Shown here: positions 1 through 64,000 of the stretch, piece by piece
Layout: each line of letters opens with the position of its first letter
Position numbering within the stretch: the first letter of the stretch is position 1
NCBI RefSeq assembly: GCF_002775205.1
Contig: NC_036456.1
Location: forward strand, 24,193,968 to 24,257,967
Source of the DNA: Xiphophorus maculatus
Taxonomy: Eukaryota; Chordata; Actinopteri; Cyprinodontiformes; Poeciliidae
Length of the DNA stretch: 64,000 bases
Direction: 5' to 3'
Notes under the pieces: generated by a model
Seen by the model: the letters and a program-made list of their open reading frames with translations, nothing else
The model's database searches: none
Told to the model about the DNA's origin: nothing
Translations under genes and position numbers: made by a program

Positions 1-73
1 CTGTGGAAAAAGTTTCAGGATGAAAAGACAATTACTTAAACACATGAAGATTCATGTGGGTGCGAAACAGTGA
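1..73 (+). CDS. 3' end of C2H2 zinc-finger gene A (last finger)
   Basis: The window opens inside the terminal exon of a zinc-finger gene. Reading from base 2 gives [23 protein letters not shown] and then TGA at 71-73: the second half of a C2H2 finger with both zinc histidines, followed by a short tail. The same end sequence recurs after genes B (from 12515) and E (from 57604), where it is out of frame. Only here does the family's terminal finger stay in frame to its own stop, so gene A probably keeps the ancestral C-terminus. The rest of the gene lies left of the window. Confidence 0.8.
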   Translation, partial: CGKSFRMKRQLLKHMKIHVGAKQ

Positions 74-1250
74 TGTGCGGTGAGGTTCATAGCTGGTGAG
101 GCACTGCCTTATGATGTATAAATACAGACATCATGCATGTTATTGTTTACGTACAGACATCTTGCGCATGCATACAACGCTGGAGGGCAAAAAGACAATT
201 CTTTTACATGTCTTCCATAGCTGAATTAACTAGATGTAACTTAGAAATGTAGGTATTATGGGTTGTTGTTATGTTGCTGTACAGTGTTTTAAGATCTTGT
301 TCAATGTGCCCCTTTTTAACTTTGAACCCCTGCCCCTTCAAAGGTTTCTACATGGCCCTGTTCACATGTAAGGTAAGATTTATTATTTTTACCCCCTAGC
401 TTGGTTGTCCCCAGAGTGCTAATGTTGTTAGCAGCTAACTTAGTGTTGAGTCCTGGACAGGAAATAGGTTTATTCAGTGGGACTTCCATGCTAGAAAAAA
501 AGCTGAATAAATTAAATATAACCTACCCAGCCATACAGTCTTTTCCTGACCCCCATCAGAATTTCTTGCAGCATCCGAGTCACATGTCTGAAGCCCAGAA
601 ATTGAACGCTGTGATGTTTGTTTGAAAGGAAGAAAACTCAAATATTATTGAGATTACTGAGATCTCAATCAAAATCACATTTTGATTGAGAGCTAACAGC
701 AGAGAGATTTTTATTTTCCCAAATGTTTGTTCCTCAGAAGTCATTGTTAAAATTCTGCTGTGAAAATGTGTTTGTACATGCTCTACACAACCAGGTTCAT
801 AACAGTATATTGGTATTTTATACAGCTGCAAAAGGACTTTTGTTTCTTAGCATTCAGGAGCTTCAGTTAAACACTTTTTGTTCCTTTGGGAGGCTTCACA
901 GTGTTTTCCTCTGTTATTTTATATTTCTAACATATGTTCTTTGTATGTTTTTAAATGAGTGATTAATAACATCTCTTTGCTCAGGTACATGTATGATGAT
1001 ACAAGCAAAATAATCACTTTGTCTTTGTGGCTTTAATTAAAGTTATCTGTCTTCTTCTTACATCTTGTCTCTTCAGTGACCTTTCATGTTTTCACTTCTT
1101 TCTATGGAAACATGAATCTTTTTTCACAAGATTCTGTTATTATTAATATTTTCAGGTCAAAACATTTCACTGTGTTCCTCTAAAATATATGTAGTCATTC
1201 AGTGTTTAACTTTAAAACTGAATCACAACCTACAAAACTACAACTTGATA
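74..1250. other. 3' flank of gene A, paralogous to the flanks of B and E
   Basis: No gene is visible. The stretch aligns by eye with 12563-13850 and 57697-58915, which are the downstream flanks of genes B and E, so it is part of the duplicated zinc-finger unit and probably includes 3'UTR. Small reading frames on both strands recur in all copies but shift with indels and look non-coding. Confidence 0.7.
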
Positions 1251-1290
1251 TAGTTATATAGTTTATAGTATAGTATAGTTTATAGTATAG
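1249..1290. repeat. TATAGT-type low-complexity tract at the LINE 5' junction
   Basis: Repeated tatag/ttatag units lie between the gene A flank and the first LINE sequence. The flank matches its paralogues up to about 1250 and the LINE reads from about 1291, so this tract is filler at the truncated 5' end of the LINE. Confidence 0.6.
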
Positions 1291-1292
1291 TT

Positions 1293-2315
1293 TTGCCTGA
1301 TAACTGGAAGGAAGCTATTATTATTCCTATATGCAAACCTGGGAAAGATCCATGTTTAACTGAAAGTTATAGACCAATAGCTCTAACGTCGTGTTTAGGT
1401 AAAGTTATGGAGAAAATGGTAAATAATAGGTTAGTATATTTCTTAGAATCCAAGGGGAAGATAAAGGAATACCAATTTGGATTTAGGAAAGGAAGAAGTA
1501 CGATTGATCCAGCAATATGTTTGGAACATGAAGTTAGACGAGCTCAAGTTAATAAAGAGAGTGTGATAGCAGTGTTCTTGGATGTGGAAAAGGCTTATGA
1601 TATGTTGTGGAAAGAAGGGTTGCTGATTAAATTAAAACTAACAGGTATAAAGGGTAAAATGTTTAGATGGATTAAAAATTTCTTAACTGAAAGAAAGTTA
1701 AGAGTGAAAATCGAAGGGGAAATAAGTTCAGAGTATCAAGTGGAAAATGGAACTCCCCAAGGGAGTATTATAAGCCCTATGTTATTTAATATAATGATTA
1801 ATGATATTTTTAGTAATATAGATAAATCCTTAGGTGTTTCGCTATTTGCAGATGATGGTGTCATTTGGAAAAGGGGAAGGAACATTGAATATATAACACA
1901 GAAAGTGCAGGAAGCATTAAATAATGTAGAAGCATGGGCGTTAGAATGGGGATTTAGGTTCTCAACATCTAAATCTAAATTTGTTGTTTTTTCAAATAAG
2001 AGAGTGAGTAGTAATGTGGAGCTTAAATTTTATGGGAGTATAATAGAAAGGAGAGAAGAAATTAAATATTTGGGGATATGGTTTGATAAAAAACTCACAT
2101 GGAAAATGCACATAGATAAGATAGTGGTAAAAAGTAAAAGAATCTTAAATATTTTAAGATGTCTAGTAGGCAGAGAATGGGGAGCTGATAGGAAAGCATT
2201 AAGAACGGTTTATATTGGATTAATTCAATCTATTTTTGATTATGGATGTATTTTATATAATTCAGCTTCAAGTAAGTTATTTGAAAAGGTAAACAAAATA
2301 CAGTATCAAGCGTTA
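1293..2315 (+). pseudogene. LINE reverse transcriptase fragment (Nimb/I-like)
   Basis: The open stretch encodes the reverse transcriptase core: ICKPGKDP and SYRPIALTS near the start, QFGFRKGRST, FLDVEKAYD (first metal-binding aspartate region), NGTPQGSIISPMLF, and the active-site box FADDG. It ends at QYQAL, where a hAT element is inserted. The codons after 2315 belong to that transposon. No start codon of its own is expected because the LINE is 5'-truncated. It is not a host gene. Confidence 0.8.
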
Positions 2316-2319
2316 AGTT

Positions 2320-3245
2320 CAGTGTTGTATAGTAAAGAAGTAAAAATACTTCACTACTTTACTTAAGTATATTTTGGAGTACTTCATACTTTCCTCGAGT
2401 ATGAAAATTTTTGATGACTTTCACTTTTTCTTCACTATATTTCCGAACTTAATCGCATACTTTTACTCCGATACATTTTCAATGTGTGGTTTAGTTACTC
2501 GATACAAAAAAGCGAGAGAGAGAAACGCAAGTGTTTTGACCCCACCTACTGATTGACTGCAACAAACTCGGTAGCCTACTTGCCTGGGCTTGTTCATCAC
2601 CTCCAATAGGATACACCTGTTTCGCTTCTCCCATTAAACACAAAACAAGTCTCGCAATCAGCAGCAGCCACATGGAGGAGGAGACGGAGACCACAACGAC
2701 TGCAACTACGTCGGACACGGATCCAGGGGAACCACCAGCTGGTGATGAGAGCCCATGGCCTTATTTAAACACAATACACTCTTTCGTGGGTGTTAAAGAT
2801 TTTGTCGTACCGCATGCAGTTTATGTTATTCCTGCCCGAAGATGTGGAAATTCTATCTTACAAAAACTCCCCGTCCAACTTGAAGAAACACATCGAAGTA
2901 ACGTCTTATGAAATGGTTATAATCCTCCTGTTTCAGTAACTATAGCTTGGTCACTAGGCACTATTGTGAAATCTTGAGCATAACGTTACCTGTATAAATG
3001 AACTTTGTTTGGCATTGTTTCAGTTCCACACTTGGTGTATTTAGCTTAGGCCTAATGTTGACTGTAGCAGGCTACCTAGACTCGTCTGTTCAAGGGGGGA
3101 CAGAAGCCATAGCGATACCAATTTAGACTAAATTTAACGAATATAGGAAAGGCATGCAAGTTCAAAACCACAAACCATTAACATGTGCTACTCTTTAAAA
3201 CTGGAACAATTTATTAGCAGGTTTAATTTTGCCTGCACTTGGTTG
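2320..3245 (+). mobile_element. 5' part of an autonomous hAT transposon inserted in the LINE
   Basis: It starts with a hAT-like terminus (cagtgttgtat) followed by the AGTA/ACTT-rich subterminal region usual in this type of fish element. At 2672 a frame opens with MEEETETTTTATTSDTDPGE..., runs through WPYLNTIHSFVGVKD, and then continues in a shifted frame as a BED-finger-like stretch (LSYKNSPSNLKKHIE, about 2855-2900). Two positions expected to be zinc cysteines read as Phe. Only the 5' part is present; no matching 3' terminus precedes the return of LINE sequence. Confidence 0.6.
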
Positions 3246-3249
3246 TGTA

Positions 3250-4508
3250 TAGGCCTGTCACGATAGCAAATTTTGCTGAGCGATTAATTGTCTCAAAAAT
3301 TATTGCGATAAACGATAATATTGTTTGAAGACGTTTTTACACTGATTTAATGGAAATGATGTAATAATGCATGCGATTTCCTGCCAAAGATAGATAGACT
3401 TTATTTTCAAAAGAACACTAAACACTTGAGCTGATAAACAAAACAACCAAAAACAAAAATAAAATGGATTCTCAGTCTCCATTAACAAAAAACTCACTTG
3501 GGAAAAAAAAACTAAACAACATAAAGCCAAAGTGGAAATAAACACTGCATTCAACCAAAAGACTGCAGATTATGAAGTCTGTATATTATGTTGCCCTTCA
3601 GTAATAATTAGATTTAAATAGAGAAAATAGGCACATCGACTACCTGATGCAATAGTTCACACTACATGATTTTTTTGCTCCTATTTTTCCCCATACAACA
3701 ATCTTAAAACGTTGGTCTTTCTAAGATTGTGTGGTGTGTTACGGTAGATCATCGTTGCCGCTCCGATCCAAATCAGGGGTTTTTCCCGACTGGGATCTTA
3801 ACAACACCTGTTGAATGTGACAGGCAGCCAATCAGAAAGCGCAGATTCTCCTCCATGTTTTCTGATGGGAAATTACGTCGGGGAATCCCAAACAGCTGAC
3901 ACGGCGCAACCCGAGATGATATGTGGAAACAACAATAATGTTTATTCAACATGCAAAGAATATAGAAATGACAAGAGGAGGAGTTGGAGCGAAATTGCTA
4001 CCGCAGTTGATAAACCCGGTAACTTTTCAGCTGTTCTTCGTTAACGTGACGTAAATAGGTTCTAATGATTTTCATTCAGTCAGGACTTTACGCTGACACT
4101 AGCCACATGCATTGCAGGTAGATTGTAGTAAAGCATTGATTAATGCCTGGTTTTAAAATTAGTTCACTGAACTTGTAGCCATTATTTTGTGCCCATTGTT
4201 GGACACCACACGGCAGGAACGAACCCGATCGAACCGTTATACCCAGGATTTCTGTCGGCTAATGTTTGATCTGTCAGGTTTTGAAAATGGGCGGACAATC
4301 GGCCGACAGCTCTAAGATCGTGTGGTGTGCGCTGGGCTTTACACTAAGTAAAATGAGGAAGGGAGGAGTCAGTGGAGAGCACTTGAGATTGGCCCTTTTT
4401 CATTCAGTCTCATTAGCTGAAAGAGAAAAAGGTCGGAAGAGGCGATAGTGCCGATAATTAAAATGACGTCGATAGCTTTAATTTATCGTACGATTAATCG
4501 ATTTATTG
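3250..4508 (+). mobile_element. Non-autonomous DNA transposon (hAT-like, cctgtcacgata family), right tip missing
   Basis: The left end contains cctgtcacgatagcaaattttg, a terminus common in fish genomes, followed by a ttgcgataaacgataat motif. The right end (4450-4508) carries the inverted counterpart, with acgattaatcgatttattg just before LINE sequence resumes. The expected last bases of the right terminus are absent, as if a deletion fused its inner end to the LINE. The superfamily assignment to hAT is from recall and is tentative. Confidence 0.5.
3655..4345 (+). mobile_element. Nested DNA transposon remnant with a MADF/Myb-like coding fragment
   Basis: Approximate inverted ends lie inside the preceding element: cacactacatgatttt on the left and the inverted gatcgtgtggtgtgc on the right. 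Between them, 3811-4044 encodes YSTCKEYRNDKRRSWSEIATAVDKPG, which reads like part of a MADF (Myb/SANT-like) domain. PIF/Harbinger transposons often carry such a second protein, so a Harbinger-type origin is likely but unproven. A related sequence with the same cacgattttaggattg-type motif occurs at 33253-33530 and 62515-62790. Confidence 0.4.
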
Positions 4509-5755
4509 TTTATCGTTTATGCTGCGGGGCGATGAAAACAACTCCAGACTCGGCTCTACAGGTTGAGATGGGTGAGATGCCAATGAAGATTAGAAGAGAA
4601 CAAATAGCAGTAACATATTGGGCGAATATTAAAGGTCATAGCAAAAATTATCCTCCATATTTAACGCTAAAACCTTGTCAGGAAAAAGAAAAAAAGAATA
4701 CGAATAGTTTTGGATGGGTAATTTTAAATAAAATAAAAGAAATTGGGATTGATAAAGTTCAAATTAGTTCGGTAGTTGTCTCTCCTGCCATCCCACCATG
4801 GGTTTTAGAACAGGCTGAAGTTGACTTAAAATTATTGGAAAAGGGAAGAGAGATGGAAAAGAATGAAGTGGAAAGTTATATTAATAAAGGATATTCAAAA
4901 TATACCCAAGTATATACAGACGCTTCAAAAATGTCAAATAATCAAGTAGGGATAGCATTTATTGCTCCAGATTTAAATGTTATGGAAAATAAAAGAATTA
5001 GTGATAAACTAACAGTGTATACAGGCGAATTAATGGCAATTTTAATAGCCTTAGAATGGATAGAGGGAATAGGAAGAGGAAAGTTTGTAATTTGTTCAGA
5101 TTCTAGTAGTGCATTAATTAGTATACAAGGAATGAAATCGGAAGTTAGGCAAGATATTATAGAGGATATAGTTCAGATAATTTTCAGGATTAAGAAGAAA
5201 GGATCTCAGATTAAATTAATTTGGATTCCTGCTCACATCGGTGTTGTTGGAAATGAATTGGCAGATAGTTTTGCTAAGAGAGCCTCTAATAAGGAAATTG
5301 TTGAGTTAAATATTAAAATAAGTAGGAATGAGATAAAAAGTGTTGTTAAGGAGTACATGAAGGAAAAATGGCAAGAACAGTGGGATAGAGGAGAAAAAGG
5401 GAGATTTTATTATAAAATTCAAAAAAGAGTTGGGGGGTAAAGAAAAGGTAATAGGAATAGAAGGGAAGAAGATATTATTTCCAGAATCAGATTTGGGCAC
5501 ACAAGGTTAAATAGTACTCTTAAGTTAATTAATAAACACAGTACAGGTTGTTATAAATATTGTGGAGAGATGGAAACAATACAGCATGTATTTTTAGAAT
5601 GCAATAAGTATGTAAGGGAGAGAGAGATGTTGGTTAATGAGTTGAATAATTGTAAATTAGATTTAGAAGAAATATTTCAGAAATCATCAGGAGATATAAT
5701 ATTTGAGAGTGTTTTTAGATTTCTAAGAAGAACGGGTATTATGGGGAGGGTATAA
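4509..5755 (+). pseudogene. LINE RNase H and C-terminal zinc-motif fragment
   Basis: This is the downstream half of the LINE ORF2. After LCCGAMKTTP it encodes a typical RNase H: YTDAS (first catalytic aspartate), a Glu in YTGELMAILIALEWI, CSDSSSAL, and IPAHIGVVGNELAD near the end. The frame stops at 5440. The continuation in another frame holds a Cys/His motif (CCKYC...QHVFLEC, about 5550-5600) and ends near 5755. At least one frameshift therefore separates RNase H from the zinc motif, so the element is dead. Confidence 0.75.
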
Positions 5756-5761
5756 GGGTGT

Positions 5762-5848
5762 GATCCCTACTCCAACCTGGAAGGTGGCGGTAATGCACCA
5801 GTAAGTTGTTTGCCAGCCGCCATAAAACATGAAGAAGAAGAAAAAGAA
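5762..5848 (+). repeat. LINE 3'UTR with GAA-rich tail
   Basis: A short conserved tail (ggcggtaatgcacc ... gccgccataaaac) is followed by gaagaagaag-type repeats. Versions of the same tail, 5'-truncated, sit upstream of gene D (44558-44666, minus) and gene E (46231-46312, plus). Confidence 0.75.
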
Positions 5849-5850
5849 GG

Positions 5851-5961
5851 CGGGGAAGATAAAATCAGAGCACACGGGCTAGCCTTAGCTTTTCCTTTGT
5901 TAGACGGTGGTTTGAAGAAGAGTTTGAGTTTAAGCTAAATATTTCCGTGTTTTCAGTGAAA
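5851..5961 (+). promoter_or_regulatory. 5' flank/5'UTR of gene B, lacking the family promoter block
   Basis: From ggcggggaagataaaatcagagc onward this matches the sequence just upstream of exon 1 in genes D and E. The upstream block shared by C, D, E and F (tttcttcagtgcagcc ... gtgaaacacac) is absent: the LINE tail abuts this segment, and left of the LINE lies gene A's 3' flank. Gene B therefore seems to have lost the distal part of its promoter. Confidence 0.55.
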
Positions 5962-6130
5962 CTGTCTTCAGTTCAGCCTCAGAGAGAGTTTATCAACGAG
6001 CAGGTAACTCCTGCTGGAGAAACATTCACAGAGTGGAAAGAAATCAACGTTAAAATCGAGGAAGAGATGGAGGATCAGCGCAGACTGATGGATTTTACCC
6101 GGATACCGAGGATCATCTTACACCGGATAG
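5962..6130 (+). CDS. Gene B exon 1 (zinc-finger leader exon), start codon replaced by CTG
   Basis: This is the 169-nt first coding exon of the family, encoding (M/L)SSVQPQREFINEQVTPAGETFTEWKEINVKIEEEMEDQRRLMDFTRIPRIILHRI, then one base before a GTACG donor at 6131. Genes C, D, E and F all have ATG at the first codon; here it is CTG. No in-frame ATG is seen in the segment just upstream. The next in-frame ATG is codon 36 (6067-6069). The leader is acidic and resembles the conserved N-terminal segment seen in many acanthomorph zinc-finger proteins. Translation could use CUG, the internal ATG, or not happen at all. Confidence 0.7.
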
Positions 6131-6374
6131 GTACGAAACACCTTCATGTTTTACTGATTTATCAGGTTAAAGAGAGTTTTTAGACAGATAAATCATCGTT
6201 GTGTTCGGAAACACATTTAAGGAATCAGCTCAAATTGTAAATATTAAGTAGAAGTAGAAAATTCCTGGAGAAATTTAACCGGGGCCTGCCAAAGTGGGCC
6301 CGTTAGTTTGGACCCAGCAATACTATGCAATGCTAACAATTAGCATCAATGCTAAGCTTAGCTAAATAGTAGTC

Positions 6375-6600
6375 AATAGCCTGTGGAGAGTCACAAGCAT
6401 GTTGATTAACATGGACTTGCACCATTCAGTTTGTTAAAATTAGTGTATAATCTAAAATGAGCCAAAATGCTAATGTAAACCTAAATGCTGCCAGTAGCAT
6501 GTGGGCTATCATTAGAATGTTGTCTTACATGGACTTCCTACATTCAGTGTCCTAAACATGGATAATAATTAAGAAAAATGGCTAAAAGCTTATTTTAGGG
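6375..6600. repeat. Degenerate tandem repeat of about 118 bp in gene B intron
   Basis: Two adjacent diverged units share the pattern agcatgtkg..., acatggactt..., cattcagt...ctaaa, and gccaaaatgctaa/atggctaaaagct. The same pair lies in gene E's intron (about 46877-47100), so it predates the B/E duplication. No coding potential is seen. Confidence 0.5.
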
Positions 6601-6659
6601 AAAAAGCTAATGCTTGCGCAGCAAGGCAGCGCCCTAACCTGAGAGGAAAAGATAATGCA

Positions 6660-6795
6660 GGCTAATATTATTGCACTGTCTCTGTGTCGCCCTGCGACAG
6701 ACTGGCGACCTGTCCAGGGTGACCCCGCGCACCAGCACCTCCCAACCCCACTAGGGACAAGGGCTGTTAGAAAATGGATGGATGGATGGATGTCC
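6660..6795 (+). mobile_element. RTE/Rex3-like LINE 3' tail with (GATG)n
   Basis: This is the common fish tail sequence tgtcgccctgcgacagactg ... gacctgtccagggtg, ending in aaaatggatggatggatg. Rex3-type RTE elements end in GATG repeats, which fits. Only the tail is present. The paralogous copy in E's intron (47161-47306) has a longer GATG run. Confidence 0.55.
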
Positions 6796-6799
6796 CTGG

Positions 6800-7800
6800 T
6801 CTTTTTTGGATACAGTCACAAATGTCAATTTAAAATTTCTGATATATACATTTAAAGAGACGTGTTTATATATTCTTAACTTGATGGTGCAAAAAATGTA
6901 TTTACTACAAAATAGTATTCTTATCATGGTGATAGTTGTACGAACATGATTATCTATTGTATGAACGTAATAATTATATTGTATGAACGTAATAATTATA
7001 TTGCATAAACATGATATTTCATGTCCAGGAGATAATATGCTTGTAGTGCAGCATAATGAAGGTTAGTACAGTAGCTAATATAATTTCAGATCTTTGTATA
7101 ATTTTTCTTCAGGTTAACTTAGAAAGTGAGACATTATTGTTACAGGTTAATTTTCTAAACTAAAAAAACGTAACTGTTAGGGAAGCTCAAAAATGAAACA
7201 TTGGACTGATATTAATATATGATAGTAACACTGGTGTTATGCCAGATTTACCAATATTTTATTTTATAATTTTTTTAATCCGATTACTCTATTAATCATA
7301 AGAATAATCAATAGATTACTCAATTACTAAAATATTTGTTTACAACAACCCTAATTATTTTATTATTTTTAGTATAATTTTTCCAGTTACTTATTGCATC
7401 AAACCGTATCAAATGCTTTGTGCTTAGTCAGCCAGAGTTAATGTGCGCGGCCGCAGGAAGATCCGAAAAACTCGTCCCACAAACTTGAGCAGCCAGAACA
7501 ATTTCTGTGATGCATACTAAAAACTCAACAGACACAAATGGCAGAGATACCAGAGCCACATTAGCAGCCTTTAATTAAATCTCCCGTTTGTTGCGCATTT
7601 CTGCGCAGTGCAGCGGATTCAACTCCTCATGCAGGGCCGGTCCAAGGCTGTACGAGGCCTGGAGCAGAATCTGACTTAGGGCACCTCTTGCTGCTTAAAA
7701 CATCAGCATCTCTAACAGCTTCTGTGTTAGATTTAATCTGGGAGAGGGGGAGTAGTTTAATTGGCCAACCTAAAAACAATCTGCTATAATTGCAGTTTTC
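6800..7800. other. Gene B intron, middle part, no gene seen
   Basis: AT-rich sequence that matches E's intron (47307-48290) almost throughout, apart from small indels. It includes a fragment rich in attaatcataagaataatc, probably an old DNA-transposon piece, and a more GC-rich piece at 7620-7800. No open frame with recognisable homology is present. Confidence 0.5.
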
Positions 7801-7804
7801 TAAT

Positions 7805-9009
7805 AGAGCTTTGGAACTGACGTCACTGCGTGTGACGTTTACGTCGCTTGGCGCCATCTTGTATAGCGACAGACCAAAACAAACTTTATTCCAGCGTTTT
7901 CATTGTGTTACCGACCGCAGTGAAGTTGTTTTCAAGTTGGATATTGGATATCTGCGCTCCGCGGAGTTAGGGGCGTTTAGCTCAAGGTTGATCCGATTTA
8001 TGAACGCTGATTCCGGCCAGCTGTTCTCTACCGCTCCCTCCTCAACGCTCAGAGGTTCACATAGGGACCGTCCATTTCTGAACCGAACACTCCTGTAAAT
8101 AAATACCTTGTGACCAGCTGATACAAAAAAGTGGTAATTCATACTATTACAGGAGGCACACTATCCTCTATTAAAATTTAAGTCATATTCAGAGTCTGCA
8201 GCCTTGCTGAGCTCTTCTCCTGGGGTTTCCTCCTCAGCCTCTCCAACTTGCTCCTCTTCTATAGCCTCCGCTACTATGTTTTTATGATTTGCCTCTTCTG
8301 GGGTAAATCATGAAAACACAGTTTTTCTCTGTAACTTGTTGGTCCACCATGGTCTTGCTGTATTGCCTCTTTAATTGACGCGCATGTCGGTCCGATGTTG
8401 TGACGTTTACCTCGCAGTGACCCAGATTCAGCCTGGATTGAGCTAATATATTTCATACGTCGGTTTGCCTTGAAGAGGACGAATCAGAACACATATCAGT
8501 ATTAATGCTGTAAATTTTATAACACTAGTAAAATAGTTTACTTCACAATAATGGAATAACAAAACTCGGACTATTGTACATAAAACGATTATGACACAAC
8601 ACCAAAAAAGTGAATTTAAACACTCACCAGAATGGAGATGTCTGGAGCAAACTTGTAGATATCTTGGGATGTTGGAGAAGGTAACATCAGGACGTCTCAC
8701 CGCTGATACCCGGGATATTTGTCTCCTTTTCGTTAGCTCCGATAGTTTAGCCTACTCGCGTTGTTTACAGACAGAAAAACAGTGAAACTAAAGTCTGTTT
8801 TAAAATCTTTTTACCGTCTCGGTCGTGTGATCGGACATTACATCCAAAAACGCAGCAAGTTCGAACCATTGCTAAATAATTTCAAGTAACTTAGATTCAA
8901 AAATTCAAAATATCTGTGAGACAGTGGTTTTCTCGGTTATGTATATGGCCTCACAAGATGGCGCTCATATCCCTACGCCTAGAGCAATGACGTCACGTTC
9001 CAAAGCTCT
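7805..9009 (-). mobile_element. THAP-bearing DNA transposon remnant in gene B intron
   Basis: The ends form inverted repeats: agagctttggaac followed by tgacgtcac on the left, and the inverted gtgacgtca plus gttccaaagctct on the right. On the minus strand about 8610-8700 encodes RPDVTFSNIPRYLQVCSRHLHSGE, which reads like the core of a THAP zinc-binding domain. A second acidic coding-like stretch lies near 8190-8290. THAP domains occur in P, ISL2EU and related transposases; I cannot decide which. The E intron copy (48295-50201) carries 686 bp more. Confidence 0.5.
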
Positions 9010-9477
9010 GTTTGTATTTTTGAACAAATAGAGCTCAAACTCAAAGATTAAACTCACAGCATCTGATTGCTATGATAATAAAACAATCTAACTATGAATA
9101 TTGTTCTTTGAACTTTTAGAAAGTAAACTTGTCAGCTTGTTAAAATCTTACATTTAAATGTTAAACAATTTAAATTAATTTATGTATGCTGAAACCATTC
9201 AATCAAATTCAGCAACATTGATGATGTGGATAAACAAATGTTACATTTATGAATGTGTGGTTTGTGTTAAAATATTAGCATTTATGGGCCCCTGAAGAAC
9301 CTTATGGAGCCGCTGACTTAATTTGTATTAAACAGAAGTGAAAATAATTGATATTAATTTTATTTGTATTCTTTGATTAGTTGTTTTTAAGACTAGTTGT
9401 GGGTTTAAATATCGTTTCACTGGCAATGTTTTCCCTTAACATATAATTATCCAGTAATATTTTTACTTTTACTGTCT

Positions 9478-9559
9478 AATATCTTTTAATACAAAAACAC
9501 GGTGGACCGCCTCGGCGCCCCGCCCACCGGGCTTAGCAAGTTTTCTGGGGGAAACCCTG
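9478..9559 (-). mobile_element. hAT-type terminus (cagggtttccccc) near intron 3' end
   Basis: Read on the minus strand, the sequence begins cagggtttcccccagaaaac at 9559 and continues through a GC-rich subterminal region (gcccggtgggcggggcgccg). This is typical of a hAT-superfamily end. The opposite terminus was not found, so it is a fragment. The same fragment occurs at about 15500-15581 in gene C's intron and 54950-55023 in gene E's intron. Confidence 0.45.
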
Positions 9560-10373
9560 CAGTCTACCCACCTCTCTTGGAAAAAACTGTGTGAAAAATC
9601 GACACTTGCTTTTTTTCTCCCTTTCTCTCTTGTTTTGGAAACCTGACTTTACTTGATGGTAATTACTTCTATTTCACCAAACAGGAATTGGCTTTAACTT
9701 CTGTCAAGAAGGTTTGGTTTCTGCCAAAACTTTATCAATGGAGCTGAACTGAGCCTGACTGAACATAATACAGAGTCTTTCTCAATGTTCTGCTTGGTGG
9801 CGATTTGCAGAATTGATTGGAATGCAAAGCGCCGATGGGTTTGTCATTGCAACATACGCCAGAGCGTTGTTGAGGCGCATGGGCCATTCGAGGTTGCTTA
9901 CAACTTTAATTTTTGTTGCTATAATAATAAAGAACAGATGTTTATGCAAATTAGGATCGGAATGAAGACATGAAACCAAAACCATCAACAGGGTTTAAAC
10001 TGCTCAGTTTCTTTTTTAATGTGCATTAGAAAACAAGCTGCTCTATACATTAAATGTTTTCAGCATAGAATTATGTATAAGACTCTAAGGAACTATAACA
10101 GGACTAAATCAAGCTGCTGTTTGAACTATTTTTGTCTTGGAGCCACTAGGTTTAATTATCGCCATCTTGCTTTCTCGCCTGGAGATCCATAGTATGTTTT
10201 GACTGATTTCTTGACCCCTTCCAGTCAGAAAGACTAAAGTGGTTAAGTACATTTTCATAATTATACATTTGTAATTTTAGTCTTTGGATCACTTGAAAAG
10301 GCTTTAAGTGATTAAAATCAATACTTCCTTCTTTTACTCACATTTAAAAGCTTTTGTTTTGTGTTTTGTGCAG
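9560..10373 (+). other. 3' part of gene B intron up to the acceptor
   Basis: Conserved between genes B, C and E with few changes, ending in a pyrimidine-rich tract and the TTTTGTGCAG acceptor (AG at 10372-10373). A 62-codon frame at 9785-9973 is present in all three copies but overlaps a 68-codon frame on the other strand. I see no reason to call it coding. Confidence 0.6.
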
Positions 10374-12514
10374 ATCTCTCAAAGTGCTGGGTGTGTAAAG
10401 AGGAGGAGGTTCTCAATGAATTCAGCAACCAGGAGACGAAGTCCACTTCAGATAAAGAAGAACCAGAACATCAAGAGTCCAAAGAGGAAGAGAAGCAACT
10501 CTGCATCAGTCAGGATGAAGAGCATCTTGTGCTGAAACAGGAGACTGATGACATTTTGGTGAATCCTCTTAATGTGCAAAGAATCCACAATGAAACAGAA
10601 CCACAGAGGAACCAACTCATCTCTCATGGCTCTGCTGAGGATGAGAACCAGGATCAGGAAGGCAGCAATTCTGAAGACCCCGGAAAAGAGAGAAAGGAAG
10701 AACAGAAACAAAAGGAGAGATATGAGAAAATCAAAGAGCAGAAAGGCAGAACTGACACTGAAAAGCAAAAAAAGCACAAGAAAGCTCACGCAGAGCAAAA
10801 ATTATATTCTTGTACAATTTGTGATAAAACATTTTCTGGAAACCGTAACTTGATGGTACACGTGAAAACTCACACAGGAGAGAAACCTTTCACTTGTTCA
10901 ATCTGTGGAAAACGTTTCACACAAAAAGGACATTTAACTCAGCACATGAGAATTCACACAGGTGAGAAGCCTTTCTCTTGTGGGACCTGTGGAAAAAGTT
11001 ACAGACAACAAAATGGTTTAATTTATCACATGAGAATTCACACAGGTGAGACGCCTTTCACATGTGGGAACTGTGGAAAAAGCTTCTCTCGAAAAAATCA
11101 ATTAGATTATCACATGATAATTCACACTGGTGAAAAGCCTTTCTCATGTGGGAGCTGTGGAAAAAGTTTCAACGATAAAGGCCAATTAAATGTACATATG
11201 AGAATTCACACAGGTGAGAAACCTTTCTGCTGTGGGACTTGTGGAAAGAGCTTCACCCAAAAGGGCAATTTAGATGTTCACATGAGAATTCACAGAGGTG
11301 AGAAGCCTTTCTCCTGTGGGTCCTGTGGAAAGCGTTACGGTGAAAGAGGGACATTAACTCAGCACATGAGAATTCACACAGGTGAGAAGCCTTTCTCCTG
11401 TGGAACCTGTGGAAAAGGTTTCTCTAAAAAAAGTCATTTAAATGTTCATGTGAAAATTCACACTGGTGAGAAGCCTTTCTCTTGTGGGACCTGTGGAACA
11501 AGTTTCACCTATAAGGGCAGTTTAAATGTTCATATGAGAATTCACACAGGTGAGAAGCCTTTCTCTTGTGGGACCTGTGGAAAAAGTTTCACCAATAAGG
11601 GCAGTTTAAATGTTCATATGAGAATTCACACAGGTGAGAAGCCTTTCCTTTGTGGGACTTGTGGAAAACGTTTCACCAATAAGGGCAGATTAAATGTTCA
11701 TATGAGAAATCACACAGAAGAGAAGTCTTTCTCCTGTGGAACCTGTGGAAAAAGTTTCTCTAAAAATGTTCATTTAAATGTTCATATGAAAATTCACACT
11801 GGTGAGAAGCCTTTCTCATGTGGGAGCTGTGGAAAAAGTTTGAACAATAAAGGCCAATTAAATGTACATATGAGAATTCACACAGGTGAGAAGCCTTTCT
11901 CATGTGGTACTTGTGGAAAACGTTTCTCTCGAAAAGATAAATTAAATAAGCATATGAAAATTCACACAGGTGAGAAACCCTTCTCTTGTGGGACATGTGG
12001 AAAATGTTTTACCCATAAAGACTCTTTAAATGTTCATATGAGAATTCACAGAGGTGACAAGCCTTTCTCTTGTGGAACCTGTGGAAAAAGTTACAGTGAC
12101 AAAAGGTCTTTAATTCATCACATGAGTATTCACACAGGTGAGAAGCCTTTCTCTTGTGGAACCTGTGGAAAAAGTTACAGTCTAAAAACTACTTTAACTC
12201 GGCACATGAGAATTCACACAGGAGAGAAGCCTTTCTCATGTGGGAACTGTGGAAATCGTTTCTCTCGAAAATATAATTTAAATTATCATATGAGAATTCA
12301 CACAGGTGAGAAGCCTTTCTCTTGTGGAACCTGTGGAAAAAGTTACAGTGATAAAAGGTGTTTAATTCAGCACATGAGTATTCACACAGGTGAGAAGCCT
12401 TTCTCATGTGGGATCTGTGGAAAGAGTTACAGTGACAAAAACACCATAACTCGTCACATGAGAAGTCACACAGGCCTTTCTCTTGTGGAACCTGTGGAAA
12501 AGGTTTCAGGATGA
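10374..12514 (+). CDS. Gene B exon 2: C2H2 zinc-finger protein with 20 fingers
   Basis: The exon follows a GTGCAG acceptor. The joined codon GAT gives [20 protein letters not shown], the usual start of this exon in the family. A charged leader (about residues 1-140 of the exon, rich in Glu/Lys, including [22 protein letters not shown]) precedes 20 complete C2H2 fingers of 28 residues joined by HTGEKPF linkers. Fingers read CGxCGKxF...L..H...H. The protein is expected to bind DNA in the nucleus. The reading frame ends [12 protein letters not shown] because a 7-bp deletion after the 20th finger shifts the frame; compared with gene A the terminal finger is lost. Expression is doubtful, since exon 1 has CTG for ATG. 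Confidence 0.85.
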
Positions 12515-12562
12515 AAAAACAATTATTTAAACACAAAGATTCATATGGGTGCGAAACAGTGA
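12515..12562 (+). pseudogene. Out-of-frame remnant of gene B's terminal finger
   Basis: The sequence continues the family's last finger (aaacaattatttaaacac ... gattcat ... gcgaaacagtga) seen in frame at 1-73. Here the upstream 7-bp deletion and a further small loss near aaacacaaagattc put it out of frame, so it is now 3'UTR. Confidence 0.65.
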
Positions 12563-14157
12563 CGGATGGTGAGTTTCATAGCTGGTGAGGCACTGACTTA
12601 CGATGTATAAACTCAAACACAATGCATGTTGTTACAAAATTTTTGCGCATGCATACAACACTGTAGAGCGATAAGAATATCCTTTTACATGTCATCCGTA
12701 GCTGTGTTAAGTAGGTGAAACTTAGAAATGTAGGTATTATGTGTTGTTATGTTGCTGTACGGTGTTATAAGGTCTTGTTCAATGTGCCCCTTTTTAACTT
12801 TGAGCCCCTGCCCGTCCAAAGGTCTCTGCACGGCCCTGTTCATATGTATTGTAAGATGTATTATTTTTACCCCCTAGCTTGGTAGTTCCCAGAGTGCTAA
12901 TGTTGTTAGCAGCCAACTTAGTGTTGAGTCCTGGACAGAAAATGTTTATTTGGTGGGTCTTCCATTTTAAAAAAAAGGGCTGATAAATTAAATATAACCT
13001 ACCCAGCCTTACAGTCACAGTGAGCTGTGACTATTTCCCCACTGTCTGAACATGGGGTTTCTGTAGAGATCTCGCCTGTGCCGGCTCATTTAGAGCATTA
13101 GCCTACTCGCTGTGATCCATTTTGCTCCGTTTTGAACCAGAGAAATCCACTTCCTGACCCCCATCAGAATTTCTTGTAGCATCCGAGTCACATGTCTGAA
13201 ACCCATAAATTAGAACGCTTTGATGTTTGTTTGAAAGAAATAAAACCTCAAATATTATTGAGATCTGGTCAGATTTTGATTTAGAGCTAACAGCAGAGAG
13301 ATTTTTATTTTCCCAAGTTTGTTTCACAGAAGTCATTGTTAAAATTCTGCTGTGAAAATGTGTTTGTACATGCTCTACACAACCAGGTTCATAACAGTAT
13401 ATTGGTATTTTATACAGCTGCAACGTGACTTTTGTTTCTTAGCATTGAGGAGCTTCAGTTAAACACTTTTTGTTCCTTTGGGAGGCTTCACAGTGTTTTC
13501 CTCTGTTATTTTATATTTCTAACATATTTTCTTTGTATGTTTTTAAATGAGTGATTAATAACATCTCTTTGCTCAGTTACATGTATGATGATACAAGCAA
13601 AATAATAACTTTAATTGTCGTTGTGGCTTTAATTAAAGTTATCTGTCTTCTTACATCTTGTCTCTTCAGTGACCTTTCATGTTTTCACTTCTTTCTATGG
13701 AAACATGAACATTTTTTCACAAGATTCTGTTATTATTAGTATTTTCAAGTCAAAACAACATTTCACCGTGTTCCTCTAAAATATATGTAGTCATTCAGTG
13801 TTTAACTTTACAACTGAATCACAACCTACAAAACTACAACCTGATATAACATTAGACTGTTTTACAAACTAAACAGATCAGACTCAAAAAAATTAATTAG
13901 ATGTTCCAATATGGTTCTTTTGTAAGAATAAATACCTTTTGATAACTGACTCCAAACTCACATTTCTTAATTAATTTTGTCATTAGTCAAAATGATGTAA
14001 TATTCTAAAAATAAATGCTCTTCTTTACTTAGCTGCAGAAAATCCTCATAATTAACAGAAATAAAAGGCTTGGAAACATCCGTGTGTTTGTGTAATTACT
14101 TTAATACTGTGTTTCATTCACTGAAATATATAAACCTTTTATTAATGTTGTAAAATA
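12563..14157. other. 3' flank of gene B / 5' flank of gene C
   Basis: No gene is seen. It parallels the flanks of A (74-1250) and E (57697-59220). The part from about 13850 to 14157 is the segment missing at the A-B junction, where the LINE sits. Repeated short frames such as 13103-13423 on the minus strand have paralogues at 580-831 but are not conserved as proteins. Confidence 0.6.
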
Positions 14158-14358
14158 TTAAAATTATTGTATGTTGAGAGGAGGCTCAAAGCGGAAAATT
14201 CAAGGGGGAACCAAAAATCGTCTATAGTTTCTTCAGTGCAGCCAAAGTGAAACACACGGGAAGCTACGGAGCTCACGAGGTAGCATTAGCTCCTCTTAGA
14301 AGGTAGTTTGAAAACAGGTTTGGTGTTTTCGGTAAATATTTCCGTGTTTTCAGTGAAA
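14158..14358 (+). promoter_or_regulatory. Promoter/5'UTR block of gene C
   Basis: It contains the block shared with D, E and F upstream of exon 1: an aagcggaaaattcaagg-like segment, then agtttcttcagtgcagcc, then aaagtgaaacacacggg. It lies 100-150 bp before the ATG. The same block occurs in opposite orientation in the 3' flanks of C (18474-18560) and F (60530-60612). Promoter function is inferred from position and conservation. Confidence 0.5.
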
Positions 14359-14527
14359 ATGTCTTCAGTTCCGCCTCAGAGAGAGTTTATCAACGAGCAG
14401 GTAACTCCTGCTGGAGAAACATTCACAGAGTGGAAAGAAATCAACGTTAAGATGGAGGAAGAGATGGAGGATCAGTGCAGACTGATGGATTTTACCCGGA
14501 TACCGAGGATCATCTTACACCGGATAG
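14359..14527 (+). CDS. Gene C exon 1 (zinc-finger leader exon)
   Basis: ATG at 14359 begins MSSVPPQREFINEQVTPAGETFTEWKEINVKMEEEMEDQCRLMDFTRIPRIILHRI, then a phase-1 GTACG donor at 14528. An in-frame upstream ATG (14308) would add MKTGLVFSVNISVFSVK, but the same upstream sequence is not consistently open in the paralogues, so the MSSV start is preferred. One residue, Cys for Arg in EDQ(C)RLMD, is unique to this copy. The exon should splice to 16381. Confidence 0.8.
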
Positions 14528-16380
14528 GTACGAAAAACTTTTCATTTTCACTCAGTAGAGTTAAAAACAGCGAGAAACAATGTAGGTAATTTTTTGGGGC
14601 GACCCTGAACTCAAAGTAAAAGACTCAGAAATATCAAATCAGTTCCCGCCGGAAATAAATAACAATGAATAAATAAATACTTAGAATGATGAACTCTGAC
14701 CTCGACAATAGCCAATAATAATGAATAGTATATTCATTAAATAATATCAAAATTACAGTTTGTGTTTCGTGACTCCCTCATCTCTACTTCACCAGTTTAA
14801 GAAAGTACTGGTTAAAGTTTGCGCTTAAAATGATTAGTTTTACTAACCAACTAAAACTATTAGTTTATGGTTAGTTTTATGTTTTGTGTTTAATCTTATA
14901 TTTTATTATTGTTTAGATTCGTTCTATGTTAAATTATGGCTCTTATCATTAAATAATAAATGTATAAGTCTGTGAAGTGTTGATTGAAAAGCGAATATTG
15001 AGTTTGTTAAAACTCATGTAATTTTAACAGTGGGTAAGTTGTTTTAAAACTATACACTCAAAATTCATGCCAGTGACAATGACAACAATGGTTCTCGGTT
15101 TCTGGACAGAAAATAAATGGTTTGAAGGAAGGGTGAAAGACTTCATCATTGCCAAAAGTAGAAAAAATTAACTCTGAACTGAAGGTGAAGGTTACAACTT
15201 TAGCTACCAAGCATCTGGAAATTTGTTTTGTACCTAATTCAAAGGAAATGACCTGATAATTCCCACCATTCCACTCCAAACAAAAGAACCATTGGAACCA
15301 GGTGGGGGATGAGCGAGTTGTTGATTTACATCTGACTGGGAATGGACCTTACCACAGGGGCCGCTTTTCATTGGCTGATGCCCATTCTACGTAGTAGCGC
15401 GGCTACCACGTGCGTGGCCGTCTCACAAACACTCGTTTCCGTTAGCTAAGCACAATGGCAGAACTGATACAACTTCTACACCTTGAAGCCTGTCTACTTA
15501 ATATCTTTTAATACAAAAACACGGTGGACCGCCTCGGCGCCCCGCCCACCGGGCTTAGCAAGTTTTCTGGGGGAAACCCTGCAGTCTACCCACCTCTCTT
15601 GGAAAAACTGTGTGAAAAATCAACACTTGCTTTTTTCTCCTTTTCTCTCTTGTTTTGGAAACCTGACTTTACTTGATGGTAATTACTTCTATTCCACCAA
15701 ACAGGAATTGGCTTTAACTTCTGTCAAGAAGGTTTGGTTTCTGCCAAAACTTTATCAATGGAGCTGAACTGAGCCTGACTGAACATAATACAGAGTCTTT
15801 CTCAATGTTCTGCTTGGTGGCGATTTGCAGAATTGATTGGAATGCAAAGCGCCGATGGGTTTGTCATTGCAACATACGCCAGAGCGTTGTTGAGGCGCAT
15901 GGGCCATTCGAGGTTGCTTACAACTTTAATTTTTGTTGCTACAATAATAAAGAACAGATGTTTATGCAAATGAGGATCGGAATGAAGACATGAAACCAAA
16001 ACCATCAACAGGGTTTAAACTGCTCAGTTTCTTTTTTAATGTGCATTAGAAAACAAGCTGCTCTATGCATTAAATGTTTTCAGCATAGAATTATGTATAA
16101 GACTCTAAGGAACTATAACAGGACTAAATCAAGCTGCTGTTTGAACTATTTTTGTCTTGGAGCCACTAGGTTTAATTATTGCCATCTTGCTTTCTCGCCT
16201 GGAGATCCATAGTATGTTTTGACTGATTTCTTGACCCCTTCCAAGGTGCTTAAGTACATTTTTATAATTATACATTTGTAATTTTTGCCTATGAATCACT
16301 TGAAAAGGCTTTAAGTGATTAAAATCAATACTTCCTTCTTTTACTCATATTTAAAAGCTTTTGTTTTGTGTTTTGTGCAG
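14528..16380 (+). other. Gene C intron, a mosaic of two paralogous introns
   Basis: Up to about 14940 it matches gene F's intron (59592-59995). From about 15500 to the acceptor at 16380 it matches the ends of the introns of B and E, beginning inside the hAT-type terminus (hAT tip at 15581). The middle part, 14940-15500, was not found elsewhere, except that its start resembles 40441-40560. No gene is seen in it. Confidence 0.6.
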
Positions 16381-18245
<1,865 letters not shown>

Positions 18246-19690
18246 ACCTGAAGTATCAACATTCTCAGTAACTTGCTGTTTGAAAGCGCAGTAATTATAG
18301 CTGGGTGACATTTTGTAAATTTAGCAGCTTTGTTAAAAAAACATTTCAAATGGATTTAGCTGAAACACTTTGAAGAAATAATCTTATTCTGGTAGTTTTA
18401 GATTTTCATTTAAATGTTTATTTTTAATTGAGATTGTCTCCACATTAATTGTCTGTCCCACGTGCTCTGTTTTTATAGTTTGTGTGTTTTACTGTGACTG
18501 TACTCAAGAAACAGGAAATGATTTTTGGTTCCACTTTGAATTTTCTGCTGTGCTTCTCCTCTTTGTAAAAAAAATTACAAACTTTATTGATAGGTTTGTT
18601 GTTAGTGGAAATTTAGAAAATAGTTTCTTTTAGTTATATGTGTAAACTGGGGTTGTGACTCTTATTGTATGGTGGTAAAACATAACGCTTGCATACTGCT
18701 TGCTTGATAATTCAAGACCAAGTATACATAGGGAGGGAATGTTTAGTGAGAGTAGATCAGTCTGGAAAAAACACTGATGATGTTGTTGCAATAATTAATA
18801 AAATGCTGAATGTTTTCAAGCTTTTTCAGTTAATTATTAAGTTTTATGTTTTTTAACACATTTACTAAAGTTTTTATATAAAATGTTTATATTAAACTTC
18901 CAACGTTTAATAAAAACATTTTAAATCACAAATGTGACACAGAAGCACCTTCATGCTGCCACCTACTGACAAGAACCTGATACTACACCTACATTGTTTC
19001 AGCTACTACAGATGAGAAATCAGTGACTCAGCTATTTTTCTACAATTTGTGCTTCTGAATTCATTTCAGTGGATTTCATATGCTGGAGTATGTTTAAACA
19101 GTCATGTTCAATAACATGGAATCAGACCAACAAATAAACACATTTTATGTCAGAAATGTGGGTTTGAAGTCAGGTATCCAAAAGTTTCTGTTGTAAGACG
19201 GTTTTTTATATTATATTCAAAATGTTCCAGTTAAATACAATACTCTAAACCACATGTGGCCTCATACTGTTTAACTTTAAAAATGAATCTGAACATACAA
19301 ACGATAACCTTATATGCCGATATAATAACTGTACTTGTTAACCCCTAAACAGAAATACAAGGTTTTCAAACATCAGTCTATGAGTCATTATTCAAAGTAC
19401 TGTATCATAGGTGTTTGGTGCCTTTCTATCCTAAAGAAAAAGATGTAAAACTTCAGATATCTTACAACAAGATATTAACATTTATGGAAAAACCTCACAT
19501 AACCTTATATTAAAGCAGATAGTACAGCGGCCTCCGTAAGAAAGGCTAACAGTATTCAAATATGCCGCATAACTGATCAGTACAGTATTGCGAGGGAACG
19601 CAAAAGAAATTTTTCCCCATGTCCCCTAGAGGGCTCCGTAGAAAACAGAGGCAAATTATTTAGAACATTTTATATCACGCTTAACTGTCT
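18246..19690. other. 3' flank of gene C containing an inverted promoter/intergenic segment
   Basis: Homologous to 60312-61910 downstream of F. From about 18470 it is the reverse complement of the D-E intergenic sequence: the promoter block (inverted) lies at 18474-18560, and 18560-19400 mirrors 45000-46220. It therefore carries what was once the 5' region of a minus-strand zinc-finger gene, now without exon 1. No coding region is seen. Confidence 0.6.
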
Positions 19691-19694
19691 AGTC

Positions 19695-19966
19695 CAGTGG
19701 TCCCCAACCCCCGGGCCGCGGACCGGTACCAGTCCGTGGACCAATAATAATGAAATATTTCTGTTTTATGTATTATTTGGGTCTGGAGGACCTTTTATTT
19801 TGAAAATCCTTTAACCTGATTCTCTCGGTTGCGTCTTGCGTGCCAACATTGAGCCACAAACAGCAAAATGAGTCAGAAACAGATCAGATGTTTTTGGAAA
19901 GTTTCTTTATGAAGGGAAAAGGCCCAGAGAAGAGACAGGAGGATGGATTTATCCCGGCAGGTGATT
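19695..19966 (+). mobile_element. hAT (Charlie-like) 5' fragment
   Basis: It starts with cagtggtccccaaccc and ggccgcggaccggtacc, a widely known hAT-Charlie-type terminus. It then carries a short coding start (about 19869: MSQKQIRCFWKVSL, stop) like a transposase N-terminus. The remainder is absent. A parallel copy lies at 61913-62184 in the F flank, so the insertion predates that duplication. The right end of the fragment is not defined. Confidence 0.5.
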
Positions 19967-19971
19967 CCCAC

Positions 19972-20329
19972 TGTTAATTAGGTTAGGTTCTTAGGTTATT
20001 TGCAGCAAACAGGATGGTGTATCGGTCAGGATACAGGAAGGAGGACATGAGATCAAACTTGACTTGGATGCGAACTGGTTTATTCGTCGTGATGCTCAGT
20101 GTTGCCAGTAGTTTTCCGTCATCAACTTAACACTCGGAGCATCACTTCTCAAGACTACAACATGAATGCGGTCTCACATGCTGAAAACGCAGCAAACTGA
20201 CCCGGAAGTATATTAAATTGCTCCCATGAGCAGAGCACAGCACTAAACTCCGACTTACGTCACTTCCTAGGATACTCTCTAAACCAACATTACAAAATAA
20301 AATACAGAAATGTCAGCGCCTTTTATACA
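19972..20329 (-). repeat. BEL/Pao LTR 1 (3' LTR of the first unit)
   Basis: 358 bp. On the plus strand it begins TGTTAATTAGG and ends TTTTATACA, so as an element in minus orientation it runs TGTATAAAA ... TAATTAACA. It is preceded by the target duplication CCCAC. A purine-rich ttgggggtgg tract (the polypurine tract) adjoins its inner edge. Confidence 0.9.
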
Positions 20330-20376
20330 GCCACCCCCAAATGTGGTTACACATTTGCTAAACATAAAAGGCTTTA

Positions 20377-23300
20377 TCAAGTCTTGGGGGACTTCTGGCT
20401 GTCCTCCTCAGTGTCCTTTCCTTCAGCTGGCACAGCTGGTAAAACAACCAACCGAGCAACTGGTCTAGTGTAGACATGTTCACTAACTTTCACATCCGCT
20501 GATCTGATAAGTCCATCATCACTGCGGTGAATCTTGGTCACATGACCTATCGGCCATAAAGCGCGGGGCAGCTGGGGATCCACAATCATAACGATTGCTT
20601 TCTGCAGAAGGTCCGGAGGGTTTGAATGCCATTTGTGTCTTGTCTGTAAGCCAGGAAGATATTCTCTGATGAATCTTGCCCAGAAGTGATCAGCAAGAAT
20701 CTGTGAATGCTGCCAACGTCTTCGACTGAGGTTTTCTATCTCTGGGTAGACCACCTGGGGTAGGGATCCATCAGGCCGCCCCATGAGGAGACTATTTGGA
20801 GTCACAGGGTCCACATCTGCCACGTCAGTTGATACATATCCCAAAGGCTTTGAGTTCAGTATCGATTCCACCTCCAGAAGAACTGTAAGAAGTACCTCCT
20901 CCTGTAGAGGTTGGGAACCCACACAGCTTCGGAGAGCTGCCTTCACTGAACGAACCTCTCGCTCCCACACTCCGCCAAAATGTGGAGCTGCTGGGGGATT
21001 AAACTGAAATTTAATCTTCTGGGAGGCTAGCTGCCCCTGCAGCGTCTCTGACATGTTGGCAAAGGCTTCTCTGAGTTCCCGATCTCCTCCCTTAAAATTG
21101 GTCCCACAATCAGACCATAGCTCTGCAGGCTTTCCCCTTCGGGCAATAAATCGTCTCAGGGCCATAAGGAAAGCATCTGCATCCAGACTACTTAGGAGAT
21201 CCAAGTGTACTGCCCTCATTGTCAGACACTTGAAAATGATACCCCAGCGTTTCTCCTGCCGTCTTCCTATTTTCACAATCATGGGCCCAAAGCAGTCAAC
21301 ACCAGTGGAGTAAAAGGCGGGCTTGTACAACCTAAGCCGAGCGGCAGGAAGGTCAGCCATCCTCGGAATTGAGGGTTGCGCCCTCCAACGCTGGCACTCA
21401 GGACAGGTGCGCTGGTATTTGCGTATTGCTTCTCTTCCACGCAGTATCCAGTAAGATCTCCGTAACTCTGCAAAAACCCGTTCAGGGCCTGGATGATGGA
21501 GATCAATGTCGTATTTCTGGATGAGAAGACGTGTGAAGGGGTGAGTAGGATCCAGGACAATAGGATGCAGTGTCGATCCGTCAAGACCTCCTAGACGTCG
21601 TAATCGACCTCCTACTCTGATAAGGCCTGCTGAGGTATCCAGTTCAGGTGCCAACGTGAGTAAGCGACTTCTGGATGAAACAGATTTCGCTTCGGCAAGT
21701 AAACGACATTCCTCTGGAAATGACTCCTGTTGAGCTCGCCTAAGGAGAGCCTGTTCTGCAGCCTGATAATCCTCAGCACGAGGTGAAGTTGAGAGCGTTT
21801 GTCCTTGAAGTTCCTTAACAGAAGCATCCAAGAGCTCCTGCCATGTCTTGTACTCCATTTCATCCCAACAGATAGATGCGGAGGTGGTTACTGTTCCACA
21901 GAAGACAGCCTTTCGGAGCTCTGATTCCTCATTAAAGGGCTCAGAGTTAGGCTTCTCTGGCCATGTGTCGGGACTGTGGAGCAGAAAGGGGGGTCCATCT
22001 GACCACCTGTTTGGCACTTTGAGTTCTGCCAGAGCCTTTCCCCTTGTCAGGTCATCCGCTGGATTACTTTCGGAGTCTACATAGCGCCAGGTACAGTTTT
22101 CTGTCAACTCCTGTATCTCAGCTATCCTGGCTCCTACAAAGATTTTATAGCGACAGGACTGCGAGCTCAACCAGTTGAGGACAGTTGTCGAGTCTGACCA
22201 CAGAATTATCCTTCTGATAGTCGAGGTGAGTTCTTTTCTCAAGATACTGCCCAACTGTGCTGCCACCAAGGCTCCACAGAGCTCTAGGCGAGGGATAGAG
22301 AGGGTCCGTTTTGGAGCTACACGGGAACGAGCTAGGATGAAGGTGAGATGAACCTGACCGCCGCACTCTTCAGTCCTCATATAAGCTACAGCTCCATAGG
22401 CTTTCTCAGATGCATCTGCGAAGATGTGCACTTCACGGACGTCCTCTTCTAAGTTGGTTTGGGTAGGAGCATAAGCGCGTGGGAAGGTAAGCTGAGGTAG
22501 AAACTTAAGCTCTGCCTCCCAGTCATTCCAAGCTTGAAGGAGTGTGGATGGAAGGTTTGAGTCATCCCAACCATGCTTCTTATCCCACAACTGCCTAAGG
22601 AGGAGCTTGGCCCGAGTAGTGAAAGGTAACAGATAGCCTAAAGGGTCATACTGTGTCGCTAGAACTCTATAGATGTTTCGAAGAGTTGGCATGTCATAGG
22701 TCACAGGTCTGTGCTTATAGCCCAAAGAGTCTGTATTCCAGTCCCAACTGAGCCCAAGTGTCGTCTCTGAAGAGTTGGATTTGTCTTCTGCTAACCACAG
22801 ATCCAGGCTTTGAGATCTCGCTTCAGGGGGCAAATGACTCACAACACTGGGGTCGTTGCAAGCCCACTGACGTAACTCAAAACCGGCTGATTTTAGCAGT
22901 TCTCTCAGTCGGTCTACAAGGATTTTGGCTTCTTCAGGTGAACTAACACTTTGTAGACAGTTGTCTACGTAGAAACACTTCTCAATGGAGAATCTTAGGT
23001 AGTCATCGGGCTGGGTGTGTTCTGTCACATGACGCTGTAGAGCGAATGTTGCACAGCAGGGGCTTGAGGTTGTCCCAAAGGGCAGGACCTGCCACTCAAA
23101 GATTTTAGGAGGTTCATCCACCTTCAAATCCCGCCAAAGGAACTTCAACAGGGGGCGATCCTCCTGGAGAAGAAGTACTTGATGGAACATCCCCTTGATA
23201 TCGCCACTCACAGCTATGGGATATTCACGGAACCTAATTAGGACTCCCAGTAAAGGGGCTCCAAGTGTGGGACCAGGCAGCAGAAACTGATTCAGGGACT

Positions 23301-26238
23301 GTCCAAGGTATTTATGAGAGCAATTGAAAGCCAGGCGATTCTTCCCATTATGACTGACGAGATGATGGGGAATGTACCAGCTCCCCTTTGATGAGGTGTT
23401 TTGTGTTACTTCTTTTACGGCCCCAGAATGAATCAGCTTCTGTATTTCTGCTCTGTAAGCATCAGCCTGGTGGGAATCCTTTAGTAGGCGTTTCTCTGTG
23501 CTTTGAAGCATGGCCATGACAGATTCCTTTGGTGCATTCAGTTGTGGCATCTGTGCATGACGGAGGAGAGGTGTGGCATACCTCAGCACGCCATCCACCA
23601 TTATGCGAATCGTTTTAGCTTCGAGTAGAGCCACAGCTTGAAGATCCTGCTTTGACCGGGTCACTTCCTTTTCAGATGTGTAAGGCACTGCATCCATCTG
23701 CCAGAGCCGCTCTACATGCTTAAATAACTCATCCGATTGGGAGGACGTGTATAAGCTTAGGGCAGGCTGGGTTGGCCGCCCCATCAAAAGACTTGGTCCC
23801 TGAAGGGTCCACCCCAGCCGAGTATGGACAGCTGCTGGACTGCCAGGTGGGCCAAGCCGAACCGGTTCTATGGGGGTTATCAGGTGCGGCTGGTCTGAAC
23901 CAATAAGGAGCAGTGGTTCGACTCGCTTCAACGCCGGCACTGGGATCCCTTGCAGGTGTTTATACTTCCTCCGCAGCTGATCAACAGGATATGTATGATG
24001 AGCTAAGTTGAGGCTGTCAGCTGTAAACGCTCCCTCAATCTTGTGTTGCAACCCAGGATTGGTAGCTGCAGAGACACTGAAAGATACGTTACGTCCATGT
24101 AACATCTGAATATCGTAATGGACGGTGCGTAAAGGGAGGTCCTCGGGGATGCCCACCAGACCAAGGATTTTTGCAGCAGCCGGGAGCAACATGGTTCGCT
24201 CGGAACCGTCATCCAGGATTGCAAAGGTATCTAGAGTGTGTTGCCCATAACTTAGAACCACAGGTACAATCTTGAGCAAAACACGATGGCCGACCCCATG
24301 TCGATCTAAGTAGAGGGAACCTGACGCTGAATTGGTAAGGCAACTTTCTTCCTTTGCAGAGACACCCGTGTCGTATCTTTCAGTTCTGACATTTACCTCA
24401 TGAAGAGCCAGCAGGTGTTTTCCTTGGCAAAGACTGCAGGGTTTCTTCAGTGTGCATTGAGCCGCTAGATGATTTCGGGCACAACGCCAGCATCGTTTGT
24501 TGACTTGAATCCAATTCTTTATTTCTTCTTTGGAGAGCTTAGCCACACCATCACATTGACTGAAATAATGTTCTGTGCTCTCGCAGTAAGCACAATAGGC
24601 TTTGCTCTTATACTTCCCTCCAACTCGACTCTCCTTTGGTAGCAGGGAAGTGTGTTCTGAGGGTCCTTTCACATTATGTAGGACTGTTACAGTCTGTTTG
24701 AAGGGATGGGCATCCGCCTTTCTGCAGGTCCGTTCTCTGCTACCCTTCCCACCAGCTTGGCTATCGAACCCTTGACACCATGACTCCTGGCGTAGCCATT
24801 CAGATAAGTCATGAAGGGTGTAGGTGGTGCCAGGCTGTTTGAACTGATGTCGACGAAAGTCAGCTCTTTGCTCTGGAGGGAGCTTGCTTATCAGACGGGC
24901 AACATGAGAGCCACAATTCAGTTCCACTTCTCCCTCAAGTCCTAGTGTTTGCAACAGACCAACTAGTGACTGCACCTGGAGAGAGAACCTTTGGAAAGCT
25001 ACTATATCACCTCTCCTTATTTCTGGGCCATCTAGGACACTTGCAATTTTCCTTAAAGCAAGCTGATGAGGTTGTCCAAATTTATCATGGAGGGCAGCCA
25101 TGGTATCAGTATAAGGCTTTGGTGAATTCAGGTAAGCATCAGCTATTAGTCGAGCTTCATCAAACTTAAGATGGTCCACAAGTATTTGATACTTAAAGAG
25201 CTCGGTTGCATTACGAGGGAGTAGGTTCTCCAGGGCCATTCGGAGCCTGGCAAACTCAGTAGGATCTGAATGAATTAACTTCGGGATTGTTGGTTTGGGC
25301 CCCCTATATACCGCCTCAGATGAAAGAGGTGGGGCTGAATTATGCCAATTCGACATCTCACACGCTGCCCCCGTGACTGAAGTATGGGGTTCAACCTGAA
25401 CAGGGTTTGGTTGCAGCAGGCCTGCATTTATTGATGCCCACTTTGAGGATGGCTCAACATGTTGCGAAGAAGCGTGGAACACGTTTCCTCTGTGCTCCTG
25501 AGGGATGCGTGTTGGCAGAAAGGATTTACGGGGCAAAGATGCTGTATTAGGCGGGGGGTAGTACTGTAAGCCATAATCTGAATACTGTTCTTCAACCTTT
25601 AGTTTGGAGAATCCTGTGTGCAGCTCCTCTCCCGGTTCAGGCCACGGAGGTGGATCAGGCCACTCCTCCTCATCTTCATCTTTAATCGGCCTTGTGTTAG
25701 TGGTGTACACCCTTTCTGAGCTGCTCATAGGGGGCTGATAAATGGGATATTTTGAGGCAGTCAGCTGAGCCATATCCTTTCTCAGTGAGTGAGCAACTTC
25801 AATCAGTGCTTTGATATCACTCCTTGCTTCATTAAGTTCTCTCAGGCCCTCCTGTAGAACTTCCTGTGATTGAAGTAGCTTCTCTCTTTCCACCTGCAAA
25901 GCTCTGAATCCTGTTTGAGAGGGTTGGATGGGCGTCTCTAGCAGGTTGTAGGGGAAAACTTCAGGCGTGAGATCCCTAAAGTTCCTCCCTTGTTCACTTC
26001 TCTCCAGCTGAGGAGAAGTAGGAGAGCAGGTTACATCACTATCACCGTAGCGAGGTGGTGCAGTGCTATACTGAGGTTGGTGTTCCACATGTCTTGGGAT
26101 AGGTGGTGGGATTTCCCAATGTGGCATTTCTCTAATGGAATGATGTGTGTACTCAAATTCAAAGTCATCAAATCGGCTTGGTCGGCGTGACTGCCGTTTA
26201 GGTCTCACATCAGGGAATGACGCTCTGTCTGGCTCCAT
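20377..26238 (-). CDS. BEL/Pao gag-pol polyprotein, first unit
   Basis: One open frame of 1953 codons. Parts in order: N-terminal gag-like region with a coiled-coil stretch (about 120-160) and a DUF1759-type segment (about 310-480), zinc knuckles (about 550-630), aspartic protease (about 670-700), reverse transcriptase (about 950-1200), Pao-type RNase H region (about 1290-1420), then integrase with an HHCC-type N-terminal domain and core (about 1560-1830) and a DUF5641-like C-terminal domain. A single fused gag-pol frame is usual for BEL/Pao. It looks whole and is identical in translation to the second unit. Positions are estimates. Confidence 0.9.
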   Translation of the reverse strand: MEPDRASFPDVRPKRQSRRPSRFDDFEFEYTHHSIREMPHWEIPPPIPRHVEHQPQYSTAPPRYGDSDVTCSPTSPQLERSEQGRNFRDLTPEVFPYNLLETPIQPSQTGFRALQVEREKLLQSQEVLQEGLRELNEARSDIKALIEVAHSLRKDMAQLTASKYPIYQPPMSSSERVYTTNTRPIKDEDEEEWPDPPPWPEPGEELHTGFSKLKVEEQYSDYGLQYYPPPNTASLPRKSFLPTRIPQEHRGNVFHASSQHVEPSSKWASINAGLLQPNPVQVEPHTSVTGAACEMSNWHNSAPPLSSEAVYRGPKPTIPKLIHSDPTEFARLRMALENLLPRNATELFKYQILVDHLKFDEARLIADAYLNSPKPYTDTMAALHDKFGQPHQLALRKIASVLDGPEIRRGDIVAFQRFSLQVQSLVGLLQTLGLEGEVELNCGSHVARLISKLPPEQRADFRRHQFKQPGTTYTLHDLSEWLRQESWCQGFDSQAGGKGSRERTCRKADAHPFKQTVTVLHNVKGPSEHTSLLPKESRVGGKYKSKAYCAYCESTEHYFSQCDGVAKLSKEEIKNWIQVNKRCWRCARNHLAAQCTLKKPCSLCQGKHLLALHEVNVRTERYDTGVSAKEESCLTNSASGSLYLDRHGVGHRVLLKIVPVVLSYGQHTLDTFAILDDGSERTMLLPAAAKILGLVGIPEDLPLRTVHYDIQMLHGRNVSFSVSAATNPGLQHKIEGAFTADSLNLAHHTYPVDQLRRKYKHLQGIPVPALKRVEPLLLIGSDQPHLITPIEPVRLGPPGSPAAVHTRLGWTLQGPSLLMGRPTQPALSLYTSSQSDELFKHVERLWQMDAVPYTSEKEVTRSKQDLQAVALLEAKTIRIMVDGVLRYATPLLRHAQMPQLNAPKESVMAMLQSTEKRLLKDSHQADAYRAEIQKLIHSGAVKEVTQNTSSKGSWYIPHHLVSHNGKNRLAFNCSHKYLGQSLNQFLLPGPTLGAPLLGVLIRFREYPIAVSGDIKGMFHQVLLLQEDRPLLKFLWRDLKVDEPPKIFEWQVLPFGTTSSPCCATFALQRHVTEHTQPDDYLRFSIEKCFYVDNCLQSVSSPEEAKILVDRLRELLKSAGFELRQWACNDPSVVSHLPPEARSQSLDLWLAEDKSNSSETTLGLSWDWNTDSLGYKHRPVTYDMPTLRNIYRVLATQYDPLGYLLPFTTRAKLLLRQLWDKKHGWDDSNLPSTLLQAWNDWEAELKFLPQLTFPRAYAPTQTNLEEDVREVHIFADASEKAYGAVAYMRTEECGGQVHLTFILARSRVAPKRTLSIPRLELCGALVAAQLGSILRKELTSTIRRIILWSDSTTVLNWLSSQSCRYKIFVGARIAEIQELTENCTWRYVDSESNPADDLTRGKALAELKVPNRWSDGPPFLLHSPDTWPEKPNSEPFNEESELRKAVFCGTVTTSASICWDEMEYKTWQELLDASVKELQGQTLSTSPRAEDYQAAEQALLRRAQQESFPEECRLLAEAKSVSSRSRLLTLAPELDTSAGLIRVGGRLRRLGGLDGSTLHPIVLDPTHPFTRLLIQKYDIDLHHPGPERVFAELRRSYWILRGREAIRKYQRTCPECQRWRAQPSIPRMADLPAARLRLYKPAFYSTGVDCFGPMIVKIGRRQEKRWGIIFKCLTMRAVHLDLLSSLDADAFLMALRRFIARRGKPAELWSDCGTNFKGGDRELREAFANMSETLQGQLASQKIKFQFNPPAAPHFGGVWEREVRSVKAALRSCVGSQPLQEEVLLTVLLEVESILNSKPLGYVSTDVADVDPVTPNSLLMGRPDGSLPQVVYPEIENLSRRRWQHSQILADHFWARFIREYLPGLQTRHKWHSNPPDLLQKAIVMIVDPQLPRALWPIGHVTKIHRSDDGLIRSADVKVSEHVYTRPVARLVVLPAVPAEGKDTEEDSQKSPKT

Positions 26239-26270
26239 CCTGATAGCTTCTATCCGGCTCGAAGGACCAG

Positions 26271-26628
26271 TGTTAATTAGGTTAGGTTCTTAGGTTATTT
26301 GCAGCAAACAGGATGGTGTATCGGTCAGGATACAGGAAGGAGGACATGAGATCAAACTTGACTTGGATGCGAACTGGTTTATTCGTCGTGATGCTCAGTG
26401 TTGCCAGTAGTTTTCCGTCATCAACTTAACACTCGGAGCATCACTTCTCAAGACTACAACATGAATGCGGTCTCACATGCTGAAAACGCAGCAAACTGAC
26501 CCGGAAGTATATTAAATTGCTCCCATGAGCAGAGCACAGCACTAAACTCCGACTTACGTCACTTCCTAGGATACTCTCTAAACCAACATTACAAAATAAA
26601 ATACAGAAATGTCAGCGCCTTTTATACA
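26271..26628 (-). repeat. BEL/Pao LTR 2 (shared middle LTR)
   Basis: 358 bp with the same ends as LTR 1 and LTR 3. It serves as 5' LTR of the first unit and 3' LTR of the second. Inside it, read on the minus strand and one base past the LTR, tggtccttcgagccgga matches the complement of the 3' end of a eukaryotic tRNA-Tyr (from recall of that tRNA's acceptor sequence), the likely primer-binding site. Confidence 0.9.
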
Positions 26629-26675
26629 GCCACCCCCAAATGTGGTTACACATTTGCTAAACATAAAAGGCTTTA

Positions 26676-29600
26676 TCAAGTCTTGGGGGACTTCTGGCTG
26701 TCCTCCTCAGTGTCCTTTCCTTCAGCTGGCACAGCTGGTAAAACAACCAACCGAGCAACTGGTCTAGTGTAGACATGTTCACTAACTTTCACATCCGCTG
26801 ATCTGATAAGTCCATCATCACTGCGGTGAATCTTGGTCACATGACCTATCGGCCATAAAGCGCGGGGCAGCTGGGGATCCACAATCATAACGATTGCTTT
26901 CTGCAGAAGGTCCGGAGGGTTTGAATGCCATTTGTGTCTTGTCTGTAAGCCAGGAAGATATTCTCTGATGAATCTTGCCCAGAAGTGATCAGCAAGAATC
27001 TGTGAATGCTGCCAACGTCTTCGACTGAGGTTTTCTATCTCTGGGTAGACCACCTGGGGTAGGGATCCATCAGGCCGCCCCATGAGGAGACTATTTGGAG
27101 TCACAGGGTCCACATCTGCCACGTCAGTTGATACATATCCCAAAGGCTTTGAGTTCAGTATCGATTCCACCTCCAGAAGAACTGTAAGAAGTACCTCCTC
27201 CTGTAGAGGTTGGGAACCCACACAGCTTCGGAGAGCTGCCTTCACTGAACGAACCTCTCGCTCCCACACTCCGCCAAAATGTGGAGCTGCTGGGGGATTA
27301 AACTGAAATTTAATCTTCTGGGAGGCTAGCTGCCCCTGCAGCGTCTCTGACATGTTGGCAAAGGCTTCTCTGAGTTCCCGATCTCCTCCCTTAAAATTGG
27401 TCCCACAATCAGACCATAGCTCTGCAGGCTTTCCCCTTCGGGCAATAAATCGTCTCAGGGCCATAAGGAAAGCATCTGCATCCAGACTACTTAGGAGATC
27501 CAAGTGTACTGCCCTCATTGTCAGACACTTGAAAATGATACCCCAGCGTTTCTCCTGCCGTCTTCCTATTTTCACAATCATGGGCCCAAAGCAGTCAACA
27601 CCAGTGGAGTAAAAGGCGGGCTTGTACAACCTAAGCCGAGCGGCAGGAAGGTCAGCCATCCTCGGAATTGAGGGTTGCGCCCTCCAACGCTGGCACTCAG
27701 GACAGGTGCGCTGGTATTTGCGTATTGCTTCTCTTCCACGCAGTATCCAGTAAGATCTCCGTAACTCTGCAAAAACCCGTTCAGGGCCTGGATGATGGAG
27801 ATCAATGTCGTATTTCTGGATGAGAAGACGTGTGAAGGGGTGAGTAGGATCCAGGACAATAGGATGCAGTGTCGATCCGTCAAGACCTCCTAGACGTCGT
27901 AATCGACCTCCTACTCTGATAAGGCCTGCTGAGGTATCCAGTTCAGGTGCCAACGTGAGTAAGCGACTTCTGGATGAAACAGATTTCGCTTCGGCAAGTA
28001 AACGACATTCCTCTGGAAATGACTCCTGTTGAGCTCGCCTAAGGAGAGCCTGTTCTGCAGCCTGATAATCCTCAGCACGAGGTGAAGTTGAGAGCGTTTG
28101 TCCTTGAAGTTCCTTAACAGAAGCATCCAAGAGCTCCTGCCATGTCTTGTACTCCATTTCATCCCAACAGATAGATGCGGAGGTGGTTACTGTTCCACAG
28201 AAGACAGCCTTTCGGAGCTCTGATTCCTCATTAAAGGGCTCAGAGTTAGGCTTCTCTGGCCATGTGTCGGGACTGTGGAGCAGAAAGGGGGGTCCATCTG
28301 ACCACCTGTTTGGCACTTTGAGTTCTGCCAGAGCCTTTCCCCTTGTCAGGTCATCCGCTGGATTACTTTCGGAGTCTACATAGCGCCAGGTACAGTTTTC
28401 TGTCAACTCCTGTATCTCAGCTATCCTGGCTCCTACAAAGATTTTATAGCGACAGGACTGCGAGCTCAACCAGTTGAGGACAGTTGTCGAGTCTGACCAC
28501 AGAATTATCCTTCTGATAGTCGAGGTGAGTTCTTTTCTCAAGATACTGCCCAACTGTGCTGCCACCAAGGCTCCACAGAGCTCTAGGCGAGGGATAGAGA
28601 GGGTCCGTTTTGGAGCTACACGGGAACGAGCTAGGATGAAGGTGAGATGAACCTGACCGCCGCACTCTTCAGTCCTCATATAAGCTACAGCTCCATAGGC
28701 TTTCTCAGATGCATCTGCGAAGATGTGCACTTCACGGACGTCCTCTTCTAAGTTGGTTTGGGTAGGAGCATAAGCGCGTGGGAAGGTAAGCTGAGGTAGA
28801 AACTTAAGCTCTGCCTCCCAGTCATTCCAAGCTTGAAGGAGTGTGGATGGAAGGTTTGAGTCATCCCAACCATGCTTCTTATCCCACAACTGCCTAAGGA
28901 GGAGCTTGGCCCGAGTAGTGAAAGGTAACAGATAGCCTAAAGGGTCATACTGTGTCGCTAGAACTCTATAGATGTTTCGAAGAGTTGGCATGTCATAGGT
29001 CACAGGTCTGTGCTTATAGCCCAAAGAGTCTGTATTCCAGTCCCAACTGAGCCCAAGTGTCGTCTCTGAAGAGTTGGATTTGTCTTCTGCTAACCACAGA
29101 TCCAGGCTTTGAGATCTCGCTTCAGGGGGCAAATGACTCACAACACTGGGGTCGTTGCAAGCCCACTGACGTAACTCAAAACCGGCTGATTTTAGCAGTT
29201 CTCTCAGTCGGTCTACAAGGATTTTGGCTTCTTCAGGTGAACTAACACTTTGTAGACAGTTGTCTACGTAGAAACACTTCTCAATGGAGAATCTTAGGTA
29301 GTCATCGGGCTGGGTGTGTTCTGTCACATGACGCTGTAGAGCGAATGTTGCACAGCAGGGGCTTGAGGTTGTCCCAAAGGGCAGGACCTGCCACTCAAAG
29401 ATTTTAGGAGGTTCATCCACCTTCAAATCCCGCCAAAGGAACTTCAACAGGGGGCGATCCTCCTGGAGAAGAAGTACTTGATGGAACATCCCCTTGATAT
29501 CGCCACTCACAGCTATGGGATATTCACGGAACCTAATTAGGACTCCCAGTAAAGGGGCTCCAAGTGTGGGACCAGGCAGCAGAAACTGATTCAGGGACTG

Positions 29601-32537
29601 TCCAAGGTATTTATGAGAGCAATTGAAAGCCAGGCGATTCTTCCCATTATGACTGACGAGATGATGGGGAATGTACCAGCTCCCCTTTGATGAGGTGTTT
29701 TGTGTTACTTCTTTTACGGCCCCAGAATGAATCAGCTTCTGTATTTCTGCTCTGTAAGCATCAGCCTGGTGGGAATCCTTTAGTAGGCGTTTCTCTGTGC
29801 TTTGAAGCATGGCCATGACAGATTCCTTTGGTGCATTCAGTTGTGGCATCTGTGCATGACGGAGGAGAGGTGTGGCATACCTCAGCACGCCATCCACCAT
29901 TATGCGAATCGTTTTAGCTTCGAGTAGAGCCACAGCTTGAAGATCCTGCTTTGACCGGGTCACTTCCTTTTCAGATGTGTAAGGCACTGCATCCATCTGC
30001 CAGAGCCGCTCTACATGCTTAAATAACTCATCCGATTGGGAGGACGTGTATAAGCTTAGGGCAGGCTGGGTTGGCCGCCCCATCAAAAGACTTGGTCCCT
30101 GAAGGGTCCACCCCAGCCGAGTATGGACAGCTGCTGGACTGCCAGGTGGGCCAAGCCGAACCGGTTCTATGGGGGTTATCAGGTGCGGCTGGTCTGAACC
30201 AATAAGGAGCAGTGGTTCGACTCGCTTCAACGCCGGCACTGGGATCCCTTGCAGGTGTTTATACTTCCTCCGCAGCTGATCAACAGGATATGTATGATGA
30301 GCTAAGTTGAGGCTGTCAGCTGTAAACGCTCCCTCAATCTTGTGTTGCAACCCAGGATTGGTAGCTGCAGAGACACTGAAAGATACGTTACGTCCATGTA
30401 ACATCTGAATATCGTAATGGACGGTGCGTAAAGGGAGGTCCTCGGGGATGCCCACCAGACCAAGGATTTTTGCAGCAGCCGGGAGCAACATGGTTCGCTC
30501 GGAACCGTCATCCAGGATTGCAAAGGTATCTAGAGTGTGTTGCCCATAACTTAGAACCACAGGTACAATCTTGAGCAAAACACGATGGCCGACCCCATGT
30601 CGATCTAAGTAGAGGGAACCTGACGCTGAATTGGTAAGGCAACTTTCTTCCTTTGCAGAGACACCCGTGTCGTATCTTTCAGTTCTGACATTTACCTCAT
30701 GAAGAGCCAGCAGGTGTTTTCCTTGGCAAAGACTGCAGGGTTTCTTCAGTGTGCATTGAGCCGCTAGATGATTTCGGGCACAACGCCAGCATCGTTTGTT
30801 GACTTGAATCCAATTCTTTATTTCTTCTTTGGAGAGCTTAGCCACACCATCACATTGACTGAAATAATGTTCTGTGCTCTCGCAGTAAGCACAATAGGCT
30901 TTGCTCTTATACTTCCCTCCAACTCGACTCTCCTTTGGTAGCAGGGAAGTGTGTTCTGAGGGTCCTTTCACATTATGTAGGACTGTTACAGTCTGTTTGA
31001 AGGGATGGGCATCCGCCTTTCTGCAGGTCCGTTCTCTGCTACCCTTCCCACCAGCTTGGCTATCGAACCCTTGACACCATGACTCCTGGCGTAGCCATTC
31101 AGATAAGTCATGAAGGGTGTAGGTGGTGCCAGGCTGTTTGAACTGATGTCGACGAAAGTCAGCTCTTTGCTCTGGAGGGAGCTTGCTTATCAGACGGGCA
31201 ACATGAGAGCCACAATTCAGTTCCACTTCTCCCTCAAGTCCTAGTGTTTGCAACAGACCAACTAGTGACTGCACCTGGAGAGAGAACCTTTGGAAAGCTA
31301 CTATATCACCTCTCCTTATTTCTGGGCCATCTAGGACACTTGCAATTTTCCTTAAAGCAAGCTGATGAGGTTGTCCAAATTTATCATGGAGGGCAGCCAT
31401 GGTATCAGTATAAGGCTTTGGTGAATTCAGGTAAGCATCAGCTATTAGTCGAGCTTCATCAAACTTAAGATGGTCCACAAGTATTTGATACTTAAAGAGC
31501 TCGGTTGCATTACGAGGGAGTAGGTTCTCCAGGGCCATTCGGAGCCTGGCAAACTCAGTAGGATCTGAATGAATTAACTTCGGGATTGTTGGTTTGGGCC
31601 CCCTATATACCGCCTCAGATGAAAGAGGTGGGGCTGAATTATGCCAATTCGACATCTCACACGCTGCCCCCGTGACTGAAGTATGGGGTTCAACCTGAAC
31701 AGGGTTTGGTTGCAGCAGGCCTGCATTTATTGATGCCCACTTTGAGGATGGCTCAACATGTTGCGAAGAAGCGTGGAACACGTTTCCTCTGTGCTCCTGA
31801 GGGATGCGTGTTGGCAGAAAGGATTTACGGGGCAAAGATGCTGTATTAGGCGGGGGGTAGTACTGTAAGCCATAATCTGAATACTGTTCTTCAACCTTTA
31901 GTTTGGAGAATCCTGTGTGCAGCTCCTCTCCCGGTTCAGGCCACGGAGGTGGATCAGGCCACTCCTCCTCATCTTCATCTTTAATCGGCCTTGTGTTAGT
32001 GGTGTACACCCTTTCTGAGCTGCTCATAGGGGGCTGATAAATGGGATATTTTGAGGCAGTCAGCTGAGCCATATCCTTTCTCAGTGAGTGAGCAACTTCA
32101 ATCAGTGCTTTGATATCACTCCTTGCTTCATTAAGTTCTCTCAGGCCCTCCTGTAGAACTTCCTGTGATTGAAGTAGCTTCTCTCTTTCCACCTGCAAAG
32201 CTCTGAATCCTGTTTGAGAGGGTTGGATGGGCGTCTCTAGCAGGTTGTAGGGGAAAACTTCAGGCGTGAGATCCCTAAAGTTCCTCCCTTGTTCACTTCT
32301 CTCCAGCTGAGGAGAAGTAGGAGAGCAGGTTACATCACTATCACCGTAGCGAGGTGGTGCAGTGCTATACTGAGGTTGGTGTTCCACATGTCTTGGGATA
32401 GGTGGTGGGATTTCCCAATGTGGCATTTCTCTAATGGAATGATGTGTGTACTCAAATTCAAAGTCATCAAATCGGCTTGGTCGGCGTGACTGCCGTTTAG
32501 GTCTCACATCAGGGAATGACGCTCTGTCTGGCTCCAT
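26676..32537 (-). CDS. BEL/Pao gag-pol polyprotein, second unit
   Basis: A second 1953-codon gag-pol frame, exactly 6299 bp downstream of the first, with an identical predicted protein and identical overlapping shadow frames at the same offset throughout. Parts are as in the first unit: gag-like region, zinc knuckles, protease, reverse transcriptase with RNase H, integrase. It looks whole. The lack of any length difference over 5.9 kb means the two units are either very recent copies of one another or an assembly duplicate. Confidence 0.9.
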   Translation of the reverse strand: MEPDRASFPDVRPKRQSRRPSRFDDFEFEYTHHSIREMPHWEIPPPIPRHVEHQPQYSTAPPRYGDSDVTCSPTSPQLERSEQGRNFRDLTPEVFPYNLLETPIQPSQTGFRALQVEREKLLQSQEVLQEGLRELNEARSDIKALIEVAHSLRKDMAQLTASKYPIYQPPMSSSERVYTTNTRPIKDEDEEEWPDPPPWPEPGEELHTGFSKLKVEEQYSDYGLQYYPPPNTASLPRKSFLPTRIPQEHRGNVFHASSQHVEPSSKWASINAGLLQPNPVQVEPHTSVTGAACEMSNWHNSAPPLSSEAVYRGPKPTIPKLIHSDPTEFARLRMALENLLPRNATELFKYQILVDHLKFDEARLIADAYLNSPKPYTDTMAALHDKFGQPHQLALRKIASVLDGPEIRRGDIVAFQRFSLQVQSLVGLLQTLGLEGEVELNCGSHVARLISKLPPEQRADFRRHQFKQPGTTYTLHDLSEWLRQESWCQGFDSQAGGKGSRERTCRKADAHPFKQTVTVLHNVKGPSEHTSLLPKESRVGGKYKSKAYCAYCESTEHYFSQCDGVAKLSKEEIKNWIQVNKRCWRCARNHLAAQCTLKKPCSLCQGKHLLALHEVNVRTERYDTGVSAKEESCLTNSASGSLYLDRHGVGHRVLLKIVPVVLSYGQHTLDTFAILDDGSERTMLLPAAAKILGLVGIPEDLPLRTVHYDIQMLHGRNVSFSVSAATNPGLQHKIEGAFTADSLNLAHHTYPVDQLRRKYKHLQGIPVPALKRVEPLLLIGSDQPHLITPIEPVRLGPPGSPAAVHTRLGWTLQGPSLLMGRPTQPALSLYTSSQSDELFKHVERLWQMDAVPYTSEKEVTRSKQDLQAVALLEAKTIRIMVDGVLRYATPLLRHAQMPQLNAPKESVMAMLQSTEKRLLKDSHQADAYRAEIQKLIHSGAVKEVTQNTSSKGSWYIPHHLVSHNGKNRLAFNCSHKYLGQSLNQFLLPGPTLGAPLLGVLIRFREYPIAVSGDIKGMFHQVLLLQEDRPLLKFLWRDLKVDEPPKIFEWQVLPFGTTSSPCCATFALQRHVTEHTQPDDYLRFSIEKCFYVDNCLQSVSSPEEAKILVDRLRELLKSAGFELRQWACNDPSVVSHLPPEARSQSLDLWLAEDKSNSSETTLGLSWDWNTDSLGYKHRPVTYDMPTLRNIYRVLATQYDPLGYLLPFTTRAKLLLRQLWDKKHGWDDSNLPSTLLQAWNDWEAELKFLPQLTFPRAYAPTQTNLEEDVREVHIFADASEKAYGAVAYMRTEECGGQVHLTFILARSRVAPKRTLSIPRLELCGALVAAQLGSILRKELTSTIRRIILWSDSTTVLNWLSSQSCRYKIFVGARIAEIQELTENCTWRYVDSESNPADDLTRGKALAELKVPNRWSDGPPFLLHSPDTWPEKPNSEPFNEESELRKAVFCGTVTTSASICWDEMEYKTWQELLDASVKELQGQTLSTSPRAEDYQAAEQALLRRAQQESFPEECRLLAEAKSVSSRSRLLTLAPELDTSAGLIRVGGRLRRLGGLDGSTLHPIVLDPTHPFTRLLIQKYDIDLHHPGPERVFAELRRSYWILRGREAIRKYQRTCPECQRWRAQPSIPRMADLPAARLRLYKPAFYSTGVDCFGPMIVKIGRRQEKRWGIIFKCLTMRAVHLDLLSSLDADAFLMALRRFIARRGKPAELWSDCGTNFKGGDRELREAFANMSETLQGQLASQKIKFQFNPPAAPHFGGVWEREVRSVKAALRSCVGSQPLQEEVLLTVLLEVESILNSKPLGYVSTDVADVDPVTPNSLLMGRPDGSLPQVVYPEIENLSRRRWQHSQILADHFWARFIREYLPGLQTRHKWHSNPPDLLQKAIVMIVDPQLPRALWPIGHVTKIHRSDDGLIRSADVKVSEHVYTRPVARLVVLPAVPAEGKDTEEDSQKSPKT

Positions 32538-32569
32538 CCTGATAGCTTCTATCCGGCTCGAAGGACCAG

Positions 32570-32927
32570 TGTTAATTAGGTTAGGTTCTTAGGTTATTTG
32601 CAGCAAACAGGATGGTGTATCGGTCAGGATACAGGAAGGAGGACATGAGATCAAACTTGACTTGGATGCGAACTGGTTTATTCGTCGTGATGCTCAGTGT
32701 TGCCAGTAGTTTTCCGTCATCAACTTAACACTCGGAGCATCACTTCTCAAGACTACAACATGAATGCGGTCTCACATGCTGAAAACGCAGCAAACTGACC
32801 CGGAAGTATATTAAATTGCTCCCATGAGCAGAGCACAGCACTAAACTCCGACTTACGTCACTTCCTAGGATACTCTCTAAACCAACATTACAAAATAAAA
32901 TACAGAAATGTCAGCGCCTTTTATACA
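32570..32927 (-). repeat. BEL/Pao LTR 3 (5' LTR of the second unit)
   Basis: 358 bp, followed by the second copy of the CCCAC target duplication at 32928-32932. After it the sequence resumes as in the empty site downstream of F (cagtccaagctctgcatgat). Confidence 0.9.
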
Positions 32928-32932
32928 CCCAC

Positions 32933-34148
32933 AGTCCAAGCTCTGCATGATTTGGTGACCGGATGTTAATGAGGCAATGAAGCTTCAAACTGCTTCGCCA
33001 CTAGAGACCAAGAACCCTGAGCATCAGCAACACTTCCGGTGTTATTGTCTCTCATCTCTCCCAGATGGACCGTCTGGCTGCAGAGAAACAAGCTCAGGGC
33101 TCCTATTAGTCGTTATTGTGAGTTAAAATTTTCACGAAAGTAAAATGTTTGTTTTTGTGGTATATTTTGAAGGGATATGTAAACGTTACCATAGCGACCA
33201 GAGACAGAAACCGTTAGGGCAGCGGCCAAGACGAGGAGAGAAGTAGAGCTTTAGGTCTGGTTCAAACGGCACGATTTTAGGATTGTCGGCCGATTTTCCA
33301 AACCTCTGTGACCACAGAACCGATAAAAGTCCAACAGGTTCGGTCGGTTAATGTGTCCAGCCACACGGCAGGAGCAACACACCACACGAACCGGTTCCAG
33401 AAGAAAATCCAGTAAAACCCCCAACATACCAAACATGAATTTAGAATAATCAAACATGGATGACGATGTAGAAGCAGCAGTGATACTTTGTGGCTCATTT
33501 TAAGAGATAAAATGTAACAAATAGAAAAGGCGTTTGATAAAAGATGGCGGGAGCAGCCGTTCTATTTGCTGCACTATGATTTGGAGGTGAGTTATGTTTT
33601 TTCGTAGTTAACAATTTAACTGAATAAACATAACCACATATAATAAACATGTATAAAATGAGAATTTTTGCTTATATCTGTTTAACAACCCTGGTTGTAA
33701 CAACTTGGGTTGTTATTCTGCTGTGAACCGAATTGATTTGTTTGTTATTGAGTTTTACTCAATTAAATTTCTTACGTATACATTGCAAATTGTATTTTTA
33801 TTATAGTTGATTGTTGTTTTTCATCTCTCCTTATTTCTTTTGTTCTTCCTATAACTGATGGAGATATATAGATATTATTTATAATGTATAAAAGTATTGT
33901 TTATGTCATGTAATTAGCCATACATTCTTAAGAAAATGAAATAATAAATACTTTATGGTATTCTTATTTAGTAATGTAATTAGATTAGTTGTATTCTCAC
34001 CCCACGCCACTAGAGGCAGTAGCAGGCCCGAGAAGATGCGACTATGGAGCAAATTTAGAAGTACACCGAAAGCAATTTCTTCGGTTTTTAGTATCATGTA
34101 TAAACTGATTCAGACAGTATCACATAATTTATCATTAAACATCATTAC
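32933..34148. other. Region between the BEL element and U1 copy 1, paralogous to 62190-63406
   Basis: Matches the F flank almost base for base. 33253-33530 holds a DNA-transposon-like piece (cacgattttaggattgtcggccg, then a short plus-strand frame MDDDVEAAVILCGSF at about 33455), possibly Harbinger-type. The rest is AT-rich and is the 3' flank of the minus-strand U1 gene. Short frames here are identical in both copies but not recognisable. Confidence 0.5.
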
Positions 34149-34273
34149 CAGGGGAGAGCGCGAACGCAGTCCCCCACTACCATAAATTGTGCAGTTGAGA
34201 TTCTCCCATGTGGAGAATTCACAGAGGTCAGATGGCCGCAGTGCAATGGCTGATCCTCACCCTGAGCGATCCA
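34149..34273 (-). pseudogene. U1 snRNA copy 1, 3' part only (nt 39-163)
   Basis: Identical, except for one base (ggccgc for cgccgc), to the corresponding part of the intact U1 at 63407-63569. It contains the U1A loop ATTGCAC, stem-loop III, the Sm-like site AATTTATGG and the terminal stem-loop with GCGTTCGCGC. Nucleotides 1-38 and the promoter are gone: at nt 39 the sequence passes directly into the 3' end of a Tx1-like LINE lying in the same orientation. It cannot be transcribed from its own promoter. Confidence 0.85.
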
Positions 34274-34501
34274 ATTTTTTCAATTTCAATTTTCAAAGAT
34301 TTTTTATTGGTCCTTTACATAAATCGCCTTGTCCAATAGGACAATAGTCCAAAGTTTACATTGTCACACCATACCATTGTTAACTCAAAATGGAACACAC
34401 CAAGACAATACATACATAAGGATTTATAAAACAGAATAAATTAAACCGATTAAAGGAAACAAAGGAGGAAAACAAGAAACGGAGGTTCGAGTTTGTGTTA
34501 T

Positions 34502-37500
34502 TCAAGGTTGTTTCACTATTTTTAATAATTCAGTAGGCACTTCCCACTCGGAGATCTCCTCATCATTCTTTTTTCCTTGACTCCATTTAAAAATATAATC
34601 TTTGACTGATGCACCCACCATCTTTATAACATTTGTTTCAATTATTTCATATTTTCTGTATAACCAAATATTTCTTGTTTTCCAAATTGCCTCCTTGACA
34701 CAATTAATTACAATCCACCACCTGATTTCATTTCTTTCCCAGTCCTCCTTAAATAACCCGTACGCTATATTTTCATAAGTTAAAATCACATTATGCAACT
34801 TGCTCAACCATGGCAACATTAACGTCCAAACTCTTTTTGCAAAAGGACATGTCCAAAACAGATGTTTGATCGTCTCCTCGTCCCCACATCTAGCTCTAGG
34901 ACATCTCGGCATTTTGGTGCAATTTCTCTTGTATAAAAAGTCTCTTGTAGGTAAACATTTGTTAACAATTTGCCAAGCCAAGTCTTTGTGGATATTCAAT
35001 AAGTTTTTATTATTCACATTTTTCCATGTTTTTATAACTTCCTCCTCGTTCAGTTTTTCAATTGGTGTCAATTTATTGTAAGATACCAATTTATTCTCTA
35101 TTTCTTTCCTCTTAATTCTTTCCGGTGGGATTTCTTGTAGGCCACATCTCAGTGCTTGTATTACCGTCTGAAATATAGCAGGGTATCTATCTGCAAAGGG
35201 TTTATTCAAATTTATTCTTTTGTTCCAATTTTTCAAAACTTTCCTCCCCAACCAGAATCTTGCGAATGGAGTCCATGACGGTTCTGGAGATATATTCAAG
35301 CACACGCTCAAGATAGGAGTGATGAACAATGCTTTAAATTTTATTCCTATATCTGGTACCTCTCTCCCCCCTTTTTCTAATTGTCTATACATAATTTCTC
35401 TTTTCAGTCTCTCCTGTCTGCTTCCCCAAAGGAAACTAAACATCATTTTTCTAATTGCCGTCATTGTTCTATGGGGCATCGGGAAAGTTGATGCAAGAAA
35501 GGCCAGAGTAGATATAATTTCTGCTTTTATTACTAATACTTTACCTATAAAAGATAATTCTCTGTCTCTCCATTGCATCAACTTCCCCTGGATTCTTTGT
35601 AATTTAAGTTTCCAATTCTCTGTTTTCATGTCTTTCCCTATTAGTATTCCTAACACCTTTATTGTATCCTTTTTTTCTATTAAACCCCAATTTTCTCTTA
35701 TTTCCCTCCAATTTATATATAAAATCTCACTCTTTTGCTTGCTAACTTTCATTCCTGAAGCTTTTGTGAATTTCTCGCTTATCTTTAAGCTCTCACTTAT
35801 AGAAGCATTATCTGTTAACAGAAGCGTCAGGTCGTCCATGTATATCGTTAGTTTTATGTCTTTTCCGTCGTTACCAGGTGGTGTTATTCCCTTGATCATT
35901 TTGTTTTTCCTAATAGCGCCTGCTAATGGTTCTATTGCTATTATAAATAACAGCGGGGACAGTGGGCAGCCCTGTCTCACTCCTGCTTTAATAGCCAAAG
36001 GGGGAGTTAAGGTCCCATTCACTACCACTACGCTACTACACTCATTATACAAGGTTTTTATCCATCTTTTAAATATTTCTCCAAAATTAAGATGATCTAA
36101 AATTCTTTCTAAAAATTCATGATTTACACTGTCAAAGGCTTTTTCTAAGTCAATCCCTAAAATAGCTGTTGAAAGTTGCCTTTCCTGACTATATAGGTAA
36201 CCATCTCTAATCAAGGCCAAACTGTCCGTCATTTTCCGTCCTTTCACTCCACAAGTTTGCTCCTTCCCTATTATAGTGGTAATCACAGTCTGTAGCCGAA
36301 AGAATAAAACTTTCGCTATTATTTTTACATCTACACCTAGCAATGTCAATGGTCTCCAATTTTTCAGATCCGTTTTTTCCCCTTTTTTATATAACAATGA
36401 AATCATACCTTGATTCATTGAGTTGGGCAATTTTTCTTCACTTAGTGCTTCTCTGTAGACTTGTAGCAAGGGGGCTTTTAAGGATTCCCAAAATGTTGTA
36501 TAAAATTCCTTTGGCAGCCCGTCTAGTCCTGGGGTTTTATTATTTTTCATACTTATCAAGGCTTCCGTAATTTCATTAATTGTTATTTCTTGGTCTAGTC
36601 TACTTTTTTCCGTATGAGTTAATTTGTTAGTCAGCTTCATTAACAATTCAACCATCTCGTCTTCTTGGGCCGCCTGGTGCCTATATAGGTTCTTATAATA
36701 ATCGTAAATTTCAGTTAAAATCTGCTGCTCTTCACATTTCTCTTCACCTTTTTCATTAATTAACTTATTTATTGTCGTTTTTGATCGAAATAGTTTTCTA
36801 AAAAAATATCTTGTACATTTTTCATTCTCCTCAAAATGTTGTATTCTACTTTGTATCACCGCTCCTCTGCTTCTTTCATTCATTACTGTCATTAACTCTT
36901 TTTTTAGTCTCATTATTTCCTCATTTACTTGAAAACCCGCATGAAGTAGCTTATAGTATCTTTGAAGTTTGGCTTCTTTTCTTTTTTGCCATTTTCTCTT
37001 TTCTCTTGCTAGTCTTCTTCCTTCTCGACAAAAAAATATTTTTGTTCTATTTTTAATCTCTTCCCACCACTCACCTACTGAGTCATATAAAGGACACAAA
37101 GAAGTCCACTGATTAAATTTAACTTTATATTTTTCAACTACTTTTTTATTGTTTAGTATACTTATGTTTAATTTCCATATTCCAAAATTAGATTTTTGGG
37201 TACTGGGAATTTCTATGACGCATGTAAGTTGGTGGTGGTCCGAGAAAGGGACTGGCTCAACTTTACATGACACAGGTGTAACTGTGCTAGATGTTAAAAT
37301 ATAATCAATCCTTGAAAAAATTTTCCCGTTGGACCAGGTAAAACCTGCGTCCTCTGAATGTAAAGATCTATAGACGTCCGTAAGTTTACAATCCTTTATA
37401 AGGTTGTTTAACGCCTGTGAACTTAGGTCTACTCTATTTGTCAAACAGGCACTTGTATTTCCAATTCTTTTCTCCAAATTACAATTAAAGTCCCCACCCT

Positions 37501-37915
37501 GTCTCCCATTACATATATAATATTGCAAAGTTTGCAATAGGAGTACTCTTTCTTGCATATCCGTTGAACCATATACATTAATTATTCTCAATTTACATCC
37601 ATTTTTTTCTATGTCTATTAACAATACTCTTCCGTCCATAATGATTTCAACTTTTTCTATATTAATAGTTCTATTATTCAACAATACTACTACTCCAGTT
37701 GCTCTGTTTAAATTATCCCCTGACCAAAAGGACAATCCATATTGCCACCGCTTTTGAAATTTCATATAATTATCCCTAAAGGGTAAGGAACATTCTTGTA
37801 ATAAAAAAAGATCACCACCATTATTATGTAAGAAATCAAATACTGTCTGACACTTCACTGGGTCATTTAAGCCCCTCGTATTTATTGTAGTTATGTATAA
37901 CGAAACTATATTTAC
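34502..37915 (-). CDS. Tx1-like LINE ORF2: endonuclease-reverse transcriptase
   Basis: Open from GTA at 37915, directly after an in-frame TAA, to the stop at 34502, about 1137 codons. The N-terminal part is an APE-type endonuclease: TINTRGLNDPVKCQTVFDFL, LLQECSL, GGDFNCN, and SDHHQLT near the end of the domain. The reverse transcriptase follows: LLYKKGEKTDLKNWRPLTLLGVDVKI, GIDLEKAFDSVNHEFL, AGVRQGCPLSPLLF, and the active-site box YMDDLTL. A C-terminal Cys/His motif (CPRARCGDEETIKHLFWTC) closes it. No ATG precedes the endonuclease motifs. The ORF1 stop is about 80 bp upstream, so reinitiation or a non-ATG start would be needed if this copy is active. Confidence 0.85.
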   Translation of the reverse strand, partial: VNIVSLYITTINTRGLNDPVKCQTVFDFLHNNGGDLFLLQECSLPFRDNYMKFQKRWQYGLSFWSGDNLNRATGVVVLLNNRTINIEKVEIIMDGRVLLIDIEKNGCKLRIINVYGSTDMQERVLLLQTLQYYICNGRQGGDFNCNLEKRIGNTSACLTNRVDLSSQALNNLIKDCKLTDVYRSLHSEDAGFTWSNGKIFSRIDYILTSSTVTPVSCKVEPVPFSDHHQLTCVIEIPSTQKSNFGIWKLNISILNNKKVVEKYKVKFNQWTSLCPLYDSVGEWWEEIKNRTKIFFCREGRRLAREKRKWQKRKEAKLQRYYKLLHAGFQVNEEIMRLKKELMTVMNERSRGAVIQSRIQHFEENEKCTRYFFRKLFRSKTTINKLINEKGEEKCEEQQILTEIYDYYKNLYRHQAAQEDEMVELLMKLTNKLTHTEKSRLDQEITINEITEALISMKNNKTPGLDGLPKEFYTTFWESLKAPLLQVYREALSEEKLPNSMNQGMISLLYKKGEKTDLKNWRPLTLLGVDVKIIAKVLFFRLQTVITTIIGKEQTCGVKGRKMTDSLALIRDGYLYSQERQLSTAILGIDLEKAFDSVNHEFLERILDHLNFGEIFKRWIKTLYNECSSVVVVNGTLTPPLAIKAGVRQGCPLSPLLFIIAIEPLAGAIRKNKMIKGITPPGNDGKDIKLTIYMDDLTLLLTDNASISESLKISEKFTKASGMKVSKQKSEILYINWREIRENWGLIEKKDTIKVLGILIGKDMKTENWKLKLQRIQGKLMQWRDRELSFIGKVLVIKAEIISTLAFLASTFPMPHRTMTAIRKMMFSFLWGSRQERLKREIMYRQLEKGGREVPDIGIKFKALFITPILSVCLNISPEPSWTPFARFWLGRKVLKNWNKRINLNKPFADRYPAIFQTVIQALRCGLQEIPPERIKRKEIENKLVSYNKLTPIEKLNEEEVIKTWKNVNNKNLLNIHKDLAWQIVNKCLPTRDFLYKRNCTKMPRCPRARCGDEETIKHLFWTCPFAKRVWTLMLPWLSKLHNVILTYENIAYGLFKEDWERNEIRWWIVINCVKEAIWKTRNIWLYRKYEIIETNVIKMVGASVKDYIFKWSQGKKNDEEISEWEVPTELLKIVKQP

Positions 37916-37995
37916 TTAAAGAAAAAAGGAATCTTATTCTCATATAGGATAAAATAGCCCAAAATAGAAAATTCCAAACAAAACACCAATCTCCA

Positions 37996-39111
37996 TTAGT
38001 CTTTACCTTTTTTCTTCTTTTTCTTTTGTGTTCGCCAAGTCTCCTTCGGTTCTTCCTCTCGTTCCACACTAGATATTTGGGTAATGTCCGAAAAAGTTAC
38101 TAATCCTTTCTCATCTAAGAATGGAGTAGGGTTCTGTAGAATCGCTGGCCAATGTTCAAGTTCTGGTCCTCCTGACGAGTCAGTTGAGGGTCCTTGAGGT
38201 CTTTTCCGTGAACTCGCTTGGTCCCCAATTCCTGGCTCGAAAAGTAGGTGCAGGTCTTCCAATGTTCCTTCATCCTCCGGGAAAAGGGAGGCACTGCCTT
38301 CCTCTGGAGTCTTGTCCTGTAGTTGTTCTTGTTGAGGAAGAAATAAATTACTCGTTGCTTGTTCCAACAATTCTCCGCATTCTCCAATTGTTATGACTCG
38401 AATTGGTTTCTTCATCCCCTCTCCCTCCAGCGATGGCGTCTCTATTAACGATCCTGGTTGTTGAAGTGTTTCCGTTGTAATTGGGAGCAGCTGCTCCCTT
38501 TCAGGTTCTTGTGTCACTCGAGGAGGGATCATGGGTGTGGTTCCTCCATTCTCTTTTCTTTGTTCCTCTGCGCTTTCCAGCTGTTTTTCTTCATCTGGTT
38601 CCGTATTTGTCTCCATTTGTAGTAACTGGTCTCCCAAGTCTGCTCTCCCTCTCGTTTCTTGTGAAGCAAAAGTCTTGACTCTGTTAGCATATGACTTGGG
38701 GCAACTTTTGAAGGTATGCCCCCTCTCTCCACAAAGATTACAATTTACCGGTTCCTGGCAGTCTTTAGTTAAATGTCCCTCAGTTCCACAGTTTTTGCAA
38801 TATGTAATCCGGCATTCCGCCGAAAGGTGTTGCTGGGAACCGCATCTACGGCAGGTCTTAGGCTGGCCCGGGTAGAAAACATGGCCTCTTATGGCTCCCA
38901 ACTGGATCACAGGCGGTAGATGATAGGTCTCACCTGTTGCCAAATTTCTCTTCAATTGTACGAAGAAGCGTCTGCCGCCAGTCCTGACCCCGTCCTCGTC
39001 CTTTAACTCGTATCCGTGTTTCACTGTACACCTTTGCTGTAGCCAAGTTCTAATGTCCTCCATTCGAACTTGTTCAGAGAACATAAGTACTGTGATTGAC
39101 TTAGGCTCCAT
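37996..39111 (-). CDS. Tx1-like LINE ORF1 (CCHC RNA-binding protein)
   Basis: 371 codons from ATG at 39111. After an RNA-recognition-like segment (ITVLMFSEQVRMEDIRTWLQQRC ... GGRRFFVQLKRN) come three closely spaced CCHC knuckles: CRRCGSQQHLSAEC, CKNCGTEGHLTKDC and CNLCGERGHTFKSC (about residues 85-145). A long Glu/Pro-rich tail ends in a Lys run. Triple knuckles of this form are typical of ORF1 in the Tx1 group, where ORF1 coats the RNA. An in-frame TAA lies just before the ATG. Compared with my recollection of the family the N-terminus may be short. Confidence 0.8.
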   Translation of the reverse strand: MEPKSITVLMFSEQVRMEDIRTWLQQRCTVKHGYELKDEDGVRTGGRRFFVQLKRNLATGETYHLPPVIQLGAIRGHVFYPGQPKTCRRCGSQQHLSAECRITYCKNCGTEGHLTKDCQEPVNCNLCGERGHTFKSCPKSYANRVKTFASQETRGRADLGDQLLQMETNTEPDEEKQLESAEEQRKENGGTTPMIPPRVTQEPEREQLLPITTETLQQPGSLIETPSLEGEGMKKPIRVITIGECGELLEQATSNLFLPQQEQLQDKTPEEGSASLFPEDEGTLEDLHLLFEPGIGDQASSRKRPQGPSTDSSGGPELEHWPAILQNPTPFLDEKGLVTFSDITQISSVEREEEPKETWRTQKKKKKKGKD

Positions 39112-39130
39112 TTACGATAAATGGATAAAT

Positions 39131-39474
39131 TTTCGTCCCTCAAATTAACCTAAGCAACCTAAGTATATTCAGAGCTGATTACATCTACAACAACTAATAA
39201 TTTATATTAATATATCTAAAATGTAAAGGAAACCAAAACAAATGTTTATTTTGTATCAATAACGGCGTTAATGGCCGCTCTGCTGCTTCCACCTGCTGGT
39301 CAGAGCGAGGAATGACATTTAACGGAATAAACAAACTGAATGACAAAAGATACATTTTGTTTGATCTCAGTGGGCACCAGAGTGATTGACAGAAAATACT
39401 TAGAAGATACGTTTTGGTAATTACGAAATTAACAGATGATAGTAAAATAAATATTTATCATTTAACATTATTAC
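39131..39474. other. U1-upstream segment resumed after the LINE
   Basis: 39131-39335 matches 63817-64000 at the window end, which in the F copy lies about 250 bp upstream of the intact U1. It is followed by about 140 bp that runs into the 3' flank of U1 copy 2. This shows that U1 genes sit in tandem in this unit. No gene is seen. Confidence 0.6.
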
Positions 39475-39871
39475 CAGGGGAGAGCGCGAACGCAGTCCCC
39501 CACTACCATAAATTGTGCAGTTGAGATTCTCCCATGTGGAGAATTCACAGAGGTCAGATCGCCGCAGTGCAATGGCTGATCCTCACCCTGAGCGATCCAC
39601 CTACAGCACAGGTGTCAAACTCCAGTCCTGGAGGGCCACTGCCCTGCAACTTTTAGATGTGCCTCTGCTGCACCACACCTGAATAGAATAATTAGGTCAT
39701 TACCAGGACTCTGGAGAACTGATCTACACATGAAGGAGGTAATTAAACCATTTCATGCCAGTGTTTTGTACCTGTGGCACATCTAAAAACTGCAGGACAG
39801 CGGCCCTTGAGGACTGGAGTTTGACACCCCTGACCTACAGGATCATGGAGTCGCTCCTGCCAGGTAAGTAT
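39475..39871 (-). pseudogene. U1 snRNA copy 2, split by a hAT element
   Basis: The two halves (39475-39606 and 39841-39871) together give a 163-nt U1 sequence, starting ATACTTACCTGG at 39871 and ending ...TCTCCCCTG at 39475. A 226-bp hAT element and one copy of its 8-bp target duplication lie between them, within stem-loop I. The 5' splice-site-pairing segment, U1A loop, Sm-like site and terminal stem-loop match the intact copy. With the insertion it cannot make a normal U1. Confidence 0.85.
39607..39832. mobile_element. Non-autonomous hAT element (226 bp) inside U1 copy 2
   Basis: The inverted ends cacaggtgtcaaactccagt and (inverted) caggggtgtcaaactccagt are flanked by a perfect 8-bp duplication, ACCTACAG (39599-39606 and 39833-39840). 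The empty site with one ACCTACAG is seen in the U1 gene at 63531-63538. Terminal sequence and 8-bp duplication fit a hAT MITE common in fishes. Confidence 0.9.
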
Positions 39872-40040
39872 GCTGTTCATTCCTCCTACTGACGATTAAC
39901 AACTTCACACATCCGGTTCTGACTCACGGTGGGAAATTAAAATAAACCCTGAGTCACTTTAGGATTTAACATTTAACTAAAAACAATCAGAAACTCAGAG
40001 AAATAATAAATATATTTTAAATAACTCAAAATGAAAAACT
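39872..40040 (-). promoter_or_regulatory. Proximal promoter region of U1 copy 2
   Basis: Conserved with the region upstream of the intact U1 (63570-63700). A block reading caccgtgagtcagaac on the minus strand at 39918-39935, about 50-60 bp before the U1 start, is where a vertebrate snRNA proximal sequence element lies. Similarity with the intact gene stops near 40032, and the ZNF143-type distal element seen at 63756-63773 is not found here. Confidence 0.5.
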
Positions 40041-41049
40041 TAGAAAAACTCACAAGTGTTAAAATTGTATACTTTTCAAGCTCTAACTTCAGAAACTTTC
40101 TTTAAAGAACAAACCATACTAATAGATTAACAGTAAATGCATAAATATTTCCTACTTTAAAGAGGTTTGTTAGAGCTTTCTATATGTTTTATTTAGAAAT
40201 GTTATTTTGTTAATACATTGTTCAGTGGCCATTTAATGTATTATTTCACTATTATTTTATTAATGTGGTTATGTGATGTGTGTTATGTGAACATAAAAGT
40301 TCACATAACATAAAAGTTATGTGAACTTTTTTTGTTATTATTAGGTGATCAGTTACTCAGTATTTCAGTAGTTTACCAAATACTTCAAAATAAAATACAA
40401 AGAACATTGTTCCAGCAGGGGTAATTAAATAAATAGAATAATAAATATTCGTTCTTTGTTAAATTATGGCTCATCTTTTGTTTTCTCTTTTATTCGTATA
40501 AATATAGAACTCAGTCTGTTAAATGTTGATTGAAAAATGAATATTGACTATTGACAATTCATGCAATGTTAAGGAGGAAGCGATGGGCCCTGTGGACCAG
40601 GGCTGTTTATATATATGAAGGTTTTCCTGATTTACTCTTTGTTTCAAACAGAAGGTTTTATTCCAGTCTCTATGTTTATGTAAATCTATTCTGTCACACA
40701 GTCTTCTACTAAACAGAACAAAGAAAAAGACCATCTTTGTTATACTTTATTATCTAAAATTATATAAAAAGTTTCAATAAATTTTCTATCTGAAATTCAA
40801 TCCATATCATCAATACATGTTCTAAGCAGAAAAATCATTAAAACCATGTCAAAGAAATGCATCCATTTCTCCAAATCATTGAAATAAAACAAAGTACAAA
40901 GGATAAACACACAATAAAGGTTTCAAAATTTTAGAAGTCTAAATCTTAAAGCATTCAAACTCATTGTTTCTTTAAGAGACAATCTCTTCCTTAGTCTCAT
41001 TAAATAAAATGGAAATATAAAATTGCGAGAACAAAATGTGTCGGTTGCA
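40041..41049. other. AT-rich spacer between U1 copy 2 and gene D tail
   Basis: No gene is seen. 40441-40560 resembles the intron piece of gene C at 14920-15030. A short hairpin-rich stretch (ttatgtgaacataaaagttcac and similar units) lies at 40280-40335. The right end, 40990-41049, corresponds to the 3' flank of a minus-strand zinc-finger gene. Confidence 0.45.
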
Positions 41050-41263
41050 GTTACTCCACTTCCAAACAGCAAGTTACTGAGAATCTTACTTGAGGTTCAC
41101 ATTGTGCCATCAAACCTGCGTGAGTTCTCATGTGAACGGTTACATTTCTAATGAGTGAAACTTTTTCTACAGGACCTACAAAAGAAAGGCTTCTAACCCG
41201 TGTGAATCTTCCTGTGATGACGTAAACTGGATCTACACACAAAACATTTTCCTCACTTTTCAC
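41050..41263 (-). pseudogene. Decayed C-terminal fingers of gene D
   Basis: On the minus strand the sequence retains parts of two fingers: a piece ending in ...HHRKIHTG-like sequence (gtttacgtcatcacaggaag, attcacacggg) and ...VEKVSLIRNVTVHMRTHAG. After that comes a segment matching the family's ending (gatggcacaatgtgaacct versus gatggcataatttgaacct in C and F). Cysteines are lost in places. The fingers are cut off from gene D by the insertion at 41264-41474. Confidence 0.6.
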
Positions 41264-41474
41264 TAAGGGTGCACCGATTGCAAAAGTGCAGACATGACCT
41301 GGTGGGCCGGTCTAATAGTCAAACCTCTCAACGGAGCAGAAGACAAAAGCTCAGGTCAATAAAATTGGGGGATCAGATCGGCTTCACATGCATGTTTCTG
41401 CTGATCACCAATGTCCCAAAATTAAGGAAATCAACATAGATTAATCGGCTGGCTGATAAATCAATGCATAGCTA
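41264..41474. mobile_element. Small DNA-transposon-like insertion ending gene D's frame
   Basis: About 210 bp that interrupt the finger array: the last finger of D reads IRIHTCE and stops exactly where this segment begins, while decayed fingers resume beyond it. The left part reads agggtgcaccgattg and the right part contains gattaatcggctggctg, which loosely resemble the inverted ends of a hAT-type element (ggtgcaccgat family). Ends and duplication are not clear. Confidence 0.4.
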
Positions 41475-43084
41475 CTACTCACATGTGTGAATTCTGATGT
41501 GAGAAGTTAAAAGGTATTTTTTAGTGAAACTTTTCCCACAGATCCCACAGGAGAAAGACTTCTCTCTTGTGTGACTCTTCATGTGATGAAGTAAAAATGA
41601 CTTAAAAGGAAAACATTTTCCACAGGTCCCACATGAGAAAGAATTCTCACCTGTGTGAGTCTTCATGTGAAAATGTAAAAGGTGTTTTACAGCAAAACAT
41701 TTTCCACAGGTTCCACAAGAGAACGGCTTCTCATCTGTATGAATTATCATGTGAGCAGTTAAGCTTTTTTTATGAGTAAAACCTTTTCCACAGATCTCAC
41801 ATGAGAAAGGCTTCTCTCCAGTGTGAATTCTCATGTGAATATTTAAACTTTTTTTATAAGTGAAACTTTTTCCACAAGTTCCACATGAGAAAGGCTTCTC
41901 ACCTGTGTGACTTCTCATGTGATCAACTAACTGAGATTTAAACAAGCAATTTTTTCCACAGATACCACAAGAGATCGTCTTCTCACCTGTGTGAAATCTC
42001 ATGTGAGCAGTTAAACTTTTTTTATGAGTGAAACCTTTTCCACAGGTCCCACATGAGAAAGCCTTCTCACCTGCGTGAGTTCTCATGTGATCAACTAAGT
42101 GAGATTTATTCAAGCAATTTCTTCCACAGGTGCTACAAGTGATCCCCTTCTCACCAGTGTGAACTCTCATGTGAACAGTTAAACTTTTTTTATGAGCGAA
42201 ACATTTTCCACAGGTCCCACATGAGAACGGCTTCTCACCTGTGTGAACTCTCATGTGACTAACCAAGTGAGGTTTCCTCCGGAAACTTTTTCCACAGTTC
42301 CCACATGAGAAAGGCTTCTCACCTGTATGAATCGTCATGTGATCAAGTAACTGAGATTTAGACGCAAAACTTTTTCCACAGGTTGTGCACGTGTAAGGCT
42401 TCTCACCTGAGTGAATTCTTATGTGTCTGTTTAAAATGCCAATCTGATGGAAACTTTTTCCACATGCTGCACATGTGAACGGTTTTTCACCTGTATGAAT
42501 TCTCATGTGATTAGTTAAACGACTCTTGTGAGTGTAACCTTTTCCACAGGTTGAACATGTGAAAGATTTCTTGGCCGTGTGAGTTCTCACGTGTATCATG
42601 AAGGAATTATTTCGAGAAAAGGTTTTATCACAAATTTTACAAGAATATAGATTTTGGTTTGGTTGAGTTTTCTTGTGTTTTTCTTTTTCTGAAGTCTCAG
42701 TTGTGCCTTTCTGCTGTTTGTTCACCAACATGTCATCAGTCTCCTGTTTCAGCACAAGATGCTCTTCATCCTGACTGATGCAGAGTTGCTTCTCTTCGTC
42801 TTTGAACTGTTGATGTTCTGGTTCCTCTTGTTCCTCTTTTATCTGCAGAGGTTCTGGTTCCTCTTGTTCCCGTTTTATCTGCAGAGGTTCTGGTTCCTCT
42901 TGTTCCTCTTTTATCTGCAGAGGTTCTGGTTCCTCTTGTTCCCGTTTTATCTGCAGAAGTTCTGGTTCCTCATGTTCCCGTTTTATCTGCAGAGGTTCTG
43001 GTTCCTCTTGATCCAAAGTGGAGTTTTCCTCTGGGTTGCTGAGCTCATTGAGAACCTCCTCCTCTTTCCAGCATTGTGGGAGAT
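41475..43084 (-). CDS. Gene D exon 2: C2H2 zinc-finger protein with 14 fingers
   Basis: The acceptor is read as ...TGTCCAG at 43085-43087. The joined codon gives [26 protein letters not shown]. Then come six 12-residue acidic repeats (EEPEPLQIKREQ type, about 42818-43020), the family motif [25 protein letters not shown], a basic spacer, and 14 complete C2H2 fingers. Linkers are less uniform than in B, C and E (HTAKKS, HTDEKP, HTREKS). It is the most diverged member, and finger helices differ from the others throughout. The frame ends HTCE at an insertion, so two further fingers are lost. The nuclear DNA-binding role is inferred from the fingers. Confidence 0.85.
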
Positions 43085-43087
43085 CTG

Positions 43088-44296
43088 GACAAAAAGACAA
43101 AACAAAAGCTTGAATATGTGAGTCAAACAATGACAAATTCATTAACAAAAATTAAAATAAAAATATTTTTCAGCAAACATGTGCGCTTACATTAAAAAAT
43201 AAAATCTCTGCCGCAGTTCATCTTTTTTAGCGATATTTTCTTGCCATTTGTGATATTAATTGGAAACGTGTTTTATGGATTTTCCTTAGAGATATTTAGT
43301 AGAAAGATGCGCTGTGAGAGTCTGGGGCTGTCCTTTTCACATTCTGCCAGTGAAAAGCTTTTTCACAGCTTGAGCACCTGGTGATCGCGTAGCTTAATCC
43401 ACCGGATGGTTTGAGTTCTTTCATAATAGGCGACCATGTATTTTATTTTTTTTGGTAACAAATTCCTCCACTTTTGGACTTTTGTGTACACTTATATGTG
43501 CTGTTATTATTCAATGATACAAAGTTTTGTTTGAGGAAAAAAAAAACAACAGAACTTATACAATAATAAATATAAGAATACGCTCTAAGAAAAACATAAA
43601 TAAATGAATATTTTAAACACTTACTCATTAAGCTCTTACCAGTAGTTTCTTGTACTGATAGATTAGAGATTAGAGAGTCATGGATCTTAAACTTTGATTT
43701 TTTAATTTTTTTTTAAGGTTTTGTTGGCTCTATTGGCCTTTAATAACAGTTTTTAGACACGAAAGTCGGTTACGACAGAGAGGGAAAACGTGCAGCAGAG
43801 GTCATAATCCAGGTCAGTTTCGAATAACTAATAAAATTAGAGAGGCCTCCTACAAAATTATGCATGGATACTATTTGCCAATGAGTATATGCAAAAAGTC
43901 AAAAAGGAAATTAACATAAAATGCTCACTATTTTCACCCCGAAACCTTTTTGGCTTTGCATTCATATAAAAAAAAGTTTTGTGGAGATGTCGTTTATAAT
44001 CGATAATGTATATAAATATTTTGTTTAATGTTGAGACAATTAACCTTAGTTTTCACAATTGTTTGAGAAAAGGAAACTTTTTAGTTTTTTTAATCACAAA
44101 TGTAAATTCAATAGAATAATTCCTCGTTTTGTGACTTTTAAAATTGAAGTAATTAACTAATTCCTGTTACTCTTTCAATCAATCCATCAGTCAATCAACC
44201 AAACATTAGCAAAGCAATATAGACGCTCAACAAGGCGTCTAAGTATTCATGTCTGTGGTCTCATCCGTATCCGTAAAACATGAAGGTGTTTCGTAC
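43088..44296 (-). other. Gene D intron
   Basis: About 1.2 kb between exon 1 (donor at 44296) and exon 2. It is much shorter than the introns of B and E and shows no clear similarity to them apart from the splice ends. No transposon or gene was recognised. Confidence 0.6.
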
Positions 44297-44465
44297 CTAT
44301 TCGGTGTAAGATGATCTTCGGTATCCGGCTGAAATCCATCAGTCTGCGCTGATCCTCCATCTCTTCCTCCATCTTTACGTTGATTTCTTTCAACTCTGTG
44401 AATGTTTCTCCAGCAGGAGTTACCTGCTCGTTGATAAACTCTCTCTGAGGCGGAACTGAAGACAT
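44297..44465 (-). CDS. Gene D exon 1 (zinc-finger leader exon)
   Basis: ATG at 44465 gives MSSVPPQREFINEQVTPAGETFTELKEINVKMEEEMEDQRRLMDFSRIPKIILHRI with a phase-1 donor (GTACG) after 44297. It is 169 nt, as in every paralogue. Three residues differ from the consensus (Leu for Trp, Ser for Thr, Lys for Arg). It should splice to 43084. Confidence 0.8.
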
Positions 44466-44557
44466 TTTCACTGAAAACACGGAAATATTTACCTAAACCT
44501 CAAACTCTTCAAGCCACCGTCTAACAAAGGAAAAGCTCTGATTTTATCTTCCCCGCC
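44466..44557 (-). promoter_or_regulatory. 5'UTR/proximal flank of gene D
   Basis: Matches the sequence before exon 1 of B and E (agataaaatcagagc, then cttttcctttgttagacggtgg). It is separated from the conserved promoter block (about 44870-44935) by a LINE tail and a microsatellite, so the promoter of D was split by that insertion. Confidence 0.5.
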
Positions 44558-44666
44558 TTCTTATTCTTCTTCTTTTTCTTCTTCTTTTTTATGGCGTTTG
44601 GCAAACAACTTATTGATGTGCATTACCGCCATCTACTGGAAAGGAGTGTGGATCGGGATGCTATAT
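44558..44666 (-). mobile_element. 5'-truncated Nimb/I-like LINE tail in gene D promoter
   Basis: On the minus strand: gatccacactcc ... tggcggtaatgcac ... caaacgccataaaaaag, then GAA-rich repeats. This is the same tail as at 5762-5848, and the sequence after it (ggcggggaagataaaatcag) is the same as after the LINE before gene B. The two insertions may therefore share an origin. Confidence 0.7.
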
Positions 44667-44686
44667 ATATATTATCCCCCACGAAT

Positions 44687-44750
44687 TAATAAAATAATAA
44701 TAAGAAGAAGAATAAGAATAATTATTCTTATTCTTATAATAATAATAATA

Positions 44751-44786
<36 letters not shown>

Positions 44787-44790
44787 AAAC
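44687..44790. repeat. AAT/ATT microsatellite
   Basis: Simple repeat of aataataag- and attattatt-type units, next to the LINE tail upstream of gene D. Partly self-complementary. Confidence 0.85.
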
Positions 44791-44799
44791 TTATATGCT

Positions 44800-46230
44800 T
44801 TTTAACAATTTCGTTTTCTTAAGCTAATTTATTAAATAACAAAAATATTCAGAAATCTTCCCCGTGTTTCAGTGTGGCTGTACTGAAGAAACTGTGAACG
44901 ATTCATAAGTTCCGCTTTAAACTCGTTTAATATACAGTATTACTTAGTAAATTAAAATATAATTGAAATATTCATTTATTTTATTTTCTCTATTAACCCT
45001 ATTACAACACAGTACATTGAATAATGACTCATAGACTGATGTTTTAAAACCTTGTATTTCTGTTTATTTTAATTAATTTCTGGTTACATCTAATGAAGAC
45101 TTGACATTAAATTAATAAAAACATTTTACTTCATAAATGTAGGCTTAAAGAGAACAATGCTTATTACCTGCTTAAATTGAGTAACCAAAGATACCCTTGA
45201 TCTCAATACCACATTTTCCTTTCATATTTTAATTTATTGAGTATGAATAGATCTGCTGAATTAGAACAAAACACGTACAGTTATTATATCGGCACATAAG
45301 GTTGTAGTTTGTAGGTTCAGATTCATTTTTAAAGTTAAACAGTATGAGGCCACATGTGGTTTAGAGTATTGTATTTAACTGGAACATTTTAAATATAATT
45401 GAAAAAACCATCTTACAACAGAAACTTTTGGATACCTGACTTCAAACCCACATTTCTGAAATAAAATGTTTTTATTTGCTGGTCTGATTCCATGTTATTG
45501 AACATGACTGTTTAAACATACTCCAGCATATGAAATCCATTGAAATGAATTCAGAAGCACAAATTGTAGAAAAATAGCTGAGTCACTGATTTCTACATCT
45601 GTTGCAGCTGAAACAATGTAGTTGTAGTATCATGTTCTTGTCAGTAGGTGGCAGCATGAAGGTGCTTCTGTGTCACATTTGTGATTTAAAAAGTTTTTAT
45701 TAAACGTTGGAAGTTTAATATAAACATTTTATATAAAAACTTTAGTAAATGTGTTAAAAACATAAAACTTAATAATTAACTGAAAGAGCTTGAAAACATT
45801 AGTCTGTGTGTAATTATTTTATAAACTGCGTTTCACTCAGGTGAACTGAGGTACTGAACGAATAGTAATGGAAAAACTTAAATGAATAAGAAAGTTTACT
45901 CTAATGAGCTATCGCTCTTAGTTACCAAGGAGACATAAGTAATTTTCACTCAAGCAGCATTTTATTAGTTATTGCAACAACATCATCAGTGTTTTTTCCA
46001 GACTGATCTATTCTCACTAAACATTCCCTCCCTACGTATACTTGGTCTTGAATTATCAAGCAAGCAGTATGCAAGCGTTATGTTTTCCACCATACAATAA
46101 GAGTCACAACCCCAGTTTACACATATAACTAAAAGAGACTATTTTCTAAATTTCCACTAACAATAAACCTATCAATAAAGTTTGTAATTTCTTTTACAAA
46201 GAGAAGAAGCACAGCAGAAAATTCAAAGCG
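44800..46230. promoter_or_regulatory. Head-to-head intergenic region of genes D and E
   Basis: D and E diverge from this region. On the minus strand the family promoter block for D (agtttcttcagtacagcc, aaagcggaac) is at about 44870-44935. The central part (45000-46220) recurs, inverted, downstream of C (18560-19400) and F (60610-61620). Shared bidirectional control is possible but is inferred only from layout. Confidence 0.45.
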
Positions 46231-46312
46231 TTGAACCACACTCCATACCAGTATGTGGCGGTAAAGTTTGTTGCCAACCGCCAATAAACTCAAGAAGAAG
46301 AAGAAGAAGAAG
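46231..46312 (+). mobile_element. 5'-truncated Nimb/I-like LINE tail upstream of gene E
   Basis: 82 bp: ccacactccataccag, tggcggtaaagtttgttgcc, aaccgccaataaa, then aagaag repeats. It is flanked by a near-perfect duplication, aaaattcaaagcg (46218-46230) and aaaatttaaagcg (46313-46325), which marks it as a genuine retrotransposition event, independent of the one upstream of B and D. Confidence 0.8.
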
Positions 46313-46463
46313 AAAATTTAAAGCGGAACCACAAATCATTTCCTGTTTCTTCAGTACAGCTAGAGTGAAACACACAAACTATAAAAACAGAGCACGCGGG
46401 ACAGCCTTGGCTTTTCTTTTGTTAGAAGACGGTTTGAAAACAGGTTTGGTGTTTTCAGTGAAA
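46313..46463 (+). promoter_or_regulatory. Promoter/5'UTR block of gene E
   Basis: Contains aaagcggaaccacaaatcat, cctgtttcttcagtacagc, gagtgaaacacac and the agagcacgcgggacagcc segment, shared with C, D and F and with the inverted copies at 18474-18560 and 60530-60612. Function is inferred from its fixed position before exon 1. Confidence 0.5.
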
Positions 46464-46632
46464 ATGTCTTCAGTTCCGCCTCAGAGAGAGTTTATCAACG
46501 AGCAGGTAACTCCTGCTGGAGAAACATTCACAGAGTGGAAAGAAATCAACGTTAAGATGGAGGAAGAGATGGAGGATCAGCGCAGACTGATGGATTTTAC
46601 CCGGATACCGAGGATCATCTTACACCGGATAG
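46464..46632 (+). CDS. Gene E exon 1 (zinc-finger leader exon)
   Basis: ATG at 46464, context aaaATGtct. It encodes the family consensus MSSVPPQREFINEQVTPAGETFTEWKEINVKMEEEMEDQRRLMDFTRIPRIILHRI and ends with one base before the GTACG donor at 46633. An upstream in-frame ATG at 46365 exists, but the region is promoter-like in the paralogues. The intron to 55838 is about 9.2 kb because of transposon insertions. Confidence 0.8.
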
Positions 46633-46876
46633 GTACGAAACACCTTCATGTTTTACTGATTTATCAGGTTAAAGAGAGTTTTTAGACAGATAAATAATCG
46701 TTGTGTTCGGAAACATATTTAAGGAATCGGCTCAAATTGTAAATATTAAGCAGAAGTAGAAAATTCCTGAAGAAATTTAACCGGGGCCTGCCAAAGTGGG
46801 CTCGTTAGTTTGGACCCAGCAATGTTATTCAATGCTAACAATTAGCATCAATGCTAAGCTTAGCTAAATAGTAGTC

Positions 46877-47100
46877 AATAGCCTGTGGAGAGTCACAAGC
46901 ATGTTGACTAACATGGACTTGCACCATTCAGTTTGTTAAAATTAGTGTATAATCTAAAATGAGCCAAAATGCTAATGTAAACCTAAATGCTGCCAGTAGC
47001 ATGTGGGCTATCATTAGAATGTTGTCTTACATGGACTTCCTACATTCAGTGTCCTAAACGTGGATAATAATTAAGAAAAATGGCTAAAAGCTTATTTTAG
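46877..47100. repeat. Degenerate 118-bp tandem repeat in gene E intron
   Basis: Paralogue of 6375-6600 in gene B's intron, with only a few substitutions. Confidence 0.5.
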
Positions 47101-47160
47101 GGAAAAAGCTAATGCTTGCGCAGCAAGGCAGCGCCCTAACCTGAGAGGAAAAGATAATGC

Positions 47161-47306
47161 AGGCTAATATTATTGCACTGTCTCTGTGTCGCCCTGCGAC
47201 AGACTGGCGACCTGTCCAGGGTGACCCCGCGCACCAGCACCTCCCAACCCCACTAGGGACAAGGGTGTTAGAAAATGGATGGATGGATGGATGGATGGAT
47301 GGATGT
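47161..47306 (+). mobile_element. RTE/Rex3-like LINE 3' tail with longer (GATG)n
   Basis: Same tail as 6660-6795, with about twice as many GATG units: a repeat-length difference between the duplicated introns. Confidence 0.55.
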
Positions 47307-48294
47307 CCCTGGTCTTTTTTGGATACAGTCACAAATGTAAATTTAAAATTTCTGATATATACATTTAAAGAGACGTGTTTATGTATTCTTAACTTGATGG
47401 TGCAAAAAATGTATTTACTACAAAATAGTATTCTTATCATGGTGATAGTTGTACGAACATGATTAACTATTGTATGAACGTAATAATTATATTGCATAAA
47501 CATGATATTTCATGTCCAGGAGATAATATGCTTGTAGTGCAGCATAATGAAGGTTAGTACAGTAGCTAATATAATTCTTACTTAATTAATACTTTTCTTC
47601 AAGTTAACTTAGAAAGTGAGACATTCTTGTTACAGGTTAATTTTCTAAACTAAAAAAACGTAACTGTTAGCGAAGCTCAAAAATGAAACATTGGACTGAT
47701 ATTAATATATGATAGTAACACTGGTGTTATGCCAGATTTACCTATATTTTATTTGATCATTTTTTTAATCCGATTACTCTATTAATCATAAGAATAATCA
47801 ATAGATTACTCAATTACTAAAATATTTGTTTACAACAACCCTAATTATTTTATTATTTTTAGTATAATTTTTCCAGTTACTTAATGCATCAAACCGTATC
47901 AAATGCTTTGTGCTTAGTCAGCCAGAGTTAATGTGCGCGGCCGCAGGAAGATCCGAAAAACTCGTCCCACAAACTTGAGCAGCCAGAACAATTTCTGTGA
48001 TGCATACTAAAAACTCAACAGACACAAATGGCAGAGATACCAGAGCCACATTAGCAGCCTTTAATTAAATCTCCCGTTTGTTGCGCATTTCTGCGCAGTG
48101 CAGCGGATTCAACTCCTCATGCAGGGCCGGTCCAAGGCTGTACGAGGCCTGGAGCAGAATCTGACTTAGGGCACCTCTTGCTGCTTAAAACATCAGCATC
48201 TCTAACAGCTTCTGTGTTAGATTTAATCTGGGAGAGGGGGAGTAGTTTAATTGGCCAACCTAAAAACAATCTGCTATAATTGCAGTTTTCTAAT

Positions 48295-50201
48295 AGAGCT
48301 TTGGAACTGACGTCACTGCGTGTGACGTTTACGTCGCTTGGCGCCATCTTGTAAGGCGACAGACCAAAACAAACTTTATTCCAGCGTCTTCATTGTGTTA
48401 CCGACCGCAGTGAAGTTGTTTTCAAGTTGGATATTGGATATCCGCGCTCCGCGGAGTTAGGGGCGTTTAGCTCAAGGTTGATCCGATTTATGAACGCTGA
48501 TTCCGGCCAGCTGTTCTCTACCGCTCCCTCCTCAACGCTCAGAGGTTCACATAGGGACCGTCCATTTCTGAACCAAACACTCCTGTAAATAAACGCCTTG
48601 TGACCAACTGATAGTAAAAAGTGGTAATTCATACTATTACAGGAGGCACACTATCCTCTATTAAAATTTAAGTCATATTCAGTATTTTAAATTATTTTAA
48701 TATTGAATGATGTTTTCTTCAATAACTCAAAATCAGTGTGAAATTGTTCTACTAGGCTGTATAGATGAAGCACACCCATCTTTATTACATTATTACACCC
48801 AGATTTTTTATTTTTTAACTAATTTTATATTTTTAAAAAATTTCATAAAATGTATTTGTTACCTGTAATGTTCAATTACATAAAATTCTAGGTCAGGATC
48901 TATTTCATTACATGTTCACTTCTTACCTGAAATATGTTAAATACAACAAATATTTACTTAAAGTTTTTTCTATTTCATAACATTTACTTGTCACCTTTAC
49001 ATTTTACTCTGAACTGTTTAATTACACATTAAATATTTAAAGATTTAATGCTCTTTCATCTGGTTTGATTGCTTATATTAAATGTTTACTGCAAAATATC
49101 TTATTATATAATTGTTTACTTTAATCACATAAAATGTTTATTTAAAAATATAATCTTCCATTACATGTACATTTATTACCTGAAATATTTTAAATATCAA
49201 ATTTATACTTAAAATGTGATTCATTTCATCACCTGTTTACCTGCAACTTGAAGTGCTTGAATCAAACGTTTCATGAATGTTTTACCACATTAAATGATTA
49301 AATGATAGAAAACAGACACTTCCAACTGAACACATAATTCAACACAAATGGTTCATGTTCCTCTCCAGAGTCTGCAGCCTTGCTGAGCTCTTCTCCTGGG
49401 GTTTCCTCCTCAGCCTCTCCAACTTGCTCCTCTTCTATAGCCTCCCCTACTGTGTTTTTATGATTTACCTCTTCTGGGGTAAATCATGAAAACACAGTAA
49501 TTCTCTCTAACTTGTTGGTCCACCATGGTCTTGCTGTATTGCCTCATTAATTGACGCGCATGTCGGTCCGATGTTGTGGCGTTTACCTCGCAGTGACCCA
49601 GATTCAGCCTGGATTGAGCTAATATATTTCATACGTCGGTTTGCCTTGAAGAGGACGAATCAGAACACATATCAGTATTAATGCTGTAAATTTTATAACA
49701 CTAGTAAAATAGTTTACTTCACAATAATGGAATAACCTCGATATCCACTGACAAAACTCGGACTATTGTACATAAAACGATTATGACACAACACCAAAAA
49801 AGTGAATTTAAACACTCACCAGAATGGAGATGTCTGGAGCAAACTTGTAGATATCTTGGGATGTTGGAGAAGGTAACATCAGGACGTCTCACCGCTGATA
49901 CCCGGGATATTTGTCTCCTTTTCGTTAGCTCCGATAGTTTAGCCTACTCGCGTTGTTTACAGACAGAAAAACAGTGAAACTAAAGTCTGTTTTAAAATCT
50001 TTTTCCCGTCTCGGTCGTGTGATCGGACATTACATCCAATAACGCGGCAAGTTCGAACCATTGCTAAATAATTTCAAGTAACTTAGATTCAAAAATTCAA
50101 AATATCTGTGAGACAGTGGTTTTCTCGGTTATGTATATGGCCTCACAAGATGGCGCTCATATCCCTACGCCTAGAGCAATGACGTCACGTTCCAAAGCTC
50201 T
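48295..50201 (-). mobile_element. THAP-bearing DNA transposon remnant in gene E intron
   Basis: Paralogue of 7805-9009, with the same inverted ends (agagctttggaac and gttccaaagctct) and the same THAP-like fragment on the minus strand. It carries 686 extra bp (48683-49368) of AT-rich, internally repetitive sequence: the tattacctgaaatattttaaa-type unit recurs about 265 bp apart. In the B copy the flanks are joined at a CAG present on both sides. Confidence 0.5.
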
Positions 50202-50580
50202 GTTTGTATTTTTGAACAAATAGAGCTCAAACTCAAAGATTAAACTCACAGCATCTGATTGTTATGATAATAAAACAATCTAACTATGAATATTGTTCTT
50301 TAAACTTTTAGAAAGTAAACTTGTCAGCTCCTTAAAATCTTACATTTAAATGTTAAACAATTTAAATTAATTTATGTATGCTGAAACCATTCAATCAAAT
50401 TCAGCAACATTGATGATGTGGATAAACAAATGTTACATTTATGAATGTGTGGTTTGTGTTAAAATATTAGCATTTATGGGCCCCTGAAGAACCTTATGGA
50501 GCCGCTGACTTAATTTGTATTAAACAGAAGTGAAAATAATTGATATTAATTTTATTTGTATTCTTTGATTAGTTGTTTTT

Positions 50581-53500
50581 TTTTTATTTTTTTTTTATTT
50601 ATATTTTTATTCAAAAAAAAAGTACAATGTAAGGTACATAAAAATACGGTAACATGGGTTAAATTTGCTTTATCTTTTAACAACCCGACCCCACCCACCC
50701 ACCCACATTCAACAGAAGAGAAAGAAAGAAAAAAAAAAAAAAAAATGACAGGGAGCATTACGTGTCGACAATACAACAATTTGTCATCATCAATTATATA
50801 TATATATATTCATACATACATATATATAGATACATACAAACATATACATACACATCTTAGGGCTCTATAGGCTTATGGAGGTGATTCTATATTTTTAAGA
50901 TTTTTAAAGTATTCCATCATAGGGTCCCACACCCTGTGAAATTGTCTTGTTGAGCCTCTAATAAAGTATTTAATTTTTTCTAATTTCAAGAGAGACATTA
51001 AATCAGTGAGCCAAACCGAGACTTTAGGTGGTTCAGAGGATTTCCAGAGTAAGACTATAAGTCTACGGGCTACTAAGGAGGCAAAGGCGAACGCATTCAT
51101 TTGATCAGTAGATAGCATGTGCTCCTCAAGCAATACTCCAAAGATGGCCAATCCTGCAAACGGTTTGATTTTGGTATTAAACGCTTCATTCAATGTTTTA
51201 CAGATGGATGACCAAAATTCGGTTAATTTCTGGCAATTCCAAAACATATGCGTCATATTTGCTGGGGCAGAATGGCACCGCTCACATCTGTCATCAATGT
51301 CCTTATAAATTCTTGAGAGTTTAGATTTGGTATAGTAAGTTCTATGGAGGATTTTTAACTGTATAAGGCTAAGCCGTGCACAGGACGATGTTCCATTGAT
51401 TCTTTCCAGAGCACGTTCCCAGAAATGTTCAGAAATAACAGAACCAAGTTCTTCAGACCATGCAATTCTAAGCTCATCTAGTGTTGTTTCCTGAAGAGAT
51501 GTTATTATATTTGAGATGTTTGCTATGTGCCTCCTGAGATACAAAGGGTTACGCAAAATCCTCTCAAGCCCCGAGTCTGCTGGAGAGGCAGGAAATACTG
51601 GACTTTGACTTTGAATAAAATGACGGACCTGGAAATATCTAAAAAGATCAGTTTTTTGTAATTGAAATTTGGCCGAGAGGTCAGTGAAGTTGGCAAAAAC
51701 ACCGTCTATATAAAAATGGTCACAAGTTTTCAAACCATTCCTCCTCCATAAAGCGAAGGTGTGATCCATCCTGGCAGCCGGGAAAAGGTGATTATTACAA
51801 ATAGGACTATATAAAGAAAATTCTTTTAAATTAAAGTGTTGTCTGAATTGTATCCATATCCTAAGAGAGGAGGATACTACAGGATTATGGGTGAATTTAA
51901 AGGGTGAAAGTGGTAATCCAGTAGTAACCAAAGCAGAAAGAGAGGAAGAGGTGCAGGAGTTTGCTTCAATCCTACACCAATCCAGCTGCGGGCTTTGATA
52001 CCAATATATAATTTTTTGGATATTAGATGCCCAGTAATAGTTTCTCATATTAGGTAAAGCCAGACCGCCTTTATCTCTGGGCCTTTCTAGAAACTCTCTG
52101 CGAACTCTAGCATTTTTATTTGCCCAGAGAAAAGAGGAGAACAATTTATTTAAAGACTGGAAAAAAGACTTAGGCAGAAATATTGGGAGACACTGAAACA
52201 AATACAAAAGAGGGGTAATACATTCATTTTTATACTGTTAATTCTGCCCGGAAGAGATAAGTAGAGACCGGACCATCTCTGAAAATCAGCCTCCAATTTA
52301 AGCAAGAGAGGTTTGAAATTCTTTCCATAAAGATCAGAGAACGTACGGGTGATGTATATGCCTAAATATTTAAATCCGGACTTTGATATATGAAAGGGGA
52401 GCGCATTGTCTGGTAGCTGAAGGGCTAGGTAGTTAATTGGAAAGCATTCACTTTTAGAGAAGTTTAATTTGTAACCTGAAAAACTTCCAAAGTCATTAAG
52501 AATATTGACAATAGTAGGAATACATGACACTGGGTCAGAAATATACAAAAGTAAATCATCGGCATATAAAGAAATTTTATATTCAGTATCAAACCTACGA
52601 ATACCGAAGAAATTAGGGGTTGTCCTTAATTTTATTGATAAAGGCTCAATAGCTAATGCAAATAAAAGTGGGCTTAGAGGGCAACCCTGGCGTGTGCCCC
52701 TTGAGAGAGAAAATAAATGGGAAGATATCTTATTTGTAAGAACAGATGCTTTGGGTGATGTATATAACAAGCGTATCCAGGTTATAAAATTTAAACCAAA
52801 ACCAAATTTTCCCAGTACAGTAAACAAATAATTAAATTCCACTCGGTCAAATGCTTTTTCCGCGTCCAGAGAGGCAACTACTTCAGGAATCTCCCCAGAT
52901 GCAGGGGAATAAATGATATTTAAAAGTTTGCGAATATTTGTAAAAGACTGACGACCCTTTATAAAACCAGTTTGTTCTGTTGAGACGATGTTGGGTACAA
53001 CCTTCTCTAGCCTTGATGCTAGCAGTTTTGCTAAAACTTTGACATCAACATTGAGCAAAGATATAGGTCGATATGAGCCGCAATCATTTGGGTCTTTGCC
53101 TGGCTTTAAAAGAAGTGAAATGGAAGCCTCTGTTAGGGTTTGTGGTGAATGGTTCTGATTAAAGGAATGATTAAACATTTCAAGTAGCAGGGGAGCAAGT
53201 TGAAGAGAAAATTTTTTATAAAACTCAACGGTATAACCGTCAGGTCCAGGTGATTTGCCATTCTGCATTTTATGAATGGAATCAATAATCTCTTGTAGCT
53301 TTATAGCTTCCTCAAGGCTGTCTTTGGCTTGCGTATCTACTTGTGGTATATCAATATTATCTAAAAAGCTAATCATTTTGGATTTGTCTTGCGGGGAACA
53401 AGATGTGTATAGTCTGGAATAAAAATCCTTAAAGGTGTTGTTTATCTCTATTGGATCTACAGTGAAAGATTGTGGAGTATTACGTATCTGAGGTATTAGA

Positions 53501-54834
53501 CGGGACGCTGTTTTACATTTAAGCTGATAGGCCAAGAGACGGCCTGCCTTATCCCCATGTTCATAATATTGTCCTTTTAACCAAAGTTGGTGTTTTTCAG
53601 TTATTTCTGTTGACAATAGGTCATATTGGGTCATCAATGTTACCCTTTCTTTATATAACTCAGATGTTGGAGTGGTAGAATATTGTTGGTCAATTTGTTT
53701 TATTGATACTAAAAGATCGTTTGCTTTTTGCTTTCTTTCCTTACTCCGTGAGATAGAATAAGAAATTATCTTCCCTCTTATAACTACTTTAAGTGTTTCC
53801 CACAATATGGATGGGGATATGGAATCAGATCTGTTAAAATATATAAACTCATCTATTTCTTTACCAATAAATTCACAGAAATGCCTGTCTGATAGTAAAG
53901 AAGTGTCTAATCTCCAAACTCTTGGTTGTGTGACATTTTGAGAGAACAAAATATCCAGGGAGACCGGCGCATGGTCGGATTCAACAATAGGATTGTATTC
54001 AATTCTCTTTGTAAAAGGGAGAAGTGTCTTGTCAATGAAGAAAAAATCAATACGACTGTATGTGTGGTGAACATGTGAAAAATAGGAGAATTCTTTTTTG
54101 TTAGGATTAAAGAACCTCCATGGGTCAACCCAACCTGCCTTATCAGCAAACTCACCGAGGGCAAGAGACATTTTAGAGCGAGTTAAGTTTCTAGGGCTAG
54201 AGCGGTCCATAGTTGGGTCCATGACCGTGTTGAAGTCCCCCGATAGAATAAGACTATGTCTATTTAAGTCTGGGAAAAGAGAAGTGAGTTTATGTATAAA
54301 GCCCACATCATCCCAGTTTGGGGCATAAATACTGGCTAGAATTACAGGAGAGTTAAACAGCGACCCAGCTACCATCACAAATCGTCCCTGGGGGTCAGAG
54401 ATGACCCGAGATGGTGTAAATAATATTTTTTTGTGGATCAGGATGGCCGCCCCTCGTGCCTTGTTATTAAAGTTAGAGTGAAAACTCTGTCCAATCCAAT
54501 TCCTCTAAAGCCTGATTTGGTCCGCTATTTTCAAATGAGTTTCCTGTAGAAATATTATTTCTGCATTCAGTCTCTTTAAGTGAGAAAAAATCTTTGCTCT
54601 CTTGTTAGGCCCATTCATCCCTCTCACATTCCAGGTAATGAAACATGTTGGTGTTACACCTATATCTGCCCTAACACTATCAATGTTGTGCGACATATGA
54701 CATCTTCAAAAAGGAAAAGCAGGCTGAGCATCTCCACATATCTGCCAGCAATAAACAAAGACAGCCCAAACAATACAAGACAGCAGAGCGGGGTCTCCGT
54801 CCAAAGAAAAGGAAAAAAAAACAAAAAAAAAAGA
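50581..54834 (-). mobile_element. L1-like LINE in gene E intron, 5'-truncated
   Basis: Minus orientation, A-rich 3' end (T-rich at 50581-50625 on the plus strand), flanked by a 14-bp duplication with one mismatch: gattagttgttttt (50567-50580) and gattagatgttttt (54835-54848). B's intron has the empty site (gattagttgtttttaag, about 9375). It contains only ORF2 plus about 140 bp before it, so ORF1 is missing. It inserted after the B/E duplication. Confidence 0.85.
50873..54696 (-). pseudogene. L1-like ORF2 (endonuclease-reverse transcriptase), two lesions
   Basis: Starts at 54696 (MSHNIDSVRADIGV) with an APE-type endonuclease: TWNVRGMNGPNKRAKIF, IFLQETHL, SGDFNTVMD, SRIDFFFID, SDHAPVSLD. The reverse transcriptase follows: KPGKDPNDCGSYRPISLLNVDVK, SLDAEKAFDRVE, GTRQGCPLSPLLFALAIEPL and YADDLLLYI. 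The C-terminal region has CERCHSAPANMTHMFWNC. Two disablements are seen: an in-frame TAG at 54505-54507 within the endonuclease, and a frameshift near 52205 that separates the 742-codon frame (54378-52150) from the 444-codon frame (52207-50873). Otherwise open, so the insertion is fairly young. Confidence 0.85.
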
Positions 54835-54848
54835 GATTAGATGTTTTT

Positions 54849-55837
54849 AAGACTAGTTGTGGGTTTAAATATTTTTTCACTGGCAATGTTTTCCCTTAAC
54901 ATATAATTACCCAGTAATATTTTTATTTTTACTGTCTAATTAATATCTTTTAATACAAAAACACGGTGGACCGCCTCGGCGCCCCTCCCACCGGGCTTAG
55001 CATGTTTTCTGGGGAAAACCCTGCAGTCTACCCACCTCTCTTGGAAAAAACTGTGTGAAAAATCGACACTTGCTTTTTTCTCCCTTTCTCTCTTGTTTTG
55101 GAAACCTGACTTTACTTCATGGTAATTACTTCTATTCCACCAAACAGGAATTGGCTTTAACTTCTGTCAAGAAGGTTTGGTTTCTGCCAAAACTTTATCA
55201 TTGGAGCTGAACTGAGCCTGACTGAACATAATACAGAGTCTTTCTCAATGTTCTGCTTGGTGGCGATTTGCAGAATTGATTGGAATGCAAAGCGCCGATG
55301 GGTTTGTCATTGCAACATACGCCAGAGCGTTGTTGAGGCAAATGGGCCAATCGAGGTTGCTTACAACTTTAATTTTTGTTGCTACAATAATAAAGAACAG
55401 ATGTTTATGCAAATGAGGATCGGAATGAAGACATGAAACCAAAACCATCAACAGGGTTTAAAGTGCTCAGTTTCTTTTTTAATGTGCATTAGAAAACAAG
55501 CTGCTCTATGCATTAAATGTTTTCAGCATAGAATTATGTATAAGACTCTAAGGAACTATAACAGGACTAAATCAAGCTGCTGTTTGAACTATTTTTGTCT
55601 TGGAGCCACTAGGTTTAATTATCGCCATCTTGCTTTCTCGCCTGGAGATCCATAGTATGTTTTGACTGATTTCTTGACCCCTTCCAGTCAGAAAGACTAA
55701 AGTGGTTAAGTACATTTTCATAATTATACATTTGTAATTTTAGTCTTTGGATCACTTGAAAAGGCTTTAAGTGATTAAAATCAATACTTCCTTCTTTTAC
55801 TCATATTTAAAAGCTTTTGTTTTGTGTATCTGTGCAG
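54849..55837 (+). other. 3' part of gene E intron
   Basis: Continuation of the intron shared with B, including the hAT-type terminus (54950-55023) and the same conserved stretch up to the TGTGCAG acceptor at 55836-55837. No gene is seen. Confidence 0.6.
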
Positions 55838-57603
55838 ATCTCTCACAGTGCTGGGTGTGTAAAGAGGAGGAGGTTCTCAATGAATTCAGCAACCAGGAGA
55901 GGAAGTTCACTTCAGATAAAGAAGAACCAGAACATCAAGAGTCCAAAGAGGAAGAGAAGCAACTCTGCATCAGTCAGGATGAAGAGCATCTTGTGCTGAA
56001 ACAGGAGACTGATGACATGTTGGTGAATCCTCTTAATGTGCAAAGAATCCACAATGAAACAGAACCACAGAGGAACCAACTCATCTCTCATGGCTCTGCT
56101 GAGGATGAGAACCAGGATCAGGAAGGAAGCAATTCTGAAGACCCCGGAAACGAGAGAAAGGAAGAACAGAAACAAAAGGAGAGATTTGAGAAAATCAAAG
56201 AGCAGAAAAGCAGAACTGACACTGAAAAGCAAAAAAAGCACAAGAAAGCTCACGCAGAGCAAAAATTATATTCTTGTAAAATTTGTGATAAAACATTTTC
56301 TGGAAACCGTAACTTGATGGTACACGTGAAAACTCACACAGGAGAAAAACCTTTCACTTGTTCAATCTGTGGAAAACGTTTCACACAAAAAGGACATTTA
56401 ACTCAGCACATGATAATTCACACAGGTGAGACGCCTTTCACATGTGGGAACTGTGGAAAAAGCTTCTCTCGAAAAGCTCAATTAAATAATCACATGATAA
56501 TTCACACTGGTGAGAAGCCTTTCTCATGTGGGAGCTGTGGAAAAGGTTTCAACGATAAAGGCCAATTAAATGTACATATGAGAATTCACACAGGTGAGAA
56601 GCCTTTCTCCTGTGGGACTTGTGGAAAGAGTTTCACCCGAAAGGGCAATTTAGATGTTCACATGAGAATTCACAGAGGTGAGAAGCCTTTCTCCTGTGGG
56701 TCCTGTGGAAAGCGTTACAGTGAAAGAGGGACGTTAACTCGGCACATGAGAATTCACACAGGTGAGAAGCCTTTCTCCTGTGGAACCTGTGGAAAAGGTT
56801 TCTCTATAAAAAGTCATTTAAATGTCCATGTGAAAATTCACACTGGTGAGAAGCCTTTTTCTTGTGGGGCTTGTGGAAAAAGTTTCACCCATAAGGGCAG
56901 TTTAAATGTTCATATGAGAATTCACACAGGTGAGAAGCCTTTCTCTTGTGGAACCTGTGGAAAAGGTTTCTCTAAAAGAGGTCATTTAAATGTTCATGTG
57001 AAAATTCACACTGGTGAGAAGCCTTTCTCTTGTGGGGCTTGTGGAAAAAGTTTCACCAATAAGGGCAGTTTAAATGTTCATATGACAAATCACACAGAAG
57101 AGAAGTCTTTCTCCTGTGGAACCTGTGGAAAAAGTTTCTCTCGAAAAGATAAATTAAATAATCATATGAAAATTCACACAAGTGAGAAGCCCTTCTCTTG
57201 TGGGACATGTGGAAAATGTTTCACCCATAAATACACTTTAAATGTTCATATGAGAATTCACACAGGTGAGAAGCCTTTCTCTTGTGGTACTTGTGGGAAA
57301 AGTTTCACCTTGAAAACAACTTTAAATAATCATATGAGAATTCACACAGGTGAGAAGCCTTTCTCTTGTGGAACCTGTGGAAAAAGTTACAGTGAAAAAC
57401 GGTCTTTAATTCATCACATGAGTATTCACACAGGTGAGAAGCCTTTCTCTTGTGGAACCTGTGGAAAAAGTTACAGTGAAAAACGGTCTTTAATTCATCA
57501 CATGAGAAGTCACACAGGTGAGAAGCCTTTCTCATGTGGGACCTGTGGGAAAGGTTTTTCTCGAAAAGATAAATTAAATAATCATGAGAAGTCACACACA
57601 TGA
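55838..57603 (+). CDS. Gene E exon 2: C2H2 zinc-finger protein with 15 fingers
   Basis: The joined codon gives [34 protein letters not shown], then the charged leader ([25 protein letters not shown]) and 15 complete C2H2 fingers with HTGEKPF linkers. A 16th, [22 protein letters not shown], is broken: a 2-bp loss after NNH removes the usual spacing and leads to TGA at 57601. Fingers 14 and 15 are identical over the helix ([12 protein letters not shown]), a recent unit duplication. Several fingers are shared with B (NDKGQLNV, ERGTLTxH). Of the complete genes in the window, this one has the best-preserved start and promoter block. Confidence 0.85.
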
Positions 57604-57696
57604 GAAGCTTTTCTCATGTGGGACCTGTGGAAAAAGTTTCAGGATGAAAAGACAATTACTTAAACACATGAAGATTCATGTGGGTGGGAAACGGTG
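57604..57696 (+). pseudogene. Out-of-frame terminal finger of gene E
   Basis: Continues as [30 protein letters not shown] in a different frame from the gene E protein. The same finger is in frame at 1-73 in gene A. The 2-bp loss just upstream in E removed it from the protein. Confidence 0.7.
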
Positions 57697-59220
57697 ATGT
57701 GTGGTGAGGCTGGTGAGCCACTGCCTTATGATGTATAAATACAGACACCATGCATGTTATTGTTTACTTACAGACATTTTGCGCATGCATACAACGCTGG
57801 AGGGCAAAAAGACAATTCTTTTACATGTCTTCCATAGCTGCGTTACTAGATGTAACTTAGAAATGTAGGTATTATGGGTTGTTGTTATGTTGCTGTACAG
57901 TGTTTTAAGATCATGTTCAATGTGCCCCTTTTTAACTTTGAACCCCTGCCCCTTCAAAGGTCTCTGCACGGCCCTGTTCATATGTATGGTAAGATGTATT
58001 ATTTTTACCCCCTAGCTTGGTTGTCCCCAGAGTGCTAATGTTGTTAGCAGCTAACTTAGTGTTGAGTCCTGGACAGAAAATAGGTTTGTTCAGTGGGACT
58101 TCCATTTAAAAAAAAAGCTGAATAAATTGAATAAATTAAATATAACCCCAAGGTAGCCATAGACATCCTGATGTCTATGGCTACCTTGTCTTGACCACCC
58201 TTGATGGGGGTCAAGACATCCTGACCCCCATCAGAATGTCTTGCAGCATCCGAGTCACATGTCTGAAGCCCAGAAATAGAACGCTGTGATGTTTGTTTGA
58301 AAGGAAAAAAACTCAAATATTATTGAGATCAGGTCAGATTTTGATTGAGAGCTAACAGCAGAGAGATTTTTATTTTCCAAAATATTTGTTTCACAGAAGT
58401 CATTGTTAAAATTCTGCTGTGAAAATGTGTTTGTACATGCTCTACACAACCAGGTTCATAACAGTATATTGGTATTTTATACAGCTGCAAAGTGACTTTT
58501 GTTTCTTAGCAGGGAGGAGCTTCAGTTAAACACATTTTGTTCCTTTGGGAGGCTTCACAGTGTTTTCCTCTGTTATTTTATATTTCTAACATATTTTCTG
58601 TGTATGTTTTTAAATGAATGATTAATAACATTTTTTTGCTCAGGTACATGTATGATGATACAAGCAAAAATAATGACTAATTGTCTTTGTGTCTTTAATT
58701 AAAGTTATCTGTCTTCTTACATCTTGTCTCCTCAGTGACCTTTCATGTTTTCACTTCTTTCTATGGAAACATGAACCTTTTTTCACAAGATTCTGTTATT
58801 GTTAGTATTTTCAAGTCAAAACAACATTTCACTGTGTTCCTCTAAAATATATGTAGTCATTCAGTGTTTAACTTTAAAACTGAATCACAACCTACAAAAC
58901 TACAACCTGATATAACATTAGACTGTTTTACAAACTAAACAGATCAGACTCAAAAAAATTCATTAGATGTTCCAATATGGTTCTTTTGTAAGAATAAATA
59001 CCTTTTGATAACTGACTCCAAACTCACATTTCTGAAGTAATTTTTTCATTAGTCAGAATGATGTAATATTCTAAAAGTAAAGGCTGTTCAATTCGCTGTA
59101 GAAAATCCTCATAATTAACAGAAATAAAAGGCTTGGAAACATCCGTGTGTTTGTGTAATTACTTTAATACTGTGTTTCATTCACTTAAATATATAAACCT
59201 TTTATCAATGTTGTGAGATA
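57697..59220. other. 3' flank of gene E / 5' flank of gene F
   Basis: Paralogous to 74-1250 and 12563-14157. A unique 70-bp insertion of two adjacent hairpins lies at 58150-58217 (listed separately). No gene is seen. Confidence 0.6.
58150..58217. repeat. Two adjacent perfect/near-perfect hairpins unique to gene E flank
   Basis: 58150-58167 (aaggtagccatagacatc) and 58170-58187 are exact reverse complements around a 2-nt loop. Directly after, gtcttgacc (58188-58196) and ggtcaagac (58209-58217) pair across a short centre. The A and B flanks lack this segment and read straight through to tcctgacccccatcag. Confidence 0.85.
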
Positions 59221-59422
59221 TTTAATATAACTTTATGTTGAGAGGAGGCTCAAAGGGGAAAAGTCAAGTGGGAACTAAAAATCATTTACAGTTTCTTCAG
59301 TGCAGCCAAAGTGAAACACACGGGAAGTTACGGAGCTCACGAGGTAGCATTAGCTCCTCTTAGAAGGTAGTTTTAAAATAGGTTTGGTGTTTTCGGTAAA
59401 TATTTCCGTGTTTTCAGTGAAA
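59221..59422 (+). promoter_or_regulatory. Promoter/5'UTR block of relic F
   Basis: Same block as in gene C (agtttcttcagtgcagcc, aaagtgaaacacacggg, ggagctcacgaggtagcattag). It lies upstream of an intact-looking exon 1. Confidence 0.45.
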
Positions 59423-59591
59423 ATGTCTTCAGTTCCGCCTCAGAGAGAGTTTATCAACGAGCAGGTAACTCCTGCTGAAGAAACATTCACAGAGTGGAAA
59501 GAAATCAACGTTAAGATGGAGGAAGAGATGGAGGATCAGCGCAGACTGATGGATTTTACCCGGATACCGAGGATCATCTTACACCGGATAG
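59423..59591 (+). CDS. Gene F exon 1 (zinc-finger leader exon)
   Basis: ATG at 59423. MSSVPPQREFINEQVTPAEETFTEWKEINVKMEEEMEDQRRLMDFTRIPRIILHRI and the phase-1 GTACG donor at 59592 are intact; one residue differs (Glu for Gly in PAEE). The normal partner exon, with acceptor and acidic leader, is missing downstream, so this is a first exon without a proper second exon. Confidence 0.7.
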
Positions 59592-59993
59592 GTACGAAAC
59601 ACCTTTAAATTTCACTCAGTAGAGTTCAAAACAGCGAGAAACAATGTAGGTAATTTTTTGGGGTGACCCTGAACTCAAAGTAAAAGACTCAGAAATATCA
59701 AATCAGTTCCCGCCGGAAATAAATAAGTAACAATGAATAAATAAATACTTAGAATGATGAACTCTGACCTCGACAATAGCCAATAATAAAGAATATCCTA
59801 TTCATTAAATAATATCAAAATTACAGTATGTGTTTCGTGACTCCTTCATCTCTACTTCACCAGTTTAAGAAAGTACTGGTTAAAGTTTGCGCTTAAAATG
59901 ATTAGTTTTACTAACCAACTGAAATTATTAGTTTATGGTTAGTTTAATGTTTTGTGTTTAGTCTTATATTTTACTATTGTTTAGGTTCGATCT

Positions 59994-60311
59994 ATGTTAA
60001 ATTATGGCTCTTTAAATAGTCACATGAGGATTCACACGGGTGAGAAGCCTTTTTTATGTGAGATCTGTGGAAAAAGTTTCTCTCAAAAATCTTATCTTTC
60101 TCAACACGTTGAAGCTCACGCAGCTGAGAAGACTTTTTCTTGTGTGATTTGTGGAAGACCTTTCCGGTCTAAACCTAATTTACTTTTTCATATGAAAACT
60201 CACCCAGGTGAGAAACCTTTCTCTTGTGTGACGTGTGGAAAAAGTTTGTCTCAGATTAGCAATTTAACTGTTCATATGAGAGAGCACAGAGCACATGATG
60301 GCATAATTTGA
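59994..60311 (+). pseudogene. Gene F residual fingers (three C2H2 fingers)
   Basis: An open frame begins in what is intron sequence in gene C (gttaaattatggctc) and passes into [57 protein letters not shown] and [30 protein letters not shown] with a stop. These are the family's ancestral last three fingers, also seen decayed in C. A deletion from the intron into the finger array removed the acceptor, acidic leader and earlier fingers. It could only be translated from its own internal ATG or through a cryptic splice. Confidence 0.65.
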
Positions 60312-61912
60312 ACCTGAAGTATCAACATTCTCAGTAACTTGCTGTTTGAAAGCGCAGTAATTATTGCTGGGTGACATTTTGTAAATGTAGCAGCTTTGTT
60401 AAAAAAACATTTCAAATGGATTTAGCTGAAATACTTTGAAGAAATAATCTTATTCTGGTAGTTTTAGCTTTTCATTTAAATGTTTATTTTTAAGTGAGAT
60501 TGTCTCCACATTAATTGTCTGTCCCGCGTGCTCTGTTTTTATAGTTTGTGTGTTTTACTGTGACTGTACTGAAGAAACAGGAAATGATTTTTGGTTCCAC
60601 TTTGAATTTTCTGCTGTGCTTCTCCTCTTTGTAAAAAAAATTACAAACTTTATTGATAGGTTTATTGTTAGTGGAAATTTAGAAAATAGTTTCTTTTAGT
60701 TATATGTGTAAACTGGGGTTGTGACTCTTATTGTATGGTGGTAAAACATAACGCTTGCATACTGCTTGCTTGATAATTCAAGACCAAGTATACGTAGGGA
60801 GGGAATGTTTAGTGAGACTAGATCAGTCTGGAAAAAACACTGATGATGTTGTTGCAATAACTAATAAAATGCTGATTGAGTGAAAATTACTTATGTCTCC
60901 TTGGTAACGAAGAGCGATAGCTCATTAGAGTAAACTTTCTTATTCATTTAAGTTTTTCCATTACTATTCGTTCAGTACCTCAGTTCACCTGAGTGAAACG
61001 CAGTACATAAAATAATTACACACAGACTAATGTTTTCAAGCTCTTTCAGTTAATTATTAAGTTTTATGTTTTTTAACACATTTACTAAAGTTTTTATATA
61101 AAATGTTTATATTAAACTTCCAACGTTTAATAAAAACATTTTAAATCACAAATGTGACACAGAAGCACCTTCATGCTGCCACCTACTGACAAGAACCTGA
61201 TACTACACCTACATTGTTTCAGCTGCAACAGATGAGAAATCAGTGACTCAGCTATTTTTCTACAATTTGTGCTTCTGAGTTCATTTCAGTGGATTTCATA
61301 TGCTGGAGTATGTTTAAACAGTCATGTTCAATAACATGGAATCAGACCAACAAATAAACACATTTTATGTCAGAAATGTGGGTTTGAAGTCAGTTATCCA
61401 AAAGTTTCTGTTGTAAGACGGTTTTTTCAATTATATTCAAAATGTTCCAGTTAAATACAATACTCTAAACCACATGTGGCCTCACACTGTTTAACTTTAA
61501 AAATGAATCTGAACCTACAAACTATAACCTTATGTGCCGATATAATAACTGTACTTGTTAACCCCTAAACAGAAATACAAGGTTTTAAAACATCAGTCTA
61601 TGAGTCATTATTCAAAGTACTGTATCATAGGTGTTTGGTGCCTTTCTATCCTAAAGAAAAAGATATAAAACTTCAGATAAAACAACAAGATATTAACATT
61701 TATGGAAAAACCTCACATAACCTTATATTAAAGCAGGTAGTACAGCGGCCTCCGTAAGAAAGGCTAACAGTATTCAAATATGCCGCATAACTGATCAGTA
61801 CAGTATTGCGAGGGAACGCAAAAGAAATTTTTCCCCATGTCCCCTAGAGGGCTCCGTAGAAAACAGAGGCAAATTATTTAGAACATTTTATATCACGCTT
61901 AACTGTCTAGTC
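60312..61912. other. 3' flank of F with inverted promoter/intergenic segment
   Basis: Paralogous to 18246-19690 but more complete. It includes about 150 bp (60870-61040) that C lacks and that is present, inverted, in the D-E intergenic region (45790-45960). The inverted promoter block lies at 60530-60612. No gene is seen. Confidence 0.6.
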
Positions 61913-62184
61913 CAGTGGTCCCCAACCCCCGGGCCGCGGACCGGTACCAGTCCGTGGACCAATAATAATGAAATATTTCTGTTTTATGTATTATTTGGGT
62001 CTGGAGGACCTTTTATTTTGAAAATCCTTTAACCTGATTCTCTCGGTTGCGTCTTGCGTGCCAACATTGAGCCACAAACCGCAAAATGAGTCAGAAACAG
62101 ATCAGATGTTTTTGGAAAGTTTCTTTATGAAGGGAAAAGGCCCAGAGAAGAGACAGGAGGATGGATTTATCCCGGCAGGTGATT
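61913..62184 (+). mobile_element. hAT (Charlie-like) 5' fragment, F copy
   Basis: Same fragment as 19695-19966, starting cagtggtccccaaccc. Its right end coincides with the CCCAC site that is unoccupied here and occupied by the BEL tandem in the C copy. Confidence 0.5.
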
Positions 62185-62189
62185 CCCAC

Positions 62190-63406
62190 AGTCCAAGCTC
62201 TGCATGATATGGTGACCGGATGTTAATGAGGCAATGAAGCTTCAAGCTGCTTCGCCACTAGAGACCAAGAACCCTGAGCATCAGCAACACTTCCGGTGTT
62301 ATTGTCTCTCATCTCTCCCAGATGGACCGTCTGGCTGCAGAGAAACGAGCTCAGGGCTCCATTAGTCGTTATTGTGAGTTAAAATTTTCACGAAAGTAAA
62401 ATGTTTGTTTTTGTGGTATATTTTGAAGGGATATGTAAACGTTACCATAGCGACCAGAGACAGAAACCGTTAGGGCAGCGGCCAAGACGAGGAGAGGAGT
62501 AGAGCTTTAGGTCTGGTTCACACGGCACGATTTTAGGATTGTCGGCCGATTTTCCAAACCTCTGTGACCACAGAGCCGATAAAAGTCCAACAGGTTCGGT
62601 CGGTTCGTGTGTCCAGCCACACGGCAGGAGCAACACACCACACTAACCGGTTCCAGAAGAAAATCCAGTAAAACCCCCAACATACCAAACATGAATTTAG
62701 AATAATCAAACATGGATGATGATGTAGAAGCAGCAGTGATAGTTTGTGGCTCATTTTAAGAGATAAAATGTAACAAATAGAAAAGGCGTTTGATAAAAGA
62801 TGGCGGGAGCAACCGCTCTATTTGCTGCACTATGATTTGGAGGTGAGTTATGTTTTTTCGTAGTTAACAATTTAACTGAATAAACATAACCACATATAAT
62901 AAACATGTATAAAATGTGAATTTTTGCTTATATCTGCTTAACAACCCTGGTTGTAACAACTTGGGTTGTTATTCTGCCGTGAACCGAATTAATTTGTTTG
63001 TTATTGACTTTTACTCAATTAAATTTCTTACGTATACATTGCAAATTGTATTTTTATTATAGTTGATTATGTTGTTTTTCATCTCTCCTTATTTCTTTTG
63101 TTCTTCCTATAACTGATGGAGATATATAGACATTATTTATAATGTATAAAAGTATTGTTTATGTCATGTAATTAGCCATACATTCTTAAGAAAATGAAAT
63201 AATAAATACTTTATGGTATTCTTATTTAGTAATGTAATTAGATTAGTTGTATTCTCACCCCACGCCACTAGAGGCAGAAGCAGGCCCGAGAAGATGCGAC
63301 TATGGAGCAAATTTAGAAGTACACCGAAAGCAATTTCTTCGGTTTTTAGTATCATGCATAAATTGATTCAGACGGTATCACATAATTTATCATTTGACAT
63401 TATTAC
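62190..63406. other. Region between hAT fragment and intact U1
   Basis: Paralogue of 32933-34148, including the possible Harbinger-type piece (about 62515-62790). It ends as the 3' flank of the U1 gene. No gene is recognised. Confidence 0.5.
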
Positions 63407-63569
63407 CAGGGGAGAGCGCGAACGCAGTCCCCCACTACCATAAATTGTGCAGTTGAGATTCTCCCATGTGGAGAATTCACAGAAGTCAGATCGCCGCAGT
63501 GCAATGGCTGATCCTCACCCTGAGCGATCCACCTACAGGATCATGGAGTCGCTTCTGCCAGGTAAGTAT
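63407..63569 (-). ncRNA. U1 spliceosomal snRNA (variant), intact
   Basis: A 163-nt sequence starting ATACTTACCTGGCAG at 63569 (the 5' splice-site-pairing segment) and ending ...GCGCTCTCCCCTG at 63407. Numbering follows human U1 without gaps through stem-loop I. Stem-loop I pairs as GAGCGA/TCGCTC, different bases from the human stem but still complementary. The U1A loop ATTGCAC is kept. Stem-loop III pairs through ATTCTCC/GGGAGAAT. The Sm-like site is AATTTATGG and the last stem-loop has GCGTTCGCGC. The U1-70K loop differs at nt 32, 33 and 35. U1 recognises 5' splice sites in the nucleus. With promoter elements present this copy could be expressed, probably as a variant U1. Confidence 0.88.
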
Positions 63570-63615
63570 GCTGTTCATTCCTCCGACTGACGATTAACAA
63601 CTTCACACATCCGGT

Positions 63616-63633
63616 TCTGACTCACGGTGGGAA
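63616..63633 (-). promoter_or_regulatory. Proximal sequence element-like block of U1
   Basis: About 48-64 bp upstream of the U1 start and conserved with copy 2 (39918-39935). It reads caccgtgagtcagaac on the minus strand. Position matches the vertebrate snRNA proximal element bound by SNAPc; the sequence match is from recall. Confidence 0.5.
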
Positions 63634-63755
63634 AGAAAATATTCCCTGATTCACTTTAGGATTTAACATTTAACAAAACACATTCAGTAACTCATAGAAA
63701 TAATAACAAATATGTAATAGAAATCAAAATAAACCAGAATATGGGCGGTTTAAAG

Positions 63756-63773
63756 CTCCCAAAATGCATTGCG
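63756..63773 (-). promoter_or_regulatory. Distal sequence element with ZNF143 (Staf/SPH) motif
   Basis: ctcccaaaatgcattgcg closely fits the ZNF143/SPH motif (TCCCAGAATGCATTGCG type). It lies about 190-205 bp upstream of the U1 start, where vertebrate snRNA distal enhancers lie. Copy 2 lacks it, and in copy 1 the region was lost with the LINE insertion. Confidence 0.6.
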
Positions 63774-64000
63774 AGAGAGTGCTGAAGCGTTTTAATTTTA
63801 GCATTTAAAATGTATTTCGTCCCTCAAATTAACCTAAGCAACCTAAGTATATTCAGAGCTGATTACATCTACAACAACTAATAATTTATATTAATATATC
63901 TAAAATGTAAAGGAAACCAAAACAAATGTTTATTTTGTATCAATAACGGCGTTAATGGCCGCTCTGCTGCTGCCACCTGCTGGTCAGAGCGAGGAATGAC
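63774..64000. other. Upstream flank of the intact U1, to window end
   Basis: 63817-64000 matches 39131-39335, the sequence resumed beyond the Tx1-like LINE. No gene is seen. In the other unit a further U1 gene follows about 140 bp beyond this segment, so a U1 gene may lie just outside the window. Confidence 0.5.

Follow-up and report, generated by a model that had tools for sequence, protein, structure and literature searches.

In the genome of Xiphophorus maculatus, the 3' end of a LINE passes directly into the interior of a U1 snRNA gene, which raises the question whether the element landed there by chance or belongs to a lineage that targets U1 genes. The locus lies in a window of 64,000 nucleotides (C14:24193968-24257967 of the 704-Mb assembly), and the whole assembly was searched for relatives. 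We conclude that the window copy very probably belongs to a lineage of Tx1-type LINEs whose insertions fall at a single site within U1 snRNA genes. The site, the orientation, the loss of target DNA at the window copy and the variable tails were observed directly, in a sample of one genome with few copies, about four insertion events and five cluster rows that are fragmentary. The features on which the argument is built are collected in the table.

Table. Features of the filled and empty U1 units in the window, and genomic positions of the copies whose 3' ends were recovered (families A and B)
Feature	Location	Strand	Basis or remark
U1 snRNA gene nt 39-163, 3' target remnant	34149..34273	-	Rfam; BLAST with the window's intact U1 gene (nt 39-163 at 34273-34149, 98.4%)
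5'-truncated LINE, family A (window copy)	34274..39121	-	Homology to full-length copy 2
3' tail, TTGAAA-like units, terminal T before U1 TGG	34274..34297	-	Side-by-side junctions
AATAAA near LINE 3' end	34303..34308	-	By eye; also in copies 2, 3, B and the Keno-type family
ORF2, 1137 aa, open; EEP/APE endonuclease, reverse transcriptase, zf-RVT	34502..37915	-	ORF and domain search
ORF1 lacking its N-terminal part; second RNA-binding domain of ZCCHC3 type, CCHC knuckles	37996..39111	-	
5' junction, 9 nt, matching neither flank nor copy 2	39122..39130	-	Comparison with both
Upstream host flank, 1 mismatch to empty unit 63815-64000	39131..39316	-	
U1 gene split by 226-bp hAT-like insert	39475-39871	-	
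Intact U1 gene of empty paralogous unit	63407..63569	-	Rfam, 137.1 bits
Empty-unit segment (upstream region and U1 nt 1-38) absent from filled site	63532..63814	-	Flank comparison
A, window copy	C14		Joined to U1 at T39
A, copy 2	C18, 5.16 Mb		Joined to U1 at T39
Copy 3	C18, 2.18 Mb		3' piece 91% like A, adjoining inverted piece 90% like B
Two B rows	C18, 5.437 and 5.443 Mb		One tandem 6.3-kb unit

The initial annotation, made from the letters of this stretch, had described a LINE joined without filler to U1 nt 39 in the same orientation, with a triple-CCHC ORF1 and an APE-endonuclease/reverse transcriptase ORF2. BLAST and Rfam agree on the junction, where the LINE directly meets T39; the Rfam match itself spans 34149-34292 on the minus strand, its first ~20 nt being LINE sequence forced onto the model. 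Domain searches bear out both proteins. ORF2 contains the APE endonuclease and reverse transcriptase of the L1/Tx1 kind, with the motifs GDFN, SDHH and YMDD and an EEP/APE domain rather than the restriction-like endonuclease of Utopia, and ORF1 matches RBD_ZCCHC3_2nd and zf-CCHC, the three knuckles being visible by eye. An NCBIfam search gave as its sole match a group II intron reverse transcriptase, far under the cut-off, and among viral contigs searched with ORF2, five stretches fitted a pattern and none was confirmed. The window LINE is not full length. Copy 2, which is 97.8% identical to it over 4845 aligned columns, extends the element ~285 nt further in the 5' direction and opens its ORF1 with a first ZCCHC3-type RNA-binding domain missing from the window copy. 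Given this additional sequence, ORF1 does not have its native start at the ATG of position 39111, where copy 2 reads ACG.

The window itself offers an empty site for comparison. Rfam identifies three U1 genes on its minus strand, one intact, one split and one joined to the LINE, and the unit at 62.2-64 kb that carries the intact gene is the empty paralogue; its 3' flank is 97.7% identical to 32928-34273. As both the 3' and the 5' flanks of this unit are matched at the filled site, the 283 bp without a counterpart there, which include U1 nt 1-38, were lost from the filled site. Neither at the window copy nor at copy 2 did we find a short target duplication (6-7 bp) of the DADA type. When the junctions are aligned side by side, the length of the TTGAAA-like tail varies from insertion to insertion.

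A single copy cannot tell targeting from coincidence, and the initial annotation, which suspected a U1-targeting lineage, had proposed tabulating what lies 3' of each further copy, with unrelated non-U1 flanks counting against the idea. Our query for this census joined the final 297 nt of the LINE to U1 nt 39-163, and B-like 3' ends devoid of U1 could escape it. The query returned 32 rows: 26 contain U1 only, and of the six with LINE sequence, five belong to the A/B lineage and one is Keno-type. All five recovered A/B 3' ends are joined to U1 at T39 in the same orientation, as expected of insertion into a specific repeated target, and no A/B 3' end was found outside U1 with this U1-containing query in this one genome. 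The suspected lineage is thereby supported, and the adverse case was not encountered with this query, with one reservation: on the 3' side of copy 2, U1 continues for only ~15-17 nt, mismatched at nt 41, before giving way to a 5'-truncated Keno-type piece, which in turn ends in non-U1 sequence. The junctions span two chromosomes and two U1 gene types, A lying in u1a and B, with 71% DNA identity to A, in u1b. As the two B rows represent a single unit that was duplicated, we count about four independent insertions. A U1-free query, 2 kb of the LINE core, gave 11 rows of 11 candidates, 10 of them in U1 gene clusters: four lead to the 3' ends already listed, another corresponds to copy 3's inverted piece, and the remaining five are fragments with no 3' end seen, left out of the junction count. 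The eleventh, 53 bp at 83% on C24, lies outside U1 clusters. None of the 10 tblastn rows with at least 60% identity to ORF2 is more than 2.1 kb away from a U1 gene, if interrupted U1 genes are counted. At least 28 U1 matches exceed the Rfam cut-off in this genome; taking 28 matches of 164 nt, U1 makes up ~6.5e-6 of it, and the rough product for four independent chance insertions is ~2e-21, so that insertion into U1 goes beyond chance. A worn LINE piece, ~80% identical, was noted next to a U1 gene on C7.

The nearest relative that we found beside A and B is a family here called Keno-type; the name refers to its U2 junction in this genome, published Keno sequences standing outside the comparison. 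Its ORF2 rows are ~35% identical to those of A/B, and its members terminate with CGAAAG and a poly(A) run. The copy at C8:23.05 Mb meets U2 (identified by Rfam) at TCTGTTC, which we take to be U2 nt 39, and U2 fragments likewise adjoin two older relatives (C18:3.696 Mb and C6:30.077 Mb). Among the 41 rows listed for its 3' ends (132 candidates, best 40 scored), obtained with a query able to show U2 only and no other RNA genes, four run into U2 and 37 do not. Since the latter end at the tail, joining to U1 is not general to such LINEs here. Row pairs for the 5' and 3' ends are often ~3.05 kb apart among the matches listed, from which many copies seem internally deleted; Rfam gave no match on five Keno-type loci. 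One Keno-type copy does lie in a U1 gene, in the order U1 nt 1-53, one extra base, U2 head, element and U1 from nt 37, with a 17-bp duplication; this structure was read from two stretches flanking C18:5104736-5106459 (1.7 kb). In a reverse transcriptase tree of 14 rows and 533 columns, all from the same genome and rooted on L1-like rows, A, B and copy 3 make up a single clade (100/100), and the Keno-type rows make up a second (100/100). The four L1-like rows stand apart at 97/97, with long branches and the root set on them. The tree and the 3' end common to both families (from AATAAA to TTGAAA or TTCGAAA) make it likely that A/B and the Keno-type family are sister groups, short of proof given the long L1-like branches.

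Could the confinement to U1 have arisen without a U1-targeting lineage? An ordinary LINE might have entered one U1 gene by chance and been multiplied by duplication of the U1 cluster. U1 clusters have been duplicated here, as the tandem unit of the two B rows attests, and all full copies sit in such clusters. Yet U1 types, tail lengths and 5' ends differ between copies, a full-length copy 2 stands against a truncated window copy with its own target loss, and A and B have diverged considerably in DNA. Given distinct junctions, U1 types and tails, we rejected this account, which appears extremely improbable. Only slightly better placed, and still very unlikely, is a Keno-type element of relaxed specificity that enters U1 because of the likeness of U1 and U2 near nt 39 (GATC..TGTAG is found in u1a and in U2). 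It would accommodate both the Keno-type copy in U1 and the mostly dispersed 3' ends of that family among the matches listed; A/B, however, form a separate clade with 35% ORF2 identity to the Keno-type family, none of their five recovered 3' ends lies outside U1, and B sits in u1b genes, which have no TGTAG. On this last ground, the motif common to U1 and U2 was rejected as the sole basis of recognition.

Specific insertion into U1 genes by a dedicated lineage is thus the reading we retain, and it leads to the question of how the 5' end of the element is made. A search for full 5' ends gave two rows, the truncated window copy and copy 2, the only complete one, so that the evidence for a U1 head comes from a single copy. 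Copy 2 has U1 on both sides, and it begins with the U1 promoter, U1 nt 1-28, 10 nt and the ATG of ORF1. Copy 2 also has an ORF1 that stops short of that of the window copy and a single stop within ORF2, leaving neither of the A copies intact. The U1 genes of this genome are of two types, u1a (GACTCCATGATCCTGTAGGT and minor variants of it) and u1b (AGATACCATGATCATGAAGGT and a single variant). Among the 24 U1 5' ends read, 18, copy 2 included, have a u1a-type promoter and six a u1b promoter. The motif AGATACC occupies nt 19-25 in copy 2 and all six u1b genes; the 17 other genes with a u1a promoter lack it. The 150 nt upstream of U1 in copy 2 are identical (150/150) to those of the u1a gene at C18:5423823 (two overlapping loci) and 96.7-97.3% identical to those of several other u1a genes on C18. 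Because copy 2 combines a u1a promoter with the u1b-type AGATACC, the LINE RNA is the probable source of its nt 19-28. The mixed head suggests that the element is transcribed from U1 promoters or that the template was switched to U1 RNA; a LINE-bearing u1b gene as the origin of the transcript would account for it, and so would a switch onto U1 snRNA. For the 5' head, a switch of the reverse transcriptase from LINE RNA to U1 snRNA, with the U1 promoter unused, is possible, if somewhat doubtful. Template switching is known to have given other elements heads of this kind (U6-L1 chimeras, SINEU), and a single copy fits this process as well as co-transcription. Against it, 32 of the 41 rows listed for Keno-type 5' ends (70 candidates, best 40 scored) start within ~5 nt of U2 nt 1, although several, e.g., on C13, look like duplicates; seven of the eight Keno-type loci read, whose flanks differ, carry the U2 head, suggesting that transcription begins at a fixed position; and in copy 2 no more than 10 nt separate the U1 head from ORF1.

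An insertion cycle can be proposed from these junctions and from what is known of LINE biochemistry. The ORF2 endonuclease would nick the antisense strand of U1 opposite nt 38/39. The element RNA would end in a variable UUGAAA-like run followed by UUG, the last UG of which could pair with the CA at the primer end, and target-primed reverse transcription would then proceed toward the 5' end of the element. In copy 2, this end may have been joined to upstream U1 sequence through U1 homology; in the truncated window copy, it may have been joined to a distant break by end joining, with the 283 bp of target DNA lost in the process. A full-length element would be nearly leaderless, ORF1 starting 38 nt past U1 nt 1 in copy 2, and the U1 promoter might drive a transcript made of the U1 head and the LINE, which is the least certain step. 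Judged from their sequences, both families point to snRNA promoters as the promoters of their LINEs. We tentatively consider it possible, on balance somewhat less than even, that a Keno-like ancestor moved from U2 to U1 and that its descendant became promoterless and driven by the U1 promoter. Its RNA would carry a U1 head of ~28 nt pairing with the 5' end of the target, and each full-length insertion would rebuild promoter, head and LINE. The U2 head of the Keno-type family would then reflect the same life cycle, and the Keno-type copy in U1 the start of such a switch.

A small LINE family inserting at one exact spot in U1 genes extends the range of natural targets for endonuclease-encoding LINEs to U1, with a site in a highly conserved gene. 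We did not find this target reported for this element class, and no U1-specific LINE was found in the literature searched, among the matches listed. A U1 lineage beside a relaxed, U2-linked relative in one genome makes target choice and target switching directly comparable, and site-specific LINEs are sought as gene-insertion tools.

Tx1, Mutsu, Dewa and Tx1-Mar are target-specific members of the Tx1 clade with targets other than U1. The window ORF2 has LINE-1 ORF2p chains as its best relatives of solved structure and aligns to human L1 ORF2p over aa 7-863; family A nevertheless differs from L1 in its CCHC ORF1 and its specific target, being confined to U1 instead of dispersed, and in its TTGAAA tail in place of poly(A), and the L1-like rows fall on the other side of the tree. 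Dada-U1 shares the target, the U1 genes of fish (PMC3706591 and PMC8869645), but is a cut-and-paste DNA transposon with 6-7-bp duplications and another U1 site, GCGAAT/GCGAAC (PMC3706591); in place of a DDE transposase and such duplications, we found LINE proteins and none of the duplications. PMC4640811 describes target-specific families in the Tx1 clade, and gives nt 39 of U2 snRNA genes as the insertion site of both Keno and Utopia. Utopia resembles our lineage in that its 3' flank begins at snRNA nt 39 and that the 5' part of the target gene can be missing, with an intact gene upstream, and differs in its restriction-like endonuclease, its other lineage and its U2 target (PMC4640811). The closest likeness is to Keno, an APE-type LINE in a spliceosomal snRNA gene, in sense orientation and with its 3' flank starting at nt 39 of the RNA (PMC4640811). 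A/B differ from it in targeting U1 instead of U2, all their recovered 3' ends lying in U1, and in a tail of TTGAAA units without poly(A), and they form a clade of their own, their ORF2 being 35% identical to that of the U2-joined family found here.

The 8-bp duplication CTGTAGGT, which corresponds to U1 nt 32-39, is common to two hAT-like short elements in U1; these are different elements with an identical duplication site, and this site adjoins that of the LINE insertion. A U1 gene on chromosome C18 holds a Keno-type element, from a separate LINE family, with a U2 head and a target duplication of 17 bp. The first ~26 nt of U2 form the start of Keno-type copies at unrelated places (loci L069-L074; 5'-end rows), and these starts look as if they came from transcription from a U2 promoter.

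In the window LINE, the sequence TAATG holds an ATG in the ORF2 frame that overlaps the ORF1 stop (window 37916-37998, minus strand). Three stops separate this ATG from the open part of ORF2, in which no ATG lies ahead of the endonuclease motifs. Copy 3, of the same lineage (C18:2179576-2184581; loci L003 and L044), has an A-like 3' piece beside an inverted B-like piece, possibly the products of two events.

The window also contains a tandem duplication of 6.3 kb with 99.97% identity (19968-26633 and 26267-32932), and arrays of an 84-bp repeat that read like C2H2 zinc-finger genes.

Positions of the insertions in U1 and of the repeat arrays
Feature	Position	Loci
Keno-type element inside U1 gene	C18:5103066-5106902	L004, L014, L067
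hAT-like short element in U1	window 39607-39832	
hAT-like short element in U1	about 1270-1493 of locus	L021 (C8)
84-bp repeat array	window 10859-12508	
84-bp repeat array	window 16878-18187	
84-bp repeat array	window 41478-42598	
84-bp repeat array	window 56327-57641
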